From assembly GCA_016124585.1 (NCBI GenBank), contig WGNL01000024.1:62001-126000 (forward strand): a stretch of 64,000 nucleotides of DNA, read 5' to 3'. The stretch comes from Bacteroidota bacterium (lineage in GTDB: Bacteria; Bacteroidota; Bacteroidia; Chitinophagales; Saprospiraceae). This document shows positions 1 to 64,000 of this stretch, piece by piece. The position numbers and the translations under genes were made by a program. The stretch's first letter is position 1; every line of letters begins with the position of its first letter. Under the pieces are notes generated by a model. It was not told where the DNA came from. It saw only the letters and a list, made by a program, of their open reading frames with translations, and searched no databases.

Positions 1-20
1 CATCTGAGTCGAATCAGCCA

Positions 21-617
21 TTGCAAGTTGGAATTACTGGTGGCATTGGCAGCGGGAAGTCAACAGTTTGTCGGATATTTGAGCAGTTGGGTATTCCTGT
101 TTACAATGCAGATGAACGGGCGAAGGCGCTGATGGTCGGAGATGCTAATGTAATTTCTAAAATAAAAAAATTATTTGGAGATGAAGCCTACTTGCCAGAT
201 GGTTCGCTCCATCGTAAATGGATTGGTGGCATCGTTTTTCAGGATTCTGAAATGCTGAAAAAATTAAATTCAATAGTTCATCCTGCAGTTCAAAAGGATG
301 GTGAAAAATGGCACAAACAGCAACATGGCTCGCCTTATACATTAAAAGAATCTGCCTTGCTTTTTGAGATTGGGAGCCAAATTTTTTACGATAAAACAAT
401 CGTCGTTTATTCTCCAAAAGAGATTCGCTTGCAAAGAGTCATGGCACGGGATAGCCTTTCAAAAGAGGCTGTCGAAGCACGGATTAAAAACCAAATGGAG
501 GATGAAAAAAAAATGCAACTAGCTGATTATGTGATAATTAACGATGGTAGAAAAATGCTGGTACCTCAGGTGCTTCAAATACATCAAAAATTGGTAGCGA
601 TTTTCTCTAAGGTTTGA
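21..617 (+). CDS. coaE: Dephospho-CoA kinase (possibly 5' incomplete)
   Basis: This enzyme phosphorylates the ribose 3'-hydroxyl of dephospho-CoA with ATP, the last step of coenzyme A synthesis, in the cytoplasm. The P-loop GGIGSGKST is at residues 7-15. The YNADERAK segment follows it, and the family's C-terminal signature (ARIKNQM, then ADYVIINDG) is present. The length of 198 residues is normal. The frame is open from the left edge of the window to base 20, so the TTG at 21 is only the first possible start inside the window and the real one may lie a few codons upstream. The stop at 617 is followed by 215 bases without a convincing gene or strong terminator. Confidence 0.95.
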   Translation: MQVGITGGIGSGKSTVCRIFEQLGIPVYNADERAKALMVGDANVISKIKKLFGDEAYLPDGSLHRKWIGGIVFQDSEMLKKLNSIVHPAVQKDGEKWHKQQHGSPYTLKESALLFEIGSQIFYDKTIVVYSPKEIRLQRVMARDSLSKEAVEARIKNQMEDEKKMQLADYVIINDGRKMLVPQVLQIHQKLVAIFSKV

Positions 618-832
618 AAAACGTCATCTAAAACTTTTTTTTAGAAAACACATAACTATTTTTCTTAAATGGTACAGTTTTTGACCAAAGCCCAAACAGC
701 GGTCAAAATTTATGACCATACAAGACAAATACGACACACCGGTTTTTGCCATTTCCTAAATTTTCTCGCCGGTAACAAGCACTCAATTTGAATTGCCCCC
801 TCCTGCTTTCCTGTCTATAACCATTTTCGTGG

Positions 833-3800
833 ATGATAGTCTCGACGTTATTTCGCCGTGATTCTCATTGCTTTTATGTATTGAAAAAGATGACTATGAG
901 AGTGCTTCACTTCCAATCGTGGTGTGATTCTGTTTGCTACACCTTTACTTCTTTCTTCGAGCCAAGAAGATTGAATCCCATTTCCACAAAAACATTGCTG
1001 ATAGCAATGGCCATGATGCCTTTGATTGCGTCCAATGCTTCCAATCCCTTAGACAAAACATGTGCAGCTTGCGATAACGTCGTGAACGGCGGTACCATTG
1101 AGGCTAATGAATTTGGCTGCCCAAATCCCTCTTGGGATCCTTCCTTGATTACAAGCGTAACATTACCAACAGGAGGTACAGGTACTTTGGAATTCCTTTG
1201 GATTTACACCACAAGTGATCCCACTTCACCGTTAACGCAATGGACTCCAATTGCTGGTACAAACAGTCCTACCTATGATCCTGGCCCTATTACAGTGACG
1301 ACCTATTACCGTCGTTGTGCAAGAAGGTCTGGGTGTACAGACTATATCGGCGAAAGTAATATCGTTACAAAGGAGGCAATATGTTGCGACAACGTAACGG
1401 ACGGAGGCACAATTGGTGCCAACCAAGTTGCTTGCATGGCACCATATGACCCAAATGCATTGATAAATATTACACTGCCAACTGGTGGTTCTAATGTGCT
1501 TGAATATCAATGGGTTATGAGTACAATCGGTACTCCTTACACATCAAGTAATCCTGATTGGGTGTTGATTGCTGGGGCTAATTCAGAAACTTTTGATCCA
1601 GCCAGCATTTCGCAGACGACTTACTATATCCGACTTTCACGCAGACATGGTTGCCTTGATTACAATGGGATTTCCAATATGGTCACCATTGCAATCTCAG
1701 ATAACCTTGCAGCTTCCGCCATTGCAGATAGTGTCACTTGTTTTGGAGGAAATGACGGGTCAATTGACCTAACACCAACTGGCGGTACCATGCCCTACAC
1801 TTTTGCATGGTCAGGTGGTCTAGGAGTTTCATCAGATCCACAAATGGTTGCTGCTGGCAGTTACACAGTCACAGTTACCGATGCAAATGGATGTACTACA
1901 ACGGCTTCTGCCACGGTTGCTGACGGCGATCAGGTAGTGATTGCCACTATTTCTACTGACGAGACCTGCGATGGTGCAGACAATGGCACTGCAACTTTGA
2001 CATCATCTAGCGGTGGTATGGCTCCTTACACAACGGCATGGAGCACAACACCAACTCAAACGACTTCTCAAATTATCGACCTTTCACCGGCAACATACAC
2101 AGTCACTGTCACTGATGCCCAAGGCTGCTCCGCAACTGCAACTGCTGTTGTTAATTTAGGACCTGCATTGGCCGTAAGTCTTTCGGCTTCTGATGTAATT
2201 TGCTTCGGAAAAAATCAAGGCTCTGCCATGGTGGATAGTGTTGCAAATGGTTCTGGCAACTATACTTATCAATGGAATGATCCTGCTTCGCAAACCACTG
2301 CGACTATCAACAACCTTTTTGCTGGCGCATACTCAGTAACAGTAAGCGATGACCAAGGCTGTATTGGGGCCGCTACAACCACTATTGCTGATGGGCCACA
2401 GATATTCGTGGTTCCTTCCCATACCAATGCTACTTGTAATTATTTGACAGATGGTTCCGCTACTGTCACCGTATCTGGAGGAGTACCACCGTACAATTAT
2501 TTGTGGGATGACCCTGCTGGGCAAACTACAGCAACTGCGGATTTGCTTGCAGCGGGAATATATCATGCGACAATTACGGACGCAAACGGATGTACTGCTA
2601 CTTCAACAGTAACAGTAGAAGCTCCAATCCCTGCTGAAATAGCCACTAGCGGCACTGACGTTAGCTGTTTCAATGGCATGGATGGTGTAGTATCTGTAAC
2701 AGTTACAAACGGAAACCCAGCTAGCTATAATTACATTTGGGATGACCCTAACAACTCGACGACTTCACAAGTCACTGGCCTTGCCGCAGGTACTTATGGA
2801 GTGACAGTGACGGATAACAATGGCTGTCTTGTAACGGAATCGGTTTCCATAACGCAGCCAAGTCAGCTAATGATTTCCTTGATTTCAACGGACGCTACCT
2901 GTGGAAATGGAAGTGATGGCACCGCTACAGTGACTGCTTCTGGTGGGACGCCAGGTTACGATTACGCCTGGAGTGTTCAAGGCAGCTCCAATGACCCAGT
3001 CCTGGCCAATGCAGCTCCAGGTACATATATGGTTACAGTGACGGATGCTAATGGCTGCTCACAAATCGGAAATACAACGGTAGGTGCACCGCCAGTTTTA
3101 ACTGCAAATTTGTCCATCACAAATATCACATGTAATGGGTTGGAAGATGGTCAAATCAGTGTAACTGCATCGGGTGGAACTGGAGCCTACGATTACATTT
3201 GGAATGACCCAAGTGCATCTACCGGCACTTCAGTCAATAATTTGCCTCCAGGCACCTATGCTGTTACAGTTACTGATGAAGTTGGTTGTACTGCTCTAGC
3301 TGCTGGTGCCGTGACCGAACCCGCCGTTCTCACAGTCTCTATTCAAAAAATCGATGTTATTTGCGTAGATGATACCAACGGCTCAGCAATTGCTATCCCG
3401 GCAGGTGGTACTGCTCCATTCAGTTACAGCTGGGGTGGGGGACAGGCTACTCCTAATATAGCTAATCTTGGCGTAGGTACTTACTTCGTGACGGTGACAG
3501 ATGCCAATGGTTGCTCAACGAATGGCGCTGTGCAAATCAATTCAACGACAACACTTTCATTGGCCACATCAACGGTTGCTGCCAACTGTTTTGATAGTAA
3601 TGATGGTGCCGCAACAGCAATTGTTACAGGAGGCACTGCACCGATAACATACCAGTGGAGCAATGGTGTTTTCACAGCCTCCAACCAAAATATTTCAGCA
3701 GGCACTTACACCGTAACAGTTTCAGACGGTGACGGCTGTGTGCTCAGTGAGGATGCTGTGGTTGCTTCTCCACCTCAATTGGTTGGTCCAGCCACGGTGG

Positions 3801-5860
3801 TGTCGGCGGTAACTACTTACAATGGAAGCAATGGTTCCATCAAGGTTACCCCAGGTGGTGGTGTGGCGCCTTACACTGTACTTTGGAGCAATGGTAGCAC
3901 AGATTTAACACTGACTGGACTTTCTTCAGGTACTTACGGCGTTACAACTACGGATGCTCATAACTGTACAGCATCAGCTGCGGTCACATTGATAAATCCT
4001 TCAAAAGTTGGTGATTTTGTTTGGCATGATTTGAACCAGAACGGTATCCAGGAAACAGGTGAGCCTGGCTTGGACAGTGTGAAACTGCACCTGATTGGAG
4101 CTACCAGCACAGGTGTACAGATTCATTTGACGACCTATTCGGACTCAACTGGTTTTTATGCCTTCGACGGCTTGGCGGCAGGTGTATACCAAGTTAAAGT
4201 TGATTTGCCAACAATTCATATTTTCTCACCAGCAAATATTGGCAGCGATTTCACCGATAGTGATATAAACCCTGCCGACAGCAGCACTGCTGTGTTCAAT
4301 CTTGCCGTGGGGCATTACGACAATTTTTGGGATGTAGGATTGATAGAGTTGGATGAGAAAATCAATATTGGTGATTTCGTTTGGCAGGATGCCAACCACG
4401 ATGGCATACAGGATGTGCAAGAGCAGGGAATCCCAAATTATACCGTACGACTTTACAGTATGCCAAGCAATACCTTGGTGGCAACCAAAGTGACCAATGC
4501 GATTGGTAAATACTTATTCACGGATGTTTATCCGGGCTTGTATCAAATTGAGTTTGCCCTCGGCAATTTGCCAAACGGAAGTACTTATTCTCCGGCGAAC
4601 ATTGGCTCCAATGACAATATTGACAGTGACCCAGATCCCGCAACAGGGCGTACAGCTACTTTCCAAGTATTTCCTTACACACCGGACAACTTGACAATTG
4701 ACGCAGGTGTATTCAAGGAATGCGACAATACAACCGATGGCGGCTTAATCGGTTACAATGAAAACCTATGTGGAAATGGTGCTGACCCGGCAGAAATAGT
4801 CAACTTAACCTCTCCAACCGGTGGCTTTGGGGTGCTGCAATACCTTTGGTTGAAGAGTACAGTCCCTGTTTACAATGGCCCAGGCGATCCGAACTGGATG
4901 ATGATTCAGAACTCGAACAGTGCCAATTATGACCCAGGCCCGATAAGCCAAACGACCTATTACATCCGTTGCTCACGCAGGGCAGGCTGCCCCGATTATC
5001 CGGGTGAAAGCAATATTGTTTCGAAAACAATCACGCCTAATCCTTTGGCGCAAATTATTGACCACCCGAATCTAATTTGTGCAAATGAGGGTGGTCGTTT
5101 TGAAGCTGCTATTGCTGGTGGTGGTGCTACTTATGCCTGGGATTTTGGTGCTGGCGCAACGCCTGCTACAGCAGCAACGAGGGTCGTAAATCCAGTTTCT
5201 TGGTCAACTGAAGGTGTTAAAACAGTTTCCCTGACTGTAACTAGGTTTGGCTGTTCTGTAACAGTGACCACGACGGTGGGAGTCACCATTTGCGGCAATC
5301 CGTTGATCGTGATTTTTGATGAAGTGTTGGCACAAATGGAAGGACATGTAGTAAACGTTGATTGGCATGCGACAGGATATGATCCAGCTACTACCTTGTT
5401 CTTTGTCCAGCGCTCTGAAAATGGAATTGACTTCGAGAATCTCCACGCAATGTCCGGTACTTCAAGCGATGCAGATGGCATGTTCCACTTTGTGGATGAT
5501 AAACCAAGGCTGGGTGAAAACATTTACAGGATTGAATGTCGCCAGTCGAGTGAGAATGGTGGGAATATTATGTCACAAACTGCAAGTGTTTTCAACAAAC
5601 CAGCAGGTGTGCTTCCAATTCAGGTTTATCCGAACCCAACCGCTGGTAAATTGACATTGGAGTTCGTTGAACTTTCGCCCAATTCCTCCTCAGTTCAAGT
5701 CAATGATGCTTACGGGCGGGTGGTTTTTGAAACGACTTTACCAGAAATGACTGAAAAGTCAGGGCTTGACTTGAGCAGATTCCCACTTGGTGTTTACTGG
5801 ATTCGGGTGAGTTCCGAAAATGTGCGGGAGCAAATCATCAAAGTCGTAAAATCTGAATAG
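833..5860 (+). CDS. Giant T9SS-exported surface protein with ten SprB repeats, two SdrD-type B domains and a type A sorting domain
   Basis: This is a probable cell-surface adhesin or filament protein, related in design to the gliding adhesin SprB. The order seen is: a hydrophobic signal segment around residues 53-70; two copies of a ~100-residue module (about 80-178 and 185-284); ten SprB-type repeats (about 295-1055, each ending in a YTVTVTDANGC-like motif); two SdrD B-like domains that start with GDFVWxD (about 1060-1283); a third copy of the first module (1297-1396); a PKD-like domain; and a T9SS type A sorting domain (from about 1590, VYPNPTAGKL...). The start is uncertain. ATG at 833, 890 and 896 all leave a long N-terminal extension, whereas a TTG at 971 would give a compact signal peptide (MNPISTKTLLIAMAMM). 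No porP/sprF gene lies next to it. A terminator follows at 5993. Confidence 0.9.
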   Translation: MIVSTLFRRDSHCFYVLKKMTMRVLHFQSWCDSVCYTFTSFFEPRRLNPISTKTLLIAMAMMPLIASNASNPLDKTCAACDNVVNGGTIEANEFGCPNPSWDPSLITSVTLPTGGTGTLEFLWIYTTSDPTSPLTQWTPIAGTNSPTYDPGPITVTTYYRRCARRSGCTDYIGESNIVTKEAICCDNVTDGGTIGANQVACMAPYDPNALINITLPTGGSNVLEYQWVMSTIGTPYTSSNPDWVLIAGANSETFDPASISQTTYYIRLSRRHGCLDYNGISNMVTIAISDNLAASAIADSVTCFGGNDGSIDLTPTGGTMPYTFAWSGGLGVSSDPQMVAAGSYTVTVTDANGCTTTASATVADGDQVVIATISTDETCDGADNGTATLTSSSGGMAPYTTAWSTTPTQTTSQIIDLSPATYTVTVTDAQGCSATATAVVNLGPALAVSLSASDVICFGKNQGSAMVDSVANGSGNYTYQWNDPASQTTATINNLFAGAYSVTVSDDQGCIGAATTTIADGPQIFVVPSHTNATCNYLTDGSATVTVSGGVPPYNYLWDDPAGQTTATADLLAAGIYHATITDANGCTATSTVTVEAPIPAEIATSGTDVSCFNGMDGVVSVTVTNGNPASYNYIWDDPNNSTTSQVTGLAAGTYGVTVTDNNGCLVTESVSITQPSQLMISLISTDATCGNGSDGTATVTASGGTPGYDYAWSVQGSSNDPVLANAAPGTYMVTVTDANGCSQIGNTTVGAPPVLTANLSITNITCNGLEDGQISVTASGGTGAYDYIWNDPSASTGTSVNNLPPGTYAVTVTDEVGCTALAAGAVTEPAVLTVSIQKIDVICVDDTNGSAIAIPAGGTAPFSYSWGGGQATPNIANLGVGTYFVTVTDANGCSTNGAVQINSTTTLSLATSTVAANCFDSNDGAATAIVTGGTAPITYQWSNGVFTASNQNISAGTYTVTVSDGDGCVLSEDAVVASPPQLVGPATVVSAVTTYNGSNGSIKVTPGGGVAPYTVLWSNGSTDLTLTGLSSGTYGVTTTDAHNCTASAAVTLINPSKVGDFVWHDLNQNGIQETGEPGLDSVKLHLIGATSTGVQIHLTTYSDSTGFYAFDGLAAGVYQVKVDLPTIHIFSPANIGSDFTDSDINPADSSTAVFNLAVGHYDNFWDVGLIELDEKINIGDFVWQDANHDGIQDVQEQGIPNYTVRLYSMPSNTLVATKVTNAIGKYLFTDVYPGLYQIEFALGNLPNGSTYSPANIGSNDNIDSDPDPATGRTATFQVFPYTPDNLTIDAGVFKECDNTTDGGLIGYNENLCGNGADPAEIVNLTSPTGGFGVLQYLWLKSTVPVYNGPGDPNWMMIQNSNSANYDPGPISQTTYYIRCSRRAGCPDYPGESNIVSKTITPNPLAQIIDHPNLICANEGGRFEAAIAGGGATYAWDFGAGATPATAATRVVNPVSWSTEGVKTVSLTVTRFGCSVTVTTTVGVTICGNPLIVIFDEVLAQMEGHVVNVDWHATGYDPATTLFFVQRSENGIDFENLHAMSGTSSDADGMFHFVDDKPRLGENIYRIECRQSSENGGNIMSQTASVFNKPAGVLPIQVYPNPTAGKLTLEFVELSPNSSSVQVNDAYGRVVFETTLPEMTEKSGLDLSRFPLGVYWIRVSSENVREQIIKVVKSE

Positions 5861-5992
5861 GGGTTTGACCTATTGTTCAATTGCACGGTCGTTAAAAGGG
5901 TAGTTTACCACTACAAAAAATTAACAATTTAACAATCTAGCAATTCAAACAATCTCCATAGTTTTTTCAATACATAGTTATTAATAATTGGC

Positions 5993-6019
5993 GGGCCGTC
6001 ATTTTGACGGCCCTCTTTT
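5993..6019 (+). terminator. Rho-independent terminator after the SprB-repeat gene
   Basis: A 9-bp GC-rich stem (GGGCCGTCA at 5993-6001 pairing with TGACGGCCC at 6005-6013) has a three-base loop and is followed by TCTTTTT. It lies 130 bases after the stop of the surface-protein gene and ahead of the next promoter-like element, so it probably insulates the two units. Confidence 0.8.
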
Positions 6020-6050
6020 TGTGAAAATTTCGATTTTTGAATAAACGGAG

Positions 6051-6058
6051 TAACTTTG
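6051..6058 (+). promoter_or_regulatory. Bacteroidota -7 element upstream of the UXS gene
   Basis: TAACTTTG matches the Bacteroidota housekeeping -7 consensus TAnnTTTG. It lies about 100 bases before the downstream start and after the preceding terminator. No well-spaced -33 TTTG box is visible, so this rests on the -7 match and the position. Confidence 0.5.
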
Positions 6059-6160
6059 CTTCGCAAATTTCTTCCCCTGTATTTGACAAATTATTGACCC
6101 AAAGGTGCGTGGAGCTGTCCCCTTTTCAACTTCCCACTGAATCCATTAAAACTTAAGATT

Positions 6161-7105
6161 TTGAAAAAAAGAGTTCTTATCACCGGTGCTGCCGGTTTCA
6201 TTGGCTCGCATCTTTGCGACAGGATGCTCGCTGAAGGCCACCACGTCATTGGCATGGACAACTTGCTCACAGGAAGTTTGGAAAACATCCAACACTTGTT
6301 TCCTCGTGACGATTTCGAGTTTTATCACCACGACATCACCAAGTTCGTCCACGTTCCAGGAGAAATTGACTATATCCTGCATTTTGCCAGCCCGGCCAGC
6401 CCCATCGACTATCTCCAAATGCCTATTCAAACTTTAAAGGTAGGGGCACTTGGAACGCACAATATGCTTGGCGTAGCGAAAGCGAAAGGTGCCAGAATTC
6501 TTGTGGCGTCCACTTCTGAGGTTTATGGAGATCCTCTTGTTCACCCCCAAGTGGAGGAATATTGGGGCAATGTGAACCCAGTTGGCCCACGTGGAGTATA
6601 TGATGAGGCAAAACGTTTTTTAGAGGCCATCACAATGGGCTACCATACATTTCACAAAGTTGAAACTCGGATTGTACGCATATTCAACACTTATGGCCCC
6701 CGTATGAGGGTGGAAGATGGGCGTGTGCTTCCTGCGTTTTTCTCTCAAGCCATCCGTGGGGAAGGTCTGACGATATTTGGAGACGGTACGCAAACCCGCA
6801 GTTTCTGCTATGTGGATGACCTTGTGGACGGGATTTACCGCTTGCTTTTAAGCGATTACGATCAGCCCATGAACATCGGCAACCCCCAAGAGATAACGAT
6901 GCTTCAGTTTGCTGATGAAATTTTAAATTTGGTGAAAAACCCAAAAGCACATATTGTATTCAGGCCGCTTCCTACTGACGACCCAAAACAACGTAAGCCT
7001 GATATCACGAAGGCTACCAATATTCTAGGTTGGGCACCAAAATTTGACCGGGAAGAAGGGCTTAAGCTCACTTATGAGTATTTTAAAAAAGCAGTTAAAG
7101 TTTAA
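6161..7105 (+). CDS. uxs: UDP-glucuronate decarboxylase (UDP-xylose synthase), extended SDR family
   Basis: This is an NAD-dependent short-chain dehydrogenase/reductase that is likely to convert UDP-glucuronate to UDP-xylose, a sugar donor for surface glycans. The Rossmann glycine pattern GAAGFIG is at residues 9-15, a TSEVYGDP active-site strand follows, and the catalytic pair is Y147xxxK151. The pattern [12 protein letters not shown] together with [16 protein letters not shown] near the C-terminus is typical of UXS rather than of epimerases. The start is a TTG at 6161, since no in-frame ATG stands before the Rossmann strand. At 314 residues the length is normal. It is followed at once by rfbB, with which it probably forms a sugar-nucleotide unit. 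A related SDR epimerase is the alternative. Confidence 0.88.
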
Positions 7106-7112
7106 TAATAGT

Positions 7113-7167
7113 CGATTGATAATTGATATTTTAAAGTAAAATGCTGGCAATTGTCAATTATCAATCG
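7113..7167. repeat. Inverted repeat between the uxs and rfbB genes
   Basis: A perfect 14-nt inverted repeat, CGATTGATAATTGA (7113-7126) and TCAATTATCAATCG (7154-7167), is separated by 27 AT-rich bases. The right arm lies 17 bases before the rfbB ATG. It has no T-tract, so it does not look like a terminator. The AATTGA words resemble the element at 63808-63880. Confidence 0.7.
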
Positions 7168-7183
7168 GCAATTCTCCATTTAT

Positions 7184-8230
7184 ATGAAGCGTATTCTCAT
7201 CACAGGCGGAGCAGGTTTTATAGGTTCTCATGTTGTCCGTTTATTTGTCAATAAATATCCAGATTACCACATCATTAACCTAGATAAATTGACCTATGCA
7301 GGTAATTTGGAAAACTTAAAAGATATTGAGGCTAAACCGAACTATACTTTTGTAAAAGGGGATATAACGGATGTTCCCGGGATGTTGGATTTATTCCAAG
7401 AATATAATTTTGATGGCGTCATTCATCTAGCAGCGGAGTCACATGTGGATCGTTCCATTACCAACCCGTTGGAGTTTATTGAGACGAATGTGATGGGTAC
7501 AATGAATTTGCTGAATGCCTCAAAATCAATTTGGAAAGGAAAAGAAGAAGGCAGGGTTTTTTACCATGTTTCTACGGATGAAGTATATGGTTCGTTAGGT
7601 GATGAAGGCTTTTTTGTTGAGACGACACCGTATGATCCCCGTTCGCCATACTCAGCATCCAAAGCGAGTAGCGACCACTTGGTTAGGGCCTATCACCATA
7701 CTTATGGTTTGCCGATTTTGGTGTCCAATTGTTCCAACAATTATGGCCCAAATCACTTTCCTGAGAAACTTATCCCGCTTGTAATCAATAATATCAAGCA
7801 TAATAAACCATTGCCAATATATGGCGATGGAAAATATACCCGTGACTGGTTGTGGGTGCTTGACCATGCAGAAGCTATTGATGTTATTTTTCATAAAGGA
7901 AAAATTGGTGAAACCTATAATATTGGCGGCAATAACGAACGCAAGAACATAGAATTGGTAACAACTCTTTGTGACATCATGGATGAATTATTGGGACGTA
8001 ATCCTGGTACAAGTAGCCAATTAATTACTTATGTTAAAGACCGACCAGGTCACGATCGTCGATATGCCATTGATGCTTCCAAATTGAAAAATGAACTTGG
8101 TTGGCAGCCAACTATTCAACCAGAAGAAGGCCTGCGGCTTACTGCTAAATGGTATTTGGAAAATGAAGAATGGTTAGAGCATGTTACGTCTGGCGCTTAT
8201 CAACAGTATTATGAAAAGCAGTATGATTGA
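7184..8230 (+). CDS. rfbB: dTDP-glucose 4,6-dehydratase
   Basis: This enzyme converts dTDP-glucose to dTDP-4-keto-6-deoxyglucose, the second step of dTDP-L-rhamnose and related deoxysugar synthesis for LPS or capsule. The NAD-binding motif GGAGFIG is at residues 8-14. The catalytic STDEVYG strand includes D132 and E133, and Y156-S-A-S-K160 is the SDR pair. LAAESHVDRSI and YNIGGNNERKN are RfbB signatures. The ATG at 7184 was chosen because it places the Rossmann strand directly at the N-terminus, as in the family; an upstream in-frame TTG at 7151 would run through the inverted repeat. rfbA, rfbC and rfbD are not in this window. Confidence 0.95.
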   Translation: MKRILITGGAGFIGSHVVRLFVNKYPDYHIINLDKLTYAGNLENLKDIEAKPNYTFVKGDITDVPGMLDLFQEYNFDGVIHLAAESHVDRSITNPLEFIETNVMGTMNLLNASKSIWKGKEEGRVFYHVSTDEVYGSLGDEGFFVETTPYDPRSPYSASKASSDHLVRAYHHTYGLPILVSNCSNNYGPNHFPEKLIPLVINNIKHNKPLPIYGDGKYTRDWLWVLDHAEAIDVIFHKGKIGETYNIGGNNERKNIELVTTLCDIMDELLGRNPGTSSQLITYVKDRPGHDRRYAIDASKLKNELGWQPTIQPEEGLRLTAKWYLENEEWLEHVTSGAYQQYYEKQYD

Positions 8231-8239
8231 TATGCAATT

Positions 8240-8300
8240 ATAATTAAAAAAAACGGGCTGCTGGGTTATCATAACCCAGCAGCCCGTTTTTTTTAATTAT
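8240..8300. terminator. 30-bp perfect bidirectional terminator hairpin
   Basis: Bases 8240-8269 are the exact reverse complement of 8271-8300, with only base 8270 between them. The arms contain A8/T8 tracts outside the GC-rich core CGGGCTGCTGGG, so each strand's RNA ends in a stable hairpin plus U-tract. It sits exactly between the convergent rfbB and gldG genes and serves both. Confidence 0.93.
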
Positions 8301-8310
8301 AACCATTATT

Positions 8311-9813
8311 TTATGCAGCATACCGTTCTTGCATCCGCTGCATCCGCAAATTCCGCTGCTTTTGGCTTCTAATAAATCCGAATAATAGTACTAATGCTAA
8401 TGGTAGGCCAAAGTTGAGATATTTAAGAAAGCTACGTTGGCCAGCCTTGTCTTCTCCAAGAAACTCATTGGCAATTGGGCGGGTCGTGACGCCTTTAGTC
8501 CTCAATTCAATCAATCCAGTATCATCGGAAAGCCAATCAATTGAATTGACCATTAGGCTAATATTGTCTTGACTTTGCCCCCTGCCTCCTTGGCCGGATA
8601 TTGGGAAATCGCCATCGCCAATCAGAACGATTTTGCCCCCTGTTCCAGGTTCCAGCACTCCGCCCATAACAATATTGGGTTGCTGAAAATCTGCATTTGT
8701 CCACTGCCTGTCCATGATTTGAAGACTGGCCGGAGCAGGTACTACACCTGATTTTGCCGAGGCCACCAATATTGGCGTAAACTTTCCTTGTCCTGTGTAT
8801 TTCACAGGGCTTGCAAACGGCAGCATGACTTGCTCCAAGCCTTTAGTTATTGGGTGCTCTGGAAATTTTGACAAAAGCGGAAGATAAGGGCATTGGATTG
8901 GTGTGTTAAATGTAAACATACCCTGCTGCTGCTGCACCTGCACTTGTCCACATTGGGCATCCACGACAAAGGAAGGTTCTACTTCCAAGCCTTTACTTTT
9001 AAGCCAATCTTCTAAACCAGTTTTTACTTCTGTTCCACTCTGGTTTTGTAAGTCGCCGTTGACTCTGTTCAGTGCAATAAAAAGGTTACCCCCTTTGGAA
9101 AGAAAATCGTCCAGTTTTGCCAGCTGGTCAGGTGGAAAACTATCAGTAGGACCAACAATGGCAAGTGCAGAAATGCCATCGAGTGGAGAGCTCCCCAAAT
9201 CTGCAGGAACCACATTGTACAAAACACTCAATGACTGATAAACTTGTTGAAACTCCTGCAATTGCGGCTCTCCTTGTCCTTGAAGAATGCCGACCGTTGG
9301 CTTATTTTTAACGGAAATCTTCTTAATACCTGTGCTAAGAGCGTATTCCATTCCTGTGCCTGAAGATACAACTGGGATAATCTCCTTTTCAGTGCCTTTT
9401 TTCAATACAGCACCTAAAAACGCCTTCTGCTGCTTGCTTTGGTCTTTGTCCCGCACACTTATGACTACGGGTTTGATGCCGTTTTGAGCCGCCTCCTGCT
9501 CTTTTTCTGGGCTAGTATTTGGGTTGATGAAATCAAATTGCAGCTTGCCTTTTGAGGCATTGCGGTATTCAACCAGCATTTCCTCAAAATCTTGGCGAGT
9601 CTTTAATAAATCTGGTGGGAGGTCTTCGGAAAAATAGGCAGTAACGTTCACCGTACTATCCAAATCCCTGACAATATCTTTGGTAGCTTTACTGAGTGTG
9701 TATTGACCGCCTTCTGTTAGGTCTAGTCGAAAAAAGAACCTTTGTGCCAAGAAATTCAGGAGCACAAGGACTCCAGCTAGAATTACGATGCTGGTGATGT
9801 TTATTTTTTTCAT
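8311..9813 (-). CDS. gldG: Gliding-motility ABC transporter auxiliary component GldG
   Basis: GldG is an inner-membrane protein with a large periplasmic part. With GldA and GldF it forms the ABC transporter needed for gliding in Flavobacterium johnsoniae. The sequence has an N-terminal membrane segment (about residues 9-25), then RFFFRLDLTEGGQYTLSKAT, the hallmark start of the GldG/ABC-2 auxiliary family. A periplasmic domain with GxGEPQLQEF and LDDFLSKGGNLFIALN follows, and a C-terminal membrane helix (about 465-485) ends in a basic tail. The 500-residue length is near the family norm. It is the last gene of a gldA-gldF-gldG cluster read leftward and ends at the shared terminator. Confidence 0.92.
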   Translation of the reverse strand: MKKINITSIVILAGVLVLLNFLAQRFFFRLDLTEGGQYTLSKATKDIVRDLDSTVNVTAYFSEDLPPDLLKTRQDFEEMLVEYRNASKGKLQFDFINPNTSPEKEQEAAQNGIKPVVISVRDKDQSKQQKAFLGAVLKKGTEKEIIPVVSSGTGMEYALSTGIKKISVKNKPTVGILQGQGEPQLQEFQQVYQSLSVLYNVVPADLGSSPLDGISALAIVGPTDSFPPDQLAKLDDFLSKGGNLFIALNRVNGDLQNQSGTEVKTGLEDWLKSKGLEVEPSFVVDAQCGQVQVQQQQGMFTFNTPIQCPYLPLLSKFPEHPITKGLEQVMLPFASPVKYTGQGKFTPILVASAKSGVVPAPASLQIMDRQWTNADFQQPNIVMGGVLEPGTGGKIVLIGDGDFPISGQGGRGQSQDNISLMVNSIDWLSDDTGLIELRTKGVTTRPIANEFLGEDKAGQRSFLKYLNFGLPLALVLLFGFIRSQKQRNLRMQRMQERYAA

Positions 9814-9850
9814 TTCAGATAACTTAATCGTTATGTTCTTTAGGCGCTAC

Positions 9851-10567
9851 TTAATTTTTTTTGGAAATATTCCACTCTGCCAAGAATAAACCTAGCACGA
9901 TGATGGTCCCGAAATAAATTAAATCCTTGGTATCCAAAACACCTCTAGATACAGAGTCGAAATGCGTTCTCATGCTTAGCGATTCAAAGAAACTACCAAG
10001 CCAACCAGTCATATTATTTGCAATAATGTCGAATAAGAACTGGAATATAAGACCTGCAAAAATGGAAAGTAAAAATGCAACAATCTGGTTATTGGTCAAA
10101 CTGCTTGTGAATAACCCGATACTGATATAGGCGGAACTCATCAATATCAATCCAAAATAACCGCACAATGTTGCCCCATGATCCATATTGCCTAAGTACG
10201 ATACCGTGATATAATAAGGCAGTGTAAATAATAATGCGATACAAACCATGAGTAAGCACGATAGGAATTTACCTATCACTACCTGTCTGTTCGTCACGTT
10301 TTTGGTAAGTAAAAGCTCTATGGTTCCAGTCCGTTTTTCTTCAGCAAACTGCCGCATGGTTATGGCAGGTACAAATATTAGCAGCGTTAATTGTGCTACT
10401 GCAAAGAAGACGTATAAATCGGCCTGTTTACGAAGAAAAACATCTGCCCCAATCAGCCAAGTAAAAAAACCTGTCAGCCCAAGAAATGCAATGAGCAAAA
10501 TATAGGCAACTAATGAGTCAAAATAACTGCCCAATTCTCGTTTAGCAATAACCCAAGTTGGATTCAT
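9851..10567 (-). CDS. gldF: Gliding-motility ABC transporter permease GldF
   Basis: This is an ABC-2 type permease of the gliding-associated transporter. It has 238 residues with about six hydrophobic segments. The start MNPTWVIAKRELGSYFDSLVAYI is typical of GldF. The FAEEKRTGTIELLLTKNV segment after the second helix is the ABC-2 coupling motif that contacts the ATPase. The gap to gldG is only 37 bases and the two are surely co-transcribed. gldA lies 87 bases upstream on the same strand. The usual partners, GldG and GldA, are both adjacent, which supports a complete transporter. Confidence 0.93.
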   Translation of the reverse strand: MNPTWVIAKRELGSYFDSLVAYILLIAFLGLTGFFTWLIGADVFLRKQADLYVFFAVAQLTLLIFVPAITMRQFAEEKRTGTIELLLTKNVTNRQVVIGKFLSCLLMVCIALLFTLPYYITVSYLGNMDHGATLCGYFGLILMSSAYISIGLFTSSLTNNQIVAFLLSIFAGLIFQFLFDIIANNMTGWLGSFFESLSMRTHFDSVSRGVLDTKDLIYFGTIIVLGLFLAEWNISKKN

Positions 10568-10654
10568 GATAATATGGTTATAGTTTCGAAATGCTATATT
10601 GAAAAGTATTTATCGCATTTATACTGTCCAACAATATGGCATCTCAACAATCAA

Positions 10655-11578
10655 TTAATTCAAAGTTAGGTCTCGGAAAATATCTTCAAGCCTTGTTTCC
10701 AAAGCCACCATTTCAGTCAGTGCCCATTTGTTTTTTACACAAAGATTGAATATATCCCGATTGGATAATAGCTCAGCTTGGCTCTGTACTTCAAAGCGTT
10801 GGCCTTCTGTGTCCAATAATTCGACAGCGGCCACACTTGGTAGTGTTTTTAACTGTTGGGAAATATCATTGCTATTGCCATCTTCTATCCGAACATGCAA
10901 TACCTGCTGGCCATGCGCTTGCTTGCGCAAAGTAGCGGCGGTGCCATCTGCTACGATATGCCCTTTATTGATGATTAGAATTCGGTCGCAAGTAGCTTCT
11001 ACTTCAGGCAGGATATGTGTACTGAGGATGACCGTTTTTTCTTTACCGATATTACGAATCAAAGCCCGAATTTCGACTATCTGGTTAGGATCAAGGCCCG
11101 TGGTTGGTTCATCTAGAATGAGGATTTCTGGGTCATGAATCATGGCCTGCGCCAATCCAACCCGCTGGCGATAACCTTTGGATAGTTCACCGATTTTTTT
11201 GTGTTTTTCCTCATCAAGGCCACAGTCCCGCACCATTTTTCGAATCCTGTCATTAACTTGTGACTTCGATACTCCTTGAATTGCTGCACAAAAAGCAAGG
11301 TAATCAATCACTGGCATGTCCAGATAAAGTGGGTTGTGTTCAGGTAGGTACCCAATATGCCGCTTCGTTTCACCGGATTTGACTGACTTACCACCTAGCC
11401 ATACTTCACCACCATCCGACTCAAGATATCCTGTGATGATTTTCATGGTGGTGGTCTTGCCAGCGCCGTTTGGTCCAAGGAATCCAAGAATTTCCCCGGT
11501 TTTCACTTCAAACGAAATCTGGTCAACTGCTTTTTGCTGACCGTAGCTTTTTGTCAATTCCTGTATTTTAATATCCAT
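10655..11578 (-). CDS. gldA: Gliding-motility ABC transporter ATPase GldA
   Basis: This cytoplasmic ATPase energises the GldFG permease. Walker A GPNGAGKT is at residues 35-42, the ABC signature LSKGYRQR at 132-139, Walker B ILILDEP at 152-158 and the switch histidine at H188. The remaining ~100 residues form the C-terminal extension typical of ABC-2 export ATPases and GldA (LxxLPSVAAVELLD...). At 307 residues it has normal length. It is the first gene of the cluster, with a -7-like element at 11650 on its strand. It could in principle serve another ABC-2 exporter, but its place next to gldF and gldG makes GldA the best call. Confidence 0.92.
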   Translation of the reverse strand: MDIKIQELTKSYGQQKAVDQISFEVKTGEILGFLGPNGAGKTTTMKIITGYLESDGGEVWLGGKSVKSGETKRHIGYLPEHNPLYLDMPVIDYLAFCAAIQGVSKSQVNDRIRKMVRDCGLDEEKHKKIGELSKGYRQRVGLAQAMIHDPEILILDEPTTGLDPNQIVEIRALIRNIGKEKTVILSTHILPEVEATCDRILIINKGHIVADGTAATLRKQAHGQQVLHVRIEDGNSNDISQQLKTLPSVAAVELLDTEGQRFEVQSQAELLSNRDIFNLCVKNKWALTEMVALETRLEDIFRDLTLN

Positions 11579-11649
11579 AAGCTGCTAAAAATTAAGCTTT
11601 CATGAATTAAAATGTTGTCAAACGCCGCTGTTGGCGCTGTAACTGTGCG

Positions 11650-11657
11650 CAAAAATA
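11650..11657 (-). promoter_or_regulatory. Candidate -7 element for gldA
   Basis: Read on the minus strand this is TATTTTTG, a match to TAnnTTTG, 72 bases before the gldA start. A -33 box at proper spacing was not seen, and the sequence is AT-rich, so a chance match is possible. Confidence 0.35.
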
Positions 11658-11686
11658 GAACCCTGCATTTTTCTAAAGGAAACGTT

Positions 11687-11701
11687 TGCAAATCATTTGC
11701 A
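11687..11701. promoter_or_regulatory. Palindrome TGCAAATcATTTGCA in a divergent promoter region
   Basis: A perfect 7+1+7 palindrome lies in the 287-base space between the divergent gldA and Clp-like genes, about 30 bases upstream of the gldA -7 candidate. Its size and place suit an operator for a dimeric regulator. No regulator gene lies nearby, so its function is only inferred. Confidence 0.4.
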
Positions 11702-11865
11702 TTTCTATTGCCTGTGAAATTCGACATATCATTCCCATTACGATCAGTCATTAACTCCCATGACTTTTCCTTTTCTTTGCCATCCAAATTCAGCTAAGAA
11801 TGGCAAGGTCGAAGAATTTGGGCTCGAAAATCGTCATTCTAATTACATGCTGGGTTGTCTGAATC

Positions 11866-14800
11866 ATGCCCGTAACCACCCTCAATATCCCAGTACTTGT
11901 GCTGCCAACAAAGCTTGATGGTCAAGCTGCTTACCAAGTGCAGCCTGTTTTCTTCTCTGCGCCGGTAGGGGTGCATCGGCGGTACAGCGAGGCGGTGTCA
12001 ATGTTTAAGAAGCAAATGAAGCGCCGTTATACTTCCTTTACTTTTTCACGAGCGACGGCGGAGCAGTTGTTGTGGTTTAAGTTTGGGCCTGAAGTGAAGT
12101 TGAACCAATATTCATTGGCGTTCAGCATTGGAACTAATTTCATCAAAGGGCGCTTTGCAGTGGCCACTTTTGAATGGCAAGGTCTGACATTTGCCTGCTT
12201 GCCTAGTTTCAACCACATCAATTTCATCGTTCGTCAAAATGAAAAAGGTAAAATCGACTTGAAATCTGAGACAGAACGAGTGGTAAAGGAACTACTTCGA
12301 AGGTTTAAACAACTGGAAGGAAACGAATTCGATGCAGAGGCATACTATTCTGACAAAAAGGAATTTGTGACAACTGTCCAGTTGGAGGTTAAATTCAAAG
12401 AACCAAGTTTCAACTTTGAAAATGCCAGCGTGGATGGAATATTGGCTGCTTTTCGTTTACAAGAAAAATTTGATGGTGCTGATGAAATTGACAAGGTGGC
12501 TACTGAAATTTGTTCCCGTTATCCTGAAGAACTAGATCGTGCTTGGTATCAGGAAACCCACGTAGAGCAATTGCTGCAACTGGTATTTAAGAAAGAAAAC
12601 AACTCACCACTTGTGCTAGTCGGCCCTGAAGGTGTTGGGAAGCACACCATTATTCAGGAGGTTGCCTACCGATACATGTCCGGACTTTCAAAGGATTCCG
12701 ACGATGATTCCCGCCGACAAAATCTCTGGCATTTGAACCCCAATCGGGTCATAGCGGGCATGAGTATCGTGGGGCATTGGGAGAAACGGTTCGAGGCAAT
12801 TTTGCAATTCTTGCAATCACCACGAGGCAAGGGGAGTTTGCCTGATAAACTTTTGGTGGATAATCCCGTGGCGCTTCTTCGCATCGGGAAAGCAGCGGGT
12901 AGTGACCTTTGCCTAGCGACTGTCCTCAAACCATTTTTGGAAAAAAGGAAAATTCAGTTGGTGCTGCTAGCCACACCTGAAGAGTGGAAAATCATTCAGG
13001 AGAGTGACAGGGGCTTTGCCGATTTGTTCCAGGTTTTGCGAGTGCCAGAGCCAGATGTGCCAACTGCCATCAAAATCGTGCTGCAAAATCGCAGTTTGTT
13101 GGAGCTTCAAACCGGTAGTTCTATCACCGTACCTGCCATCAGCCAGTTGTTTGCCATCCAGCGCAACTACCTGAAAAACAGAGCCTTGCCAGGTTCTGTG
13201 ATGCGTCTGCTTACGCAACTGACGATCAAATACAGCCGTTCGCTGATTGATGCGCCTCAGGTCCGTGAAGAGTTTAAGTCGTTCAGCGGAATGCAGGAGC
13301 AGATTTTCGAAGAGCAAACGCCAATCGAAAAAGACGAAGTGCGCCGCAGCCTTGCCCTGGAATTGGTTGGTCAACCCAATGCGGTGGAGGCACTTTCCGG
13401 CGCCATACACCTTGTGAAGGCTCGCCTCACCGACAGGAATCGCCCGCTTGCTTCCTTCCTTTTTATTGGACCAACGGGTGTGGGGAAAACACATGCCGCC
13501 AAATTGCTCAGCAAAACGATACTCGGCACTGACACAAAGTTGATGCGTTTTGACATGAACGAGTACATTGATGCTGGTGCCCTCCATCGGCTGATTGGCG
13601 ATTTTCAAAACCCAGAGGGCCAGCTGACAGGCAAGGTTCGCTACCAGCCTTTTGGCGTGGTGCTTTTGGACGAAATTGAAAAAGCACACCCCAGTATCCA
13701 CGACCTTTTACTACAAGTGCTTGACGACGCTCGTTTGACGGATAGTTTGGGCCGCACTGTGGATTTCTCCAACACTATCATTGTCATGACCTCTAACCTT
13801 GGCGCAAGGGAAGCTGCTTCGCAAATTGGCTTTGCAAGCTTGGCTCGGGATGAAAGTGCCATCTACCGTAAAGCCGTAGAACAGGCATTTAGGCCAGAAT
13901 TGGTCAACAGAATCGAGCAGATAGTGGTATTCAACCCGCTGACATTTAACGAGATTGAAAAAATTGCCCAGCTACAGATTCGAGAATTGCTACAGCGTGA
14001 TGGCTTCGTCCGTCGGACCACGATTGTGAATGTGTCGGCTAGTGCGCTGGACTGGGTGGCACGCCGTGGTTTCGACGCAAGAATGGGCGGGCGGGCGCTG
14101 AAGCGGCAAATCGAGCGGGACTTGACGCTGCTTTCTGCGGAACAACTCATCAAGTCAACTTCTGAGACCCCCGTCATCCTTGATATTTTGCTGGAAAATG
14201 ACCGATTGGTCCCACAAATCACTCCAATTGAATTAGCTGAACAACTGTCAGGTGGTTGGTTGCCAACTATTCCGGAAGAACAGGAAGCTATCCGGTTTTT
14301 CAATAAACTGCTTCATCGATTGGAGAAAATCGAGAAGGAGGTTGCAAATTTTGAGCGTCGTCAGGAGAAACAAGGTCATCTTTACAATGTAGCAGGCCAA
14401 GATGCAGATTGGAAGCATTACGATTTCAAGAATAAAATCGCCAGCTTAAAGGAAAGCCTTCAGTTCAAGGCTTTGAGGCTTCGTGAAAGGCGTTTGACCA
14501 TGACCCCTGCAGTACCATTTCGACTCAAAAGAGTTTACTTGAACGATTTTGATGAAAGTGGCAAAGCTCGAAAAGAAGCACTGCGTGACAAGCATTTTCA
14601 GGAAGAAGGGATGAAAACGCTTCGGGAGGAATACCGCCATCAAAGCCCACAATTTGATAGTTTCGAGACGGATTATTTGGTCAGCTATTTTGACCTGACT
14701 TTTTTGGAAAGTATGCTGGAAGGTTTTTTGAAACAAAAAACAGACAAGGTGGTGATTCAATTGACTTCCACTGTGACCAATGCGGGCGAAGCTGAAATGG

Positions 14801-15138
14801 AATTTTTGGTAAATCAATACAGCCAACTGTTGTCCTCGATGGATATTTCACACAACATACTCCCGAATTTGCAAGGAATCGATGCGGAGGAGTACAGGCT
14901 TGGACAACTGTTGGCAAGTGAGACTGGGCTACATTTGTTTTACTCGCAGGGTGGGACACCCATTCCCATCCGTTTTTCTTTAGAGGTAGGTGGTGAGGTT
15001 TTACCTCCACCGCCTTTGGTTATCCGCATTTACGATGATAAAAATACCCAGTTCGACCTTCGCACAGGCTACTCCAACACCTATGCCATGACGCCGGAGG
15101 AGATGAAATTATTGCTGTTCGGAGGGATGTTCCAATAG
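11866..15138 (+). CDS. Aberrant Clp/HSP100-type double AAA+ ATPase with unique N- and C-terminal domains
   Basis: This 1,090-residue protein has an unrecognised N-terminal domain (1-185), two Clp-type AAA+ modules and a C-terminal extension (about 790-1090) with coiled-coil-like helices near 800-870. In D1, Walker A is GPEGVGKHT (253-261), but the Walker B glutamate is replaced (LLVDN, D332-N333), the arginine fingers align with FADLFQ, and the KYRG pore loop reads SIVG (300-303). D2 is catalytically intact: GPTGVGKT (535-542), LLDE (D602-E603), MTSN sensor 1, FRPELVNRIE finger and GGRALKR sensor 2. However, the GYVG pore loop is missing (GDFQNPEGQ, 578-586). The tripeptide I654-G655-F656 stands where ClpA and ClpC carry their ClpP loop. 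No ClpB-like middle domain is visible. The function is unknown; it is not a typical ClpB, ClpA or ClpC. Confidence 0.85.
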   Translation: MPVTTLNIPVLVLPTKLDGQAAYQVQPVFFSAPVGVHRRYSEAVSMFKKQMKRRYTSFTFSRATAEQLLWFKFGPEVKLNQYSLAFSIGTNFIKGRFAVATFEWQGLTFACLPSFNHINFIVRQNEKGKIDLKSETERVVKELLRRFKQLEGNEFDAEAYYSDKKEFVTTVQLEVKFKEPSFNFENASVDGILAAFRLQEKFDGADEIDKVATEICSRYPEELDRAWYQETHVEQLLQLVFKKENNSPLVLVGPEGVGKHTIIQEVAYRYMSGLSKDSDDDSRRQNLWHLNPNRVIAGMSIVGHWEKRFEAILQFLQSPRGKGSLPDKLLVDNPVALLRIGKAAGSDLCLATVLKPFLEKRKIQLVLLATPEEWKIIQESDRGFADLFQVLRVPEPDVPTAIKIVLQNRSLLELQTGSSITVPAISQLFAIQRNYLKNRALPGSVMRLLTQLTIKYSRSLIDAPQVREEFKSFSGMQEQIFEEQTPIEKDEVRRSLALELVGQPNAVEALSGAIHLVKARLTDRNRPLASFLFIGPTGVGKTHAAKLLSKTILGTDTKLMRFDMNEYIDAGALHRLIGDFQNPEGQLTGKVRYQPFGVVLLDEIEKAHPSIHDLLLQVLDDARLTDSLGRTVDFSNTIIVMTSNLGAREAASQIGFASLARDESAIYRKAVEQAFRPELVNRIEQIVVFNPLTFNEIEKIAQLQIRELLQRDGFVRRTTIVNVSASALDWVARRGFDARMGGRALKRQIERDLTLLSAEQLIKSTSETPVILDILLENDRLVPQITPIELAEQLSGGWLPTIPEEQEAIRFFNKLLHRLEKIEKEVANFERRQEKQGHLYNVAGQDADWKHYDFKNKIASLKESLQFKALRLRERRLTMTPAVPFRLKRVYLNDFDESGKARKEALRDKHFQEEGMKTLREEYRHQSPQFDSFETDYLVSYFDLTFLESMLEGFLKQKTDKVVIQLTSTVTNAGEAEMEFLVNQYSQLLSSMDISHNILPNLQGIDAEEYRLGQLLASETGLHLFYSQGGTPIPIRFSLEVGGEVLPPPPLVIRIYDDKNTQFDLRTGYSNTYAMTPEEMKLLLFGGMFQ

Positions 15139-15201
15139 TCGATATGTTGAATGATGGTCAAAAAAACTTTCCATTTACCCCTTTGTTGTTTAGACAAAAT
15201 C

Positions 15202-15209
15202 TACATTTG
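15202..15209 (+). promoter_or_regulatory. Bacteroidota -7 element upstream of the ferredoxin gene
   Basis: TACATTTG matches TAnnTTTG 18 bases before the ferredoxin ATG. It suggests that fdx and iscX have their own promoter rather than depending on the Clp-like gene. The spacing to the nearest TTTG (15182) is short, so the -33 box is uncertain. Confidence 0.5.
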
Positions 15210-15226
15210 CGGACTTTTTTGAAATT

Positions 15227-15568
15227 ATGGCTACCATTAAATTTACATTCGAAGATAAATCAATTGCTCCTGTCACGGTTAATGACGTGCCGGTGGATAT
15301 GTCCATTTTGGAGGTTACGGAAGAGCATGATATTCACCTAAATCATAATTGTGGCGGCGTTTGCGCTTGTAGCACTTGCCATGTGTACGTGAATAGCGGT
15401 GAAGACTCATTGGAAGAAATCTCGGATAAGGAAGAGGATTTCGTAGACCGAGCCATCAATCCCCGTTTGGAGTCCAGGCTTGGCTGTCAATGTATTATTT
15501 TGGAAGAGGATGCTGTTATCGAAGTTGAAATTCCTGACCAGAAACGCATCATCGGACACGAACATTGA
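15227..15568 (+). CDS. fdx: 2Fe-2S ferredoxin, ISC type
   Basis: This is a small cytoplasmic electron carrier of the adrenodoxin/ISC ferredoxin class, used in Fe-S cluster assembly. Cluster ligands are seen as C42-x5-C48-x2-C51 and C87 in the context NCGGVCACSTCHVYV and LGCQC. Extra cysteines at 46 and 89 are not ligands in the family. The 113-residue length and acidic character are normal. The next gene is iscX, another ISC accessory gene, 60 bases downstream, which supports an Fe-S assembly role. iscS, iscU, iscA and hscAB are absent from the window. Confidence 0.95.
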   Translation: MATIKFTFEDKSIAPVTVNDVPVDMSILEVTEEHDIHLNHNCGGVCACSTCHVYVNSGEDSLEEISDKEEDFVDRAINPRLESRLGCQCIILEEDAVIEVEIPDQKRIIGHEH

Positions 15569-15628
15569 AAAATGACAGCGGGATAGAAGCTACTCTACTT
15601 CCACCAATCACAAATTACTTTTAGAATT

Positions 15629-15877
15629 ATGGCTTTCAAAGATATCGAAGACCTCCCTATTTACTGGAAAGATCATGAAGACGTTGCCATGCGCCTCTAC
15701 GAGCGTTTTGGCGATGACTTTAACGAGGGCAAAATTTACCGTATTCGTTTCACCGAACTGATAGATTGGGTCATGGAAATTCCCAATTTTGAAGGGAAAC
15801 GGGAAGATTGCAACGAGGGGCACCTTGAGCAAATTCAAGCCAAATGGGTGTACGAATGGCGGGACAATAATAAGTAG
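15629..15877 (+). CDS. iscX: Fe-S cluster assembly accessory protein IscX
   Basis: This is a small acidic protein of the IscX (YfhJ, DUF528) family. In E. coli the family binds IscS and iron and tunes the rate of cluster assembly. The family pattern is clear: YWKDHEDVAMRLYE..., then YRIRFTELIDWVMEIPNF, and then a C-terminal helix IQAKWVYEW. At 82 residues it is slightly longer than the 66-residue E. coli protein because of inserts around residues 26-36. It follows fdx, as it does in many ISC operons. Confidence comes from the aligned aromatic/acidic pattern and the neighbour together. Confidence 0.88.
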   Translation: MAFKDIEDLPIYWKDHEDVAMRLYERFGDDFNEGKIYRIRFTELIDWVMEIPNFEGKREDCNEGHLEQIQAKWVYEWRDNNK

Positions 15878-15967
15878 TTGTCAGATAAAAATTGTCAGTA
15901 GACCTTCAATAGTGGTTATTTTGATGCCGACTGTTGCTTGCAGGCTTTTAAACCGTCAAAATTGAAA

Positions 15968-16504
15968 ATGACACCGGATAACAACGAACGCTTCCAACAT
16001 GCCGGCAACGTGCTTAGCCGGTTCCGTGATATTCATACCTTTATATTTGATGTTGACGGCGTGTTCACCAATGGCCAAGTATTGGTGACCGAAAATGGTG
16101 ACCTGCTGCGTTCAATGAGCGTACGGGATGGTCAAGCGATTCGGATGGCCGTGGAGGAGGGTTTTCGCATTTTGATTTTAACGAAAGGCAAATCCGAAGG
16201 TGTCAATATCCGCTTGCGGGATTTGGGTGTCCGGGACATCATTTCTGGCCTACAGAACAAACTAAAAGCTTACGAGGAGTTCCTAGATGCCTATGAGTTG
16301 GACGAAGAGGGCATCCTTTACATGGGAGATGACCTACCAGATTTGGAAGTGATGCGAAGGGTCGGCCTACCTACTTGCCCAGTTGATGCAGTGCCGGAAA
16401 TTCGACAAATTTGCCACTATGTTTCACCATTGAAGGGTGGGGATGGTTGTGTTCGAGATGTCATTGAAAAAGTGATGAAATTGAAAGGAGTGTGGAACTG
16501 GTAA
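15968..16504 (+). CDS. kdsC: HAD-family phosphatase, KdsC-like (KDO-8-phosphate phosphatase)
   Basis: This is a C0-cap HAD phosphatase that probably removes phosphate from 3-deoxy-D-manno-octulosonate 8-phosphate in KDO synthesis for lipid A-core. The nucleophile and acid/base are D28 and D30 in FIFDVDGVFTNGQV. LILTKGKS is motif II and YMGDDLPDLEVM is motif IV. The C-terminal PLKGGDGCVRDVIE tail is the substrate-closing segment typical of KdsC/YrbI. The ATG at 15968 was preferred to an upstream TTG (15938), giving 178 residues, close to the family size. The related CMP-acylneuraminate-type phosphatases share the motifs, so the exact substrate is inferred. Confidence 0.85.
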   Translation: MTPDNNERFQHAGNVLSRFRDIHTFIFDVDGVFTNGQVLVTENGDLLRSMSVRDGQAIRMAVEEGFRILILTKGKSEGVNIRLRDLGVRDIISGLQNKLKAYEEFLDAYELDEEGILYMGDDLPDLEVMRRVGLPTCPVDAVPEIRQICHYVSPLKGGDGCVRDVIEKVMKLKGVWNW

Positions 16505-16516
16505 ATTTGTTTCACG

Positions 16517-17440
16517 ATGAAAATTACCGCTTTTTTCAAACTTGTCCGTTTCCCAAACCTCCTTATTGTTGCGCTCACGCAATACTTGCTACAGTACTTG
16601 GTACTTCTGCCAGCTTTAAAAGTTGCTGGCTTGACTCCTATTCTTGATGATTTTCATTTTTTTTTGTTGGTCTTTACTACTATGCTGATTGCCGCTGGCG
16701 GCTACATCGTCAACGATATTTTAGACTATGAAAGTGACTTAATCAACAAGCCGCATGCAGTATTTGTAACCCGGGTATTTTCCAAGAAATTGGTCGAAGT
16801 GTTTTATGTAACAATTTTATTGTTGGGACTCGCAATTGCCTGGTATTTAGCGATTTATGTTGGAAAACTGATGCTTGTCTTAATCTACCCTGCTGCATGT
16901 TTGATACTTTATTTTTATTCAAAAAAGCTGAAGAAAATTCCGTTCTGGGGCAATGTAACCGTAGCAGTGTTCTGCGCATTTGTGGCGGGAGTTGTCTTGT
17001 TTGCAGAGCGTCAAAACTTCTCCCAAATGCCTGATGAGGGTGGGGTAGTGAAGGTGCTGTTTGGGGGCTATCTCTGGTTCGCTTTTCTATCGACCCTTTT
17101 GCGAGAAATCATCAAGGATTTGGAGGACATGGAAGGGGATGCCCGCCTTGGGCTTAGGACGCTGCCCCTGCAATTTGGTGTGGACGCTGCAAAAAAATCG
17201 GTCTTCTTAATAGGGGTATTTCTGCTTTTTTCCCTTCTAATATTTGTTTACTGGCTCATGCAAAGGCAAGCGATGTTCAGTGCCATATTTAGCATAGTGG
17301 GTGTTGCATTTCCCTTGATTTATACCCTAATTATGTTGAAAAAAGCCAAAACTAAATCAGATTTTTCCAAAGCAAGTTTTTTAGCAAAAATTATCATGCT
17401 GAGTGGCCTGGTTTTATTGTTGGTTTGTAAATTCGCCTAA
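16517..17440 (+). CDS. UbiA-superfamily prenyltransferase
   Basis: This integral membrane enzyme joins a prenyl diphosphate to an acceptor. It has about eight to nine hydrophobic helices and both Mg-diphosphate motifs: NDILDYESD (66-74) and DLEDMEGD (201-208). The 307-residue length is usual. Close Bacteroidota relatives are commonly annotated as geranylgeranylglycerol-phosphate geranylgeranyltransferase-like, but the acceptor (quinone precursor, glycerol phosphate or other) cannot be told from sequence alone. It starts 12 bases after the kdsC-like stop and ends 8 bases before the next gene, so it belongs to a tight operon. A UbiD decarboxylase lies 4 kb downstream but is separated by oppositely oriented genes. 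Confidence 0.85.
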   Translation: MKITAFFKLVRFPNLLIVALTQYLLQYLVLLPALKVAGLTPILDDFHFFLLVFTTMLIAAGGYIVNDILDYESDLINKPHAVFVTRVFSKKLVEVFYVTILLLGLAIAWYLAIYVGKLMLVLIYPAACLILYFYSKKLKKIPFWGNVTVAVFCAFVAGVVLFAERQNFSQMPDEGGVVKVLFGGYLWFAFLSTLLREIIKDLEDMEGDARLGLRTLPLQFGVDAAKKSVFLIGVFLLFSLLIFVYWLMQRQAMFSAIFSIVGVAFPLIYTLIMLKKAKTKSDFSKASFLAKIIMLSGLVLLLVCKFA

Positions 17441-17448
17441 AACAAAAC

Positions 17449-17922
17449 ATGGCAAAAAAAGTCGAATTTACTGGTGAAATGGTGGCATTGGATGGTTTGC
17501 CCAATAATGGAGCGGTTGTTTTTCCATATGATTTGAAGGAAACATTTGGGAAAAAATCAGTCAAGGTCAAAATCACTTTTGACGGCATCGAATACCGTGG
17601 GCTTTTGAAAAGTATGGGCGGTGATTGTGTCTATTGTTTGATTAGAAAAGACATCCGAGAAAAATTGGGCAAACAGCCTGGTGACTTAATTGAAGTAACT
17701 GTTCTGGAAGATACAGAAGAAAGGATTGTCGCCGTACCACCTGATTTTCAACAAGTTATGGACGAAAATCCTAAAATGAAAGAGGTGTTTGAAAGATTTT
17801 CCTACACCTGCAAAAAGGAATATGTCAACTGGATTGAATCAGCCAAGCGGCCTGAAACCCGGCAAAATCGGATTCAAAAATCAGTGGAAATGATAAGCTC
17901 GGGTAAAAAAGAACCGAGATAA
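17449..17922 (+). CDS. YdeI/OmdA-associated protein with DUF1905 domain
   Basis: This is a 157-residue cytoplasmic protein with two parts. Residues about 5-95 form a DUF1905-type small beta barrel (VEFTGEMVALDGLPNNGAVVF...GDLIEVTVLED). The remainder is the 'bacteriocin-protection, YdeI/OmpD-associated' helical tail with its characteristic YVNWIESAKRPETRQNRI. The molecular function of this family is not established. The gene follows the prenyltransferase by 8 bases and is probably the last conventional gene of the operon. Confidence 0.85.
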   Translation: MAKKVEFTGEMVALDGLPNNGAVVFPYDLKETFGKKSVKVKITFDGIEYRGLLKSMGGDCVYCLIRKDIREKLGKQPGDLIEVTVLEDTEERIVAVPPDFQQVMDENPKMKEVFERFSYTCKKEYVNWIESAKRPETRQNRIQKSVEMISSGKKEPR

Positions 17923-17984
17923 TATTCCTGACTCAACCAACCAAAACTTTGGTATTTGCGTCTATTGATTCGATTTTTTACTTA

Positions 17985-18048
17985 AATGTTTGATTCTGTA
18001 GGAGATTTTGGCACGTTTTTTAAAAAGATTATAAAAGAATCAAACATT
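17985..18048. repeat. 13-nt inverted repeat inside the small ORF
   Basis: AATGTTTGATTCT (17985-17997) is the exact reverse complement of AGAATCAAACATT (18036-18048), with 38 bases between. The left arm covers the candidate ATG at 17986, so pairing could hide the start codon of the small ORF. Confidence 0.6.
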
Positions 18049-18120
18049 ACAAAAAGAGTTTGCGTTAAACTTCAAAAGAACCTAAGAATTAAGTTTCATA
18101 CAATTAGTGAGAGTAAATGA
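17986..18120 (+). CDS. Possible 44-residue basic small protein (unrecognised)
   Basis: An ATG at 17986 opens 44 codons, beginning MFDSVGDFGTFFKKIIKES and ending HTISESK, with the TGA at 18118-18120. The product would be basic and soluble. The stop falls 5 bases before a strong terminator hairpin, which is why a real gene, or a non-coding RNA, is plausible. No family is recognised, and no strong ribosome-binding site is visible. It could equally be the 3' untranslated part of the operon above. Confidence 0.35.
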   Translation: MFDSVGDFGTFFKKIIKESNITKRVCVKLQKNLRIKFHTISESK

Positions 18121-18124
18121 CGCC

Positions 18125-18157
18125 GCAGCCACTTCACATAAGTGGCTGCCTTTTTTT
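18125..18157 (+). terminator. Rho-independent terminator
   Basis: The stem GCAGCCACTT (18125-18134) pairs with AAGTGGCTGC (18140-18149) over a 5-base loop and is followed by C and seven T. It ends the plus-strand operon that began near the ferredoxin gene, or the small ORF, before the opposing rtcB gene. Confidence 0.9.
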
Positions 18158-18165
18158 GACCAATT

Positions 18166-19566
18166 TCAACTGTCCATCCGCACAATCTTCGGGGTAAACG
18201 TCCCAATCACTTCCACCAAATCCTTCTGAAAATCCATCACTTTTTTAATGTCCTTGTAGGCCATCGGCGCCTCGTCCAGACCACCGCCAAACAGTTCAAC
18301 GCCGTTCGCTTTCAGCACTTTTTTCAATTCATGTTCGGTGAAGGAATTCTTGGCCTTTGTCCTTGAAAAAAGCCGCCCAGCACCATGCGAAGCGGAATTT
18401 AAGGAAAGCGGGCTACCTTTCCCCCGAACGATGTAGCCGGGATTTACCATCGAACCGGGAATGACCCCAAGCACACCCTTACCGGCTGGGGTAGCACCTT
18501 TCCGATGTACGATGACTTCCCGGCCATCCGGCAGCGTTTCTTTCCAGGCAAAATTGTGGTGGTTCTCGACCATCGCCAGCGGCTTTTCACCAAGCGCCTT
18601 CTCCATCCTAGCGTGGATGTGGTGATGGCAGGCCGAGGCATAATCACCTGCCAGGTTCATGGCCAGCCAGTATTCCTGACCAGCTTCCGTATCAAGGCCC
18701 AGCCAAGCTAGGTGTTTGGCTTCCTTCGGCAAAGGCGTGGTTTTCATGGCAAGGTCGGTGTAGTGCTTCGCAATGGTGGCACCCAATCCCCGTGAACCGG
18801 AGTGGGAAAGCACGGCGAGGTATTGACCCACGGCCACCCCAAATTCATTCTGGGCATCCAGTATTTCCACGATGCCGAATTCCACGAAGTGATTACCGGA
18901 ACCAGACGAGCCAATTTGCCGGAAAGCCTTGTCCTTCAAGGGCTTCACCATTTGGATTTCGTTGAATTCTGGCCGCTCGAAAATGGCGTCGTCCATCGGC
19001 TTCTTCATTTCTTGGTAGCCGAATGCAGTATTTTCATTCAGCATCAAACCGAGTTTCGTACGGTTTTTTTCCAAAAACTCTGGCTTGAGGTCATAAAAAC
19101 TCAGGCACATCCGGCAGCCGATGTCCACCCCGACGCCGTAAGGAATCACAGCATTCTCTGTCGCCAAAACACCACCAATGGGTAGGCCATAACCTTGGTG
19201 AGCATCCGGCATCAGCGCTGCTTCGACCGTAATGGGCAGCCGGGCAGCCACGTCCATTTGGTCAATTGCCCCTTTTTCGATGGCATCCAAGCCGTAGGCT
19301 TTGTAATGTTTTGGGCTGGCATTCAATGGGATTTCAGCAACTTGGGTGGGCACTTGCTCCACCAACTCAAATACAATTCGACCCAACACCTCATCATCGG
19401 CGTAGCCTTCTGGGTTTTCCAGCACGGCTTGCAGCATGGCCAGCACCTTGTCCTTTTTCTCTTTTTTGAAATGCTGGTGTACCACGTTGATGGCCATGCC
19501 GATGGCCCGCCCCTCTGGGTAGCCGAGTTTGATAAGTTCCTTGCCGGAGATTTTGATTTTTGACAT
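18166..19566 (-). CDS. rtcB: RNA-splicing ligase RtcB
   Basis: This is a GTP- and Mn-dependent RNA ligase that joins 2',3'-cyclic phosphate (3'-phosphate) and 5'-OH RNA ends in RNA repair. Metal-site motifs are visible: D121-A-H123 in PDAHQGYG, D148 and C151 in VGVDIGCRM, HSGSRGLG, and HHNFAWKE. The guanylylated histidine is H394 in NSASHGAGRLFSR. An N-terminal ~85-residue helical extension precedes the catalytic core, so the protein is longer (466) than E. coli RtcB (408). Neither rtcA nor an rtcR regulator is adjacent, and no sigma-54 site was found upstream. The base composition looks more GC-rich than neighbouring genes. Confidence 0.95.
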   Translation of the reverse strand: MSKIKISGKELIKLGYPEGRAIGMAINVVHQHFKKEKKDKVLAMLQAVLENPEGYADDEVLGRIVFELVEQVPTQVAEIPLNASPKHYKAYGLDAIEKGAIDQMDVAARLPITVEAALMPDAHQGYGLPIGGVLATENAVIPYGVGVDIGCRMCLSFYDLKPEFLEKNRTKLGLMLNENTAFGYQEMKKPMDDAIFERPEFNEIQMVKPLKDKAFRQIGSSGSGNHFVEFGIVEILDAQNEFGVAVGQYLAVLSHSGSRGLGATIAKHYTDLAMKTTPLPKEAKHLAWLGLDTEAGQEYWLAMNLAGDYASACHHHIHARMEKALGEKPLAMVENHHNFAWKETLPDGREVIVHRKGATPAGKGVLGVIPGSMVNPGYIVRGKGSPLSLNSASHGAGRLFSRTKAKNSFTEHELKKVLKANGVELFGGGLDEAPMAYKDIKKVMDFQKDLVEVIGTFTPKIVRMDS

Positions 19567-19609
19567 GATAGGACAGAACCAGCAGGGGTGGGATTTAGTT
19601 CATGATGGC

Positions 19610-19698
19610 CGCAAGAGCCGCTGCGTTCAACTCTTGCTGGAACTGTTGGCTTTCGCACGGTAATGGGTACAGCTTTTTGAGAAGACTTGGGCCAACTG
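19610..19698. repeat. Dispersed repeat, composite copy (two halves joined)
   Basis: Bases 19610-19649 are an inverted copy of 20477-20515 (5 differences counting one gap over about 40). Bases 19639-19698 are a direct copy of 20830-20889, sharing GCACGGTA, GTACAG and AAGACTTG with GCCAACTG. The two relationships overlap here, so this copy holds both halves of a longer element. It lies between rtcB and the lipoprotein gene. Confidence 0.75.
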
Positions 19699-19702
19699 GT
19701 GG

Positions 19703-20293
19703 TTAACCCTTATAATATGATTTGCCAAATGTTGTAAAGTCAAAGCTTATTGGATCCAACTTTCTCACCTTTTTTCCTTTAATCTCAAACTTATTGAACC
19801 CTTTGTCTTGAATTCTAAACCTAAGCTCGTCATCCCCAATCATCAGATAAGCGTAGCGCTGCTGCAAATAAATATGTTTTTTCTTCGTGGCCAGTAAAGG
19901 CGATACAAAAAAAACAATTGAGGTATCCGTGGCTATGTCTATCGAATCAGAAAAATAGGAATAGGCCCATTTTAGACTGTCTGGGATAATCACATTGAAA
20001 GTGTCAAGAGGATAATGTGATAACAACAAGTCGCAGTACATCGTATCACGGAACCCATAATCTTTATTTGGAAACAGAACAGGATTAAAGGTCATTTTTG
20101 GGCCGCAATATATTTTTGAAGGAATGGTGGTGGTTTGTTTAAGTCCTTCTAAGTTTACAAAAGAAAATATCAAGTCATTAGATAGTTTTGCGTGATATGC
20201 TTTGCTTTTGATATAATATCTTCCCGAACAGCCTAGAATTGTAATAATGCTACAAAGCGCTGCAATTATAATGGATAGATAGCAAGCCCTCAT
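19703..20293 (-). CDS. Orphan lipoprotein
   Basis: This 196-residue protein begins with a hydrophobic signal and a lipobox ending ITILG-C22, so it is expected to be lipid-anchored in the envelope. No domain is recognised. The mature part is rich in aromatic residues and beta-type segments and ends in ISFDFTTFGKSYYKG. The gene is flanked by non-coding dispersed repeats on both sides (19610-19698; 20477-20515 and 20830-20889), and its base composition is AT-richer than rtcB. It is likely to be a strain- or lineage-specific gene; its function is unknown. Confidence 0.7.
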   Translation of the reverse strand: MRACYLSIIIAALCSIITILGCSGRYYIKSKAYHAKLSNDLIFSFVNLEGLKQTTTIPSKIYCGPKMTFNPVLFPNKDYGFRDTMYCDLLLSHYPLDTFNVIIPDSLKWAYSYFSDSIDIATDTSIVFFVSPLLATKKKHIYLQQRYAYLMIGDDELRFRIQDKGFNKFEIKGKKVRKLDPISFDFTTFGKSYYKG

Positions 20294-20322
20294 TGGATTA
20301 AAATAACTTTGAAGTTTTTTAA

Positions 20323-20362
20323 ATAGTCTTTTGAAGGACTTAGAAGTCCTTCAAAAGACTAT
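20323..20362. repeat. 19-bp perfect inverted repeat
   Basis: Bases 20323-20341 pair exactly with 20344-20362 over a two-base spacer (core AGTCTTTTGAAGGACTT). It lies just upstream of the start of the minus-strand lipoprotein gene, and no gene on either strand ends here, so a terminator role is unlikely. It could be a miniature mobile-element relic or an RNA structure. Confidence 0.75.
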
Positions 20363-20476
20363 AAAACAAATTCGTTTAATTCTATAAAACCCTTTCAAAA
20401 TCAATCACAGTTTGCCCCGTTGTCTAAAGTCTTCCACCCCTCCCTGCAAAGCTACGCACCCGTCTTTGAAAAAAAA

Positions 20477-20515
20477 CCACAGTTCCAGTAAGAGTTCAGC
20501 GCAGCGGCTCTTTCG
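20477..20515. repeat. Dispersed repeat, first half, inverted copy
   Basis: This 39-base segment (contains CAGTTCCAGTAAGAGTT and CGCAGCGGCTCTT) is the reverse complement of 19610-19649 with few differences. The two copies face each other across the lipoprotein gene. Confidence 0.7.
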
Positions 20516-20630
20516 CAATTTAATTCTACATTTGGTCAAACCGAAATGCATTTCATCATCGAGTTTTTATTAAAAACCCCTTAACCTCCCTTAAACTTTT
20601 CCAACTCCCTCTGTGGAAATGTCATCCATA

Positions 20631-20753
20631 ATTAATTCTTTCCAAGCCTCTCCGACAAACTCACAGGGTCACTTATTTTATTCCAAGCGCTTCCGACATT
20701 TCCACGGAGGCATTGATATTTTTCTAAACGTCTCCGAGAAAACCACGACGTCA
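20631..20753. repeat. Three tandem degenerate 41-nt repeats
   Basis: Units at 20631-20671, 20672-20712 and 20713-20753 align without gaps. On the minus strand each begins TG(A/C)C, continues with a GTGG-like core and TCGGA, then a GCTTGGAA-like stretch and an A-rich tail. A diverged partial fourth unit precedes them at about 20597-20624. Spacer-like variability is spread along the unit, which does not fit a CRISPR. Confidence 0.7.
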
Positions 20754-20829
20754 TTTGGAGTATTGTAAAATAGGCTGTGGCTTTCTCGCTGTTTTTTGTT
20801 GGGTAATCCCTTTGCACTCAAGCTTTATT

Positions 20830-20889
20830 GAAACTGTGTGCTTATGCACGGTACTGGAGTACAGATTTTGGAAAGACTTGTGCCAACTG
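20830..20889. repeat. Dispersed repeat, second half, direct copy
   Basis: This 60-base segment aligns with 19639-19698 in the same orientation with one base inserted and one deleted. It keeps GCACGGTA, GTACAG, AAGACTTG and GCCAACTG. It is non-coding here. Confidence 0.7.
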
Positions 20890-20992
20890 AGAGAAGTTTA
20901 TTAATAGTTCGATTCTTAAAGTTGCCTTCCATGATTTAGCAGTTTTGACAAAACGCATTCGCTAAGATGCTTAGAACTCGTACGAAGAGACA

Positions 20993-21188
20993 TAGCACAA
21001 TAGCAAAGCCGCATCGCACAAATTTAATATCGTATAGCACAAGGCTAGAGCTGCATAGCACGAGCACTAAGTCATATAGCACAAAGGGAGAGCCGCATCG
21101 CACAAACGCTAATTCATTTAGCACAGGCCAAATACTGCATCGCACAAGCACTAAGTCATTTAGCACAAGAGCAGAACCACATCGCACA
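20993..21188. repeat. 21-nt-period tandem array, nine full units
   Basis: Units start at 20993, 21014, 21035, 21056, 21077, 21098, 21119, 21140, 21161 and 21182 (the last partial). Each opens with T(A/C)GCAC(A/G), followed by a variable 14-base part that often ends in CA or AT. TAGCAC and TCGCAC boxes largely alternate. A weaker unit may precede at 20972. It lies 100-300 bases before the ubiD start. Confidence 0.85.
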
Positions 21189-21291
21189 TTTTCAAGGCAA
21201 AAACGCTCAAACATGAGCTTTAGTTAAGCTGAACTTGAAGACGACGCTTAACTTACTTTACCTTCGCAGCGTCTATCAAATTCAATTCAAT

Positions 21292-23112
21292 ATGCCATAC
21301 GCCAGCCTCCGAGCCTGCCTCCACGACCTTGAAAAACACGGCCAACTGCTCCGCATCAAAACTGAATGCGACCCCAATCTCGAAATGGCGGAAATCCACC
21401 GCCGGGTGTACGATGCGAAGGGGCCCGCCATTTTATTTGAAAAAGTGAAGGGCAGCCCATTTCAGGCGGCATCAAATATCTATGGCACAGAGGAGCGTAC
21501 GGCTTTTATTTTCAGGGATACGCTGGACAAAGTGCGGCGGATGATGGAACTCAAGGCCGACCCGATGCAGGCGCTGAAAAATCCGCTGAAATACTTGGGC
21601 GCTCCATTCACCGCTATCAAGGCTTTGCCCAAAAAAAGCGGGTCAGCGCCTGTTCAGTATGGTAAAACCACTATCGACCAATTGCCTCAAATCAAGTCTT
21701 GGCCGATGGACGGCGGGGCTTTTATCACCCTGCCGCAAGTGCTCACCCTGCCGCCGAACGACAAGAACATCATGCACACCAACGTCGGAATGTATCGGAT
21801 ACAACTCTCTGGAAATGAATACCTTACGAACAGGGAAATCGGGTTGCACTACCAATTACATCGAGGCATTGGCATTCACCATACCCAATACAATCAGGGC
21901 GAAGAACCTTTTCGTTGCGCCATTTTCGTGGGAGGCCCACCGAGCCATTCCTTTGCTGCCATCATGCCAATGCCGGAGGGGTTGAGCGAACTGACCTTTG
22001 CTGGATTGCTAGGTGGTCGGCGCTTCCGATACAAATGGGCGGATGGCCACGTCATCTCCGCCGATGCCGATTTTGTGATTACGGGCACCATCCGCAAGAA
22101 TGAGAAAAAACCGGAAGGCCCCTTCGGCGACCATCTTGGCTACTACTCGCTCACCCATGACTTCCCGGTGATGGAAGTCGAAAATGTTTACCATCGGAAG
22201 GATGCCATCTGGCAGTTCACCGTGGTGGGTAGGCCGCCGCAGGAGGATTCGTCTTTTGGGTGGCTCATCCACCAAATCGTGGAACCGCTGACGGCTGGTG
22301 AGTTTCCTGGTATTCGGGAAGTCCATGCGGTGGATGCGGCGGGAGTACATCCGCTGTTGTTGGCGATTGGGAGTGAGCGTTATATGCCGTTTCGGGAACC
22401 GAAGCCGGAGGAGATTTTGACGCAGGCCAACCACCTACTTGGGAAAGGCCAAACCTCACTGGCCAAGTTCCTCATCATTGCCAACGGCGACGATGATACT
22501 AATCTGGATTCGCATGATGTGCCTCATTTTTTTAAGCATGTTTTGGAACGGATAGACCTAAGCCGTGACCTTCATTTCCAGACCAAAACCACGATTGACA
22601 CACTGGATTATTCAGGCTCAGGCTGGAACGAAGGGAGCAAGGTCGTCATCGCCTGTTGCGGAGCAAAAAGAAGGGAACTGCGGGCGGAATTGCCTGCTGA
22701 TTTTGAATTGCCCACTGGTTTTTCAAAACCTGTTTTTGTGCAAACAGGAATTTTGGCGGTTCAGGCTCCAAAGTTTGAAGCTGAAACGGGAGCGGCTGAT
22801 TGTCACCATTTTACGAAGGAAATGGAACACTTCGCCAATTATTTTGAGCAACATATCCCGCTGATTCTCTTGGTGGATGATTCCGGTTTTACAGCTGCCA
22901 CTTTGAATAATTTCCTTTGGGTGGGTTTCACGAGGGCAAACCCCTCGCACGATATTCACGGTATTCAAGCTTTTGTGGAAAACAAGCACTGGGGTTGTCG
23001 TGGGGGCTTGGTTTTTGATGCGAGAATTAAGCCGCACCATGCTCCTGTATTGGTGCCGGATGATGCTGTTCGGGAGCGGGTGGATGAAATCATGAAAGAC
23101 TTGAAATGGTGA
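21292..23112 (+). CDS. UbiD-family prenylated-FMN decarboxylase
   Basis: This is a reversible (de)carboxylase of aromatic or unsaturated acids that uses prenylated FMN made by a UbiX partner. The UbiD fold is recognised from the start YASLRACLHDLEKHGQLLRI, the METAL/flavin region FGDHLGYYSLTHDFPVMEV, and QEDSSFGWLIHQIVEPL followed by EVHAVDAAGVHP. The 606-residue size, longer than E. coli UbiD (497), is common in Bacteroidota homologues. The ATG at 21292 was preferred to a TTG at 21235 because homologues start at this motif. No ubiX gene is in the window, so substrate and pathway (quinone or other) are open. A -7-like TACCTTCG lies just upstream. Confidence 0.87.
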   Translation: MPYASLRACLHDLEKHGQLLRIKTECDPNLEMAEIHRRVYDAKGPAILFEKVKGSPFQAASNIYGTEERTAFIFRDTLDKVRRMMELKADPMQALKNPLKYLGAPFTAIKALPKKSGSAPVQYGKTTIDQLPQIKSWPMDGGAFITLPQVLTLPPNDKNIMHTNVGMYRIQLSGNEYLTNREIGLHYQLHRGIGIHHTQYNQGEEPFRCAIFVGGPPSHSFAAIMPMPEGLSELTFAGLLGGRRFRYKWADGHVISADADFVITGTIRKNEKKPEGPFGDHLGYYSLTHDFPVMEVENVYHRKDAIWQFTVVGRPPQEDSSFGWLIHQIVEPLTAGEFPGIREVHAVDAAGVHPLLLAIGSERYMPFREPKPEEILTQANHLLGKGQTSLAKFLIIANGDDDTNLDSHDVPHFFKHVLERIDLSRDLHFQTKTTIDTLDYSGSGWNEGSKVVIACCGAKRRELRAELPADFELPTGFSKPVFVQTGILAVQAPKFEAETGAADCHHFTKEMEHFANYFEQHIPLILLVDDSGFTAATLNNFLWVGFTRANPSHDIHGIQAFVENKHWGCRGGLVFDARIKPHHAPVLVPDDAVRERVDEIMKDLKW

Positions 23113-23113
23113 C

Positions 23114-23141
23114 AAAAAAAGGCCGCAGTTTGTCTGCGGCC
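23114..23141 (-). terminator. Terminator of the M23 gene (between convergent genes)
   Basis: The stem GGCCGCAG (23121-23128) pairs with CTGCGGCC (23134-23141). On the minus strand it is followed by seven T (23120-23114). The plus strand lacks a T-tract, so the ubiD direction is served only weakly. Confidence 0.85.
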
Positions 23142-23187
23142 TCATTGCGTTTAGAAGTAGTCTTTTCGTTATGATTGAGTGTAGCGA

Positions 23188-24576
23188 TTATGGTGCTGCC
23201 GATCCATCAGTTTCTATTGAATCTGCCGGATGCAATGGAAATTGACTTTCATTTATCAATCCTTCTTTCTCTAGCAGCATCAAGTAGTTGTCACGGATCT
23301 TGTAGAAATCTTGAAGCTTGTCCGATGACATTTTTTTCGATACGGGTAACTTTTCCCGGAGGTGATTGACCTGTTTTCCATTCTTCCAGAAACGGAAACA
23401 AACATGGGGCCCGGTAGCCAATCCTGTACTGCCTACATATCCAATAACTTGGCCTTGAGAAACTTTTGTGCCACGGCGAATTCCCTTTGCAAAGCGAGAC
23501 ATGTGTAGGTATTGCGTTTCATACATTTTATCATGCCGGATTTTGACATAATTGCCATTACCCTTGCCATGTGCAGCTTCTTCTACCACGCCATCTCCAA
23601 CTGAATAAATGGGTGTACCCGTTGGAGCTGCGTAGTCGGTGCCAAGGTGTGGCCTAACTGTCTTCAAAATTGGATGAAACCTTCTTGGGTTGAAGCTTGA
23701 TGAGATGCGGCTAAACTTGAGCGGAGATTTTAGGAATCCTTTTTTTGAAGTCGAACCATCCGCATCATAAAAACCTTTTGTTTCGCCATCGTCATACCAA
23801 AAAGCATAGTAGTCCTTACCATCCCGTTGGTAATTTACGGCATAAACTTGGCCGGAACCTACTGATTTGCCATTGATTTGCTTCTGTTCAAACAGCAGTT
23901 TGAACTTATCTCCCTCTTGGGCGTGGCTAAAATCCACGTAACACTCAAGGGCATCTTCCATTTTGGCAGCAGCTTCATTGTCAACATTGTTTGTTGTCAA
24001 TGCCTCCCAAAGTGTGCTTGAAATCTCACCATTTACAGCCAATAGCTGGGTGTCAACTTCACGCTCGACTTTCTGTACATTGAGTTCATCTTGCAGGTTA
24101 AAAACAATGTACTCGAATACACTCGGCTCTAAAATCAGGTGCTTAGGCTTGCCTGTTTTTTGATCAAGGAGCAACAGATAGTCTTTTCCTACGCGGAAAT
24201 TACGGTTGATATTAAAGACATCTTTGGAGTTCTTGACAAGCGTTTCAATTGACAACAAATCCATTCCATAACCTGAAAGCAAAGTGCCTAAGGTTTGGTT
24301 TTTCTGAATTTTGCCTTCTTCTACTTGGAAAGTGTCAAGGGCGAAGCCGTACTTGACATTAGGAACAACAATGGGGAAAGAACCTATTTCGTCTTCAACC
24401 CTGACATCCAAAGGAACCAAAGAGGCGCCGATTGAATGATTGTCGTTTTTAACTGTTGGGTAAAATATGGCGGCAGCGACGCCGATTGCAGTTCCGAGTT
24501 TTACTAGACTTTTTTTCTTATTCCGCAAACCCAAAATACCATACTTCATCTTACTTCCCGAATTCTTGTAATCCAC
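23188..24576 (-). CDS. M23-family (LytM-type) peptidase-like protein with altered zinc motif
   Basis: This is an envelope protein likely to act on peptidoglycan cross-links. It has an N-terminal membrane anchor (about residues 25-42), an OapA/LysM-like middle region (YGFALDTFQVEEGKIQKNQTLGTLLSGYG) and a C-terminal M23 domain. The first zinc motif is intact (H310-L-G-T-D314), as is the catalytic-region histidine in TQYLHMSRF. However, the usual HxH reads H391-V-C393, so the third zinc ligand would be a cysteine. That could preserve zinc binding or mark a non-hydrolytic regulator. The gene is a single unit, with a -7 element about 210 bases upstream and a terminator behind it. Confidence 0.88.
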   Translation of the reverse strand: MDYKNSGSKMKYGILGLRNKKKSLVKLGTAIGVAAAIFYPTVKNDNHSIGASLVPLDVRVEDEIGSFPIVVPNVKYGFALDTFQVEEGKIQKNQTLGTLLSGYGMDLLSIETLVKNSKDVFNINRNFRVGKDYLLLLDQKTGKPKHLILEPSVFEYIVFNLQDELNVQKVEREVDTQLLAVNGEISSTLWEALTTNNVDNEAAAKMEDALECYVDFSHAQEGDKFKLLFEQKQINGKSVGSGQVYAVNYQRDGKDYYAFWYDDGETKGFYDADGSTSKKGFLKSPLKFSRISSSFNPRRFHPILKTVRPHLGTDYAAPTGTPIYSVGDGVVEEAAHGKGNGNYVKIRHDKMYETQYLHMSRFAKGIRRGTKVSQGQVIGYVGSTGLATGPHVCFRFWKNGKQVNHLREKLPVSKKMSSDKLQDFYKIRDNYLMLLEKEGLINESQFPLHPADSIETDGSAAP

Positions 24577-24879
24577 TTTTAAATTTTTTAGTTAAAAAAT
24601 TGGTGCTACAGATTTTTAAAAAAATTTTTTACCAGTTTTTCATTGCACATGAAAAACAAGTGTTTTTCGTAGCTTCCAGTAAGCAGGGAATTGAAAATGA
24701 GCCTCTTTATTTGGTTGGGGCAAAAACTTGTTGGATACGGTGGGTCGGTAGTTTTCTTTTGTCTTAATTTCTAAAAGCCGGGGGCAAAGATAGAGTTACA
24801 TTCCAATCTGGTATAATCCGAAGTATTAAAAATTTTATCCACCACTAAAATCAATACTAAGTATAAGTAAACCCAGAAT
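24577..24879. other. Intergenic region with a promoter for the M23 gene
   Basis: About 300 bases without a gene. The only supported item is the minus-strand TATCTTTG element at 24785-24792, implying a leader of roughly 200 bases for the M23 gene. The T-rich stretch near 24580-24650 forms no clear hairpin. Confidence 0.5.
24785..24792 (-). promoter_or_regulatory. Bacteroidota -7 element for the M23 gene
   Basis: TATCTTTG on the minus strand is an exact TAnnTTTG match in intergenic DNA. It implies a leader of about 200 bases before the ATG at 24576. A correctly spaced -33 box was not found. Confidence 0.45.
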
Positions 24880-25461
24880 TTACTTTTTGATTAATTGGAA
24901 AAATAGTTCATTATGGCTTCTTGGCAGAATAGAATTTTTTGCGATTGACATTCGTAGTATCACGAATTTTTCTGAAAACAGGTTCCGGTAATCATTTTCC
25001 GTGCCACCAAACGGTGGTCCAGCATTTTCGAAATGGGAGGCAAACAGTAATCCTGCCAAACTGCCTTGCTTTCGCAACAATTTTTCAACTTTTGAAACAT
25101 AGGCTTTTCTCAGGCTTGGAGGAATTGCGCAAAAAAAGGTTTGTTCAATTATTAAGTCATAGCAGCCATCTAGTTCAAAAAAATCACTACAAATCAAATG
25201 CGCTTCAGGGAAATCAGGTGCTTTGGCTCTGAGCAAGTCGAACGCACTTTTTGCCCAATCGCACACAAAAACCGCTTTAAAGCCCTTTTGATGTAAGTAA
25301 ATGGCTTCGTATGCCTTGCCTGCACCAGGTATCAAAATCCGAGTGTCCAAGTTTTCGAGTTGATCTAAAAAAGCTATCAAAGGTGGAGAAGCATAGCCAA
25401 TATCCCAAGGCGTATTTGCTTCCTTGTATCGTTCTTCCCAATAGTTTTGGTCAAGTTCCAT
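24880..25461 (-). CDS. SAM-dependent methyltransferase, thiopurine S-methyltransferase (TPMT) family
   Basis: This is a cytoplasmic methyltransferase of 193 residues. The start NYWEERYKEANTPWDIG, the SAM loop RILIPGAGKAYEA (41-53) and LLFASHFENAGPPFGG are hallmarks of the TPMT-like family. In bacteria that family includes enzymes acting on thiopurines, thiols or oxyanions such as tellurite. The physiological substrate cannot be deduced here. The gene is downstream of the LysM-protein gene but separated from it by a terminator hairpin, so it may be expressed from its own weak promoter or by read-through. Confidence 0.88.
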   Translation of the reverse strand: MELDQNYWEERYKEANTPWDIGYASPPLIAFLDQLENLDTRILIPGAGKAYEAIYLHQKGFKAVFVCDWAKSAFDLLRAKAPDFPEAHLICSDFFELDGCYDLIIEQTFFCAIPPSLRKAYVSKVEKLLRKQGSLAGLLFASHFENAGPPFGGTENDYRNLFSEKFVILRMSIAKNSILPRSHNELFFQLIKK

Positions 25462-25489
25462 TGAAGTTGAAAGATGGGTTGGTTCAAAA

Positions 25490-25521
25490 AAAAAGATTCC
25501 GGCACATGCCAGAATCTTTTT
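25490..25521 (-). terminator. Terminator hairpin between the LysM and TPMT genes
   Basis: The arms AAAAAGATTCCGGCA (25490-25504) and TGCCAGAATCTTTTT (25507-25521) pair with one mismatch. Read on the minus strand the hairpin is followed by a run of T, fitting termination after the LysM gene. Confidence 0.8.
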
Positions 25522-25555
25522 ATGCGATTTGTGAAAACTGCATCAAGCGGTAAGT

Positions 25556-27085
25556 TTATTGAACATATATCCGTTGGTCGGTGACCAGTTTGTCATTTTT
25601 GGCCATTCCATTCAGCTCCAAAATTCTATCCACTGATGTGTTGTACTGTTTGGCAATGCTGTAAACCGTATCCGTACTTTTCACCACATGAACACTTATT
25701 GGGCGGTAATAAACATCTTGATTATCTACGACACTGGCTGTAGCTGTCCCATCTTTATTTGTCAAAACTTCAGTTGGCTGGTCGTATGGCATAGGAGTGC
25801 CTACTGTTGAGGTTTCAAGGGTAGGACAGTTGCAATCGTTCGTGCGCAGGCGCTGGCCCTGGAGCAAGGTTTCTGTAGCGGATAGTCCATTCATTTTGCG
25901 AAAACGCTCCTCCGTATACCCATACATCTTCGCGATGCTGGCCACTGTTTCTCCTGCCCGAACTTGATGTTCACCAGTGGATTGCATCCAATACCCTGCA
26001 TTTGAACTAGTGGCATTACTTCCTTTTTCAGTTTGAGTATCAGTTGGGGAAGTAGTTGTGGTAACTACACTGCTAGGTTCTTTCACCCAAAGCCGTTGGC
26101 AGACGCTGATAATATTCGAATTGACGAGGTTATTCCAGCTTTGTATTTGGCCAACCTGAACCCCATAACGCTTGGAAAGGCTATACAAAGTTTCACCTTT
26201 TTGAACGATATGGACACCTGGCTCAGATGTGGGGGCACAAGGGTCGGTATTTCCATAGCTAGTTGGAATGCCTGTAGCTGTCGTAGTGCCACCTTTGGTT
26301 GTTACCTTATCATTAGCTGACCCAGTGGTAGCAGTAGCTACGCCATCATAATAAGTAGCTTGGTAATGGTCGCACAAGGCAGACAATGCTGATGGAAATT
26401 GTAAATCATCAATTTTATCAAGTTTGAAATCATTGTCACGAAGCGGTTCACTTATGAAGCCAGTCTTGGCCACAGAAGCCCGCTCAACAATCCCCATTTC
26501 AGGTATGATGACGTATTCTTTAAAAGTCTTGCTGTCAATAGCTTCTTTTTTCTGTAAAATATATCCTTTGAGGCATTGATAGACAATTATTCCATCGAGA
26601 TAGATACCAGTTTTAGAACCTGGCAATGCCATGTTCACGCTTGAAATCGGGTTGTTTAGGTTCAATGAAAATGCGGCATCGTCAGTGTAGAAATTCATTG
26701 TGCTACCCTGTGTTTCAAGTAGGTTAGCTTTATCCACTTGAGCGATATGGTAATGAGCAGTGTTCTCTCGAACGATGAAAAGCTTCAGACTCCCGTCATT
26801 GACTTTTTGGATGAAATTGTTGTCAATTTTCAAAGCATCACAGTAGGTGACTTTGCCGGGCAAATCATTTACCCATTTTGTTGGTTCTACACCTATGTCA
26901 AAGCTGGCAAATTTTTTATCTGCCAAACGAAAAGAATAGGAAACGTATGGACTATTGCCATCTCCTTTTGAATATTCAAAGCGGTCCATGCAATTTTGGT
27001 CCATTTTGAGATAAATGGTTTGAGCTGCCAAACTGCTAGTTAGGCTAAGGCTTAAAATCAGGAAAAAAATATTTCGTAACATCAT
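25556..27085 (-). CDS. Secreted protein with three LysM domains
   Basis: This is an exported peptidoglycan-binding protein. The signal peptide is MMLRNIFFLILSLSLTSSLA, followed by AQT. The N-terminal half (to about residue 270) is an unrecognised domain. Three LysM modules follow: VHIVQKGETLYSLSKRYGV (about 290), EHQVRAGETVASIAKMYGY (about 370) and VHVVKSTDTVYSIAKQYNT (about 465, running to the C-terminus), joined by Thr/Ser-rich linkers. No catalytic domain or T9SS sorting domain is present, so it probably anchors to or organises the cell wall. The neighbouring M23 protein suggests envelope biology, but they are separate transcription units. Confidence 0.88.
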   Translation of the reverse strand: MMLRNIFFLILSLSLTSSLAAQTIYLKMDQNCMDRFEYSKGDGNSPYVSYSFRLADKKFASFDIGVEPTKWVNDLPGKVTYCDALKIDNNFIQKVNDGSLKLFIVRENTAHYHIAQVDKANLLETQGSTMNFYTDDAAFSLNLNNPISSVNMALPGSKTGIYLDGIIVYQCLKGYILQKKEAIDSKTFKEYVIIPEMGIVERASVAKTGFISEPLRDNDFKLDKIDDLQFPSALSALCDHYQATYYDGVATATTGSANDKVTTKGGTTTATGIPTSYGNTDPCAPTSEPGVHIVQKGETLYSLSKRYGVQVGQIQSWNNLVNSNIISVCQRLWVKEPSSVVTTTTSPTDTQTEKGSNATSSNAGYWMQSTGEHQVRAGETVASIAKMYGYTEERFRKMNGLSATETLLQGQRLRTNDCNCPTLETSTVGTPMPYDQPTEVLTNKDGTATASVVDNQDVYYRPISVHVVKSTDTVYSIAKQYNTSVDRILELNGMAKNDKLVTDQRIYVQ

Positions 27086-27320
27086 CTGCTTGTTTTTAAA
27101 GTGTTGATTTAGAAAGGATTAGCAAAGGAAGAAAATAATGCCGTTATTTTCAAGAAAGTCAGAATTTCAATGAATGTTCTGTTTGCCTAGCAAAAATTCT
27201 TCCATTTGTAAAGTTTTGGGTCAAACCTTCTTAGATTACAAACCCTTCAAAATGTCGTTTTCTTAACAAATCATTAATCCTTCTTCAACAACACCAGCCA
27301 ACACTTAAGGGTTTTAGCAG

Positions 27321-27339
27321 TGTCTTTCGTTAAGACACC
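27321..27339 (+). promoter_or_regulatory. Small hairpin in the leader of the 95-residue gene
   Basis: GTGTCTT (27321-27327) and AAGACAC (27333-27339) form a 7-bp stem with a five-base loop, 21 bases before the ATG. There is no T-tract. It may affect translation or be chance. Confidence 0.35.
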
Positions 27340-27360
27340 ACAAACAAAACATCCGAGATT

Positions 27361-27648
27361 ATGAACATTCGGGAAATGAAGCTTGCCCTCACAGTTGACC
27401 TAATGAATTTGCCTGACGAGATAGCTCCAGTGGCGACTATCCAACATTCCATGAGCCGTTTTGTCAGTGAAACTGGGCATTTCAAAGGGTGTAAAGAGCT
27501 GGAAACATCAATTTTGGAAGGAGGAATTGAGCGTAAAACGATTGCACTTCAGTTTGAAAACGTTACGCTCGATCTGGACCTCATCACCAACGAGCATTCT
27601 AGTGAACAACTAGTAAAAGGATTTGACCTTAAGGAAAATTTCGCCTGA
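27361..27648 (+). CDS. Small orphan protein, 95 residues
   Basis: The ATG at 27361 opens a 95-codon frame that closes 36 bases before a clear terminator, and the gene stands alone. These are good signs of a real gene. The product is acidic, with no membrane segment or signal peptide, and a predicted alternation of helix and strand (MKLALTVDLMNLPDE; then IERKTIALQFENVTLDLDL). No family is recognised. It is divergent from the LysM gene across about 275 bases in which no good -7 element was seen. Confidence 0.65.
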   Translation: MNIREMKLALTVDLMNLPDEIAPVATIQHSMSRFVSETGHFKGCKELETSILEGGIERKTIALQFENVTLDLDLITNEHSSEQLVKGFDLKENFA

Positions 27649-27683
27649 AATGGCGCTGATATATTTTCGTAGTGTTTAGAAGT

Positions 27684-27716
27684 GCCGAACCGCCTAGATA
27701 ATGGTTCGGCTTTTTT
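27684..27716 (+). terminator. Terminator after the small orphan gene
   Basis: GCCGAACC (27684-27691) pairs with GGTTCGGC (27703-27710) and is followed by six T. Confidence 0.88.
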
Positions 27717-27720
27717 ATGC

Positions 27721-27763
27721 AAAAAACCCAAGCTTCACCATGAACAGGAAGCTTGGGTTTTTT
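27721..27763 (-). terminator. Terminator of the giant adhesin gene (bidirectional form)
   Basis: A perfect 16-bp inverted repeat, AAAAAACCCAAGCTTC (27721-27736) and GAAGCTTGGGTTTTTT (27748-27763). Both strands give a hairpin with a U-tract. It serves chiefly the minus-strand adhesin gene and backs up the neighbouring plus-strand terminator. Confidence 0.88.
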
Positions 27764-27790
27764 CTTAGTTTTAGCTGAAAATCAATTAGA

Positions 27791-30700
27791 TTACTTGATT
27801 ATCGTGACATCACCTTTTAATATTTTTCCATCGGCAATATTCAGTCGAAGGATGTAATAATAGGTCGCATGCGGTAGCGTCTCTCCATTTTTGTTTGTGC
27901 CTGCCCAGTTATTTTCATAGGGTTTGGCTTGATAAACAACATCCCCCCAACGGTTGAAAATGACGATTTCATTGTCAGGGTAATTTTTTGTTTCATCCAA
28001 CAATTCATCAAAAACGAGCTCGTCGTTTATTCCGTCGCCGTTTGGTGTGATACCGTTTGGTGTCTCCCCACATGGTTCTGCTGGGTCAGCAATTACATCG
28101 ATCAAAAGCGAAGCTTCGTCACAGAGGTCAGGGCAAGTGAGGTCACAAATTTGGTAAGGAATCTCCACTTTGCCTGCTACGCATTTTTCTTTAGTGAAAA
28201 CAACCAGGCCCGAATCGTTGGCCACCACCTCACCGAAAACTGAGTTTGGTAGCAAAGTGAATTTTACACCACTAAATGTTTCATCATTCTCAAGCACATT
28301 GAAGCTGATTTGCCCCCCTGTACCTGGCAGCAAAGTGGTATTATCATTCACCGCATTTGGCAAAGCATTGTTCACGATGAATGAAACTGTATCTGATGAA
28401 TAGTTCAGACAGTCGCCCAACGAAAGGGTGTAAACAAATACATTTTCGCCGACTGTAAAATCGGAGGCAAGGGTAGAGGCTACCTCTGGGTTCTCGATAT
28501 TTCCACCAGACAAAGAAGTCCACACACCTGTAGTCCCAGTAGGTGTATTACCTATCAGCATGGCATCTGCTTCGCAATTCACATAGTCAGCTTGAGCAAA
28601 TGCAACCTCCAAATTTGGATTGTTTTGAATAACAGTTGCAGAGGCAGTTGCCACGCAACCGTTATCTGGATTGGTTACTACCAGGATGTAGGTTCCAGGT
28701 TGTGAAATACTGAAAGTTTCACCATTTCCAATGATTGCTTCATTGTCGTCTTTCCAAACATAATTCAAATTGGTGCCCATCGAAGTGCTGGTGCCATTTA
28801 AGTCCACACTATTGTTGTCACACGACAGGTCGCCAGAGGCAGTAGCAGTGGCGGAAAAACTTTCAGAAATATCCCCAATAACCACAGTATCTTTAGCAAC
28901 GCAGCCTTCTTGTGTTGAAATTATCAATTCATACGTTCCAGCAGTTACCTCAACTGTCACTTGGTCACTTACAAAACTTCCATCCAAGTATTGCCAAAGA
29001 ATATTATTCTCTGGGGTTGTGGAGCCACTTGCTTCAAGTATTACAGTCGTGTCTTGACAATTTGTATTCATCAAGTTTGCACCTGCTATTGCAACTAGAT
29101 TAATGTTGCCTAGCGTGACTGTAACCAAATCATTATTGTAGGTGCCGCAGCCGTTGTCATTTGATTGAACAACAAGGGAGTAAATGCCCGGTTGGGTGAT
29201 AGTTGGAGTTAAGGATGTTGGATTGCCAATCGGTAATCCACTTGGATTGCTAGTCCAAGTAGCAGTATAGTTAGTCACATCTGTACTGCCGTTCAATAAA
29301 ATACTGCCGCCGATACAAGGTAGCACCATGTCAGGGCCTGCGTTCACTGTTGGTTCCATATTATTTTCGGTTACCGTAACGGTATCAAAGCCGACGCAGC
29401 CTGTTACATTGTTGTAAACTTGGAAAGTATAAACCCCTGGGCAAGTGACTGAGGTAGTGTCCATATTAGGATTCAGAATACATCCTTGCCCTGGCCCGGA
29501 CCACTGTACTATAAGGTCTGGGTTGGTGGATTCAAATGTCCCATGAAGCATAGCTGGGCCAAAACAATCCAACTGGTCACCGTCACCCGCTTCAGCGCCC
29601 GGAGGAATTCTTAAGTTTTCTACGAGGACAGTATCCGTTGAGGTACACTGGTTCATGCTGTTGGTGACTACCAACTGGTAGCTGTCTGGGGTATCAACGG
29701 TAAAAGTTAAACCTGTGCCAATAGGGTTTCCATTGCCATCAAGCCAACTGTAGCTAATGTTAGTGCCTGTGGCAGAACCAGTAGCATCCAAAATTGCGGT
29801 AGTATCAAGGCATGAAATTCCATTGGAGGCGCTGGAAGCGATTATTGGCAATATCCTTTCGTCAATAACTTCAACTTCTGAAACTGCACTGCAATTATTG
29901 GAATTGTCCATCACTTCCAATTCGTAAATGCCTGGGTCGGAAACGTTTATCGTCAGGCTACCTTGTGAAACGATAGTTCCGTTCAGTTTCCAAGTATAAT
30001 CATAATCGGTGCCGACGGAAGAAGCTGTACCGTCAAGTGTCACCATGTCTGTTGCACACGTCAGCATTTTGTCAGGTCCCGAATTGGAGATTGGTTTGAG
30101 GGTATCACCTGTTACGACAACTTCGTCTACCGCAGAACAACCATTGAGTGTATCCAAAACGGTCAGTTGGAATGTGCCAGGCGAACAAGCATTCAAGGTA
30201 GCCGCTTGTGGGTCACCACACATTTGCCCGTTGCCCACTGGAACCCAATCGTACATAATGCTTGGTCCAGTGGCGGAGGCACCGCCAATTGGCACAAATG
30301 CTGTGGAGCATCCGATAACGGTGTCTAGGCCAGCATCAGCTACGGGTGGAACCATATCGTCAAGAACTTGAATGCTATCAACACCGGGGCATGTCGTGTT
30401 TGGGTTGCCCATGGTCATATAATACCATCCCGGCGCTGTAACTTTTGGTGTTAAACTTGTCTCGGTACCGGCCACGACTGCTGGGCCAGTCCACATTACT
30501 TGAAAGCCAAGTGGTGACATGGTGCCATCAAGCACCACCGTATCTTTTTTACAAGAAATCATGTCAGCTAGCTCGATATGCGGAACTGGAGTGACAGTGC
30601 CACCAACATAGACGGTATCTTTATCAATGCAATTTGGCCCAGTTACCGTAAGCTCAAAAAGTCCTGTGCCAACAACAGTGGGCGTTAGGGTAGTTTCATT

Positions 30701-33370
30701 AGCCGTTACCAAGCCTAAACCAAGTTTTTTCCAAAAATAAGTTGTGTTAGGGCCCATCGAAGAGGCTGTGCCATTGAGTACAAGCTCGGTAGCGCTGCAC
30801 GCACGAGTGGTGTCTTGGCCTGCATTTGCATAAGTGGCATCTGCCGTATATGTCACACTGAATGGTTGAATTACTTGTAGTTGGGGGTTTTGTGAATCGG
30901 TCACAGTTACGGTATAGTACCCAATATTCAAGTTGGATTGGTCTTCTGCACCTGGCATAACACCTGTCCCACTCCATTGAAAGATATACTGGCCTGAACC
31001 GCCAGACATTGTTAAGTCAATGGCACCATCTGGATTTGCTCCGCAAGAAACATCCGTAACATCATAGGTTGCTAGGCTAATTGAACCACCCACGCATGCA
31101 TTGCCGGGGTTTGGAATTAGTCCTAAGGTGGCATTGCCAGTTGTGGCGCTTTTTATTATTGGTGGGAAAAAGGAGGTGGTGTCAATCATCACTGGACTAC
31201 ACTCACCAACAGGGCCGACTATTCGGAAACAGATTTTGAAAATACTTTGGCCATCTGGAACGCTGGCCCCCAATACCTGATTTGCAGCATTCCATTTTAT
31301 TGTCAAATAGTCATTGTTCAAATTGGTCAAATCATAACTACTTGGGCCAAAATTTGGCAGTGCTCCGGTTGAAATAATAGTGTCATATTCCAAAATATCC
31401 CCGTCCCAGAACACATTGTATACTGTTTTGGTCATCTGGTTGAAATTCTCAACCGTCATGTCTAGGCAGACAGTGGAAAATTGGCCGCCATAAACATCCG
31501 GTAAAGAAAGGTGCAACTTGAAGGGGTCCAAAACACATATTGTCCCATTTTGTGCATTCAAACCAATATTCCCCAAAGTTGGGTCGTCATTTTCAACAAC
31601 AATTGGTGCTATTTGGCCATTAATTTCAATTGGTGAGCATTTGCCAATTTGCCCAACAACCTTAAAACATAAGCTAAATATGGACACCCCATCTGGAACG
31701 GACACTGGGTTTGAATTTGACCAATTCAACACCATCTCACCGCTTGCAGCTTGGCTCACGTCAAAATTGGACTGGCTCAGGTTGGTCAGATTGAACCCTT
31801 GAACACCCGTGTACTGAAGAATGCCTTCATTCCAGGACAGCGTGAATCCCATGCTTGTAATATTGTTGAAATCTTGAACATTGAAGTCAACGCAAACAGT
31901 GGAACCAGGATTTCCGTCCATAGTTTCAGCAACGATAGTTGGTTGGTTTGTATTACAAAGTGAGACCAAGCTGTTGTTGGTATTGATGCCGACATTGACG
32001 GCCTGCCCACCAAATTTATCTACAAAAATGGGGTCAACCACCGAGATGGTTGTATTTCCTCCGCTTGGCCCATTGGCCTTGAATTCAAGCCGCATGATGA
32101 TATATCCGTCTGGCTTGTTGCAGCCCTGTCCTTGGGTCTCCCAATCCATGTGGAGAAATCCTATGCCAGGTGTAATAGGTCCAACTCCAGTTGAAAATGG
32201 CAAACATGCTGGACCACTAGGTTGCGAAGGGTAGGTAACATCCTGAATCTGAATTACATTAGGATTCCATTTAAGGTCAAACTTCATTTTTACAATCTGA
32301 TTGAAGTCTGAAACCTTAACATCTACGGTAAATGTTTCGCCTGGGCAAACATCAACATCAGCCATGTCGATACCAATGCCATCTGGGAAATTGTTGCAGT
32401 TGACAGTCACGTTGCCTTCTGTTTGTAATAGGCCGATATTGACACCACTGGGGTTGTTGGCCGTCACTGCATCAATGATTTCAATGGGTTCGGGAGGGGT
32501 GCTGTTAAAATTGTTGCTGATGTAAATTGGAGAACTTTGGCCACAATTGCCTTTAATTTTAAAGCACATTTGTAAAATCTGAGTGCCATCCGGCAAGGAT
32601 ATTCCAGCATTCACATTGAAACTGTACCAAACTGAGGCCAGCATCCCATAAGCTGGAGAATAATTTACATTGTATTGGTCGCCCATGGTTCCCAAACCCG
32701 AGGTCATGGAGCTGTAATATTCTAAAATACTGGTGTCCCAAAAAACGAAATACTGAGCTGAAATCAGGTCATTGAAGTCTTCCACTTTAAAATCTACGCA
32801 GACAATATCTCCAACTTGCCCACTTGCGGAGGAGATATTGATTTTCAAGGGTTTAGTCCCGATGGAAACGAAACTGTTGCATATAAATTCACCAATATCA
32901 AAACAGGCAGCAGTTGCCCTTCTAGTTACTCGGTCTATGGGGGAATCCGTTATCGTTACAGGTGTGTGAAAGCCATAGTCCCCAATTGCGGTAAAATTTA
33001 ACCTGAATAGCACTTGGCCATCTGCAAGTGTGACACCATTACTGGCTGCTTGACAAGGTTGTCCATCATCCCAGATGAAAGTAATATAGCCCAAGCTTCC
33101 TGTGGAGACTCCAAAATCACCAATGTCCAAGCCTGTAACCATTGGGTTTAGGTTTGTAACACTATGGAATTTCAGAACAGTTGGGTCAAATTTGACGGTG
33201 AATTGTGTACTGATAATGTCCGTGAAGTTGGTGACCTTCAAATCAATTTTAACAGTATCTCCCTGGTCAACCTCTACTTGTTGCGGTGAGAAGCAGTAGG
33301 TAGGCTGCGCAAATGCTTTTTTCGATATTAAAAAAGAAAAGAAAGCTAGTAGGCAAATTATTTTTTTCAT
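27791..33370 (-). CDS. Giant T9SS adhesin with five cohesin-like modules, Ig-like repeats and type B (gliding-motility) sorting domain
   Basis: This is a 1,859-residue secreted surface protein. Order: signal peptide MKKIICLLAFFSFLISKKAFAQ; five cohesin-like modules (about 25-165, 173-320, 333-470, 480-610, 620-760), each with a (V)CVDxxVxDFNxI core and a later GxxxFxLxFxxxG-type strand; one SprB repeat (about 770-840); nine to ten Ig/PKD-like repeats with a C...LxGTxSxxG...YxW pattern (about 845-1600); a cadherin-like NDNTTLLPGTGG segment; and the gliding-motility C-terminal (type B) domain NGDGINDELVFDEL...IFNRWGDVVY at about 1777-1859. The ATG at 33370 fits the signal peptide; the frame stays open 22 codons further upstream. 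The preceding gene encodes a PorP/SprF protein, the known kind of partner for SprB-like cargo. Confidence 0.92.
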   Translation of the reverse strand: MKKIICLLAFFSFLISKKAFAQPTYCFSPQQVEVDQGDTVKIDLKVTNFTDIISTQFTVKFDPTVLKFHSVTNLNPMVTGLDIGDFGVSTGSLGYITFIWDDGQPCQAASNGVTLADGQVLFRLNFTAIGDYGFHTPVTITDSPIDRVTRRATAACFDIGEFICNSFVSIGTKPLKINISSASGQVGDIVCVDFKVEDFNDLISAQYFVFWDTSILEYYSSMTSGLGTMGDQYNVNYSPAYGMLASVWYSFNVNAGISLPDGTQILQMCFKIKGNCGQSSPIYISNNFNSTPPEPIEIIDAVTANNPSGVNIGLLQTEGNVTVNCNNFPDGIGIDMADVDVCPGETFTVDVKVSDFNQIVKMKFDLKWNPNVIQIQDVTYPSQPSGPACLPFSTGVGPITPGIGFLHMDWETQGQGCNKPDGYIIMRLEFKANGPSGGNTTISVVDPIFVDKFGGQAVNVGINTNNSLVSLCNTNQPTIVAETMDGNPGSTVCVDFNVQDFNNITSMGFTLSWNEGILQYTGVQGFNLTNLSQSNFDVSQAASGEMVLNWSNSNPVSVPDGVSIFSLCFKVVGQIGKCSPIEINGQIAPIVVENDDPTLGNIGLNAQNGTICVLDPFKLHLSLPDVYGGQFSTVCLDMTVENFNQMTKTVYNVFWDGDILEYDTIISTGALPNFGPSSYDLTNLNNDYLTIKWNAANQVLGASVPDGQSIFKICFRIVGPVGECSPVMIDTTSFFPPIIKSATTGNATLGLIPNPGNACVGGSISLATYDVTDVSCGANPDGAIDLTMSGGSGQYIFQWSGTGVMPGAEDQSNLNIGYYTVTVTDSQNPQLQVIQPFSVTYTADATYANAGQDTTRACSATELVLNGTASSMGPNTTYFWKKLGLGLVTANETTLTPTVVGTGLFELTVTGPNCIDKDTVYVGGTVTPVPHIELADMISCKKDTVVLDGTMSPLGFQVMWTGPAVVAGTETSLTPKVTAPGWYYMTMGNPNTTCPGVDSIQVLDDMVPPVADAGLDTVIGCSTAFVPIGGASATGPSIMYDWVPVGNGQMCGDPQAATLNACSPGTFQLTVLDTLNGCSAVDEVVVTGDTLKPISNSGPDKMLTCATDMVTLDGTASSVGTDYDYTWKLNGTIVSQGSLTINVSDPGIYELEVMDNSNNCSAVSEVEVIDERILPIIASSASNGISCLDTTAILDATGSATGTNISYSWLDGNGNPIGTGLTFTVDTPDSYQLVVTNSMNQCTSTDTVLVENLRIPPGAEAGDGDQLDCFGPAMLHGTFESTNPDLIVQWSGPGQGCILNPNMDTTSVTCPGVYTFQVYNNVTGCVGFDTVTVTENNMEPTVNAGPDMVLPCIGGSILLNGSTDVTNYTATWTSNPSGLPIGNPTSLTPTITQPGIYSLVVQSNDNGCGTYNNDLVTVTLGNINLVAIAGANLMNTNCQDTTVILEASGSTTPENNILWQYLDGSFVSDQVTVEVTAGTYELIISTQEGCVAKDTVVIGDISESFSATATASGDLSCDNNSVDLNGTSTSMGTNLNYVWKDDNEAIIGNGETFSISQPGTYILVVTNPDNGCVATASATVIQNNPNLEVAFAQADYVNCEADAMLIGNTPTGTTGVWTSLSGGNIENPEVASTLASDFTVGENVFVYTLSLGDCLNYSSDTVSFIVNNALPNAVNDNTTLLPGTGGQISFNVLENDETFSGVKFTLLPNSVFGEVVANDSGLVVFTKEKCVAGKVEIPYQICDLTCPDLCDEASLLIDVIADPAEPCGETPNGITPNGDGINDELVFDELLDETKNYPDNEIVIFNRWGDVVYQAKPYENNWAGTNKNGETLPHATYYYILRLNIADGKILKGDVTIIK

Positions 33371-33425
33371 GAGTAATTCGAATTTGGGAAAATAATTGAA
33401 TGTTGAAAACAAGCAACGTGCAATC

Positions 33426-34388
33426 CTAGCGCTCAAGCGCGTATGAGATATTTATTTCGTGCGAACCGCCAGTGTACGGTCCAAATGTGGTAAATGAATA
33501 ATCGAAACCATAGCCAATCCGTATCGTGTTGTCAAAGCCAAGGTTTTCACCGAGCAGGAACCCAGCTTCAATGTGCATGGCCTTGGATGTAGCTCCACCT
33601 GCACCAATCCAAAAATTTTGGGCCATTTGGTAACGAAGGTTGAAGTCTACATTTACAGGTACATGAGGTGCAGATTTTACCCAAACAGAAGGCTCCAAAA
33701 AGCCTTCGTTCCGCAAAAACTTGATGTAGCCCAACATGCCGTAGAGGTGCTGTACCCTTGTGGTGTAGAATTTACCATTAGTGTCCTCAAATTGGAGGTC
33801 GAGGCCAATGGCCTGTGGCATGGATACACCTCCATAAACATAGTCGTCTTCAAAGAACCCGCCATCTAATTTTTTATAGGCAAAAACACCTACGCCGACA
33901 TCGGGGAAAAGCTTATTCTGGTCATCACCAGAAAGGATGTCATTGGATTGGCGGAGCCGAATTTCAGAGGCGTTGACCCGATACTGAACCATTCCGAAGG
34001 AAAGACCTGCACAAAGCCCGCTGTAATAAGGGTCATCGGAAAGCACACCACCAATTCGGCCATAAAGCCCTGTGAATCCTGTCGGGCCTGTCTGGTCATT
34101 AATTAGATAGCCACCGCCCATGATGCTAACAGGACTACCCTCAGTGTACAGGAAATCACCCCGAAGATTAGCTGTGGTTGGAGCACCTTCAAAGCCTTGC
34201 CATTGCACTCGATACGATGCACCAAAAGTTAGGTTCTGGCCATAAGCTAGGTAGCTACTGCCTGGTGCTGCTGGGTTGATGATGGATTGGTTTTCCCGAT
34301 ATTGGGAAAAAAGGGAAAGTTGCTGGGAAAAAGTTTTACCTGCTATGCACATAAATAGGCATACCAGATACGGTTGTAATCTGCTCAT
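33426..34388 (-). CDS. PorP/SprF-family T9SS outer-membrane protein
   Basis: This is a beta-barrel-type outer-membrane protein of the PorP/SprF family. Members pair with individual T9SS type B cargo and help export or attach it. Signs are a signal peptide MSRLQPYLVCLFMCIAGKTFS, then QQLSLFSQYRENQSIINPAAPG (the family's N-terminal hallmark), LTFGASYRVQWQGFEGAPTT, and a C-terminal strand ending in EINISYALER. The ATG at 34388 was chosen because an upstream in-frame ATG lies before a -7 promoter element at 34412-34419. It lies 55 bases upstream of the giant adhesin gene and probably forms an operon with it. Confidence 0.93.
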   Translation of the reverse strand: MSRLQPYLVCLFMCIAGKTFSQQLSLFSQYRENQSIINPAAPGSSYLAYGQNLTFGASYRVQWQGFEGAPTTANLRGDFLYTEGSPVSIMGGGYLINDQTGPTGFTGLYGRIGGVLSDDPYYSGLCAGLSFGMVQYRVNASEIRLRQSNDILSGDDQNKLFPDVGVGVFAYKKLDGGFFEDDYVYGGVSMPQAIGLDLQFEDTNGKFYTTRVQHLYGMLGYIKFLRNEGFLEPSVWVKSAPHVPVNVDFNLRYQMAQNFWIGAGGATSKAMHIEAGFLLGENLGFDNTIRIGYGFDYSFTTFGPYTGGSHEINISYALER

Positions 34389-34411
34389 GGGAAATGTAAA
34401 TTTTGGTGGCT

Positions 34412-34419
34412 CAAAGGTA
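34412..34419 (-). promoter_or_regulatory. Bacteroidota -7 element for the porP/sprF-adhesin operon
   Basis: TACCTTTG on the minus strand matches TAnnTTTG, 24 bases before the chosen start at 34388. It helps to decide that start. Confidence 0.6.
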
Positions 34420-34593
34420 GGGAAAAAACCTTTAGCGCACCTTTTCAAAGCAAAATTTTAATAATTTATGCAAGAAAACAGTCAAACTACCCAAAATTGG
34501 TGATTGGGCAGCCATGAAATTTAACAGGGTGAGGACGCTTGTTCAACTAATTAGATTTTTCCTACATACTATCTTCGTGCCAAATTTAAGCTT

Positions 34594-34631
34594 GCAGTTT
34601 GACAGTTGGCAACTACCAACTGTCAAACTGC
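34594..34631. repeat. 16-bp perfect inverted repeat
   Basis: GCAGTTTGACAGTTGG (34594-34609) and its exact complement (34616-34631) are separated by six bases. A further half-similar word (GACTGCCAAC) follows. No T-tract is present on either side, so it is not a classical terminator for the minus-strand HerA-like gene that ends at 34660. Confidence 0.7.
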
Positions 34632-34659
34632 ATTGACTGCCAACTTTCGAAATGTAAAC

Positions 34660-36240
34660 TCAAAACCACCCAGTCTTCTTCGTAGAACGCCTGCTGGAAC
34701 TGGTTTTTATTCCCAGGGCACCTAATAATCCTCGGGTAAGTTCTCTGGCAATTGTGCTTCCAATTTGGCGGGTAGTTGGGCTACTCACCACTTTTTCAAT
34801 CATTGATTTCTCAGGCCTTCTTGAACTTGTTTTTTGTGCAGCCTGCTTTTGTTTTTCGATTTCGGCCTGATGCTCCTCTGTTTGTGCCACTTCAATTTTT
34901 CCGTTCAATATCTCATAGGCACTTTCTCTGTCAATGACTTCATTGTATTTTCGGATAATGGTTGATTTGCGCAAAATGTCCTCAATTTCGCTTTGAGTCA
35001 GCACATCCATTCTAGATTGGGGCGCCCGTAGGAGCGTATGTGCAAGCGGGGTAGGGATACCCTTTTCATTTAGCGCTGTCACAAATGCCTCACCAATTCC
35101 CAATTCCGTGATCAGATTTTCCACATCATAATAAGGAGTAATGGGATAGTTCTGAGCTGCCAATTTGATGGCTTGCCGGTCTTTGGCTGTAAAAGCACGG
35201 AGGGCATGTTGCACCTTCATGCCAAGTTGGCCTAAAACATCATCAGGAATGTCGGCCGGGTTTTGCGTTACGAAGAAAATGCCAATGCCTTTTGAGCGGA
35301 TGAGTTTTATGATAGCTTCAATTTGGTCTAACAATGCATTAGAGGCTTCTTCAAAAACTAGGTGGGCCTCGTCAATGAAAATCACAAGCTTGGGCTGGTC
35401 CAAATCGCCTTCTTCTGGGAAAGTGGCGTAAATTTCTGCCAGCATTTGAAGCATAAATGTAGAGAACAGTTTTGGTTTGTCCTGAATGTCGGTGAGGCGC
35501 ACGATGGAAATCATGCCCTTTCCGTCTTCGTCCAAACGGCAAAGGTCTGCTACATCAAAAGAGCGTTCACCGAAAAACACATCAGCACCTTGCTGCTCCA
35601 ATTCCACGATTTTCCGCATGATGGAGCCGACCGTGGAAGTCGAAATCATGCCATATTGTTTCTGAAAATCTTCCTTGCCTTCATCACCAAGGTATTGCAA
35701 CACTTTTTTCAAATCTTTCAAATCCAGCAGGGCGAGATTGTTGTCATCACAATATTTGAAAACGACCGCCACCACGCCACCTTGCGTATCATTTAGGCCA
35801 AGAATTTTTGAAAAAAGCACGGGGCCGAACTCAGTCACCGTAGCCCGAAGTCTCGCACCTTTTTCATTGGATAAGGTGAGGAATTCCACTGGGCTACCTG
35901 ATGCTTTAAATGGCACCCCAATTTTTTGGTGGCGTTCTTCAATTTTTGGGTTGCTCGTTCCAGGCATTGCTACGCCACTCACGTCGCCTTTTACATCCAT
36001 CATTAATACTGGAACACTGAAAGAACTGAGTTGCTCTGCAATGATTTGAAGCGTTTTTGTTTTACCTGAACCTGTTGCGCCAGCTATCAAGCCGTGACGG
36101 TTCATCATTCGCAGAGGAACTTTGATTTGAAGGCCAGGAATGGCTTCTTTGTCGAGCATGGCGCCGCCCAATACTATGGATTCGCCTTTGAAAGTGTAAC
36201 CTGCTGTGATGTCGGTGATGAATTTTTCTTTATTTGCCAT
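34660..36240 (-). CDS. HerA-like ATPase, YjgR/DUF853 family
   Basis: This is a cytoplasmic P-loop ATPase of the HerA/FtsK superfamily. Walker A GATGSGKT is at residues 54-61, the Walker B stretch LVIFIDEAHLVF is in the middle of the protein, and GIGIFFVTQNPADIPDDVLGQLG is the conserved sensor region. The C-terminal part holds a charged, helical, Lys/Gln-rich stretch and a basic tail (SSRRSTKKTGWF). The 526-residue size and the start FKGESIVLGGAMLDKEA are those of the YjgR group, whose biological role is not known. The nearest upstream gene is a nuclease, but there is no sign of a fixed HerA-nuclease defence pair. Confidence 0.88.
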   Translation of the reverse strand: MANKEKFITDITAGYTFKGESIVLGGAMLDKEAIPGLQIKVPLRMMNRHGLIAGATGSGKTKTLQIIAEQLSSFSVPVLMMDVKGDVSGVAMPGTSNPKIEERHQKIGVPFKASGSPVEFLTLSNEKGARLRATVTEFGPVLFSKILGLNDTQGGVVAVVFKYCDDNNLALLDLKDLKKVLQYLGDEGKEDFQKQYGMISTSTVGSIMRKIVELEQQGADVFFGERSFDVADLCRLDEDGKGMISIVRLTDIQDKPKLFSTFMLQMLAEIYATFPEEGDLDQPKLVIFIDEAHLVFEEASNALLDQIEAIIKLIRSKGIGIFFVTQNPADIPDDVLGQLGMKVQHALRAFTAKDRQAIKLAAQNYPITPYYDVENLITELGIGEAFVTALNEKGIPTPLAHTLLRAPQSRMDVLTQSEIEDILRKSTIIRKYNEVIDRESAYEILNGKIEVAQTEEHQAEIEKQKQAAQKTSSRRPEKSMIEKVVSSPTTRQIGSTIARELTRGLLGALGIKTSSSRRSTKKTGWF

Positions 36241-36330
36241 TTTGAAAATGAATTTGAGTAGATGGGTATTTTGAATTTTTTCGATATTTCAACTGCAATC
36301 AAAATGTTGAATATCTATCAAATATTGAAA

Positions 36331-37257
36331 TTATTGAAAATTCCACTCCTGAACCCGCTTCTGGAATTTCTTCTCATTGGTGGGCCAAAGATTAGCGTCA
36401 AAATTAGCTTCCAATTGTTTTTCAAGGTTTGGTTCCATAAGGTTTTGGAAAAAATTGATGCCTGTAAGTTTTTCGACATCATCTACCGAAACGGCATAAA
36501 ATTTAAGGGGTTCTGTACTGGATTCATTGGGCACGATAAACCCAATTGCCTTCAATTCAGGCTCATTTAGGTCAAGTAGCACCTTGTAAAAAGCTGGTGC
36601 AACCGCCACTTGGTTTTCCCCAATCCAAAACTTGATGGGTTGCGAAAGCACTGGACCTGTTACGACGTAAAGATGTTTGAAACGTTTCGCCCAGTCACGG
36701 GTAAGTTCTTCCAATTCCCGCCAAATCCCTTTGTTGAATCCGGGTTCTTGCGGTGAAATATTACTCATCAAAAAAGACTCTGACATTGCTTCCTCTGAGA
36801 AAGCCATGTCGGCTGCTGGGACAATATGCCCTCTGTCGTAACGGCTCCGGCGGTAATCCTCTAGGTTTGAACTTCCGGTTTCCACTTTGGGGTCAGGTCG
36901 AAAATCTTCCGTGCGTTTTACCCAAGGTTGGGCTAATCGTGTGGAGGTGAGTTCGTAGGCACACCATTCCGGCAACTCGTATTTTTCAACATAAGAAAGT
37001 GCAAAATATTTGTGTTGGACGATAGTGCCATTCGGATTGGTAGGTAGATAGAAAATACTGTCCCTGCCAGTTTCCTCAACATTGCCTACATCCTCTTTCA
37101 CAGCTTCCTCTGGTGCTTCTTCGGGTGTTTTACCTAGGAAGTTTTGAAAACCCCAATAAATAATCCCCATTAGTACGGCAAACAGCCCAACTTTGGTAAT
37201 CAACCCGGTGCTTTCAGCCTTGCTCGACTTTTGGTGATTTTTGCGAAAATTTGCCAT
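36331..37257 (-). CDS. Membrane-anchored DNA/RNA non-specific endonuclease (NUC1 family)
   Basis: This is a beta-beta-alpha-metal nuclease of the NucA/EndoG type, which cuts DNA and RNA with Mg. The catalytic motif is YDRGHIVPAADM with H144, followed by FLMSNISPQEPGFNKGIW, where the metal-ligand Asn is expected. A single membrane segment (about residues 20-40, TKVGLFAVLMGIIYWGF) and an acidic linker (TPEEAPEEAVKEDVG) put the nuclease domain outside the inner membrane. The ATG at 37257 was chosen, since a more upstream in-frame ATG (37359) precedes the -7 element at 37283-37290. The 308-residue length fits. Confidence 0.9.
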   Translation of the reverse strand: MANFRKNHQKSSKAESTGLITKVGLFAVLMGIIYWGFQNFLGKTPEEAPEEAVKEDVGNVEETGRDSIFYLPTNPNGTIVQHKYFALSYVEKYELPEWCAYELTSTRLAQPWVKRTEDFRPDPKVETGSSNLEDYRRSRYDRGHIVPAADMAFSEEAMSESFLMSNISPQEPGFNKGIWRELEELTRDWAKRFKHLYVVTGPVLSQPIKFWIGENQVAVAPAFYKVLLDLNEPELKAIGFIVPNESSTEPLKFYAVSVDDVEKLTGINFFQNLMEPNLEKQLEANFDANLWPTNEKKFQKRVQEWNFQ

Positions 37258-37282
37258 TCGAAGCTTTGATATGAGTTTAGCG

Positions 37283-37290
37283 CAAATGTA
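37283..37290 (-). promoter_or_regulatory. Bacteroidota -7 element for the nuclease gene
   Basis: TACATTTG on the minus strand matches TAnnTTTG, 26 bases before the ATG at 37257, and supports that start. Confidence 0.55.
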
Positions 37291-37477
37291 GGAATTTGGA
37301 TTTGTAAAGAATGGTTGGCTGCTTTCATGGCTGATTGCTTGGAAAGTTTGAAATTTCAATACTGGGATGTAATTTTGGTTCAGTTTTCGAGGATGGGCTT
37401 TTTCAAATTCCAGTTAATAGTGAAATCGACTCCAATGAAAGCTATAAACAACATGCTTTACCAATAAAATCAACCTC

Positions 37478-39544
37478 ATGCAACGTAAATTATCGCTCTG
37501 CTGCTTCCTGCTTCTCTTTGTGCATCTTGTTTTTTGTCAAAAAAAAGAATTGAAGACAAAGTTTGGAAAACTCTCTGACCAGGAAATCGCAATGAAATCC
37601 TATGCAAAAGACCCTGCAGCACCAGCCGTGGTGTTATTCGACAAAGGTAACCTAAGCCATCGCTATGATGACAACAATGGGTTCAGTATGGTATTTGAAC
37701 GTCATGCTCGAATTAAAGTCTTCTCAAAAGAAGCATTGTCTGAAGGTGATATTTTTGTCTTTCACCCCAAATCACAAAAATTGGGTGACCTTAAGGCAAC
37801 CACTTACAACCTAGAAAACGGGAAAATGGTGGAGACAAAACTTGACAAGGACAACGTTTTTGATGAAAATATTACCAAGAACTTTACGCTTACCAAATTT
37901 ACGATACCAGCTGTAAAAGAGGGCAGTATCATCGAATTTAGTTATAGGCTTGTAGAACAAGGAGGTATTTGGATGCCTAGTAACTGGACGTTTCAAAAAG
38001 AGCATATTCCAACCATATGGAGCGAATTTGAAGCTTCAATCCCTGAGTTTATTGAATTTAAGAAAATGGCGCAAGGTTGGGTTCCTTTTTCGCTAACAGA
38101 GGAAGGCCCTAGTGAAGAAAAACTGAGCATAACCCTTAAAGATAGGGGAGATGGCAGAGTAGCAACTACCAGCTATACGAATGTAAATCTGAATTATACA
38201 GTGAACAAAATGCACTTTATTCAAGAAGATATTCCTGCCTTGAAGCCTGAACGTTATGTAAACTCCAGTCGAGACTATTTGTCGATGATCAATTTTGACG
38301 TTCGTACCATCTATTCGACTGACATTGTACCCAATGGGGCTAGTTATCGAGTGATTAATACAACGCCTAAAAATTATAACTTAACATGGCGAAATTTAGG
38401 AAAGGAATTATTGGAGGATGTTTATGAGGATGAAATAAAGACCAGTAAGAATACTTCAGATATTGTTAAAACTATTACTGCTGGTAAGGCTACTGCTGAT
38501 GAAAAAATGGCTGCTATTTATGAATATATTGGCGTGAACTATCAGTTAAAAGAATATCCATTTATTTGGGTTTCAACATCACAAGATAAATTGGTAAAAG
38601 ATAGAAAAGGATCTGCAACTGACCTGAATTTGCTTTATATAAATATGTTAAGTAAGGCAGGGTTAAAGGCATATCCAGTCTTGATTAGTACCACATCAAA
38701 TGGTACAGTGATTCCATTTAGAGTTTCTCCTAGGGAATTTGATAGAGTCATTGCTGCGGTTGAGCAAGAAGATGGAGGCCTTGTGTTGGTAGATGTTTCA
38801 GCATATTCTAATCCTATTGGGTTATTATGTGCAGAAGATATTAATGGGGAAGGTTTGCTGTTAAAAGCAAAAGATGATATTCAATGGATTCCGTTGGTAA
38901 ATAAAGTGTCAGTAAAGACAGCATTGATTGCAACCATGGAATTAAATGCTGATGGAGGGGTAAAAGGCAATGTTGTTTTATACGAGAATGGATACGAAGC
39001 CGTTTCCAATCGTATTAAAATTAGAGAGAAAGATGAAGAATCTATGCTGAAAGAAAAGTACGTTGCTTGGGCGACAGATGGTGGGTTTTCAGAAATAAAA
39101 ACTGAGAATGCTCGGGATTGGAATACACCAGGTACTAAGATTGAATTCAAAATGATAACAAACGCCTTTGCTAACGTATCTGGTGATAAGATTTATGTTT
39201 CTCCATTAATAGGCATTGGGGAACATGAAAATCCATTTAAAAACCCAGATAGGAAATTTAATATTGACCTTGGTTCTCCCAATGAGCAAAACTACAATTT
39301 GACGTTTAAGATACCTCAAGGATATAAAGTAGAAGAAACCCCTAAATCTGTAAAAATGGCTTTTGGGGATAATGACTTGACTTTTGATTATGTAATTGAT
39401 ATGAAAGATGATATTGTGAAGCTTGTGGTCAAAAAGAGGCAAAAAAAATCATCAATTGAGTCAGCGATATACCCAGAATTGCAACAATTTTTCAGTACGA
39501 TGGTGTCAAAAATGGAAGAGCAAATTGTATTAACCAAGATTTAA
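37478..39544 (+). CDS. Secreted DUF3857/transglutaminase-like protein, catalytic residues lost
   Basis: This is a 688-residue protein with a signal peptide (MQRKLSLCCFLLLFVHLVFC), a DUF3857 beta-rich N-terminal half and a transglutaminase-like fold in the middle (about 330-450), followed by another beta-rich domain. Compared with the next gene, the Cys of the G-D-C-K-G motif aligns with A380 (KGSATDLNLLYINML), and the catalytic His aligns with R423 (EFDRVIAA). The enzyme site is therefore probably dead, while the fold is kept. It is followed by its intact relative 22 bases downstream, and the two are surely co-transcribed. The substrate and role of this secreted pair are unknown. Confidence 0.85.
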   Translation: MQRKLSLCCFLLLFVHLVFCQKKELKTKFGKLSDQEIAMKSYAKDPAAPAVVLFDKGNLSHRYDDNNGFSMVFERHARIKVFSKEALSEGDIFVFHPKSQKLGDLKATTYNLENGKMVETKLDKDNVFDENITKNFTLTKFTIPAVKEGSIIEFSYRLVEQGGIWMPSNWTFQKEHIPTIWSEFEASIPEFIEFKKMAQGWVPFSLTEEGPSEEKLSITLKDRGDGRVATTSYTNVNLNYTVNKMHFIQEDIPALKPERYVNSSRDYLSMINFDVRTIYSTDIVPNGASYRVINTTPKNYNLTWRNLGKELLEDVYEDEIKTSKNTSDIVKTITAGKATADEKMAAIYEYIGVNYQLKEYPFIWVSTSQDKLVKDRKGSATDLNLLYINMLSKAGLKAYPVLISTTSNGTVIPFRVSPREFDRVIAAVEQEDGGLVLVDVSAYSNPIGLLCAEDINGEGLLLKAKDDIQWIPLVNKVSVKTALIATMELNADGGVKGNVVLYENGYEAVSNRIKIREKDEESMLKEKYVAWATDGGFSEIKTENARDWNTPGTKIEFKMITNAFANVSGDKIYVSPLIGIGEHENPFKNPDRKFNIDLGSPNEQNYNLTFKIPQGYKVEETPKSVKMAFGDNDLTFDYVIDMKDDIVKLVVKKRQKKSSIESAIYPELQQFFSTMVSKMEEQIVLTKI

Positions 39545-39566
39545 TGCTGCGCTTAAAAAAATAGAA

Positions 39567-41456
39567 ATGAAGAATTTAATTTATTTACTGATTTTGCTCA
39601 CCAGAATCATTGATTTGCCGGCTCAAAATGGCTACCCAGTCATTGCTATTCCAACTGAATTATTGCCAAATGCCAATATTATTATACGCGCAAATGAACT
39701 TAGCTTCAATGTGCTGAATAAGGGCAGTGCTATTGAAACAGAACATCTAGTGATGACCTTAATGAATGAAAAAGCCGCAAAATATAGCGAACCAGTATTT
39801 TATTATGATAATTTTACGGAAATTGTAGATATAGATGCTTCAGTTTATGATGCTTCAGGTAAATTGGTTAGAAGCCTAAAGAAAAAAGATATTGAAGATG
39901 CCAAGCCCTTGAACTACTATGTGAATGATATAAGAATGAAAATTCTTCATTTGCCAGGTCGTTCTTACCCATATACTATTGAATACACAGTGGTACAAAA
40001 ACATAAGGGCCTGATGTTTTATCCAGTTTTTGAGCCACAAGGTTCATCTTTTTTTGCAATTGAAAATGCAAGTTTTGAAGTATTGATGCCTACGGGATTA
40101 GAACTTCGCCAAAAAGAAATAAACATACCTACTGGCTCTAAGATTGGTCAACATAAATGGACACTTAAAAACATAAAAGCTTTCAAACCAGAACCTTATG
40201 TTGCTGAAAATGCTCTTGGATTACCCAAGGTAATTACAGCCCCAACACAATTTTCATTTGGGGGCATTGATGGTGATATGAGTACTTGGGAATCCTATGG
40301 TTTATATCTGGATAAATTAAACAAAAGCCAGGCAGATATACCAAGAGAACTACAGCAGAAACTGAGAAAAATAATAGAAGGATGCACCGATGATTACTGT
40401 CGAATTGAACGTGTTTATGAATACCTTCAATCTAACACAAGATACTATTATATAGGTTTCGGTATTGGGGGCTGGCAACCCACATCTGCTTCTTTGGTTG
40501 ATAAAAATAAGTTTGGTGATTGCAAAGGATTAAGCAATTATACGGTTGCCATGCTCAACTCTATTGGTATTCCGGCAAGGTACTCTATAATTAGAGCTGG
40601 CGAAGATGAACAATATTCTCAATATCCTGATTTCCCAAACCCAAGGTTCAACCATGCCATTGCTTGTGTTCCGATGCCAAGAGATACTATTTGGTTGGAA
40701 TGTACCAACCAAACTCAAAGTTGTGGTTTTATGGGAACATTCACAGATAATCGACCTGCCCTTGTCGTGACTCCAACTGGTGGGCAACTTTGGGAGACGC
40801 CAAGATATGATGAAACAAAAAATACCATTACCAGGCAAACTTCCATTCAAATAAAAACTGATGGAAGTGCCTCGCTCGAATCACAAACCATATATAGTGG
40901 CATAGCACAAAATATTCCTGCCGAATTGGATGGTGTGAATGAGGAGCTTCAGCGCAAGTATCTATACAACACATTAAGTGTGAAAGATTTTGAAATAAAA
41001 TCGCTCACGTTTACCCGCAAAAAAGAACGGTTGCCAAGTGTAAATCAAATCATGTCTTTAACACTGCCTAATTATGGTACAGCCAATGGTAAAAGGCTTT
41101 TTTTGCCAATGAACCTTTTGGCTGGCAAGCTTGATTTGCCAATCTTTGATGGCGAGAGAAAATCTAGCTTTCAACCTGATTCTAGGGGCTATACAGAATT
41201 GGATTCCATGACTTTAGAGATTCCGAACGGTTATGAGTTAGAGAGCCAATTTGAACCCATTAACCTAGGTTCGCCCTACGGCAGTTTTGAAAATAAATTA
41301 CAAGTGCTAGAGGGCAAATTATTGGTAACCCGAAAGTTAGTGCTAAACTCAAAGGTGCAGCCAAAAGAACAATTCTTGGACTTCGTCAATTTCTTAAAGG
41401 CAGTCGTAAAAGCTGATAATGCAAAATTAGTATTGGTGAAAAAGGTTGGCCCTTAA
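39567..41456 (+). CDS. Secreted DUF3857/transglutaminase-like protein with intact catalytic residues
   Basis: This is a 629-residue protein with a signal peptide (MKNLIYLLILLTRIIDLPA), a DUF3857 domain and a transglutaminase-like core. The catalytic cysteine is C319 in KFGDCKGLSNYTVAML and the histidine is H363 in RFNHAIACV; the acidic partner lies in TIWLECTNQT. It could cleave or cross-link proteins or peptides in the periplasm, as other members of this superfamily do, but no substrate is suggested by context. Its upstream neighbour is a paralogous, apparently inactive copy, so a catalytic/pseudo-enzyme pair is likely. A C-terminal beta-rich domain follows the core. Confidence 0.87.
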   Translation: MKNLIYLLILLTRIIDLPAQNGYPVIAIPTELLPNANIIIRANELSFNVLNKGSAIETEHLVMTLMNEKAAKYSEPVFYYDNFTEIVDIDASVYDASGKLVRSLKKKDIEDAKPLNYYVNDIRMKILHLPGRSYPYTIEYTVVQKHKGLMFYPVFEPQGSSFFAIENASFEVLMPTGLELRQKEINIPTGSKIGQHKWTLKNIKAFKPEPYVAENALGLPKVITAPTQFSFGGIDGDMSTWESYGLYLDKLNKSQADIPRELQQKLRKIIEGCTDDYCRIERVYEYLQSNTRYYYIGFGIGGWQPTSASLVDKNKFGDCKGLSNYTVAMLNSIGIPARYSIIRAGEDEQYSQYPDFPNPRFNHAIACVPMPRDTIWLECTNQTQSCGFMGTFTDNRPALVVTPTGGQLWETPRYDETKNTITRQTSIQIKTDGSASLESQTIYSGIAQNIPAELDGVNEELQRKYLYNTLSVKDFEIKSLTFTRKKERLPSVNQIMSLTLPNYGTANGKRLFLPMNLLAGKLDLPIFDGERKSSFQPDSRGYTELDSMTLEIPNGYELESQFEPINLGSPYGSFENKLQVLEGKLLVTRKLVLNSKVQPKEQFLDFVNFLKAVVKADNAKLVLVKKVGP

Positions 41457-41596
41457 CTAGAGTGATGCCAATGCAATTTTGAAATATTAAGGCTAGGTTT
41501 TGTCATTGCCAGATTGTTTGGCTAAAACTGGCTTCATTTGCGTTAACGATTAAGCCCACTCTCCTGACATTTTGTCACACAACCTTCTATTTTTTT

Positions 41597-41604
41597 TATC
41601 TTTG
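41597..41604 (+). promoter_or_regulatory. Bacteroidota promoter for miaB
   Basis: TATCTTTG (41597-41604) matches TAnnTTTG. A TTTG box at 41571-41574 lies 22 bases upstream, close to the usual spacing. The ATG at 41629 lies 25 bases downstream. Confidence 0.65.
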
Positions 41605-41628
41605 CATCCTCAAATTCAAAATCAAGTC

Positions 41629-43077
41629 ATGTACGACAACAACCCAACTCTTACGGGCATCAAAAAAGAGATTGACGAGACCAAGCAGGGGCAGGTTTTT
41701 TACCAAGAAAAGCCTTTGGAAAATGGCGCTGAAAATAGCAACGGCAAGCATTTTTACATTGAAAGCTATGGCTGTCAGATGAACTTCAGTGACTCTGAAA
41801 TTGTGGCAAGTATCCTGAGCGAGGTTGGTTTTCAACCGACACGTGCTTTGGAAGAAGCCGATTTGATTTTGGTGAATACCTGTTCTATTCGAGAAAAAGC
41901 AGAGGAGACCGTGCGTAAACGGCTTCGGATTTTTGATAAAATCAAGCGCCAACGTCCAGGCACAATGGTAGGGGTATTGGGTTGTATGGCGGAGAGGTTG
42001 AAGAGTAAATTCTTGGAAGAGGAAAAACTAGTGGATATTGTCATCGGCCCCGATGCTTACCGTGACCTCCCCAACCTTGTGGCTGGTGCTGAGGAGGGTG
42101 AACGTGGCGTCAATGTTTTGCTTTCAAGGGAGGAAACCTATGCAGATATTAGCCCCATGCGCTTGGATAGTAACGGAGTATCTGCATTTATCTCGATCAT
42201 GCGGGGCTGCAACAACATGTGTTCCTTCTGTGTCGTACCGTTCACTCGTGGGCGGGAACGTAGCCGTGATTGCTTCAGCATCGTTAGCGAGGCACAAGAC
42301 CTTTACGATAGGGGCTACCGTGAAGTAACACTTTTGGGGCAGAACGTAGATAGTTATCATTGGCAAAATCCAGAAAATGAGCAAGTAGTAAACTTTGCTA
42401 CACTTCTCGAAATGGTCGCCCAGGTCCACCCCGATTTGCGGGTGCGCTTCTCCACTTCCCATCCAAAAGACATTACAGATGAGGTTCTTCACACGATGGC
42501 TCGCTATGAGAATATTTGCAAATACATCCACCTGCCTGTACAAAGCGGCAACTCTGTCGTGCTGGAACGCATGAACCGTACTTACGATAGGGAATGGTAT
42601 ATGGAAAGGGTGCAAGCAATCTATCGCATTATCCCAGAATGTGCCATCAGCTCTGACATCATCGCTGGATTTTGTGGAGAGCAGGAACATGAGCACCAGG
42701 AGACAGTAAGTATGGTGGAATGGGCGAACTATAGTATGAGTTACATGTTTTTTTACTCCGAAAGGCCCGGCACACTTGCAGCCCGGAAGTATCCTGATGA
42801 TGTACCAATGGATGTAAAAAAACGTCGCTTACAGGAAATCGTCAACATGCAAAACCAAGTCTCGCTGCGCCACAACAAAGCAGATGTCGGAAAGACATTC
42901 AAGGTGCTGATTGAAGGTGATTCCAAAAAGTCGGACAAGGAATTCAAGGGGCGCAATTCACAGAACAAAATGATAGTTTTTCCAAAATTGGACAATCTAA
43001 AACCCGGCGATTATGCTTGGGTAAAGGTGACTGGTGCGACTAGTGCAACTTTGATAGGTGAAATATCTTTTCCATAA
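41629..43077 (+). CDS. miaB: tRNA-2-methylthio-N6-dimethylallyladenosine synthase
   Basis: This radical-SAM methylthiotransferase adds the 2-methylthio group to i6A37 of tRNAs that read UNN codons. Three N-terminal cluster cysteines are C49 ([11 protein letters not shown]), C85 ([11 protein letters not shown]) and C119 (VLGCMAERL). The radical-SAM triad is C194-x3-C198-x2-C201 (CNNMCSFC). A C-terminal TRAM domain ends at [20 protein letters not shown]. The start at ATG 41629 fits the promoter; an in-frame TTG at 41572 lies upstream of it. At 482 residues it has normal length. It is followed by a small membrane protein and a sigma-54 activator. miaB next to such an activator is a familiar Bacteroidota arrangement. 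Confidence 0.96.
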
Positions 43078-43084
43078 TGCTAGT

Positions 43085-43363
43085 ATGAAAACGCTCGGTA
43101 AAATTTTATTTTATCTGCTATTTGCTTTTGGTGCAATTAGGCTTTTCAAAGGTCTCAACCATTTATGGCCGCTGCTATATGGATATCCGACAACCCAGCC
43201 AACAAATATACCTGACAGTGGTCAAAGCCAATATTACCGTTTTGACGATGCAGCTCCAATAGATAACAGCCAAGTCATCCTCTTAATCATTTCAGGACTT
43301 GTAATGATTGTTACGGCATTTATTATTCGGAATAAACTGGTTGGTCACAGTCAACCCGAGTAA
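43085..43363 (+). CDS. Small inner-membrane protein, 92 residues
   Basis: The ATG at 43085 was chosen, 7 bases after the miaB stop. An upstream in-frame ATG at 43058 lies inside miaB. The product has two hydrophobic segments (about residues 7-20 and 66-83) that flank a 45-residue polar loop rich in Pro, Gln and Asp. No family is recognised. The tight link to miaB and the 58-base gap to the sigma-54 activator suggest co-transcription, but nothing shows a joint function. Confidence 0.65.
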   Translation: MKTLGKILFYLLFAFGAIRLFKGLNHLWPLLYGYPTTQPTNIPDSGQSQYYRFDDAAPIDNSQVILLIISGLVMIVTAFIIRNKLVGHSQPE

Positions 43364-43421
43364 GGGCTGGTGAAAATATTTACAATGGCTCAACCTCTGA
43401 CTGGGAGGCCAACAAACAACT

Positions 43422-44699
43422 ATGTCAACAACACAATCCATAAAACAGCGCTTTGGAATCATTGGCACTTCACCGCTGCTCGACCGGGCACTGGACACAG
43501 CTATTCGTGTCGCCAATTCCGACTTGACGGTGCTCATCACAGGTGAGAGCGGGGTAGGGAAGGAGAATTTCTCTAAAATCATCCATGCACTAAGCGCCCG
43601 CAAGCATAACCAATTTATTGCTGTCAACTGCGGAGCGATTCCAGCCGGAACGATCAATTCTGAACTTTTTGGCCACGAAAAAGGCGCCTTCACTGGGGCA
43701 GTGAATGAGCGCAAGGGCTATTTTGAAACAGCAGATAAAGGGACTATTTTTTTGGATGAAATATCGGAATTGCCGCAGGACACACAGGCTTATCTACTTC
43801 GGGTCTTGGAGTCAGGTGAGTTCATCAGGGTAGGTTCATCCAAAGTTGAAAAAACGGATGTGCGGGTAGTTGCTGCCACCAATGTGGACTTGGAGGAAAA
43901 AGTGCGCAAAGGCAAGTTCCGGGAAGACCTATACTACCGCCTCAACACAGTCCCCATCCGAATCCCAGCTCTCAAAGACCGACGAGAGGACATCAACCTG
44001 CTGTTCCGAAAATTTGCGATGGACATGGCTGAGCGCTACCATACTGACCCGGTCCGTCTTGACGAGCAAGCCCGCCATCTGCTAGAGTCCTACCGCTGGC
44101 CTGGCAATGTTCGGGAACTAAAAAATGTTGCGGAGCAAATTTCCGTGCTTTCTGAAAACAAGCTGCTCACACCTGAGGATTTGGTGCAATTTGTTCCAAA
44201 TATTGCGAAGAGAAACCTACCTGTACCCTCCGAGTTCGGAGTCCAAAACAACGAAAGTTTCCAAGAGAGAGAGATACTGTACAAGTTCCTTTTTGAAATG
44301 AAGAGCGACCTCAACGACCTAAAAAACTTGGTCTTCGAACTGGTACGTCAAAATGACCTGACCATGCCTGATGCTAGTAGCTATCGGGGTTTGCAGTCAC
44401 AATCATTCCCGAATCCCAACAATTTGCAACGTCGGGATTTTGAAAACAATCACTCCGTTTTTTCCCATCTCGATGATGATTCGGAAGAAGCTTACCGCCC
44501 CATCATCATTGACAAGCAGGATAAGGATTTTCACAAGGCTGAAGTAGTGGAGGCCAGCTTAAATTTGATTGAAATGGAGAAGGAACTCATTTTGAAAGCT
44601 CTAAAAAAACACCAAAACCGCCGCAAGGAAGCTGCCACTGATTTGGGAATTTCAGAACGAACCTTATACCGCAAGATTAAAGAATACGAATTGGGTTAA
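43422..44699 (+). CDS. Sigma-54 activator (AAA+ and Fis-type HTH) without receiver domain
   Basis: This is a transcription activator for RpoN-dependent promoters. Walker A GESGVGKE is at 41-48, the sigma-54 contact loop GAFTGA at 88-93 and Walker B GTIFLDE at 107-113. The R-finger region FREDLYYRLNTVPI and YRWPGNVRELKNV follow. A long linker (about 265-375) leads to a Fis-type HTH (NRRKEAATDLGISERTLYRKIKEY) at the C-terminus. There is no N-terminal phospho-receiver, GAF or PAS domain: the AAA+ domain starts near residue 12. It is thus PspF-like in plan and must be controlled by a partner protein or by its level. No sigma-54 site was recognised in the window. Confidence 0.93.
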   Translation: MSTTQSIKQRFGIIGTSPLLDRALDTAIRVANSDLTVLITGESGVGKENFSKIIHALSARKHNQFIAVNCGAIPAGTINSELFGHEKGAFTGAVNERKGYFETADKGTIFLDEISELPQDTQAYLLRVLESGEFIRVGSSKVEKTDVRVVAATNVDLEEKVRKGKFREDLYYRLNTVPIRIPALKDRREDINLLFRKFAMDMAERYHTDPVRLDEQARHLLESYRWPGNVRELKNVAEQISVLSENKLLTPEDLVQFVPNIAKRNLPVPSEFGVQNNESFQEREILYKFLFEMKSDLNDLKNLVFELVRQNDLTMPDASSYRGLQSQSFPNPNNLQRRDFENNHSVFSHLDDDSEEAYRPIIIDKQDKDFHKAEVVEASLNLIEMEKELILKALKKHQNRRKEAATDLGISERTLYRKIKEYELG

Positions 44700-44743
44700 T
44701 TTCCCATTTTATCGAAAGCCCCTACCAGTTTCAAACTGAATTT

Positions 44744-47626
44744 ATGTTTAAAAATAGCTGCTTAATTTTTGCATTATGCCTTCCAGTATTGCTTGCTGCG
44801 CAAATAACGACCACGCCTGCTGCTGAGCGCCTTGCTGGGATTGAAAAACGCAAGGCGCTTCATGAAAACTCTTTAGTAGCAAATGTTCCCTTCAAATCCA
44901 TTGGCCCAACAATTCAAAGTGGGAGGGTGGATGACCTAGAAGTTTCGCCCACAGACCCTACTCATTTTTACGTGGCCTATGCTTCAGGTGGACTTTGGAA
45001 AACGGAAAACAACGGACAGTCGTTCGACCCTATTTTTGACAATGAAGCTGTAATGACGATTGGAGATATTGCAGTGGATTGGAGTCGGAATATCCTTTGG
45101 GTTGGAACCGGTGAGGTCAATTCCAGCAGAAGCAGCTATGCTGGAGCAGGCATGTTCCGCTCTGACGACGGTGGCAAAACTTGGCAGCACCGAGGCCTCC
45201 CAGAAACTCACCACATTGGCCGGGTAGTGCTTCACCCGACAGACTCTAACACGATTTGGGTTGCAGCGCTCGGCCATCTTTACTCACCCAACGATGAGCG
45301 AGGTGTTTTCAAAACGACTGACGGTGGACTCACTTGGCGTAAAGTACTTTTTGTGGATGAAAACAGCGGTGCCGTTGACCTTGTGTTAGACCCAAAAGAC
45401 CCCAACACCTTGTATGCCGCAATTTGGCACCGGGAGCGTAGGGCTTGGAATTTGGTGGAGGCAGGGCTTGGTTCTGGAATTTACAAAAGCACTGATGGCG
45501 GCGAAAGCTGGACGAAAATTTCTGCTGAAGCTAGTGGGTTTCCTGATGGGGAAGGCACAGGTCGTATTGGACTGGCATTGACTGAAAAAGAAGGCAAGTC
45601 GCTGGTTTACGCCATTGTTGACAACCAAAACCGCCGACCCAAATCGGTGGAAGAAGAAACCGATGCGCTGACGAAGGATGAACTGAGAAACATGACCCAA
45701 GAGACTTTTCTGAAATTGGAAAAAGCAAAAGTCAAGGCCTACCTCAGCGAAAACGGTTTTCCAGAAAAATACAATGCGGATAAGGTTTTTGAGATGGTGA
45801 AAAATGGAGAGATTGCACCTGTTGCTCTCGTTGAATATATTGAAGACGCCAACTCTTTGCTGTTCGACACGCCTGTGGTTGGCGCAGAAGTTTATGTTTC
45901 TGTTGATGGTGGTAAATCATGGAATAAAACGCATGATGGGTACCTTGACGACTTGTTTTTTAGCTACGGATATTATTTTGGGCAGATTCGGGTCGCTCCG
46001 CAAAATCCCGACAATCTTTATATTTTTGGTGTTCCTATTCTTAAATCTGAGGATGGTGGTCAAACTTGGAAGTCTATTGGTGGCGACAATGTTCATGCAG
46101 ACCATCATGCACTTTGGATAAACCCCAATCGGCCCGGACACCTTATACTTGGCAATGACGGAGGCATCAATATCAGCTTTGACGATGGGGAGCATTGGAT
46201 AAAATGCAATACGCCAGCAGTTGGTCAATTCTATGCCATTGCGGTGGATGATGCCAAGAATTACAATGTCTACGGCGGGTTGCAGGACAATGGTGTTTGG
46301 GTAGGCCCGCATACTAACACGCCCAACACGGATTGGCACGATAGCGGGCAATATCCCTTCAAATCCATCCTCGGTGGTGATGGAATGCAAGTGGCTGTTG
46401 ATACCAGGGACAATGAAACGGTTTACACGGGTTTTCAGTTTGGCAATTATTTTAGGGTAAATTCCCGAACAAAAGTCTCTGAATACATTACCCCAAAGCA
46501 TGACCTTGGTGAGCATCCTTTTCGCTGGAATTGGCAAGCGCCCATCCACCTCAGTCTACACAATCAAGATATTCTTTACATGGGATCCAATAAATTGCAC
46601 CGCAGTCTTAATCAAGGTAAGGACTGGGAAACGATTTCTGGAGACCTCACAAATGGTGGGATAAAAGGCGATGTGCCATTCGGAACATTGACAACTATCC
46701 ACGAAAGTCCCAAAAAATTTGGACTGATTTACACTGGCTCTGACGATGGGTTGGTCCATGTGACGAAAGATGGCGGCAATTCTTGGGCAAATATTTCAGC
46801 AGGGTTGCCGGTTGGGTTTTATGTGAGCCGTGTGCAGGCATCCTCAGCCGAACTGGGCCGTGTGTATGTCACATTGAATGGCTACCGCAATGACAATTTT
46901 GAGGCAATGGTTTTTGTTTCTGAAAATTATGGGGATGCTTGGAGCAGAATTGCCACCGACCTTCCCTTGGAGCCTGTCAACGTGGTTCGTGAAGATTTAG
47001 TGAATCCAAACCTGCTGTACGTTGGGACTGATAATGGGTTGTACATTTCTCTAGACAGAGGGCAGCATTTCATGGAAATGAACAAAGATTTGCCTGCTGT
47101 GGCAGTACATGATTTAGTGATGCATTCCAGAGAAAATGAATTATTGGTTGGTACACATGGCCGCTCTTTGTACATTGCCGCCGTAAAGGATGTACAGCAA
47201 TTGGTGGACAGTATTTTGCAAAAAAGTTTGTATGCCTTTGAAGTGCCGAAGATTAAATTTAGGGGCAATTGGGGTCGTCTTCGTAGTACCTGGAGTGAAA
47301 AAATTACAGAACCAGATGTACATTTGAGCCTCTACTCTCAAAAAAGCGGCAAAGTGAAGATTACAGTGAAAAGCGGCGATTTAAGATTGAAATCTTGGGA
47401 TATGGATATTGTTCATGGTTTGAATTATCCAACCTACCACGCTGATATTTCTGATAACGCTGTAGCTGCTTATTCGAAGCAACTGAATGAAAAAAAGAAA
47501 AAAGACGAAAAAGAAATTGTAGTCGAAAAAGCCCAGAACGGAAAGTATTATCTTTTAAAGGGCATTTATAAAATTGAGTATGAATTGGACGGTAAAAAAG
47601 TAGAATCAAATTTTTTGATAGAATGA
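44744..47626 (+). CDS. Secreted VPS10/sortilin-like BNR-repeat protein
   Basis: This is a 960-residue exported protein with a signal peptide (MFKNSCLIFALCLPVLLAA). It holds many BNR/Asp-box motifs, for example SDDGGKTWQH, TTDGGLTWRK, STDGGESWTK, SVDGGKSWNK, SEDGGQTWKS and TKDGGNSWAN, which form a sortilin-type (VPS10) beta-propeller. An inserted acidic/helical part lies at about 300-365, and a C-terminal beta domain follows residue 830. Proteins like this in Bacteroidota are commonly labelled glycosyl hydrolases, but the Asp-boxes are structural and no sialidase active-site set is evident, so an enzyme role is unproven. No T9SS sorting domain is seen at the end. Confidence 0.87.
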   Translation: MFKNSCLIFALCLPVLLAAQITTTPAAERLAGIEKRKALHENSLVANVPFKSIGPTIQSGRVDDLEVSPTDPTHFYVAYASGGLWKTENNGQSFDPIFDNEAVMTIGDIAVDWSRNILWVGTGEVNSSRSSYAGAGMFRSDDGGKTWQHRGLPETHHIGRVVLHPTDSNTIWVAALGHLYSPNDERGVFKTTDGGLTWRKVLFVDENSGAVDLVLDPKDPNTLYAAIWHRERRAWNLVEAGLGSGIYKSTDGGESWTKISAEASGFPDGEGTGRIGLALTEKEGKSLVYAIVDNQNRRPKSVEEETDALTKDELRNMTQETFLKLEKAKVKAYLSENGFPEKYNADKVFEMVKNGEIAPVALVEYIEDANSLLFDTPVVGAEVYVSVDGGKSWNKTHDGYLDDLFFSYGYYFGQIRVAPQNPDNLYIFGVPILKSEDGGQTWKSIGGDNVHADHHALWINPNRPGHLILGNDGGINISFDDGEHWIKCNTPAVGQFYAIAVDDAKNYNVYGGLQDNGVWVGPHTNTPNTDWHDSGQYPFKSILGGDGMQVAVDTRDNETVYTGFQFGNYFRVNSRTKVSEYITPKHDLGEHPFRWNWQAPIHLSLHNQDILYMGSNKLHRSLNQGKDWETISGDLTNGGIKGDVPFGTLTTIHESPKKFGLIYTGSDDGLVHVTKDGGNSWANISAGLPVGFYVSRVQASSAELGRVYVTLNGYRNDNFEAMVFVSENYGDAWSRIATDLPLEPVNVVREDLVNPNLLYVGTDNGLYISLDRGQHFMEMNKDLPAVAVHDLVMHSRENELLVGTHGRSLYIAAVKDVQQLVDSILQKSLYAFEVPKIKFRGNWGRLRSTWSEKITEPDVHLSLYSQKSGKVKITVKSGDLRLKSWDMDIVHGLNYPTYHADISDNAVAAYSKQLNEKKKKDEKEIVVEKAQNGKYYLLKGIYKIEYELDGKKVESNFLIE

Positions 47627-47706
47627 TCGTCCGGTGTTAAACAAATATGATGCATTACCTAGGCTGGTAAGTAGTTTAAAAAAATCCAGCCTACAAAAAA
47701 ACAAGT

Positions 47707-48795
47707 ATGGCGAAAGTGATGGTATTCATCGATGGTACCTGGTTATACTCTAACCTGCGTACACTCGGAGAGGATTTTCAAGTGGATTACGGAAAGTTGC
47801 CGCATGTGGTTGGCAACCAAATTGCAAAAAAACTGGGGGATAAAAGCGTTGACATCGTGCGCATTTTCCTTTTTGGCTCGAATGCTACCAATTTTTTGGA
47901 TGCAGACAAGGAAATGGTGAAACGACGACGAATTTTCTACGATGTTTTACGGGAAGAGTACAACTATGAGGTGGAGGTTTACCTTGTTGATTACCGTGGT
48001 CGCCGACTCAAACGCAAAGACCGCCATCCTGACGATGATTTCTCACCTGAAGAAAAATGTGTAGACATAGCACTTGCATCTTCGATGCTATATTTTGCTG
48101 CTTTACCATTGGCCTATGACATTGCCATCGTTATTGGTGGGGATCGTGACTACGTGCCAGTGCTTCAAAAAGTGCGACTTTTGGGTAAAAGAACGGCCAT
48201 CGCCAGTATTCATGGTGCGTGCTCTTTTGAGCTATCTGAAGGGAAAAACCTGAAAGGTGTCCGTGACTTCGACGTAATCTGGTTGAATGACCTGATGGAT
48301 GAAATCCGAATGAACAACGAAATTCGGGATGTAATGTGCAAAGCACCTTTCCATTCTGGACCAAACCCTGTTCAAACGGACGAATTTGTACGTAAAAATC
48401 GATCGTTTTACTGCAAGGATTGCCGTGAAAAAATGTGGAACCAGCAAGGTGAATTTGTAATTGATGATGAAGATGACGATTACGATGAATCTAGTGAAAC
48501 TGCAGGCCAAATGATTCGTTCCCGTGAGTTCAATTCATCTGCTTTAGGAGGTATCCGAATGGGTGACAGCTATACCGGAACGGTGAAAAGATTGATGGAA
48601 TTCTGCGGCTTCATCGGTACTTCTGCTGGCGATTTTTACTTCGGAATGGACGACTGTGTAGGTGGCACAGAATTTTCAAAAATAAAACCGGGAGATCGGG
48701 TCGAATTTATTGTTTCCAAATTGCCCCGACCGGAATACCGAGGACGTGATGGGAACGGAAATGCCGAAGAAGTTTCCATCGTGGGGATTAATTGA
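47707..48795 (+). CDS. NYN-domain (PIN-like) ribonuclease fused to a cold-shock-like domain
   Basis: This is a 362-residue cytoplasmic protein. Residues about 1-190 are a NYN domain: D9 in VFIDGTWLY, the conserved acidic strand in CVDIALASSM, and the IAIVIGGDRDYVPVLQ strand, the Asp set expected of a metal-dependent RNase. A CKDC pair (near residue 238) in FYCKDCREKMW, a very acidic linker (IDDEDDDYDESSE) and a C-terminal cold-shock-like OB fold (about 286-360, starting TGTVKRLMEFCGFIG and ending in KPGDRVEFIV) follow. The design is a nuclease with an RNA-binding tail. It stands between two secreted proteins, with 80 bases before it and 17 after it. The RNA target is unknown. Confidence 0.85.
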   Translation: MAKVMVFIDGTWLYSNLRTLGEDFQVDYGKLPHVVGNQIAKKLGDKSVDIVRIFLFGSNATNFLDADKEMVKRRRIFYDVLREEYNYEVEVYLVDYRGRRLKRKDRHPDDDFSPEEKCVDIALASSMLYFAALPLAYDIAIVIGGDRDYVPVLQKVRLLGKRTAIASIHGACSFELSEGKNLKGVRDFDVIWLNDLMDEIRMNNEIRDVMCKAPFHSGPNPVQTDEFVRKNRSFYCKDCREKMWNQQGEFVIDDEDDDYDESSETAGQMIRSREFNSSALGGIRMGDSYTGTVKRLMEFCGFIGTSAGDFYFGMDDCVGGTEFSKIKPGDRVEFIVSKLPRPEYRGRDGNGNAEEVSIVGIN

Positions 48796-48812
48796 AATTT
48801 CAATAATCAGCA

Positions 48813-50021
48813 ATGAAAGCCCGCTCAACAACCTTGTTTATTTTGATTTTTTGCTTTGCAAATGCTTTTTGTCAGGTTACGGAGCGCTGTGCCACTGTTC
48901 ATGAAATTGCTGGGAAAAAAAGAGGCAATGTCCGTTTTCAAAGTAAAGTCGAAAGATTAGGATTGGAAGAACGGATGGTAATCAATATCCCTGTCGTAGT
49001 ACATGTTGTCTGGAGCAAGGCAGAGGAGAATATTTCAACTGAACAAATTCAGTCACAGTTGAAAGTGCTGAACGAGGATTTCAACGCTGGCAATGTCCAA
49101 ATTAGCAGTGTTCCGGTCATTTTTCAAGCATTGGTTGCTGACGTTGGTTTCCAATTCTGTCTAGCTTCGAAAGATCCGAACGGCCAAGCAACTAATGGTA
49201 TTGTTCGGATTCAAACCGCCAATACGATTGGAATTGGCGGTACAACTGCGATTCACCACACTAGTCAAGGTGGCAGCGATGCTTGGGACCCCTCAAAATA
49301 CTTGAACATTTGGGTATCGAAATTTGCTGGGAATCTGGGTGGCGTAGGTTCTTTTCCCGGCGAAGGCCCTGAAGATGAACAGGGAGTAGAAGTCAATTAC
49401 AAACAATTTGGAACAATTGGCACCGCCACCAATCCACCCTACAATCTTGGGCGAACCTGCACCCATGAAATTGGGCATTATTTCAACCTTGAACATGTCT
49501 GGGGCCCAAATGCCAACAGCTGTTGTACCGAAGACGATGGTGTGGCGGATACTCCTGTTTCTTGTGAAGATTACTTGGACGAATGTCCATCTGGTAATAC
49601 CTTTTCCTGCTTTGCTCCCGATATGTGGATGAATTTCATGAACTACACCAATGATGCTTGCATGGCTATGTTTTCCAAAGGCCAAAAAGAAAGAATGATA
49701 GCAGCACTTAATGACTTTCGGGCAGGTTTGCTTGAATCGGATGGCTGTCAGTCGGTGGCAACTAATGAGCCCATTTTTGAGCCGAGCCTAAAGGTTTACG
49801 GCAATCCAGTTGACAACCAGCTTGTTTTTGAAATCAAATCCTCTATGACTGGGAAGTGGGATGTGAAATTGGTTAACCTGCTTGGTCAGCCAATTTACAC
49901 TAGAACCGCCTTATCAAATACACCTGTTATTCTAGATTGTGCCGCTTATGGAAGTGGAGTGTGTTTTTTGGTTGCTAAGCAAAATCAAACGGAGCTTGTT
50001 CGAAAGCTTGTGCTCAACTGA
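48813..50021 (+). CDS. Secreted M43 (PAPP-A-like) zinc metalloprotease with T9SS sorting domain
   Basis: This is a secreted protease of the M43 (pappalysin/cytophagalysin) family. The signal peptide is followed by a propeptide-like part and by the zinc motif H218-E-x-x-H222-x5-H228 (HEIGHYFNLEHVW). A downstream Met-turn segment (WMNFMNYTNDACMAMFSKGQ) confirms the metzincin fold. The last ~80 residues (NEPIFEPSLKVYGNPVDNQL...) match a T9SS type A sorting domain. The 402-residue length is usual. It is convergent with the M28 peptidase gene, with only 5 bases between the ends, and both encode extracytoplasmic peptidases. Confidence 0.93.
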   Translation: MKARSTTLFILIFCFANAFCQVTERCATVHEIAGKKRGNVRFQSKVERLGLEERMVINIPVVVHVVWSKAEENISTEQIQSQLKVLNEDFNAGNVQISSVPVIFQALVADVGFQFCLASKDPNGQATNGIVRIQTANTIGIGGTTAIHHTSQGGSDAWDPSKYLNIWVSKFAGNLGGVGSFPGEGPEDEQGVEVNYKQFGTIGTATNPPYNLGRTCTHEIGHYFNLEHVWGPNANSCCTEDDGVADTPVSCEDYLDECPSGNTFSCFAPDMWMNFMNYTNDACMAMFSKGQKERMIAALNDFRAGLLESDGCQSVATNEPIFEPSLKVYGNPVDNQLVFEIKSSMTGKWDVKLVNLLGQPIYTRTALSNTPVILDCAAYGSGVCFLVAKQNQTELVRKLVLN

Positions 50022-50026
50022 GAATG

Positions 50027-51499
50027 CTATTTATTGTAAACCTTGCCTTTTCCGGTCCATTGAATCTTCCCTTTTTTATCTGCAATTTTCCTCGCTGCGA
50101 GTGTGTAGGTCTGACAAAATTTCATGACATAGTCATAGTCTAATGAATCGGCATTGTCGGTGGCTTGATGATAGTATTTGAAAATATCATCGTTCATTTC
50201 GGTGATGCCAGGACAAATATCAACTGCTGGGATGCCCGCATTTGCGAAGGAAATATTGTCAGAACGCTCGTAAAGGTTTTGGTCGGGGGCAGGGTCACCC
50301 AGCATGGTCAATCCAAATGCAAGGCCGGCATCCTTCAGCTGCTCATCCACGTTGGTGAAACCTTCACCTATCACGTTGAAATGCGAAGTGCTGTTATACC
50401 CAGCACCATCGCAATTAAGGTTGAATACCATATTTTCGAGCGGTAAAAGCGGGTGGTCGGCATACCATTGACTCCCCAACATACCCATTTCTTCTGCTGT
50501 ACAGGCCAGCAGTAGTATGGAACGTTTTGGTGGATTGGCAGCGAGGTCTTTTGCTGCTGCCATCAATGCCACAGTCCCAATTCCATTGTCACGTGCTCCA
50601 TTGAATATGCTGTCTTGCGGAGTAAAGGCCCCACCGCCCTGCTTCCCTATCCCCACATGGTCAAAATGGGCGCTTAGTACAACATATTCATTTTTCAAGT
50701 TTTCGTCGGTTCCTTCGATGATGCCGATAATATTGTTGGCCAGCAATTCTTTTGAATCGCCAGCTTCAATTTTTAGGTGTGCTTCAGGATGTTCTTGTCC
50801 TTTTACAAGGGAAAGGATTCCCGGAGTTTGTTCTTGTACCCATCCATAAACTAAGCTTCCATCTGCGTTTCCAGCAGAAATTTCCATCCGTTCCTTTCCA
50901 AAATAACCCTGTACAAAAGGCCAGGGCAGTGACATTCTGAAAGCTTCAAAAAGTGCCACAGCGCCATGCTCAGCTGCCAATGCTTGTTTTTTCTGCATCG
51001 AATTGAAGACCTCATTAGGTGTGTTCCCGTTTTGTGTACCTGTGATAGTAAGCACTATTTTGCCTTTGACATCAAGATTTTTATAATCGTCAATTCCTTT
51101 GGCTTCATCTACCCAGCCATACCCAGCAAATACAATTTCAGTTTTTGTATCAATGTTTTTACCACTAATAATCATCAATTTATCACCTGATTTGAAATTG
51201 GTGTTTTCAATGCTCAATGATGCAGATTTAGGAGGTTTCGAATTGGTGAATGGTACTTTTTGAATAAGATTTTGCTGACCAGGGGCCGGTTTCACACCAT
51301 ATTCCAATAGTTCCTTGGTGATGAAATCCGCAGCCATTTGTTCTCCAATTGAGCCAGTGCGACGACCACCAAGTTCATCAGAGGCGATGTATTTCAAGTT
51401 TGTTTCCACCTCATCTTTGGTAAAATGAAAGTCGGATTGTTGGGAAAAAATGTAGTTAGAGAAAAGTGCAAGGAAGGCTAGAATGCCAAAGAATTTCAT
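50027..51499 (-). CDS. M28-family zinc aminopeptidase
   Basis: This is an exported metallo-aminopeptidase or peptidase of family M28 with two zinc ions. The metal and catalytic residues are visible in SAHFDHVG, GARDNGIGTVALM, TAEEMGMLGSQW, AVDICPG and YYHQATDN. A protease-associated (PA) insert precedes the core (FAGYGWVDEAKGIDDYKNLDVKGKIVL). The N-terminus is a signal peptide (MKFFGILAFLALFSNYIFS). The ATG at 51499 was chosen over an upstream in-frame ATG at 51532, which overlaps the -7 element at 51530-51537. At 490 residues the length is within the family. No T9SS domain is seen at the end. Confidence 0.92.
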   Translation of the reverse strand: MKFFGILAFLALFSNYIFSQQSDFHFTKDEVETNLKYIASDELGGRRTGSIGEQMAADFITKELLEYGVKPAPGQQNLIQKVPFTNSKPPKSASLSIENTNFKSGDKLMIISGKNIDTKTEIVFAGYGWVDEAKGIDDYKNLDVKGKIVLTITGTQNGNTPNEVFNSMQKKQALAAEHGAVALFEAFRMSLPWPFVQGYFGKERMEISAGNADGSLVYGWVQEQTPGILSLVKGQEHPEAHLKIEAGDSKELLANNIIGIIEGTDENLKNEYVVLSAHFDHVGIGKQGGGAFTPQDSIFNGARDNGIGTVALMAAAKDLAANPPKRSILLLACTAEEMGMLGSQWYADHPLLPLENMVFNLNCDGAGYNSTSHFNVIGEGFTNVDEQLKDAGLAFGLTMLGDPAPDQNLYERSDNISFANAGIPAVDICPGITEMNDDIFKYYHQATDNADSLDYDYVMKFCQTYTLAARKIADKKGKIQWTGKGKVYNK

Positions 51500-51529
51500 A
51501 GATGGTATTTGAATTGAAGCAATTTTTCG

Positions 51530-51537
51530 CAAAAGTA
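51530..51537 (-). promoter_or_regulatory. Bacteroidota -7 element for the M28 gene
   Basis: TACTTTTG on the minus strand matches TAnnTTTG, 31 bases before the ATG at 51499, and helps to set that start. Confidence 0.5.
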
Positions 51538-51618
51538 CAATAACGGCCTCTGCTTCGAAGTGTTTGTTTTGCGGTTTGCATTAAGACTATGTTTGCAAAA
51601 GCCCCCATCAAACTTTTC

Positions 51619-51626
51619 TATCTTTG
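51619..51626 (+). promoter_or_regulatory. Bacteroidota -7 element for the FKBP gene
   Basis: TATCTTTG matches TAnnTTTG, 31 bases before the ATG. A TTTG at 51592-51595 lies 23 bases upstream, near the usual spacing. Confidence 0.6.
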
Positions 51627-51656
51627 TCCCCTATTTTTCACAAAATTTAATATCCG

Positions 51657-52316
51657 ATGAAAAAAATCATGTTTTTCTTGCTGGGCGTTTTTTGCTTTTC
51701 GGCAGTACAAGCGCAAGAGCTGAAAACCCAAAAAGATTCGCTCAGCTATTCACTTGGTGTTTTGATTGGTCAAAACCTGAAAAAACAGGGCATGGCCGAT
51801 ATTGACCAAGCATTGTTTTTGAAAGGAATGCAAGCCATACAAGAGGGCAAACCCACCTTGATGGAACCCGTTGCTGCAAATAAATGTGTTACAGATTATA
51901 CTAACCGGGAAAAAGAAGCTTCAAAGCAAAAAGCTATGGCAGAAGGTACGGCTTTTCTTGCTAAAAATGCGGAACGTCCTGGTGTTGTAGCAATGCCAAG
52001 CGGCCTTCAGTATGAAGTGATTACAGAAGGTACTGGCGCTATTCCAAAATCCACTGACAAGGTAAAAGTGCATTACACGGGTACCCTGCTCGATGGGACT
52101 GTATTTGATAGCTCAGTGGAGCGTGGCGAACCGATTGTTTTTCCTGTAACTGGTGTTATTCAGGGCTGGGTGGAAGCATTGCAGTTGATGAAGGTCGGCT
52201 CAAAATGGAAATTATTTATTCCTCAAAATCTAGCATACGGAGAGCGTGGAGCAGGTGCTCAAATCGGGCCGTATTCTACCCTAATTTTCGAGGTTGAGCT
52301 ATTAGGTATAGAATAA
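51657..52316 (+). CDS. Exported FKBP-type peptidyl-prolyl cis-trans isomerase
   Basis: This is a periplasmic folding catalyst of the FkpA/Mip type. The signal peptide is MKKIMFFLLGVFCFSAVQA. An N-terminal helical dimerisation domain (SLGVLIGQNLKKQGM..., about 30-105) is followed by an FKBP domain (about 125-217) with VKVHYTGTLLDGTVFDSS, GVIQGWVEAL and IPQNLAYGERGAG as binding-site segments. The 219-residue length is normal. It has its own promoter and is followed by an inverted repeat before trmD. Confidence 0.94.
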   Translation: MKKIMFFLLGVFCFSAVQAQELKTQKDSLSYSLGVLIGQNLKKQGMADIDQALFLKGMQAIQEGKPTLMEPVAANKCVTDYTNREKEASKQKAMAEGTAFLAKNAERPGVVAMPSGLQYEVITEGTGAIPKSTDKVKVHYTGTLLDGTVFDSSVERGEPIVFPVTGVIQGWVEALQLMKVGSKWKLFIPQNLAYGERGAGAQIGPYSTLIFEVELLGIE

Positions 52317-52332
52317 GAATAATAGCGAATAT

Positions 52333-52375
52333 GGCTGGAATTCGAACTGTCTAATCAAAGGTGCGAATTCCAGCC
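52333..52375 (+). terminator. Hairpin between the FKBP and trmD genes
   Basis: A perfect 12-bp stem, GGCTGGAATTCG (52333-52344) and CGAATTCCAGCC (52364-52375), encloses a 19-base loop. Only a weak T-rich tail (TGTTT) follows, so this may be an attenuator or processing site rather than a strong terminator. Confidence 0.5.
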
Positions 52376-52405
52376 TGTTTAACTTGCCTGCGAAAATTCC
52401 CACCA

Positions 52406-53095
52406 ATGCATATTGATATCATCACCGTTCATCCTGAACTTTTGGTAAGTCCGTTTGAGCACAGTATTATGAAACGTGCGCAGGACAAAGGGTTGTTGAC
52501 CGTTCAGGTTCACGATCTGAGGGCATTTGGTCATGGCCGCCACCAGCAAGTGGACGATTATCAGTTTGGTGGTGGGGCAGGTATGGTCATGATGGTGGAG
52601 CCACTGGTGGCTTGTATTGAAAAACTGCAATCATTTCGTCGATTCGATGAAATAATTTATTTGACACCAGATGGCAAACGGCTTAACCAAGGACTTACCA
52701 ACCAACTTTCTTTGAAACGAAATTTGTTGCTGATTTGTGGTCACTACAAAGGAATTGACGAGCGGATAAGGGAACATTTCGTAACGCTTGAAATATCCAT
52801 TGGTGACTATGTGCTTTCAGGCGGGGAACTGCCAGCGGCAGTACTGGTAGATGCCATCGGGCGACTGCTCCCTGGTGTCCTTGGTGACGAAACTTCGGCA
52901 CTCTTCGACTCATTTCAGGACAATTTGCTTGCACCACCAGTTTACACCCGGCCTGCTGAGTTTCGTGGCTGGCAAGTACCTGAAATTTTGATGTCGGGCA
53001 ATTTTCCCAAAATAGAAGAATGGCGACATGAACAGGCTTATCAAAGAACCACAGAACGGCGTCCTGATTTGTTGCAAAAACTTGACGATCAATGA
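52406..53095 (+). CDS. trmD: tRNA (guanine-N1-)-methyltransferase
   Basis: This enzyme methylates G37 of tRNAs that have G36, preventing +1 frameshifts. The SPOUT knot signature is clear: [33 protein letters not shown], and [15 protein letters not shown]. The C-terminal [24 protein letters not shown] is also typical. The ATG at 52406 gives [13 protein letters not shown], the usual beginning, and an upstream in-frame ATG at 52361 lies inside the hairpin. At 229 residues the length is normal. rpsP, rimM and rplS, common neighbours elsewhere, are absent. The next gene overlaps by 4 bases. Confidence 0.97.
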
Positions 53096-53451
53096 ATATT
53101 GAAGCATTTCGAGATTATTGCCTTCGGAAAAAAGGGGTAGAAGAAACCTTTCCGTTCGGTGAGGAAACACTTGTATTCAAAGTCATGGGCAAGATGTTTG
53201 CGCTCAGTGGCTTGGATGAAATTGAATGTAAGGTGAACTTAAAATGCGATCCGGATTGGGCTGTTGAATTGCGGGAAACACATTCCGAAGATATCGCCCC
53301 AGGCTGGCACATGAACAAAACTCACTGGAACACAGTACGTTTCGAAGGTGGCCTGGACGATGGGTTTTTGAAAAAACTGATAGACCACTCCTACGATTTA
53401 GTGGCAGCAAGCCTGCCCAAGAAAACGAGAGACGAACTCGCCAAACTTTAA
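53092..53451 (+). CDS. MmcQ/YjbR-family protein
   Basis: This is a small protein (119 residues) of the YjbR family, often called DNA-binding after the YjbR fold, with no established function. The pattern is clear: [31 protein letters not shown], then [13 protein letters not shown], and [17 protein letters not shown]. The start overlaps the trmD stop (ATGA), so translation is probably coupled. The next gene starts 10 bases after its stop. Confidence 0.9.
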
Positions 53452-53461
53452 CTCGCCTAAA

Positions 53462-54562
53462 TTGGAAAAAAAGCAGCATGTCGACTTCATAATTGTCGGG
53501 CAAGGCCTAGCCGGTTCGCTGCTTTCCTATTTTTTATTGCAAGAAAATCAACGTGTTGTAGTCTTGGACTATCCACATAAAGGCACAAGCACCAAGGTTG
53601 CTGCTGGGTTGGTAAATCCAATAACTGGTCGGCGCTTGGCTAAGAGCTGGCGGTTTGAGGAGTTTTCAAGTTTTGCCAAGCACACCTATTTAGCATTGGA
53701 GGAGGAGTTAGGGGTAAAGATTTGGAACTATCGAAATATTGTTCGTGCCTTGCACAGCGTGTTTGAAGAAAACGAATGGGTTCGTCGGAGCGGGTACCCA
53801 GAATTTCAGCCCTACCTAAATGACACGCCAACAACTGCTGATTTTGAGGACAAAATGCAGCCCCCACAAGCTTGGGGGGAACTCGTGCATTGCGCTCAAG
53901 TATCAATGCCAGCATTTATTGAGGCATGGAAAAAATTATTGGTGGAAAAACAAGCCTATGTTGAGACTGATTTTGATTATCAGCACATTAGTCTTCAAGG
54001 CAACAAGGTGAGTTATGGCAAATGGATAGCCGAAAAAATAATTTTTTGTGAAGGCGCAAAAGCCACTGAGAACCCCTTTTTTAAAAATCTGCCATTTCTT
54101 CCGACAAAAGGAGAGTTGCTGCTGATTCGAGTAGATGGATTGCCTGAAACTAGAATTTACAAACAAAAGCTTTTTTTAGTACCAATTGGAAGTGGACTTT
54201 TTTGGGCAGGTTCAACTACAAGTAATGAATTTGATGACGCAAATCCCACTGTTGCTGGAAATGAAAAATTAAATGCAGATTTAAAGGCATCGCTCACCGT
54301 TCCATTTGAAATCGTTGCGCATCTGGCTGGTATTCGGCCAACGGTATCTGACCTCCGTCCATTTTTAGGTTTGAATGCTCAATTTCCAGAGTTTGGAATT
54401 TTTAATGGATTGGGCACCAAGGGGGCATTGATGGGGCCTTTTTTTGCGAAGCAAATGGCTGACTTTCTTCTAGGCAAGGGCGAAATAGAACCAGAGGTTG
54501 ATATAGAAAGGTTTGAACTTGGGACTCACAATGGCCATTTTTTCACTAAACTAAACTCTTAA
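53462..54562 (+). CDS. FAD-dependent oxidoreductase, DAO (glycine oxidase-like) family
   Basis: This is a flavoprotein of the D-amino-acid oxidase/MnmC-C superfamily, 366 residues. The FAD-binding motif is VGQGLAGS (G13-x-G15-x-x-G18). VAAGLVNPITGRRLAKSWRF resembles the MnmC/ThiO active-site loop, and GIRPTVSDLRPFLG then GLGTKGALMGPFFA near the C-terminus are family features. The substrate is unknown. The start is a TTG at 53462, as no ATG stands before the FAD strand and the preceding gene ends at 53451. It probably belongs to the trmD-yjbR operon. Confidence 0.85.
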   Translation: MEKKQHVDFIIVGQGLAGSLLSYFLLQENQRVVVLDYPHKGTSTKVAAGLVNPITGRRLAKSWRFEEFSSFAKHTYLALEEELGVKIWNYRNIVRALHSVFEENEWVRRSGYPEFQPYLNDTPTTADFEDKMQPPQAWGELVHCAQVSMPAFIEAWKKLLVEKQAYVETDFDYQHISLQGNKVSYGKWIAEKIIFCEGAKATENPFFKNLPFLPTKGELLLIRVDGLPETRIYKQKLFLVPIGSGLFWAGSTTSNEFDDANPTVAGNEKLNADLKASLTVPFEIVAHLAGIRPTVSDLRPFLGLNAQFPEFGIFNGLGTKGALMGPFFAKQMADFLLGKGEIEPEVDIERFELGTHNGHFFTKLNS

Positions 54563-54634
54563 TTGTAAGTAACTGTATTCTGGGATTTTGTCAGGTTTGA
54601 CGAAGTGTTGTAGGTGTTTTGTACATATTTAACG

Positions 54635-54642
54635 TAGTTTTG
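54635..54642 (+). promoter_or_regulatory. Candidate -7 element for the amine-oxidase-like gene
   Basis: TAGTTTTG matches TAnnTTTG, 27 bases before the ATG at 54669. The nearest TTG upstream is 24 bases away, a little far for a -33 box. Confidence 0.45.
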
Positions 54643-54668
54643 GCTTGTTCGTGAACAAATTGCAAACC

Positions 54669-56114
54669 ATGAAACGAAGAAAATTCATCCAGCAACTTGG
54701 CTATGCAGTTCCAGTTGCATTTGCCCTTCCCACCTTAATTTCTTCTTGTAAAAAAAATAACAACGATGACGATGATGGTATTACCACCGTCAAAAAATTC
54801 AAAGATTACACAGTAATAATAGTTGGAGCTGGTGCAGCAGGGTTGTATGCTGGCTGGTATTTGCAAGAAAGAGGTTTTAATGTCAGGATTTTGGAGGCCT
54901 CAGATAGGGTAGGTGGAAGAGTCCGCCACCTTAGCGGTTTTGCTGATTTTGATATAGAACTTGGAGCAGAAGAAATTCATGGAAACAATTCAGAATGGTA
55001 CCGGATTGTCACGGAGCAGGTAAAGGCAAATTTGAATGAGGTGCCAAAGGAGGATTTTTACTTTTTCAAACAGGATTTTACGGATCAAGATGAGCCTGCC
55101 CTCAAATCTGAATCTTTCTCCAATCAGTTTCAAGAATTTACTAAAACCATTCAGTTTGTTGAAAACGCTCCTTTGTATTCAGGGCCGGATTTAACGGTCG
55201 AAAGTGTTTTTTCGACATCCGGAATTTCATGGAACATGTTTGGGGTAGCAAATGGATTGCTTGGTAATGAATTCGGGACTTCCAACAATAGGCTGAGCAT
55301 AAAGGGCCTAGCAGAGGAAGATGCACGCTGGTCATCTGGGGATGAAAGTTATGAACTTAAGGACAAAACTTTGCTGACAGTACTGGAAACCAAGTTTGCG
55401 GCAATTCTACCTAAGGTCGAATTAAACACTCAGGTCAAAAAAATTGATTACTCAGGGGACAAAATTACCTTAACTGACCAGCAAAATAAATCATACCAAG
55501 CTGATAGGGTTATAATAACAGTACCCCTGACTGTTTTGAAAGATGGTGACATCAACTTCAATCCTGGTTTGCCATCTACAAAAGTCGATGCATATTCGAA
55601 TATTGGAATGGGTGGGGGAGTGAAAGCCATCTTTAAATTCAGCACTGCATTTTGGAATGAAATTACGTCTGAAAAACTTGGTTCAGTCATTGGTTACAAT
55701 GAGGTTCCTGAGTTATGGGCAACTAATTACGGCCGTGGAAATGATCCCATTCTCACTACTTTTATTATGGGTGAAAAAGGTGAGCAATTCAGTTCTATGA
55801 GTCAGCAAGATGCAAAGGGCTTCATTCTTGGACATCTTGATAATATTTTTGGAAACAATATTGCTTCCCAAAGCTTGCTACAAGATGGTTTCCATTTAAT
55901 GGATTGGGGCAAAGCGCCTTTTATTAGAGGTGCGTACTCTTACCCAATGGTGGGTGGGGGATTAATTTTCAGAAAAGAACTGGCAGCTTCGGTAAGTGAC
56001 CGTTTGTTCTTCGCTGGAGAAGCAACTCATTACGATGGCCACAGTGGAACTGTTCATGGGGCAATTGAAACAGGAATTCGGGCCGTAGATGAGCTCGAAT
56101 CTTCAATTTTATAA
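54669..56114 (+). CDS. Exported flavin amine oxidase-like protein (Tat-type signal with lipobox)
   Basis: This is an FAD-containing amine-oxidase-family protein of 481 residues. The N-terminus MKRRKFIQQLGYAVPVAF has a twin-arginine motif, and LISSC27 is a lipobox, so a folded, flavin-loaded lipoprotein is likely. The FAD motif VGAGAAGLY has G53-x-G55-x-x-G58, followed by RILEASDRVGGRVRHL, the signature of the monoamine-oxidase group. The C-terminus reads FFAGEATHYDGHSGTVHGAIETG. An Asp-rich stretch (NNNDDDDG) links anchor and enzyme. The substrate (amine, polyamine or amino acid) is unknown. The ATG at 54669 fits the signal better than the TTG at 54645. Confidence 0.9.
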   Translation: MKRRKFIQQLGYAVPVAFALPTLISSCKKNNNDDDDGITTVKKFKDYTVIIVGAGAAGLYAGWYLQERGFNVRILEASDRVGGRVRHLSGFADFDIELGAEEIHGNNSEWYRIVTEQVKANLNEVPKEDFYFFKQDFTDQDEPALKSESFSNQFQEFTKTIQFVENAPLYSGPDLTVESVFSTSGISWNMFGVANGLLGNEFGTSNNRLSIKGLAEEDARWSSGDESYELKDKTLLTVLETKFAAILPKVELNTQVKKIDYSGDKITLTDQQNKSYQADRVIITVPLTVLKDGDINFNPGLPSTKVDAYSNIGMGGGVKAIFKFSTAFWNEITSEKLGSVIGYNEVPELWATNYGRGNDPILTTFIMGEKGEQFSSMSQQDAKGFILGHLDNIFGNNIASQSLLQDGFHLMDWGKAPFIRGAYSYPMVGGGLIFRKELAASVSDRLFFAGEATHYDGHSGTVHGAIETGIRAVDELESSIL

Positions 56115-56500
56115 AAACTTTGCTTATCTTCTGAATGAACGTATTTATTTTTATAACAAAGGAATATAATTTTATTTTTTAAATTATTTTGAAATATTGG
56201 TAGGTTTCTCGCCTGTTTCTCGCCTTCGATTTTGGCAAAAGAAGACGTCAAAGCAATTTTTTTTTAATTTTTTTTTAATTCTATGCTTTTTTGGTACGAA
56301 TCTTTCAATACCTTTGCCAAAGAGAAAGAAAGAGCGAATTTTTAACCTCCATTTATCAAGACATATTTTATTTCCGCCATATCCTATTGGCGATTTCGGG
56401 CATTTTGCCTGTTCTGCATTAGAGTTTCTTCCCATGGCGTCATTTGATGCCCAAAATTTTCAATTAGAACTTTTTTTGTAACCGACTAAACACAGAGCGC
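56115..56500. other. Intergenic region before the beta-helix gene
   Basis: About 390 bases without a convincing gene. It has a short direct repeat of TTTCTCGCCT (near 56206 and 56217), two T-rich tracts with AATT near 56258-56280 and a TACCTTTG element. A 94-codon frame here looks spurious because of its composition. Confidence 0.5.
56309..56316 (+). promoter_or_regulatory. Candidate -7 element for the beta-helix gene
   Basis: TACCTTTG matches TAnnTTTG about 185 bases before the GTG start. A TTTG at 56290-56293 is only 15 bases upstream, which is shorter than usual. Confidence 0.4.
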
Positions 56501-57469
56501 GTGAAACCGACTTTGCTCATCACACTGTTTTTGGCATCTTTCTGCCAAGCACAGTCAGAAATCATTTTTGTCCGTCAGGGAGCCATTGGGAATGGAACGT
56601 CTTGGTCAGATGCCACTGGAAATCTTACCGCTGCCCTTGAACAAGCTACAGCTGGAACTGAAGTTTGGGTAGCTTACGGCACTTACAAGCCAACTGCAAC
56701 AGGCGATAGAAATGCCTCTTTCAAAGTAAAAGATGGTGTTAAACTCTTTGGCAATTTCAACGGAACTGAAACTTCCATTGAGCAGCGCTCAAACACGGCT
56801 AGTGCTTCTATACTTAGTGGTGAAATTGGTCAGCCCGGTCAAGCTGACAATTCCTACAATGTTGTCTTTATGAAAAATGTAAGTGAAAATACGGTGATAG
56901 ATGGTTTTGTGATTACTGCTGGTAATGCTAACAGTCCAGCTACTGAGGGGCAAAAGACCCGCTGTGGTGGTGGAATGTTCGTTGACGGTGAGAATGGCAG
57001 CAGCAAACCGACTATCAGCAACTGTGAATTTCGGAACAACCTAGGACGTGACGGTGCTGCTGTTTACAACAATGGAAGGAAAGGCGAAAGCAGCCCATCA
57101 TTTATCAACTGTATCTTTAAAGCAAATGAAGCGGGCCTCGACGGTGGTGCTATTTATAATGATGGCAGACTCAAAGGCAAAAGCAATCCTTCGCTAACCA
57201 ACTGTTTGTTCGAAAGGAACATGGGAACTTATGGCGGTGCTATTTGCAATGCAACCGAGGACGGAACTTGCAACCTCACACTCGAAAACTGCGTATTCAA
57301 TGAAAATGCAGCTTATCTTCGTGGTGGTGCTGTTTTCAGCTTGAATGGAGATGAAAAATGTTATTTGGAATTGATGAACTGTAAGTTTACAGCTAACTAT
57401 CCAGACGATCAAAATATGATTTTCACTACTACAGCCTCTCGTGAAAGTGCTTACAAAGTAGGCAACTAA
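56501..57469 (+). CDS. Secreted right-handed parallel beta-helix protein
   Basis: This is a 322-residue exported protein with a signal peptide (MKPTLLITLFLASFCQA) that starts at a GTG. It has a Bacteroidota-type opening (IIFVRQGAIGNGTSWSDATGNLTAAL...) and then repeated coils of the kind 'NCxFxxNxGxxGGAxYN', as in NLGRDGAAVYNNG, EAGLDGGAIYNDG, MGTYGGAICNA and AAYLRGGAVFS. These make a polymorphic-membrane-protein-like beta-helix. It has no T9SS sorting domain at the end, which is odd for this family in Bacteroidota, so release or attachment is unclear. A strong terminator follows at 57588. Confidence 0.83.
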   Translation: MKPTLLITLFLASFCQAQSEIIFVRQGAIGNGTSWSDATGNLTAALEQATAGTEVWVAYGTYKPTATGDRNASFKVKDGVKLFGNFNGTETSIEQRSNTASASILSGEIGQPGQADNSYNVVFMKNVSENTVIDGFVITAGNANSPATEGQKTRCGGGMFVDGENGSSKPTISNCEFRNNLGRDGAAVYNNGRKGESSPSFINCIFKANEAGLDGGAIYNDGRLKGKSNPSLTNCLFERNMGTYGGAICNATEDGTCNLTLENCVFNENAAYLRGGAVFSLNGDEKCYLELMNCKFTANYPDDQNMIFTTTASRESAYKVGN

Positions 57470-57587
57470 ATCCTACCAATCAACCGAATGGAATTAGCTT
57501 ACGAATCCAAACAAAACGGCAATACCAACTAAAAACATGATTCGCTAGCAATGTAAGTTCCACGAAATTTTTCCTAAAACTGGTAAG

Positions 57588-57620
57588 GGTGTTCAAGTTT
57601 AAACTTGAACACCTTTTTTT
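57588..57620 (+). terminator. Rho-independent terminator after the beta-helix gene
   Basis: A perfect 26-base palindrome (57588-57600 with 57601-57613, core GTTCAAGTTTAAACTTGAAC) is followed by seven T. With no spacer bases the actual loop will be about four bases at the centre. Confidence 0.88.
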
Positions 57621-57695
57621 ATTTCCAAACTGCCAATTATCTTTCCCGATGGAATACTGTTTCACTCATATTTTTTGCAGGAATTTGCCTAAATA

Positions 57696-59600
57696 ATGGC
57701 CAACTCACACGAGATACTCAAACAATATTGGGGTTTTGAAGAATTTAGACCCTTGCAGGAAGACATCATCCGTTCCACATTGGCAGGTAATGATGTTTTA
57801 GCTCTACTTCCTACTGGCGGTGGTAAGTCCATTTGTTTTCAAGTTCCAGCACTATGTTTGGAAGGAGTTTGCATAGTGGTTTCGCCGCTAATTGCATTGA
57901 TGAAAGACCAAGTCACCAATTTGAAGAAAAGAGAAATACAAGCAGAAGCAATTTTTTCGGGAATGGCCTATCGAGAAATTGATCGGATACTTGACAATGC
58001 AGCATACGGGGGAATAAAATTTCTTTATCTCTCTCCAGAGCGCTTGACGACAGAGATGGTTCGTGAGCGGATCAAGCGAATGAATATCTGTTTATTGGCT
58101 GTTGACGAGGCACATTGCATTTCGCAATGGGGTTACGATTTCAGGCCTCCTTACCTCCAGATTGCTGAAATTAGAGAGCTGATTCCCGAAGTGCCAGTGC
58201 TTGCACTTACAGCAACTGCTACACCTGAAGTAGTACTGGATATTCAAGAAAAACTTGCTTTTAAAAGGAAAAATGTCTTCCAAAAAAGTTTTTCTAGGCC
58301 CAATTTATCCTATGTGGTTTTACCAGAAGAAAATAAAAATGCCCGGCTTCTAGATATTTTAAGAAAGGTGAAAGGTTCAGGGGTCGTTTATGCTAGAAAC
58401 CGGAAAATGACCAAAGAGGTAGCTCGTTTTTTGACAGAAAATAAAATTTCCGCTGATTTTTACCACGCAGGGCTCCCACCAGACGAGCGTTCACAAAAGC
58501 AGGAGGCATGGGTTTCTGGCAAGACTGCGATTATGGCCTGTACAAATGCCTTTGGAATGGGAATTGACAAACCTGACGTTAGAACAGTGGTACATCTCGA
58601 CTTACCTGATAGCCTTGAAGCTTATTTTCAGGAGGCGGGTAGGGGAGGGAGGGATGGCAAAAAATCCTATGCCGTATTGTTGTACGCTGAGGTTGACAAG
58701 CGGAATTTGGAACAAAACCATTTGGTTTCCTTCCCTCCCATAACTGATATTAGACAAACATATCAGGCACTGGGTAGCTTTTTTCAGTTGGCGGTAGGTG
58801 GAGGAGAATTTCAAAGCTTTGATTTTGACATCGCTGATTTTTGTAAAAATTTCAAACTCGATGTTGTAAAAACTTATTCCTGCATCAAAATTTTGGAACA
58901 AGAGGGATGGATTTCACTTACGGAATCTGTTTGGATGCCATCCAGTTTTATGGTGGTTGTTTCTAGGGAACAACTTTATGATTTCCAATTAAAAAATCCG
59001 GCACTTGATACTGTCATAAAATCGCTTTTACGTTTAACGGAGGGAGCTTTCAATCATTTTATGCCTTTTCAAGAAGCAGCGGTTGCTAGGCTTTTAAAAA
59101 CAACGCCAGACAAAGTGCTGCCTGCCATTCAACACCTACATAATCAGGGGATTATCGAATATAGGCCGATGAAAGACAAGCCTCAGCTCACTTTTATCAA
59201 AGAACGGGTTGATGCTTCGAATTTAACGATTGATACTGAAGCCTACAAATTGCGAAAGCTGCGGCACAAAAAGCGAATCGACAAGGCCATTAGCTACGCT
59301 ACTACTGCACGTTGCCGTAGCCAACAGTTATTGGAATATTTCGGTGAATTTGGCCCTAGTTGTGGAATATGTGATGTTTGCTTGGGTAGGACAAAAGGCG
59401 ATTTGTCAAATGATGATTTTGAGCGTTACAAGTTGAAAATCAAGCAATTGATTCATGCTGAGCAAATAACGGAACGTCAACTTTTGGAGGCTTTTTCATC
59501 CAATCGGCAGGCAAATATCTTACAAGCACTTGCCTTTTTGATGGATGAAGGGCAAGTGTTTGTGACAAATGGATTTTTAACTTGGAAACCAGAGAAATGA
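57696..59600 (+). CDS. recQ: ATP-dependent DNA helicase RecQ
   Basis: This is a 3'-5' DNA helicase of recombination repair. Walker A LPTGGGKS ends at S45, the DEAH box is D137-E-A-H140 in VDEAHCISQWGYDFRP, and motif VI is YFQEAGRGGRDG. The RecQ-Ct zinc site has C540 (in RCRSQQLLEYFGEFG) and C556-x2-C559-x2-C562 (CGICDVC). A winged-helix-like end follows, and no full HRDC domain is evident, so the architecture is core plus RQC. At 634 residues it is slightly longer than E. coli RecQ (about 610). The next gene overlaps by 4 bases. Confidence 0.96.
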   Translation: MANSHEILKQYWGFEEFRPLQEDIIRSTLAGNDVLALLPTGGGKSICFQVPALCLEGVCIVVSPLIALMKDQVTNLKKREIQAEAIFSGMAYREIDRILDNAAYGGIKFLYLSPERLTTEMVRERIKRMNICLLAVDEAHCISQWGYDFRPPYLQIAEIRELIPEVPVLALTATATPEVVLDIQEKLAFKRKNVFQKSFSRPNLSYVVLPEENKNARLLDILRKVKGSGVVYARNRKMTKEVARFLTENKISADFYHAGLPPDERSQKQEAWVSGKTAIMACTNAFGMGIDKPDVRTVVHLDLPDSLEAYFQEAGRGGRDGKKSYAVLLYAEVDKRNLEQNHLVSFPPITDIRQTYQALGSFFQLAVGGGEFQSFDFDIADFCKNFKLDVVKTYSCIKILEQEGWISLTESVWMPSSFMVVVSREQLYDFQLKNPALDTVIKSLLRLTEGAFNHFMPFQEAAVARLLKTTPDKVLPAIQHLHNQGIIEYRPMKDKPQLTFIKERVDASNLTIDTEAYKLRKLRHKKRIDKAISYATTARCRSQQLLEYFGEFGPSCGICDVCLGRTKGDLSNDDFERYKLKIKQLIHAEQITERQLLEAFSSNRQANILQALAFLMDEGQVFVTNGFLTWKPEK

Positions 59601-60694
59601 AGCGAATCATTTGCACTGTCACCAATGATTTGACATACGACCAGCGCATGATCCGCATTTGCAGCACTTTGGCATCGGAAGGCTATTCGGTGCTTTTGCT
59701 TGGGAGGGAACTGCCTAGTAGCCGACCACTAGTTACTCAGAATTTTGAACAAAAACGCTTCCATCTATTCTTCAAAAAAGGGAAGCTTTTTTATTTTGAA
59801 ATAAATATCAGGCTCTTTTTCTACTTGTTGTTTTCCAGGGTTGACATCGTTTACTCTGTGGATTTGGATACGCTTTTACCAGGCAGATTGATTGCAAAAT
59901 TGCGCAACAAGGTCTGCGTTTTTGATGCCCACGAGTATTTCACGGAATTGCCAGAATTGATAGAAAGGCCTTTCACTAAACAGTTGTGGGAACTGGCAGC
60001 TAAGTACACCATACCTCGGTTGAAATATGCCATCACAGTCTGTAAAAGCCTAGCAGAGGTTTTTGAAAATAAGTACGGCGTTCATTTCAAGGTGGTTAGG
60101 AACTTACCGGTTCCTCAAAATAAGGTCTGGGAGAAATCAAATACTGGCCAACCATTTACGATTATTTATCAGGGTGCACTCAATGATGGGAGAGGTTTGG
60201 AGGAAAGTATTCTGGCCATGAAAATATTAGAAGATGCGGTACTATTGATATGCGGGGAAGGTGATATGTCACTTGAATTGCGGGATTTGGTAACCAAGAA
60301 TGGACTGGAAAAACAGGTTAATTTCTTGGGGAAATTGCCACCTAATGAGCTTGTTAAAATTACTTGTCAAGCAGATTTAGGGCTTAACTTATTGAAAAAC
60401 AAGGGATTTAATTACTATTATTCTCTTGCAAACAAAGCTTTTGATTATGTGCAGGCTGGCCTTCCATCGCTGAATATGTCTTTCCCGGAATACCTCAATA
60501 TCAACCAAGAATTCAATGTATTTTATTTGATTAAAGAACTAGACCCTAACCAAATCGCAGCGGCTGTTGAGCATTTGCGTAGCGATAAAAAAGCCTATGC
60601 TACATTAGCAAATAACTGCCGCAAAGCTGCCCAGGTACTCAACTGGCAGCAGGAGTCGAAAAAGTTATTGGCTTTAATTAATGCAATTGAGTAA
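59597..60694 (+). CDS. Glycosyltransferase, GT4-like
   Basis: This is a GT-B fold glycosyltransferase of 365 residues, probably acting on surface glycans. It has an N-terminal Rossmann half (RIICTVTNDLTYDQRMIRICSTL) and a nucleotide-sugar half with IIYQGALNDGRGLEESI, LICGEGDMSLELRDLV and FLGKLPPNELVKI. The loop near SLANKAFDYVQAGLPSL corresponds to the usual E-x7-E region but lacks its acidic pair, so the donor site is somewhat divergent. The ATG at 59597 overlaps the recQ stop (ATGA), so it is translationally coupled to recQ although the functions are unrelated. Donor and acceptor are unknown. Confidence 0.85.
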   Translation: MKRIICTVTNDLTYDQRMIRICSTLASEGYSVLLLGRELPSSRPLVTQNFEQKRFHLFFKKGKLFYFEINIRLFFYLLFSRVDIVYSVDLDTLLPGRLIAKLRNKVCVFDAHEYFTELPELIERPFTKQLWELAAKYTIPRLKYAITVCKSLAEVFENKYGVHFKVVRNLPVPQNKVWEKSNTGQPFTIIYQGALNDGRGLEESILAMKILEDAVLLICGEGDMSLELRDLVTKNGLEKQVNFLGKLPPNELVKITCQADLGLNLLKNKGFNYYYSLANKAFDYVQAGLPSLNMSFPEYLNINQEFNVFYLIKELDPNQIAAAVEHLRSDKKAYATLANNCRKAAQVLNWQQESKKLLALINAIE

Positions 60695-60706
60695 AGCCTA
60701 CATAGT

Positions 60707-61153
60707 TCAAAGTTCCTTCAAGGTGTCGGAAGCGGAAGTGTCGTTGGCTTCCAATTGAGCGGGTGGTACTGCTTTGTTCAGCTCCAATTTAAAAGGAAAA
60801 TTGTTGATGACCATGCTGAGACCTAAAAAAGAAGTTGTCAGTGAATCAACCGTGTAAGTGACGGGAGTTTGTCCTTTTTGGATGATTTCATGACCGTTGA
60901 AACTGTACTTGAAATCCTCTTCCAAAGTATTAGGCGTGGGCGGTAGATTGGTTTTCAAATTTCCTTCGCCATCAAATTCGTAAAAGGTACCTGTCATAGT
61001 TTCGGTTTCCTTGCCACTTCTGAAAGCTTTGCTGAGCTCCCACCGACCCACTAGGTCTGCTTTGTTGAATTCTACTTTTTTAGGACCATCGGATTGACAA
61101 GACAACAAAAAACCAGTTGTCAGAAGGACAGTAAAGGTAAAATTGGACGACAT
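60707..61153 (-). CDS. Lipocalin-like lipoprotein
   Basis: This is a 148-residue envelope lipoprotein with a signal sequence and a lipobox (FLLSC19). The body starts with a lipocalin-type strand, LVGRWELSKAF, followed by alternating strands (GTFYEFDGEGNLKTNLP, YTVDSLTTSFLGLSMVIN), the pattern of small Bacteroidota lipocalin-like proteins. The ligand is unknown. It converges with the glycosyltransferase gene (12 bases between ends). A minus-strand -7-like element lies at 61262-61269. Confidence 0.75.
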   Translation of the reverse strand: MSSNFTFTVLLTTGFLLSCQSDGPKKVEFNKADLVGRWELSKAFRSGKETETMTGTFYEFDGEGNLKTNLPPTPNTLEEDFKYSFNGHEIIQKGQTPVTYTVDSLTTSFLGLSMVINNFPFKLELNKAVPPAQLEANDTSASDTLKEL

Positions 61154-61261
61154 GTTTTGGAGAGTTGAAGCCTGTGCCGTTTCCTTTTTGAATTCGGTGC
61201 AGGCGGCTGATTTTCTGAAATATTGCTGTTGGCTTAGTTACTTTCGCAATGCGCAACGCTG

Positions 61262-61269
61262 CAAAATTA
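61262..61269 (-). promoter_or_regulatory. Candidate -7 element for the lipocalin-like gene
   Basis: TAATTTTG on the minus strand matches TAnnTTTG about 110 bases upstream of the start. The region is AT-rich and no -33 box was recognised. Confidence 0.35.
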
Positions 61270-61362
61270 AGCAAATCTTGATATTTTACAATCTGCCGAC
61301 AATTCCCAAAAAAAATCTAAAAAAGAATCCTTACCACATCAATTTACTAGACAAACAAAGGT

Positions 61363-63795
61363 TTACTCGCTTCGCAACGACTTCACCGGATTCGCCAGTG
61401 CAGCCTTCACACTCTGGAAACTCACCGTCAGGAAGGCGATGCCAAGGGCTACCAAACCTGCCATCACAAACACACCCCATTGGATATCGGTGCGGTAAGC
61501 GAAGTCCTGTAACCATTTGCCCATGAAATAATAAGCCAATGGCGCTGCAATGACCAATGCAATTATGACTAGTGACACAAATTCCTTGGACAACATTCCT
61601 ACGAGGCCGGATGTCGTCGCTCCCAAGACTTTTCTGATACCAATTTCTTTACGGCGCTGCTCCGTGACGAAGCTTGCCAATCCAAAAAGCCCCAAGCAGG
61701 CCACCAAAATTGCTAGCATAGCGAAGCCAATAAATACCCTCCCTTGCCGCTGTTCCGCTTCATACAATTTGCCGTAGGCTTCGTTGAGAAATTGATAATC
61801 GAAAGGGTAGTTTGGCAAGAATTTCTTCCAAGTTCGCTCCAGATGCATTAAGCCAGCTTGGGTTTGCTGCCCATCCAGTTTCACGGAAATAGTGGCATAA
61901 TCTGTACTGTCGGTTGGGTAATACATAATCATTGGCTGGATGCCTTGATGCAGCGATTCGAAATTAAAATCGGTCAAAACGCCAGCTACTTTGCCTTCCA
62001 TACCACCATAGCTGATTTGCTGGCCAACCGCATCGGCTGCCGATTTCCAGCCGATTTTTTTCACCGCCATTTCATTCAAGAGGAATGACCTCGGCGCATC
62101 AGCACTGGGTAAATTTTTCAAATTTTGACCTGCCACCAACCCCAGTTCGTACAGCGGCACAAAATTTTCATCCAATCGCACCATTTTCAAATCCACTTTG
62201 GAAGGTTCGAGGCCATCATTGCTGCCATTGATTTTGGCAAAGCCGAAGCTGTCCAACAACCTGCCAGATGGCACCCTGGAGCTTCGTGTCAAGTTTTTTA
62301 CCGAAGGGGCGGACAGAATTTCATTGCGGAAACTCTCATAGGCGGGTGCCAATTCGTTGTAAAAACTCATGGTCAAAACTTGCTCTTTGTTCAGCCCCAA
62401 TTTTTTATCCTGCATAAAATTGAGTTGCCGAAAAACGACCATTGTTGCAATGATAAGTACCGATGAAATGGCAAACTGACCCACCACCAAAAATTTTCGG
62501 AACATGCTTCCTCTACCTGTCTCCATGTTACTAGCTTTCAGTGTTTTCAGCGGCGTGAGTTTGGAAAGAAAAAGTGCCGGATATGCGCCAGCCACTACCC
62601 CAGTTAGAATCGCTAAGCCCGCCGTGGACAGGATAAGCAACGCCAAATGCCCCGGCTCAACTGTTAATTGCTGCCCCAGCAGTTTGTTGACAGTGGGCAT
62701 TGCCAGAAAAGCCAATACGAGTGCCAGCACTGTGGCCATCAGCGACATCAGCACCGACTCGGTTAGGAACTGGCGACTAAGCTCTCCCCGAATGGCACCG
62801 ACGACCTTGCGGACTCCGATTTCCTTGGCACGAGTGGTCGAGCGGGCAGTGGAGAGGTTCATGTAGTTTATGCAAGCAATCAAAAGCACAAACAGCGCAA
62901 TGATGCAGAAAATCCAAACCCGCTTGATGTCCCCGTTTTCTTCGATTTCAGAATCCAGATGGCTGTGCAAATGGATGTCTGTTAAGCGAGTCAAATCAAG
63001 GCTAGTTGCCTTCGAAGGCGTTACACCATCACCGAACTGTCCGTTCATGTATTTATCAATAAATGCTGGAAACTTGGCTTCCAAAGCTGCGCCATCGTAA
63101 CCTTTCGGAAGTAGCAGGAACGTGGAAAATGAATTGTTGCTCCAATTGGTGCGCAACTGCTCCTCCCCGTAAATTGCCGGATTGTTCAATGTCGAGAAGG
63201 AGACGAGCATCCGAGGATGAAAATGGGAATTGTAGGGGAAATCCTTGAAAACGCCCGTCACTTTCAATTCCATATTGTCACTGGTTTTCAACGTTTGGTT
63301 GAGAGGTTCTCCGTTGGGAAAATATTTCTCTGCCGTTGTTTCATCCATCATCACCGAAAACGGTTCGTTCAGCGCAGTGGCAGGATTCCCTTTCATCACC
63401 GGAATATCGAACACCTTGAAAATATTCGGCTCGGCAGCAAAGAGATCCGGCTCGGTGTAAAACTGGTCGTTGTGGCGGAACACCCCACCATTTTGCAACA
63501 TCCTGACCGAAGCCTCCACTTCTGGGAAATCATTTTTCAGCAAAGGCCCGAAAGGTGGCGCAACATGCCCCAAATGCAGCAAGCTACCGCCGTCTTTCCC
63601 GAAGAATTCCCGGTTTACTCGCCAAATGCGGTCAGATTTGGCATGGTAACGGTCGAAGCTCAATTCGTTGGTGATGTAGAGCCCAATGAGTAGGCAACTC
63701 GCCAATCCAATGGTCAGACCAAATAAATTGATGGCGCTGATGCTTTTGTACTTTAGCAGATTGCGCAGGGCTATTTTGAAATAATTTTGGAACAT
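61363..63795 (-). CDS. MacB/FtsX-type ABC transporter permease
   Basis: This is an inner-membrane permease of 810 residues, of the kind found widely in Bacteroidota. The first helix is SAINLFGLTIGLASCLLIGLYI with a MacB_PCD periplasmic domain after it. FtsX segments then follow at about 290-415 (RAKEIGVRKVVGAIRGELSRQFLTES) and at 680-800 (RRKEIGIRKVLGATTSGLVGMLSKEF). It has two FtsX domains and about eight helices in total. The cognate ATPase is not in the window. Such proteins act in export or mechanotransmission of lipoproteins, antibiotics or signals, and the cargo here is unknown. A closely similar permease gene follows upstream on the same strand at 63886. Confidence 0.92.
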   Translation of the reverse strand: MFQNYFKIALRNLLKYKSISAINLFGLTIGLASCLLIGLYITNELSFDRYHAKSDRIWRVNREFFGKDGGSLLHLGHVAPPFGPLLKNDFPEVEASVRMLQNGGVFRHNDQFYTEPDLFAAEPNIFKVFDIPVMKGNPATALNEPFSVMMDETTAEKYFPNGEPLNQTLKTSDNMELKVTGVFKDFPYNSHFHPRMLVSFSTLNNPAIYGEEQLRTNWSNNSFSTFLLLPKGYDGAALEAKFPAFIDKYMNGQFGDGVTPSKATSLDLTRLTDIHLHSHLDSEIEENGDIKRVWIFCIIALFVLLIACINYMNLSTARSTTRAKEIGVRKVVGAIRGELSRQFLTESVLMSLMATVLALVLAFLAMPTVNKLLGQQLTVEPGHLALLILSTAGLAILTGVVAGAYPALFLSKLTPLKTLKASNMETGRGSMFRKFLVVGQFAISSVLIIATMVVFRQLNFMQDKKLGLNKEQVLTMSFYNELAPAYESFRNEILSAPSVKNLTRSSRVPSGRLLDSFGFAKINGSNDGLEPSKVDLKMVRLDENFVPLYELGLVAGQNLKNLPSADAPRSFLLNEMAVKKIGWKSAADAVGQQISYGGMEGKVAGVLTDFNFESLHQGIQPMIMYYPTDSTDYATISVKLDGQQTQAGLMHLERTWKKFLPNYPFDYQFLNEAYGKLYEAEQRQGRVFIGFAMLAILVACLGLFGLASFVTEQRRKEIGIRKVLGATTSGLVGMLSKEFVSLVIIALVIAAPLAYYFMGKWLQDFAYRTDIQWGVFVMAGLVALGIAFLTVSFQSVKAALANPVKSLRSE

Positions 63796-63807
63796 GATAG
63801 TTCAATT

Positions 63808-63880
63808 GAGAATTGAAAATGGAGAATTGAAAATTGAGCAGTGATGGGCATTTTCAGGTTTCGACTATCCATTTTCAATT
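63808..63880. repeat. AATTGA-type short repeat with 12-bp inverted arms
   Basis: Two direct copies of GAGAATTGAAAAT (63808 and 63822) lie between the tandem permease genes. AATTGAAAATGG (63811-63822) is the exact complement of CCATTTTCAATT (63869-63880), so the block can fold. Its AATTGA words resemble the element at 7113-7167. Confidence 0.65.
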
Positions 63881-63885
63881 AGTTA

Positions 63886-64000
63886 TTACTCGCTTCGCAA
63901 CGACTTCACTGGGTTTGTCATCGCTGCCTTCACGCTTTGGAAACTCACCGTCAGGAAAGCAATGCCGACAGCCACCAGACCAGCCAATGCAAACACCCAC
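63886..64000 (-). CDS. Second MacB/FtsX-type permease, C-terminal end (cut by the window edge)
   Basis: The last 37 codons of a frame read leftward end at the TAA complementary to 63886-63888. The translated end, VFALAGLVAVGIAFLTVSFQ then SVKAAMTNPVKSLRSE, is almost the same as the C-terminus of the neighbouring permease (VFVMAGLVALGIAFLTVSFQ then SVKAALANPVKSLRSE). It is therefore a tandem paralogue, with its rest beyond base 64000. Confidence 0.85.
   Translation of the reverse strand, partial: WVFALAGLVAVGIAFLTVSFQSVKAAMTNPVKSLRSE

What the first reader, a model, noticed from the sequence alone, without database searches (positions are those of the whole stretch)
11866..15138. Repurposed Clp ATPase: dead first ring, no aromatic pore loops, IGF at the ClpP-loop position
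Aligning the motifs by eye with ClpB and ClpC shows four coordinated losses: the D1 Walker B Glu is Asn (N333), the D1 arginine fingers are gone, the D1 pore loop KYRG is SIVG, and the D2 pore loop GYVG is deleted (GDFQNPEGQ). Yet the D2 ATPase motifs are all intact. An IGF tripeptide (654-656) sits where Clp partners of ClpP carry IGL/IGF/VGF. New domains stand at both ends. This does not fit a threading disaggregase. It may be an ATP-driven assembly factor or a substrate-handing partner for a protease, and seems to be an undescribed HSP100 subtype.
Basis: partly seen in the sequence, partly recalled or inferred. Interest (0 to 1): 0.75.

Follow-up and report, generated by a model that had tools for sequence, protein, structure and literature searches.

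The report
Chaperone ATPase carrying silenced release factor
This gene encodes one of three sister ring-ATPases that lost the parts used to thread proteins and, in two of the three (one less clearly), end in a body derived from the factor that ends protein synthesis but without its two working parts, which suggests an undescribed ATP-driven machine that may act on ribosomes.

The parts
11866..15138 (+). Gene B: HSP100 with dead D1, pore-loop-less active D2 and RF-like C-terminus (1090 aa)
   Evidence: orthologues; alignments
11866..12540 (+). N-terminal domain (aa 1-~225), shared by A, B and C; weak HicB/dsRBD-like fold
12622..12645 (+). D1 Walker A GPEGVGKH (aa 253-260)
   Evidence: Lys259 K in 37 of 43, R in 6
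12763..12774 (+). D1 pore-loop position SIVG (aa 300-303), aromatic lost
12859..12864 (+). D1 Walker B D332-N333 (Glu lost)
   Evidence: Glu in 0 of 43
13021..13026 (+). D1 arginine-finger positions (aa 386-387, D-L)
   Evidence: Arg in 0 of 43
13333..14160 (+). D2 AAA module and D2-small (aa ~490-765), ATPase motifs intact
   Evidence: Pfam AAA_2 1.5e-43 and ClpB_D2-small 2.6e-10; motif counts
13597..13623 (+). D2 pore loop 1 shortened: GDFQNPEGQ (aa 578-586)
13825..13833 (+). IGF (aa 654-656), candidate ClpP-docking tripeptide
14275..14730 (+). Helical bundle like release factor domain 1 (aa ~804-955)
   Evidence: model; VIA alignment to 1gqe covers model 35-320
14740..15135 (+). Release factor superdomain 2/4-like part without the GGQ domain (aa ~959-1090); invariant E1019-x-G-x-H1023, R1054-x-Y1056, D1064-x-R1066

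Best explanation
B is one subunit of a three-paralogue HSP100 family (A, B, C). Shown: each has two AAA modules, D1 unable to hydrolyse by motif, D2 with the complete ATPase set but no substrate-gripping pore loop; B, and more weakly A, end in a class I release factor body without the GGQ domain and without the stop-codon tripeptide; C has no such body; the genes co-occur and are clustered A-B-C in two lineages; most members keep a ClpP-loop-like tripeptide. Inferred: A, B and C build one hetero-oligomeric ring. D1 is a static scaffold. The RF bodies dock on the ribosome, at the A site or factor-binding centre, as a mimic that can neither read a stop codon nor release a peptide. ATP cycling in D2 drives a conformational change (dislodging, splitting or clearing stalled or inactive ribosomes) without pulling a polypeptide through a pore. 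The kept tripeptide may let the ring hold ClpP there.
Confidence: 0.43

Rival explanations
1. The release-factor-derived body has become an oligomerisation or adaptor module that binds another protein, and the complex remodels a non-ribosomal assembly.
For: The body has lost both termination functions. In the G335-G339 copies of B the B profile stops at 861-868 of 1089, so the end has drifted there. C works without it. No translation neighbours seen.
Against: The residues invariant in the B C-terminus include the RF2 signature (ExGxH, RxY, DxR), and the RF body including domain 1 is kept in X.
Confidence: 0.23
2. A partner of ClpP: the D2 ring docks ClpP through the [ILV]G[FLYW] loops and opens or feeds it for selected clients without D2 threading, with the end domains choosing the client.
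For: Tripeptide in 43 of 50 B, 19 of 20 C, 13 of 20 A and 5 of 6 X; among 15 normal HSP100 loops only the five of the ClpC-like clade have it, ClpB does not. Two strong ClpP matches in the genome.
Against: No D2 pore loop in any of 49 members, so translocation into ClpP by D2 is hard to see. Seven of 20 A (ISW, ISL) and 7 of 50 B lack the tripeptide. It could be a relic of a ClpC-like ancestor.
Confidence: 0.2
3. A guard or conflict system: the RF body senses damaged or inhibited ribosomes, as proposed for PrfH-RtcB, and the ring triggers repair or shutdown.
For: Patchy distribution: B N-terminus in 2 of 295 class genomes, the window's own included. In G040 a schlafen-AlbA gene sits between A and B, with HNH and AAA_21 genes upstream. 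D2 resembles DolB and PDC-M37B of PADLOC. PMC6514570 section 2.4 (read) describes PrfH-RtcB so.
Against: PADLOC matches cover the D2 module only. No nuclease or toxin domain was reported by Pfam in the members scanned (lists capped at 25 families). The RtcB-like gene 3 kb from B was found in only 5 of the other 49 B loci, from three genomes; many of those loci are too short to show it.
Confidence: 0.11
4. A decayed copy of a normal Clp ATPase.
For: Several lost motifs.
Against: Same losses in 43 of 43 B orthologues with D2 catalytic residues invariant; split from normal HSP100 in the tree; D2 deletion shared by A, C and X.
Confidence: 0.01

Closest known systems
ClpA / ClpC (HSP100, ClpP partners)
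   Same: Two AAA modules, D2 AAA_2 plus D2-small, complete D2 catalytic set; one-stretch D1-D2 alignment to ClpA, so no long M-domain; ClpP-loop-type tripeptide in most members
   Different: Dead D1, no D2 pore loop, RF-derived C-terminus, three paralogues; 314 of 993 bits for ClpA; outside the clade of the genome's ClpC-like protein
ClpB
   Same: Best NCBIfam model, D2 region
   Different: 326 of 1232 bits; no M-domain, no D2 GYVG; ClpB of this genome lacks the [ILV]GF tripeptide
Class I release factor RF2 (prfB)
   Same: Fold of domain 1 and superdomain 2/4; ExGVH, IRxY and DxR signatures
   Different: Domain 3 with GGQ and the SPF/PxT tripeptide are gone; fused to an HSP100
PrfH/RFH with RtcB
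   Same: A diverged release factor given a special role (PMC6514570, section 2.4 read)
   Different: By that paper PrfH keeps the catalytic Gln and lacks the N-terminal helical domain; here that domain is kept and the catalytic one lost. The nearby RtcB-like gene is not shown to be a conserved neighbour
Dom34/Pelota (archaea, eukaryotes)
   Same: Idea only: a release-factor paralogue without the catalytic Gln, used in ribosome rescue (PMC6514570, passages)
   Different: Unrelated fold; GTPase partner, no AAA ring (fold and AAA statement recalled)
Torsins (HSP100-like AAA+)
   Same: Recalled: HSP100 relatives without an aromatic pore loop. Weak Pfam Torsin matches in two A proteins (E 2e-4 and 5e-4, below cut-off)
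   Different: Single AAA module, ER, no RF body (recalled); not tested

Membership tests
HSP100 superfamily | AAA_2 D2 module followed by ClpB_D2-small | tested here: met
   149.2 bits (cut-off 27) and 40.6 bits (cut-off 21.9)
HSP100 superfamily | Tandem D1 module related to Clp D1 | tested here: met
   phmmer to ClpB D1 (aa 223-490) and one-stretch ClpA match 223-762
ClpA or ClpB as curated families | NCBIfam cut-off | tested here: not met
   326 of 1232 bits (ClpB) and 313.6 of 993 (ClpA)
Threading HSP100 unfoldases | Aromatic pore loop GYVG in D2 | tested here: not met
   0 of 49 A/B/C/X rows, 16 of 16 normal rows
Threading HSP100 unfoldases | Hydrolysis-competent D1 (Walker B Glu, Arg fingers) | tested here: not met
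   Glu in 0 of 43 and Arg in 0 of 43 B
ClpP partner | [ILV]G[FL]-type docking tripeptide in D2 | tested here: met
   IGF in B; [ILVM]G[FLYW] in 43 of 50 B, 19 of 20 C, 13 of 20 A; 5 of 15 normal loops, all ClpC-like
ClpP partner | Binds ClpP | not testable with these tools
   needs pull-down or degradation assay
Class I release factor (RF1/RF2) | Fold of domain 1 plus superdomain 2/4 | tested here: met
Class I release factor (RF1/RF2) | PCRF profile above cut-off | tested here: inconclusive
   met in relatives X; not at the B locus, even at E 10
Class I release factor (RF1/RF2) | GGQ peptidyl-hydrolase domain | tested here: not met
   absent in 78 of 79 tails; the one GGQ lies elsewhere
Class I release factor (RF1/RF2) | Stop-codon tripeptide SPF or PxT after ExGVH | tested here: not met
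   0 of 50 B rows against 29 of 29 RF frames with ExGxH
Ribosome-acting factor | Binds ribosomes | not testable with these tools
   needs co-sedimentation or cryo-EM

The most novel reading that the evidence does not exclude
A new class of ribosome machine: a hetero-oligomeric HSP100 ring (A, B, C) that uses built-in release factor mimics, stripped of codon reading and peptide release, to enter the ribosomal A site, and a single active, non-threading AAA ring to drive ribosomes apart or reset them, perhaps bringing ClpP to the ribosome through its kept docking tripeptide. It would be an ATP-driven AAA+ counterpart in bacteria of the GTP-driven Dom34-Hbs1 route.
Probability: 0.33. Interest if true: 0.93.

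Novelty: new variant of a known kind. Interest (0 to 1): 0.76.

Why it matters
HSP100 rings and class I release factors are each well studied, and my searches showed no report of them joined in one protein (open PMC library only, listings apart from one paper). A conserved three-paralogue HSP100 with an inactive first ring, no substrate-gripping loop in the second, a ClpP-type tripeptide and a silenced release factor body would show that this fold can work without threading, and would point to an unknown ATP-dependent step on bacterial ribosomes, possibly tied to proteolysis. The predictions (ribosome binding, D2-only ATPase, A-B-C complex, ClpP docking or not) can be tested directly.

Tried and rejected
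One search shows that L082 is the ClpB (1205 of 1232 bits, full length) and L081 is ClpC-like (950 of 1232; 'ClpC-like' is my reading, NCBIfam listed no ClpC model). I raised the ClpP rival from 0.04 to 0.20 and lowered the main reading from 0.50 to 0.43 for this reason. The label 'T' (TssH) for L118 and L119 was a guess: they score 644 and 614 of 885 for TssH and higher for ClpB. The RF control (18 of 18) used RFs that I had chosen by that tripeptide (18 of 31 frames); redid it without that choice.

Rejected: decayed copy. Functional link to the GldA/F/G genes upstream and the ferredoxin/KdsC/UbiA genes downstream: kept beside B in some relatives, read as synteny. RtcB-like gene as partner: 5 of the other 49 B loci, from three genomes; many loci do not reach that far. 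HtrA-like protease beside X (L226; a same-sized ORF in the same place in L227, not scanned). Defence filing by PADLOC: matches in the D2 module only.

Limits: the match list was cut at its weak end. One search scored 2 candidates per genome, so 3 of 395 is a lower bound. Group 'C' (15 rows) includes L101, which the tree puts in A; 7 X rows are 6 genes; one of 19 A rows lacks ExGxH. B rows include partial frames, and those's first alignment (48) include duplicates. The 79 tails were not de-duplicated. After rooting, the tree script printed 0.897 for the family node; the 1.000 I cite is the support of the same bipartition in the unrooted Newick.

Full report
What is there. ORF 11866-15138 (+) encodes 1090 aa. 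The window is G000:C33:62001-126000 of a 6.6 Mb genome; the named relatives found are mostly Saprospiraceae or Bacteroidota MAGs. Pfam finds AAA_2 and ClpB_D2-small in the second half and no curated match at either end. NCBIfam places it near ClpB and ClpA, at 326 and 314 bits against cut-offs of 1232 and 993.

The motif losses are real and conserved. Among 43 non-redundant B orthologues the D1 Walker B Glu is present in 0 and the D1 arginine fingers in 0, while the D2 Walker A Lys, Walker B Glu, arginine finger and sensor-2 Arg are present in 43 of 43. The D2 G[YF][VI]G loop is absent from all 49 A, B, C and X rows of the tree alignment and present in 16 of 16 normal HSP100 rows. The aromatic of the D1 pore loop is lost in 42 of 43 B, but it is Y or F in 10 of 11 C rows (the other is L101, an A), in 3 of 3 X rows and in 7 of the 8 B rows from outside Saprospiraceae, so that loss came later.

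The IGF stands up. The loop tripeptide [ILVM]G[FLYW] occurs in 43 of 50 B, 19 of 20 C, 13 of 20 A and 5 of 6 X rows. Among 15 normal HSP100 loops it occurs in five, all in the clade of the genome's ClpC-like protein L081; the genome's ClpB (L082) and the other nine lack it. I had first read this the other way round because two labels in my scripts were swapped; one search showed it. The tripeptide may be a working ClpP dock or a relic of a ClpC-like ancestor. Six A proteins of Saprospiraceae have ISW instead.

It is one of three. The same genome holds two paralogues with the same D2 deletion: A (L080, 1112-aa frame, G000:C28) and C (L079, about 780 aa, G000:C33, about 15 kb upstream of B), besides a ClpB and a ClpC-like protein. 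Of 40 relatives searched (own genome included), 15 carry B. Of these 15, A was seen in 14 (G013 not examined) and C in 13 (none listed for G011, G013 not examined; both genomes are incomplete), by fetched loci compared through alignment, BLAST, profile or tree. In one search's listing, cut at its weak end, none of the other 25 genomes shows a one-stretch D1-D2 match; A proteins that match in two stretches would not be seen by that test. In L077 the order is A (5398-8625), B (8622-11729), C (11726-13978) with 4-nt overlaps. The same order appears in five relatives of that genome, G335 to G339, and in G040, another Bacteroidota family, with a schlafen-AlbA gene between A and B. A tree of 65 D1-D2 cores gives A, B and C as separate clades (0.999, 1.000, 0.999; A with L101), X as a basal grade, and a split of the whole family from the 16 normal HSP100 rows with support 1.000 in the unrooted tree. 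Each of A, B and C divides between the same two lineages, so the triplication is older than that split or the set moved together. In sampled surveys the family is rare: the B N-terminus in 2 of 295 class genomes, a strong match in 3 of 395 phylum genomes (a lower bound).

Sequence evidence comes through the single-gene relatives X. L209, L213 (L225) and L214 (L226) match Pfam PCRF above its cut-off (36.4, 52.7 and 31.4 bits against 24) and NCBIfam prfB with 74.1, 68.8 and 33 bits, far below its cut-off of 370 as expected for a partial body. Pairwise hhalign of six X C-termini to RF2 gives 2.2e-21 along most of RF2 with most of the GGQ domain opposite gaps; B to X gives 7.9e-7 and A to X 1.2e-5; in each of these two cases 0 of 40 column-shuffled controls reached the value. 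Direct B or A to RF1/RF2 is weak (about 1e-3, A to RF1 0.06), also with 0 of 40 shuffles for the three pairs tested. Of 79 tails examined, 78 have no GGQ and the other has it at another place. After ExGxH the stop-codon tripeptide SPF or PxT occurs in 0 of 50 B, 0 of 18 A and 0 of 6 X genes, against 29 of 29 RF1/RF2 frames that have ExGxH. So both termination activities are gone while the body is kept. E1019, G1021, H1023, R1054, Y1056, D1064 and R1066 are invariant in the 17- and 20-row B alignments and are the RF2 signature residues; the wider pattern RxY...DxR is found in 41 of 50 B rows, seven of the nine misses being from outside Saprospiraceae.

How it may work. Shown: architecture, conserved losses, conserved D2 catalysis, a mostly conserved ClpP-type tripeptide, three co-occurring paralogues, an RF-derived body without its two activities. 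Inferred: a hetero-oligomeric ring powered by D2 that docks on the ribosome through the bodies of A and B and remodels without threading, perhaps with ClpP attached. Against it stand the lack of translation genes among the neighbours looked at, the degenerate state of the body in A and in some B, and its absence from C. The chief rivals are that the body now binds something else, and that the family is a ClpP partner with no ribosomal role.

Known work. Nine searches of the open PMC library showed no HSP100 joined to a release factor. Of the review of release factor evolution, PMC6514570, I saw the outline, found passages and section 2.4: that section treats RF1, RF2, ArfB and PrfH without any AAA+ fusion, and the term 'clp' does not occur in the main text. 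All other papers were seen only in search listings. Statements about torsins, about which residues read the codon and about ClpP-docking tripeptides in general are recalled.

Noticed in passing
18166-19566 (-): RtcB-family RNA ligase-like gene 3 kb downstream of B, matching the release-factor-H-coupled RtcB model below its cut-off; found beside B in 5 other loci from three close genomes.
   Followed up: partly
8311-11578 (-): gldG, gldF and gldA-like genes (gliding-motility ABC transporter; best NCBIfam models, below cut-off) lie directly upstream of B on the other strand.
   Followed up: no
15227-17440 (+): 2Fe-2S ferredoxin, Fe-S assembly protein (PF04384), a KdsC-like ORF (name recalled, not scanned) and UbiA prenyltransferase follow B; the ferredoxin keeps this place in 12 of 49 other B loci, some of them the same genome twice.
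   Followed up: partly
L170:13102-14550, 17865-19878: In G040 a schlafen-AlbA/HATPase gene sits between A and B, with HNH and AAA_21 genes upstream of A; looks like an insertion of conflict-type genes.
   Followed up: partly
L079:8465-10741; C paralogues: In most Saprospiraceae C the D1 Walker B reads ED instead of DE and the D1 pore-loop aromatic is kept, so C may grip substrate where A and Saprospiraceae B cannot.
   Followed up: no
L225:10315-15012: The X relative in a 2.4 Mb single-contig genome of the same phylum carries TPR repeats in front of the AAA modules.
   Followed up: no
aa 974-977 of B (14785-14796): G-x-x-E nearly invariant in B, at the place of the GGTE/GGDE tip of the RF helix near the codon; not kept in X by eye. 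Could be a retained contact or chance.
   Followed up: no
27791-33436 (-): 1881-aa ORF, not examined.
   Followed up: no
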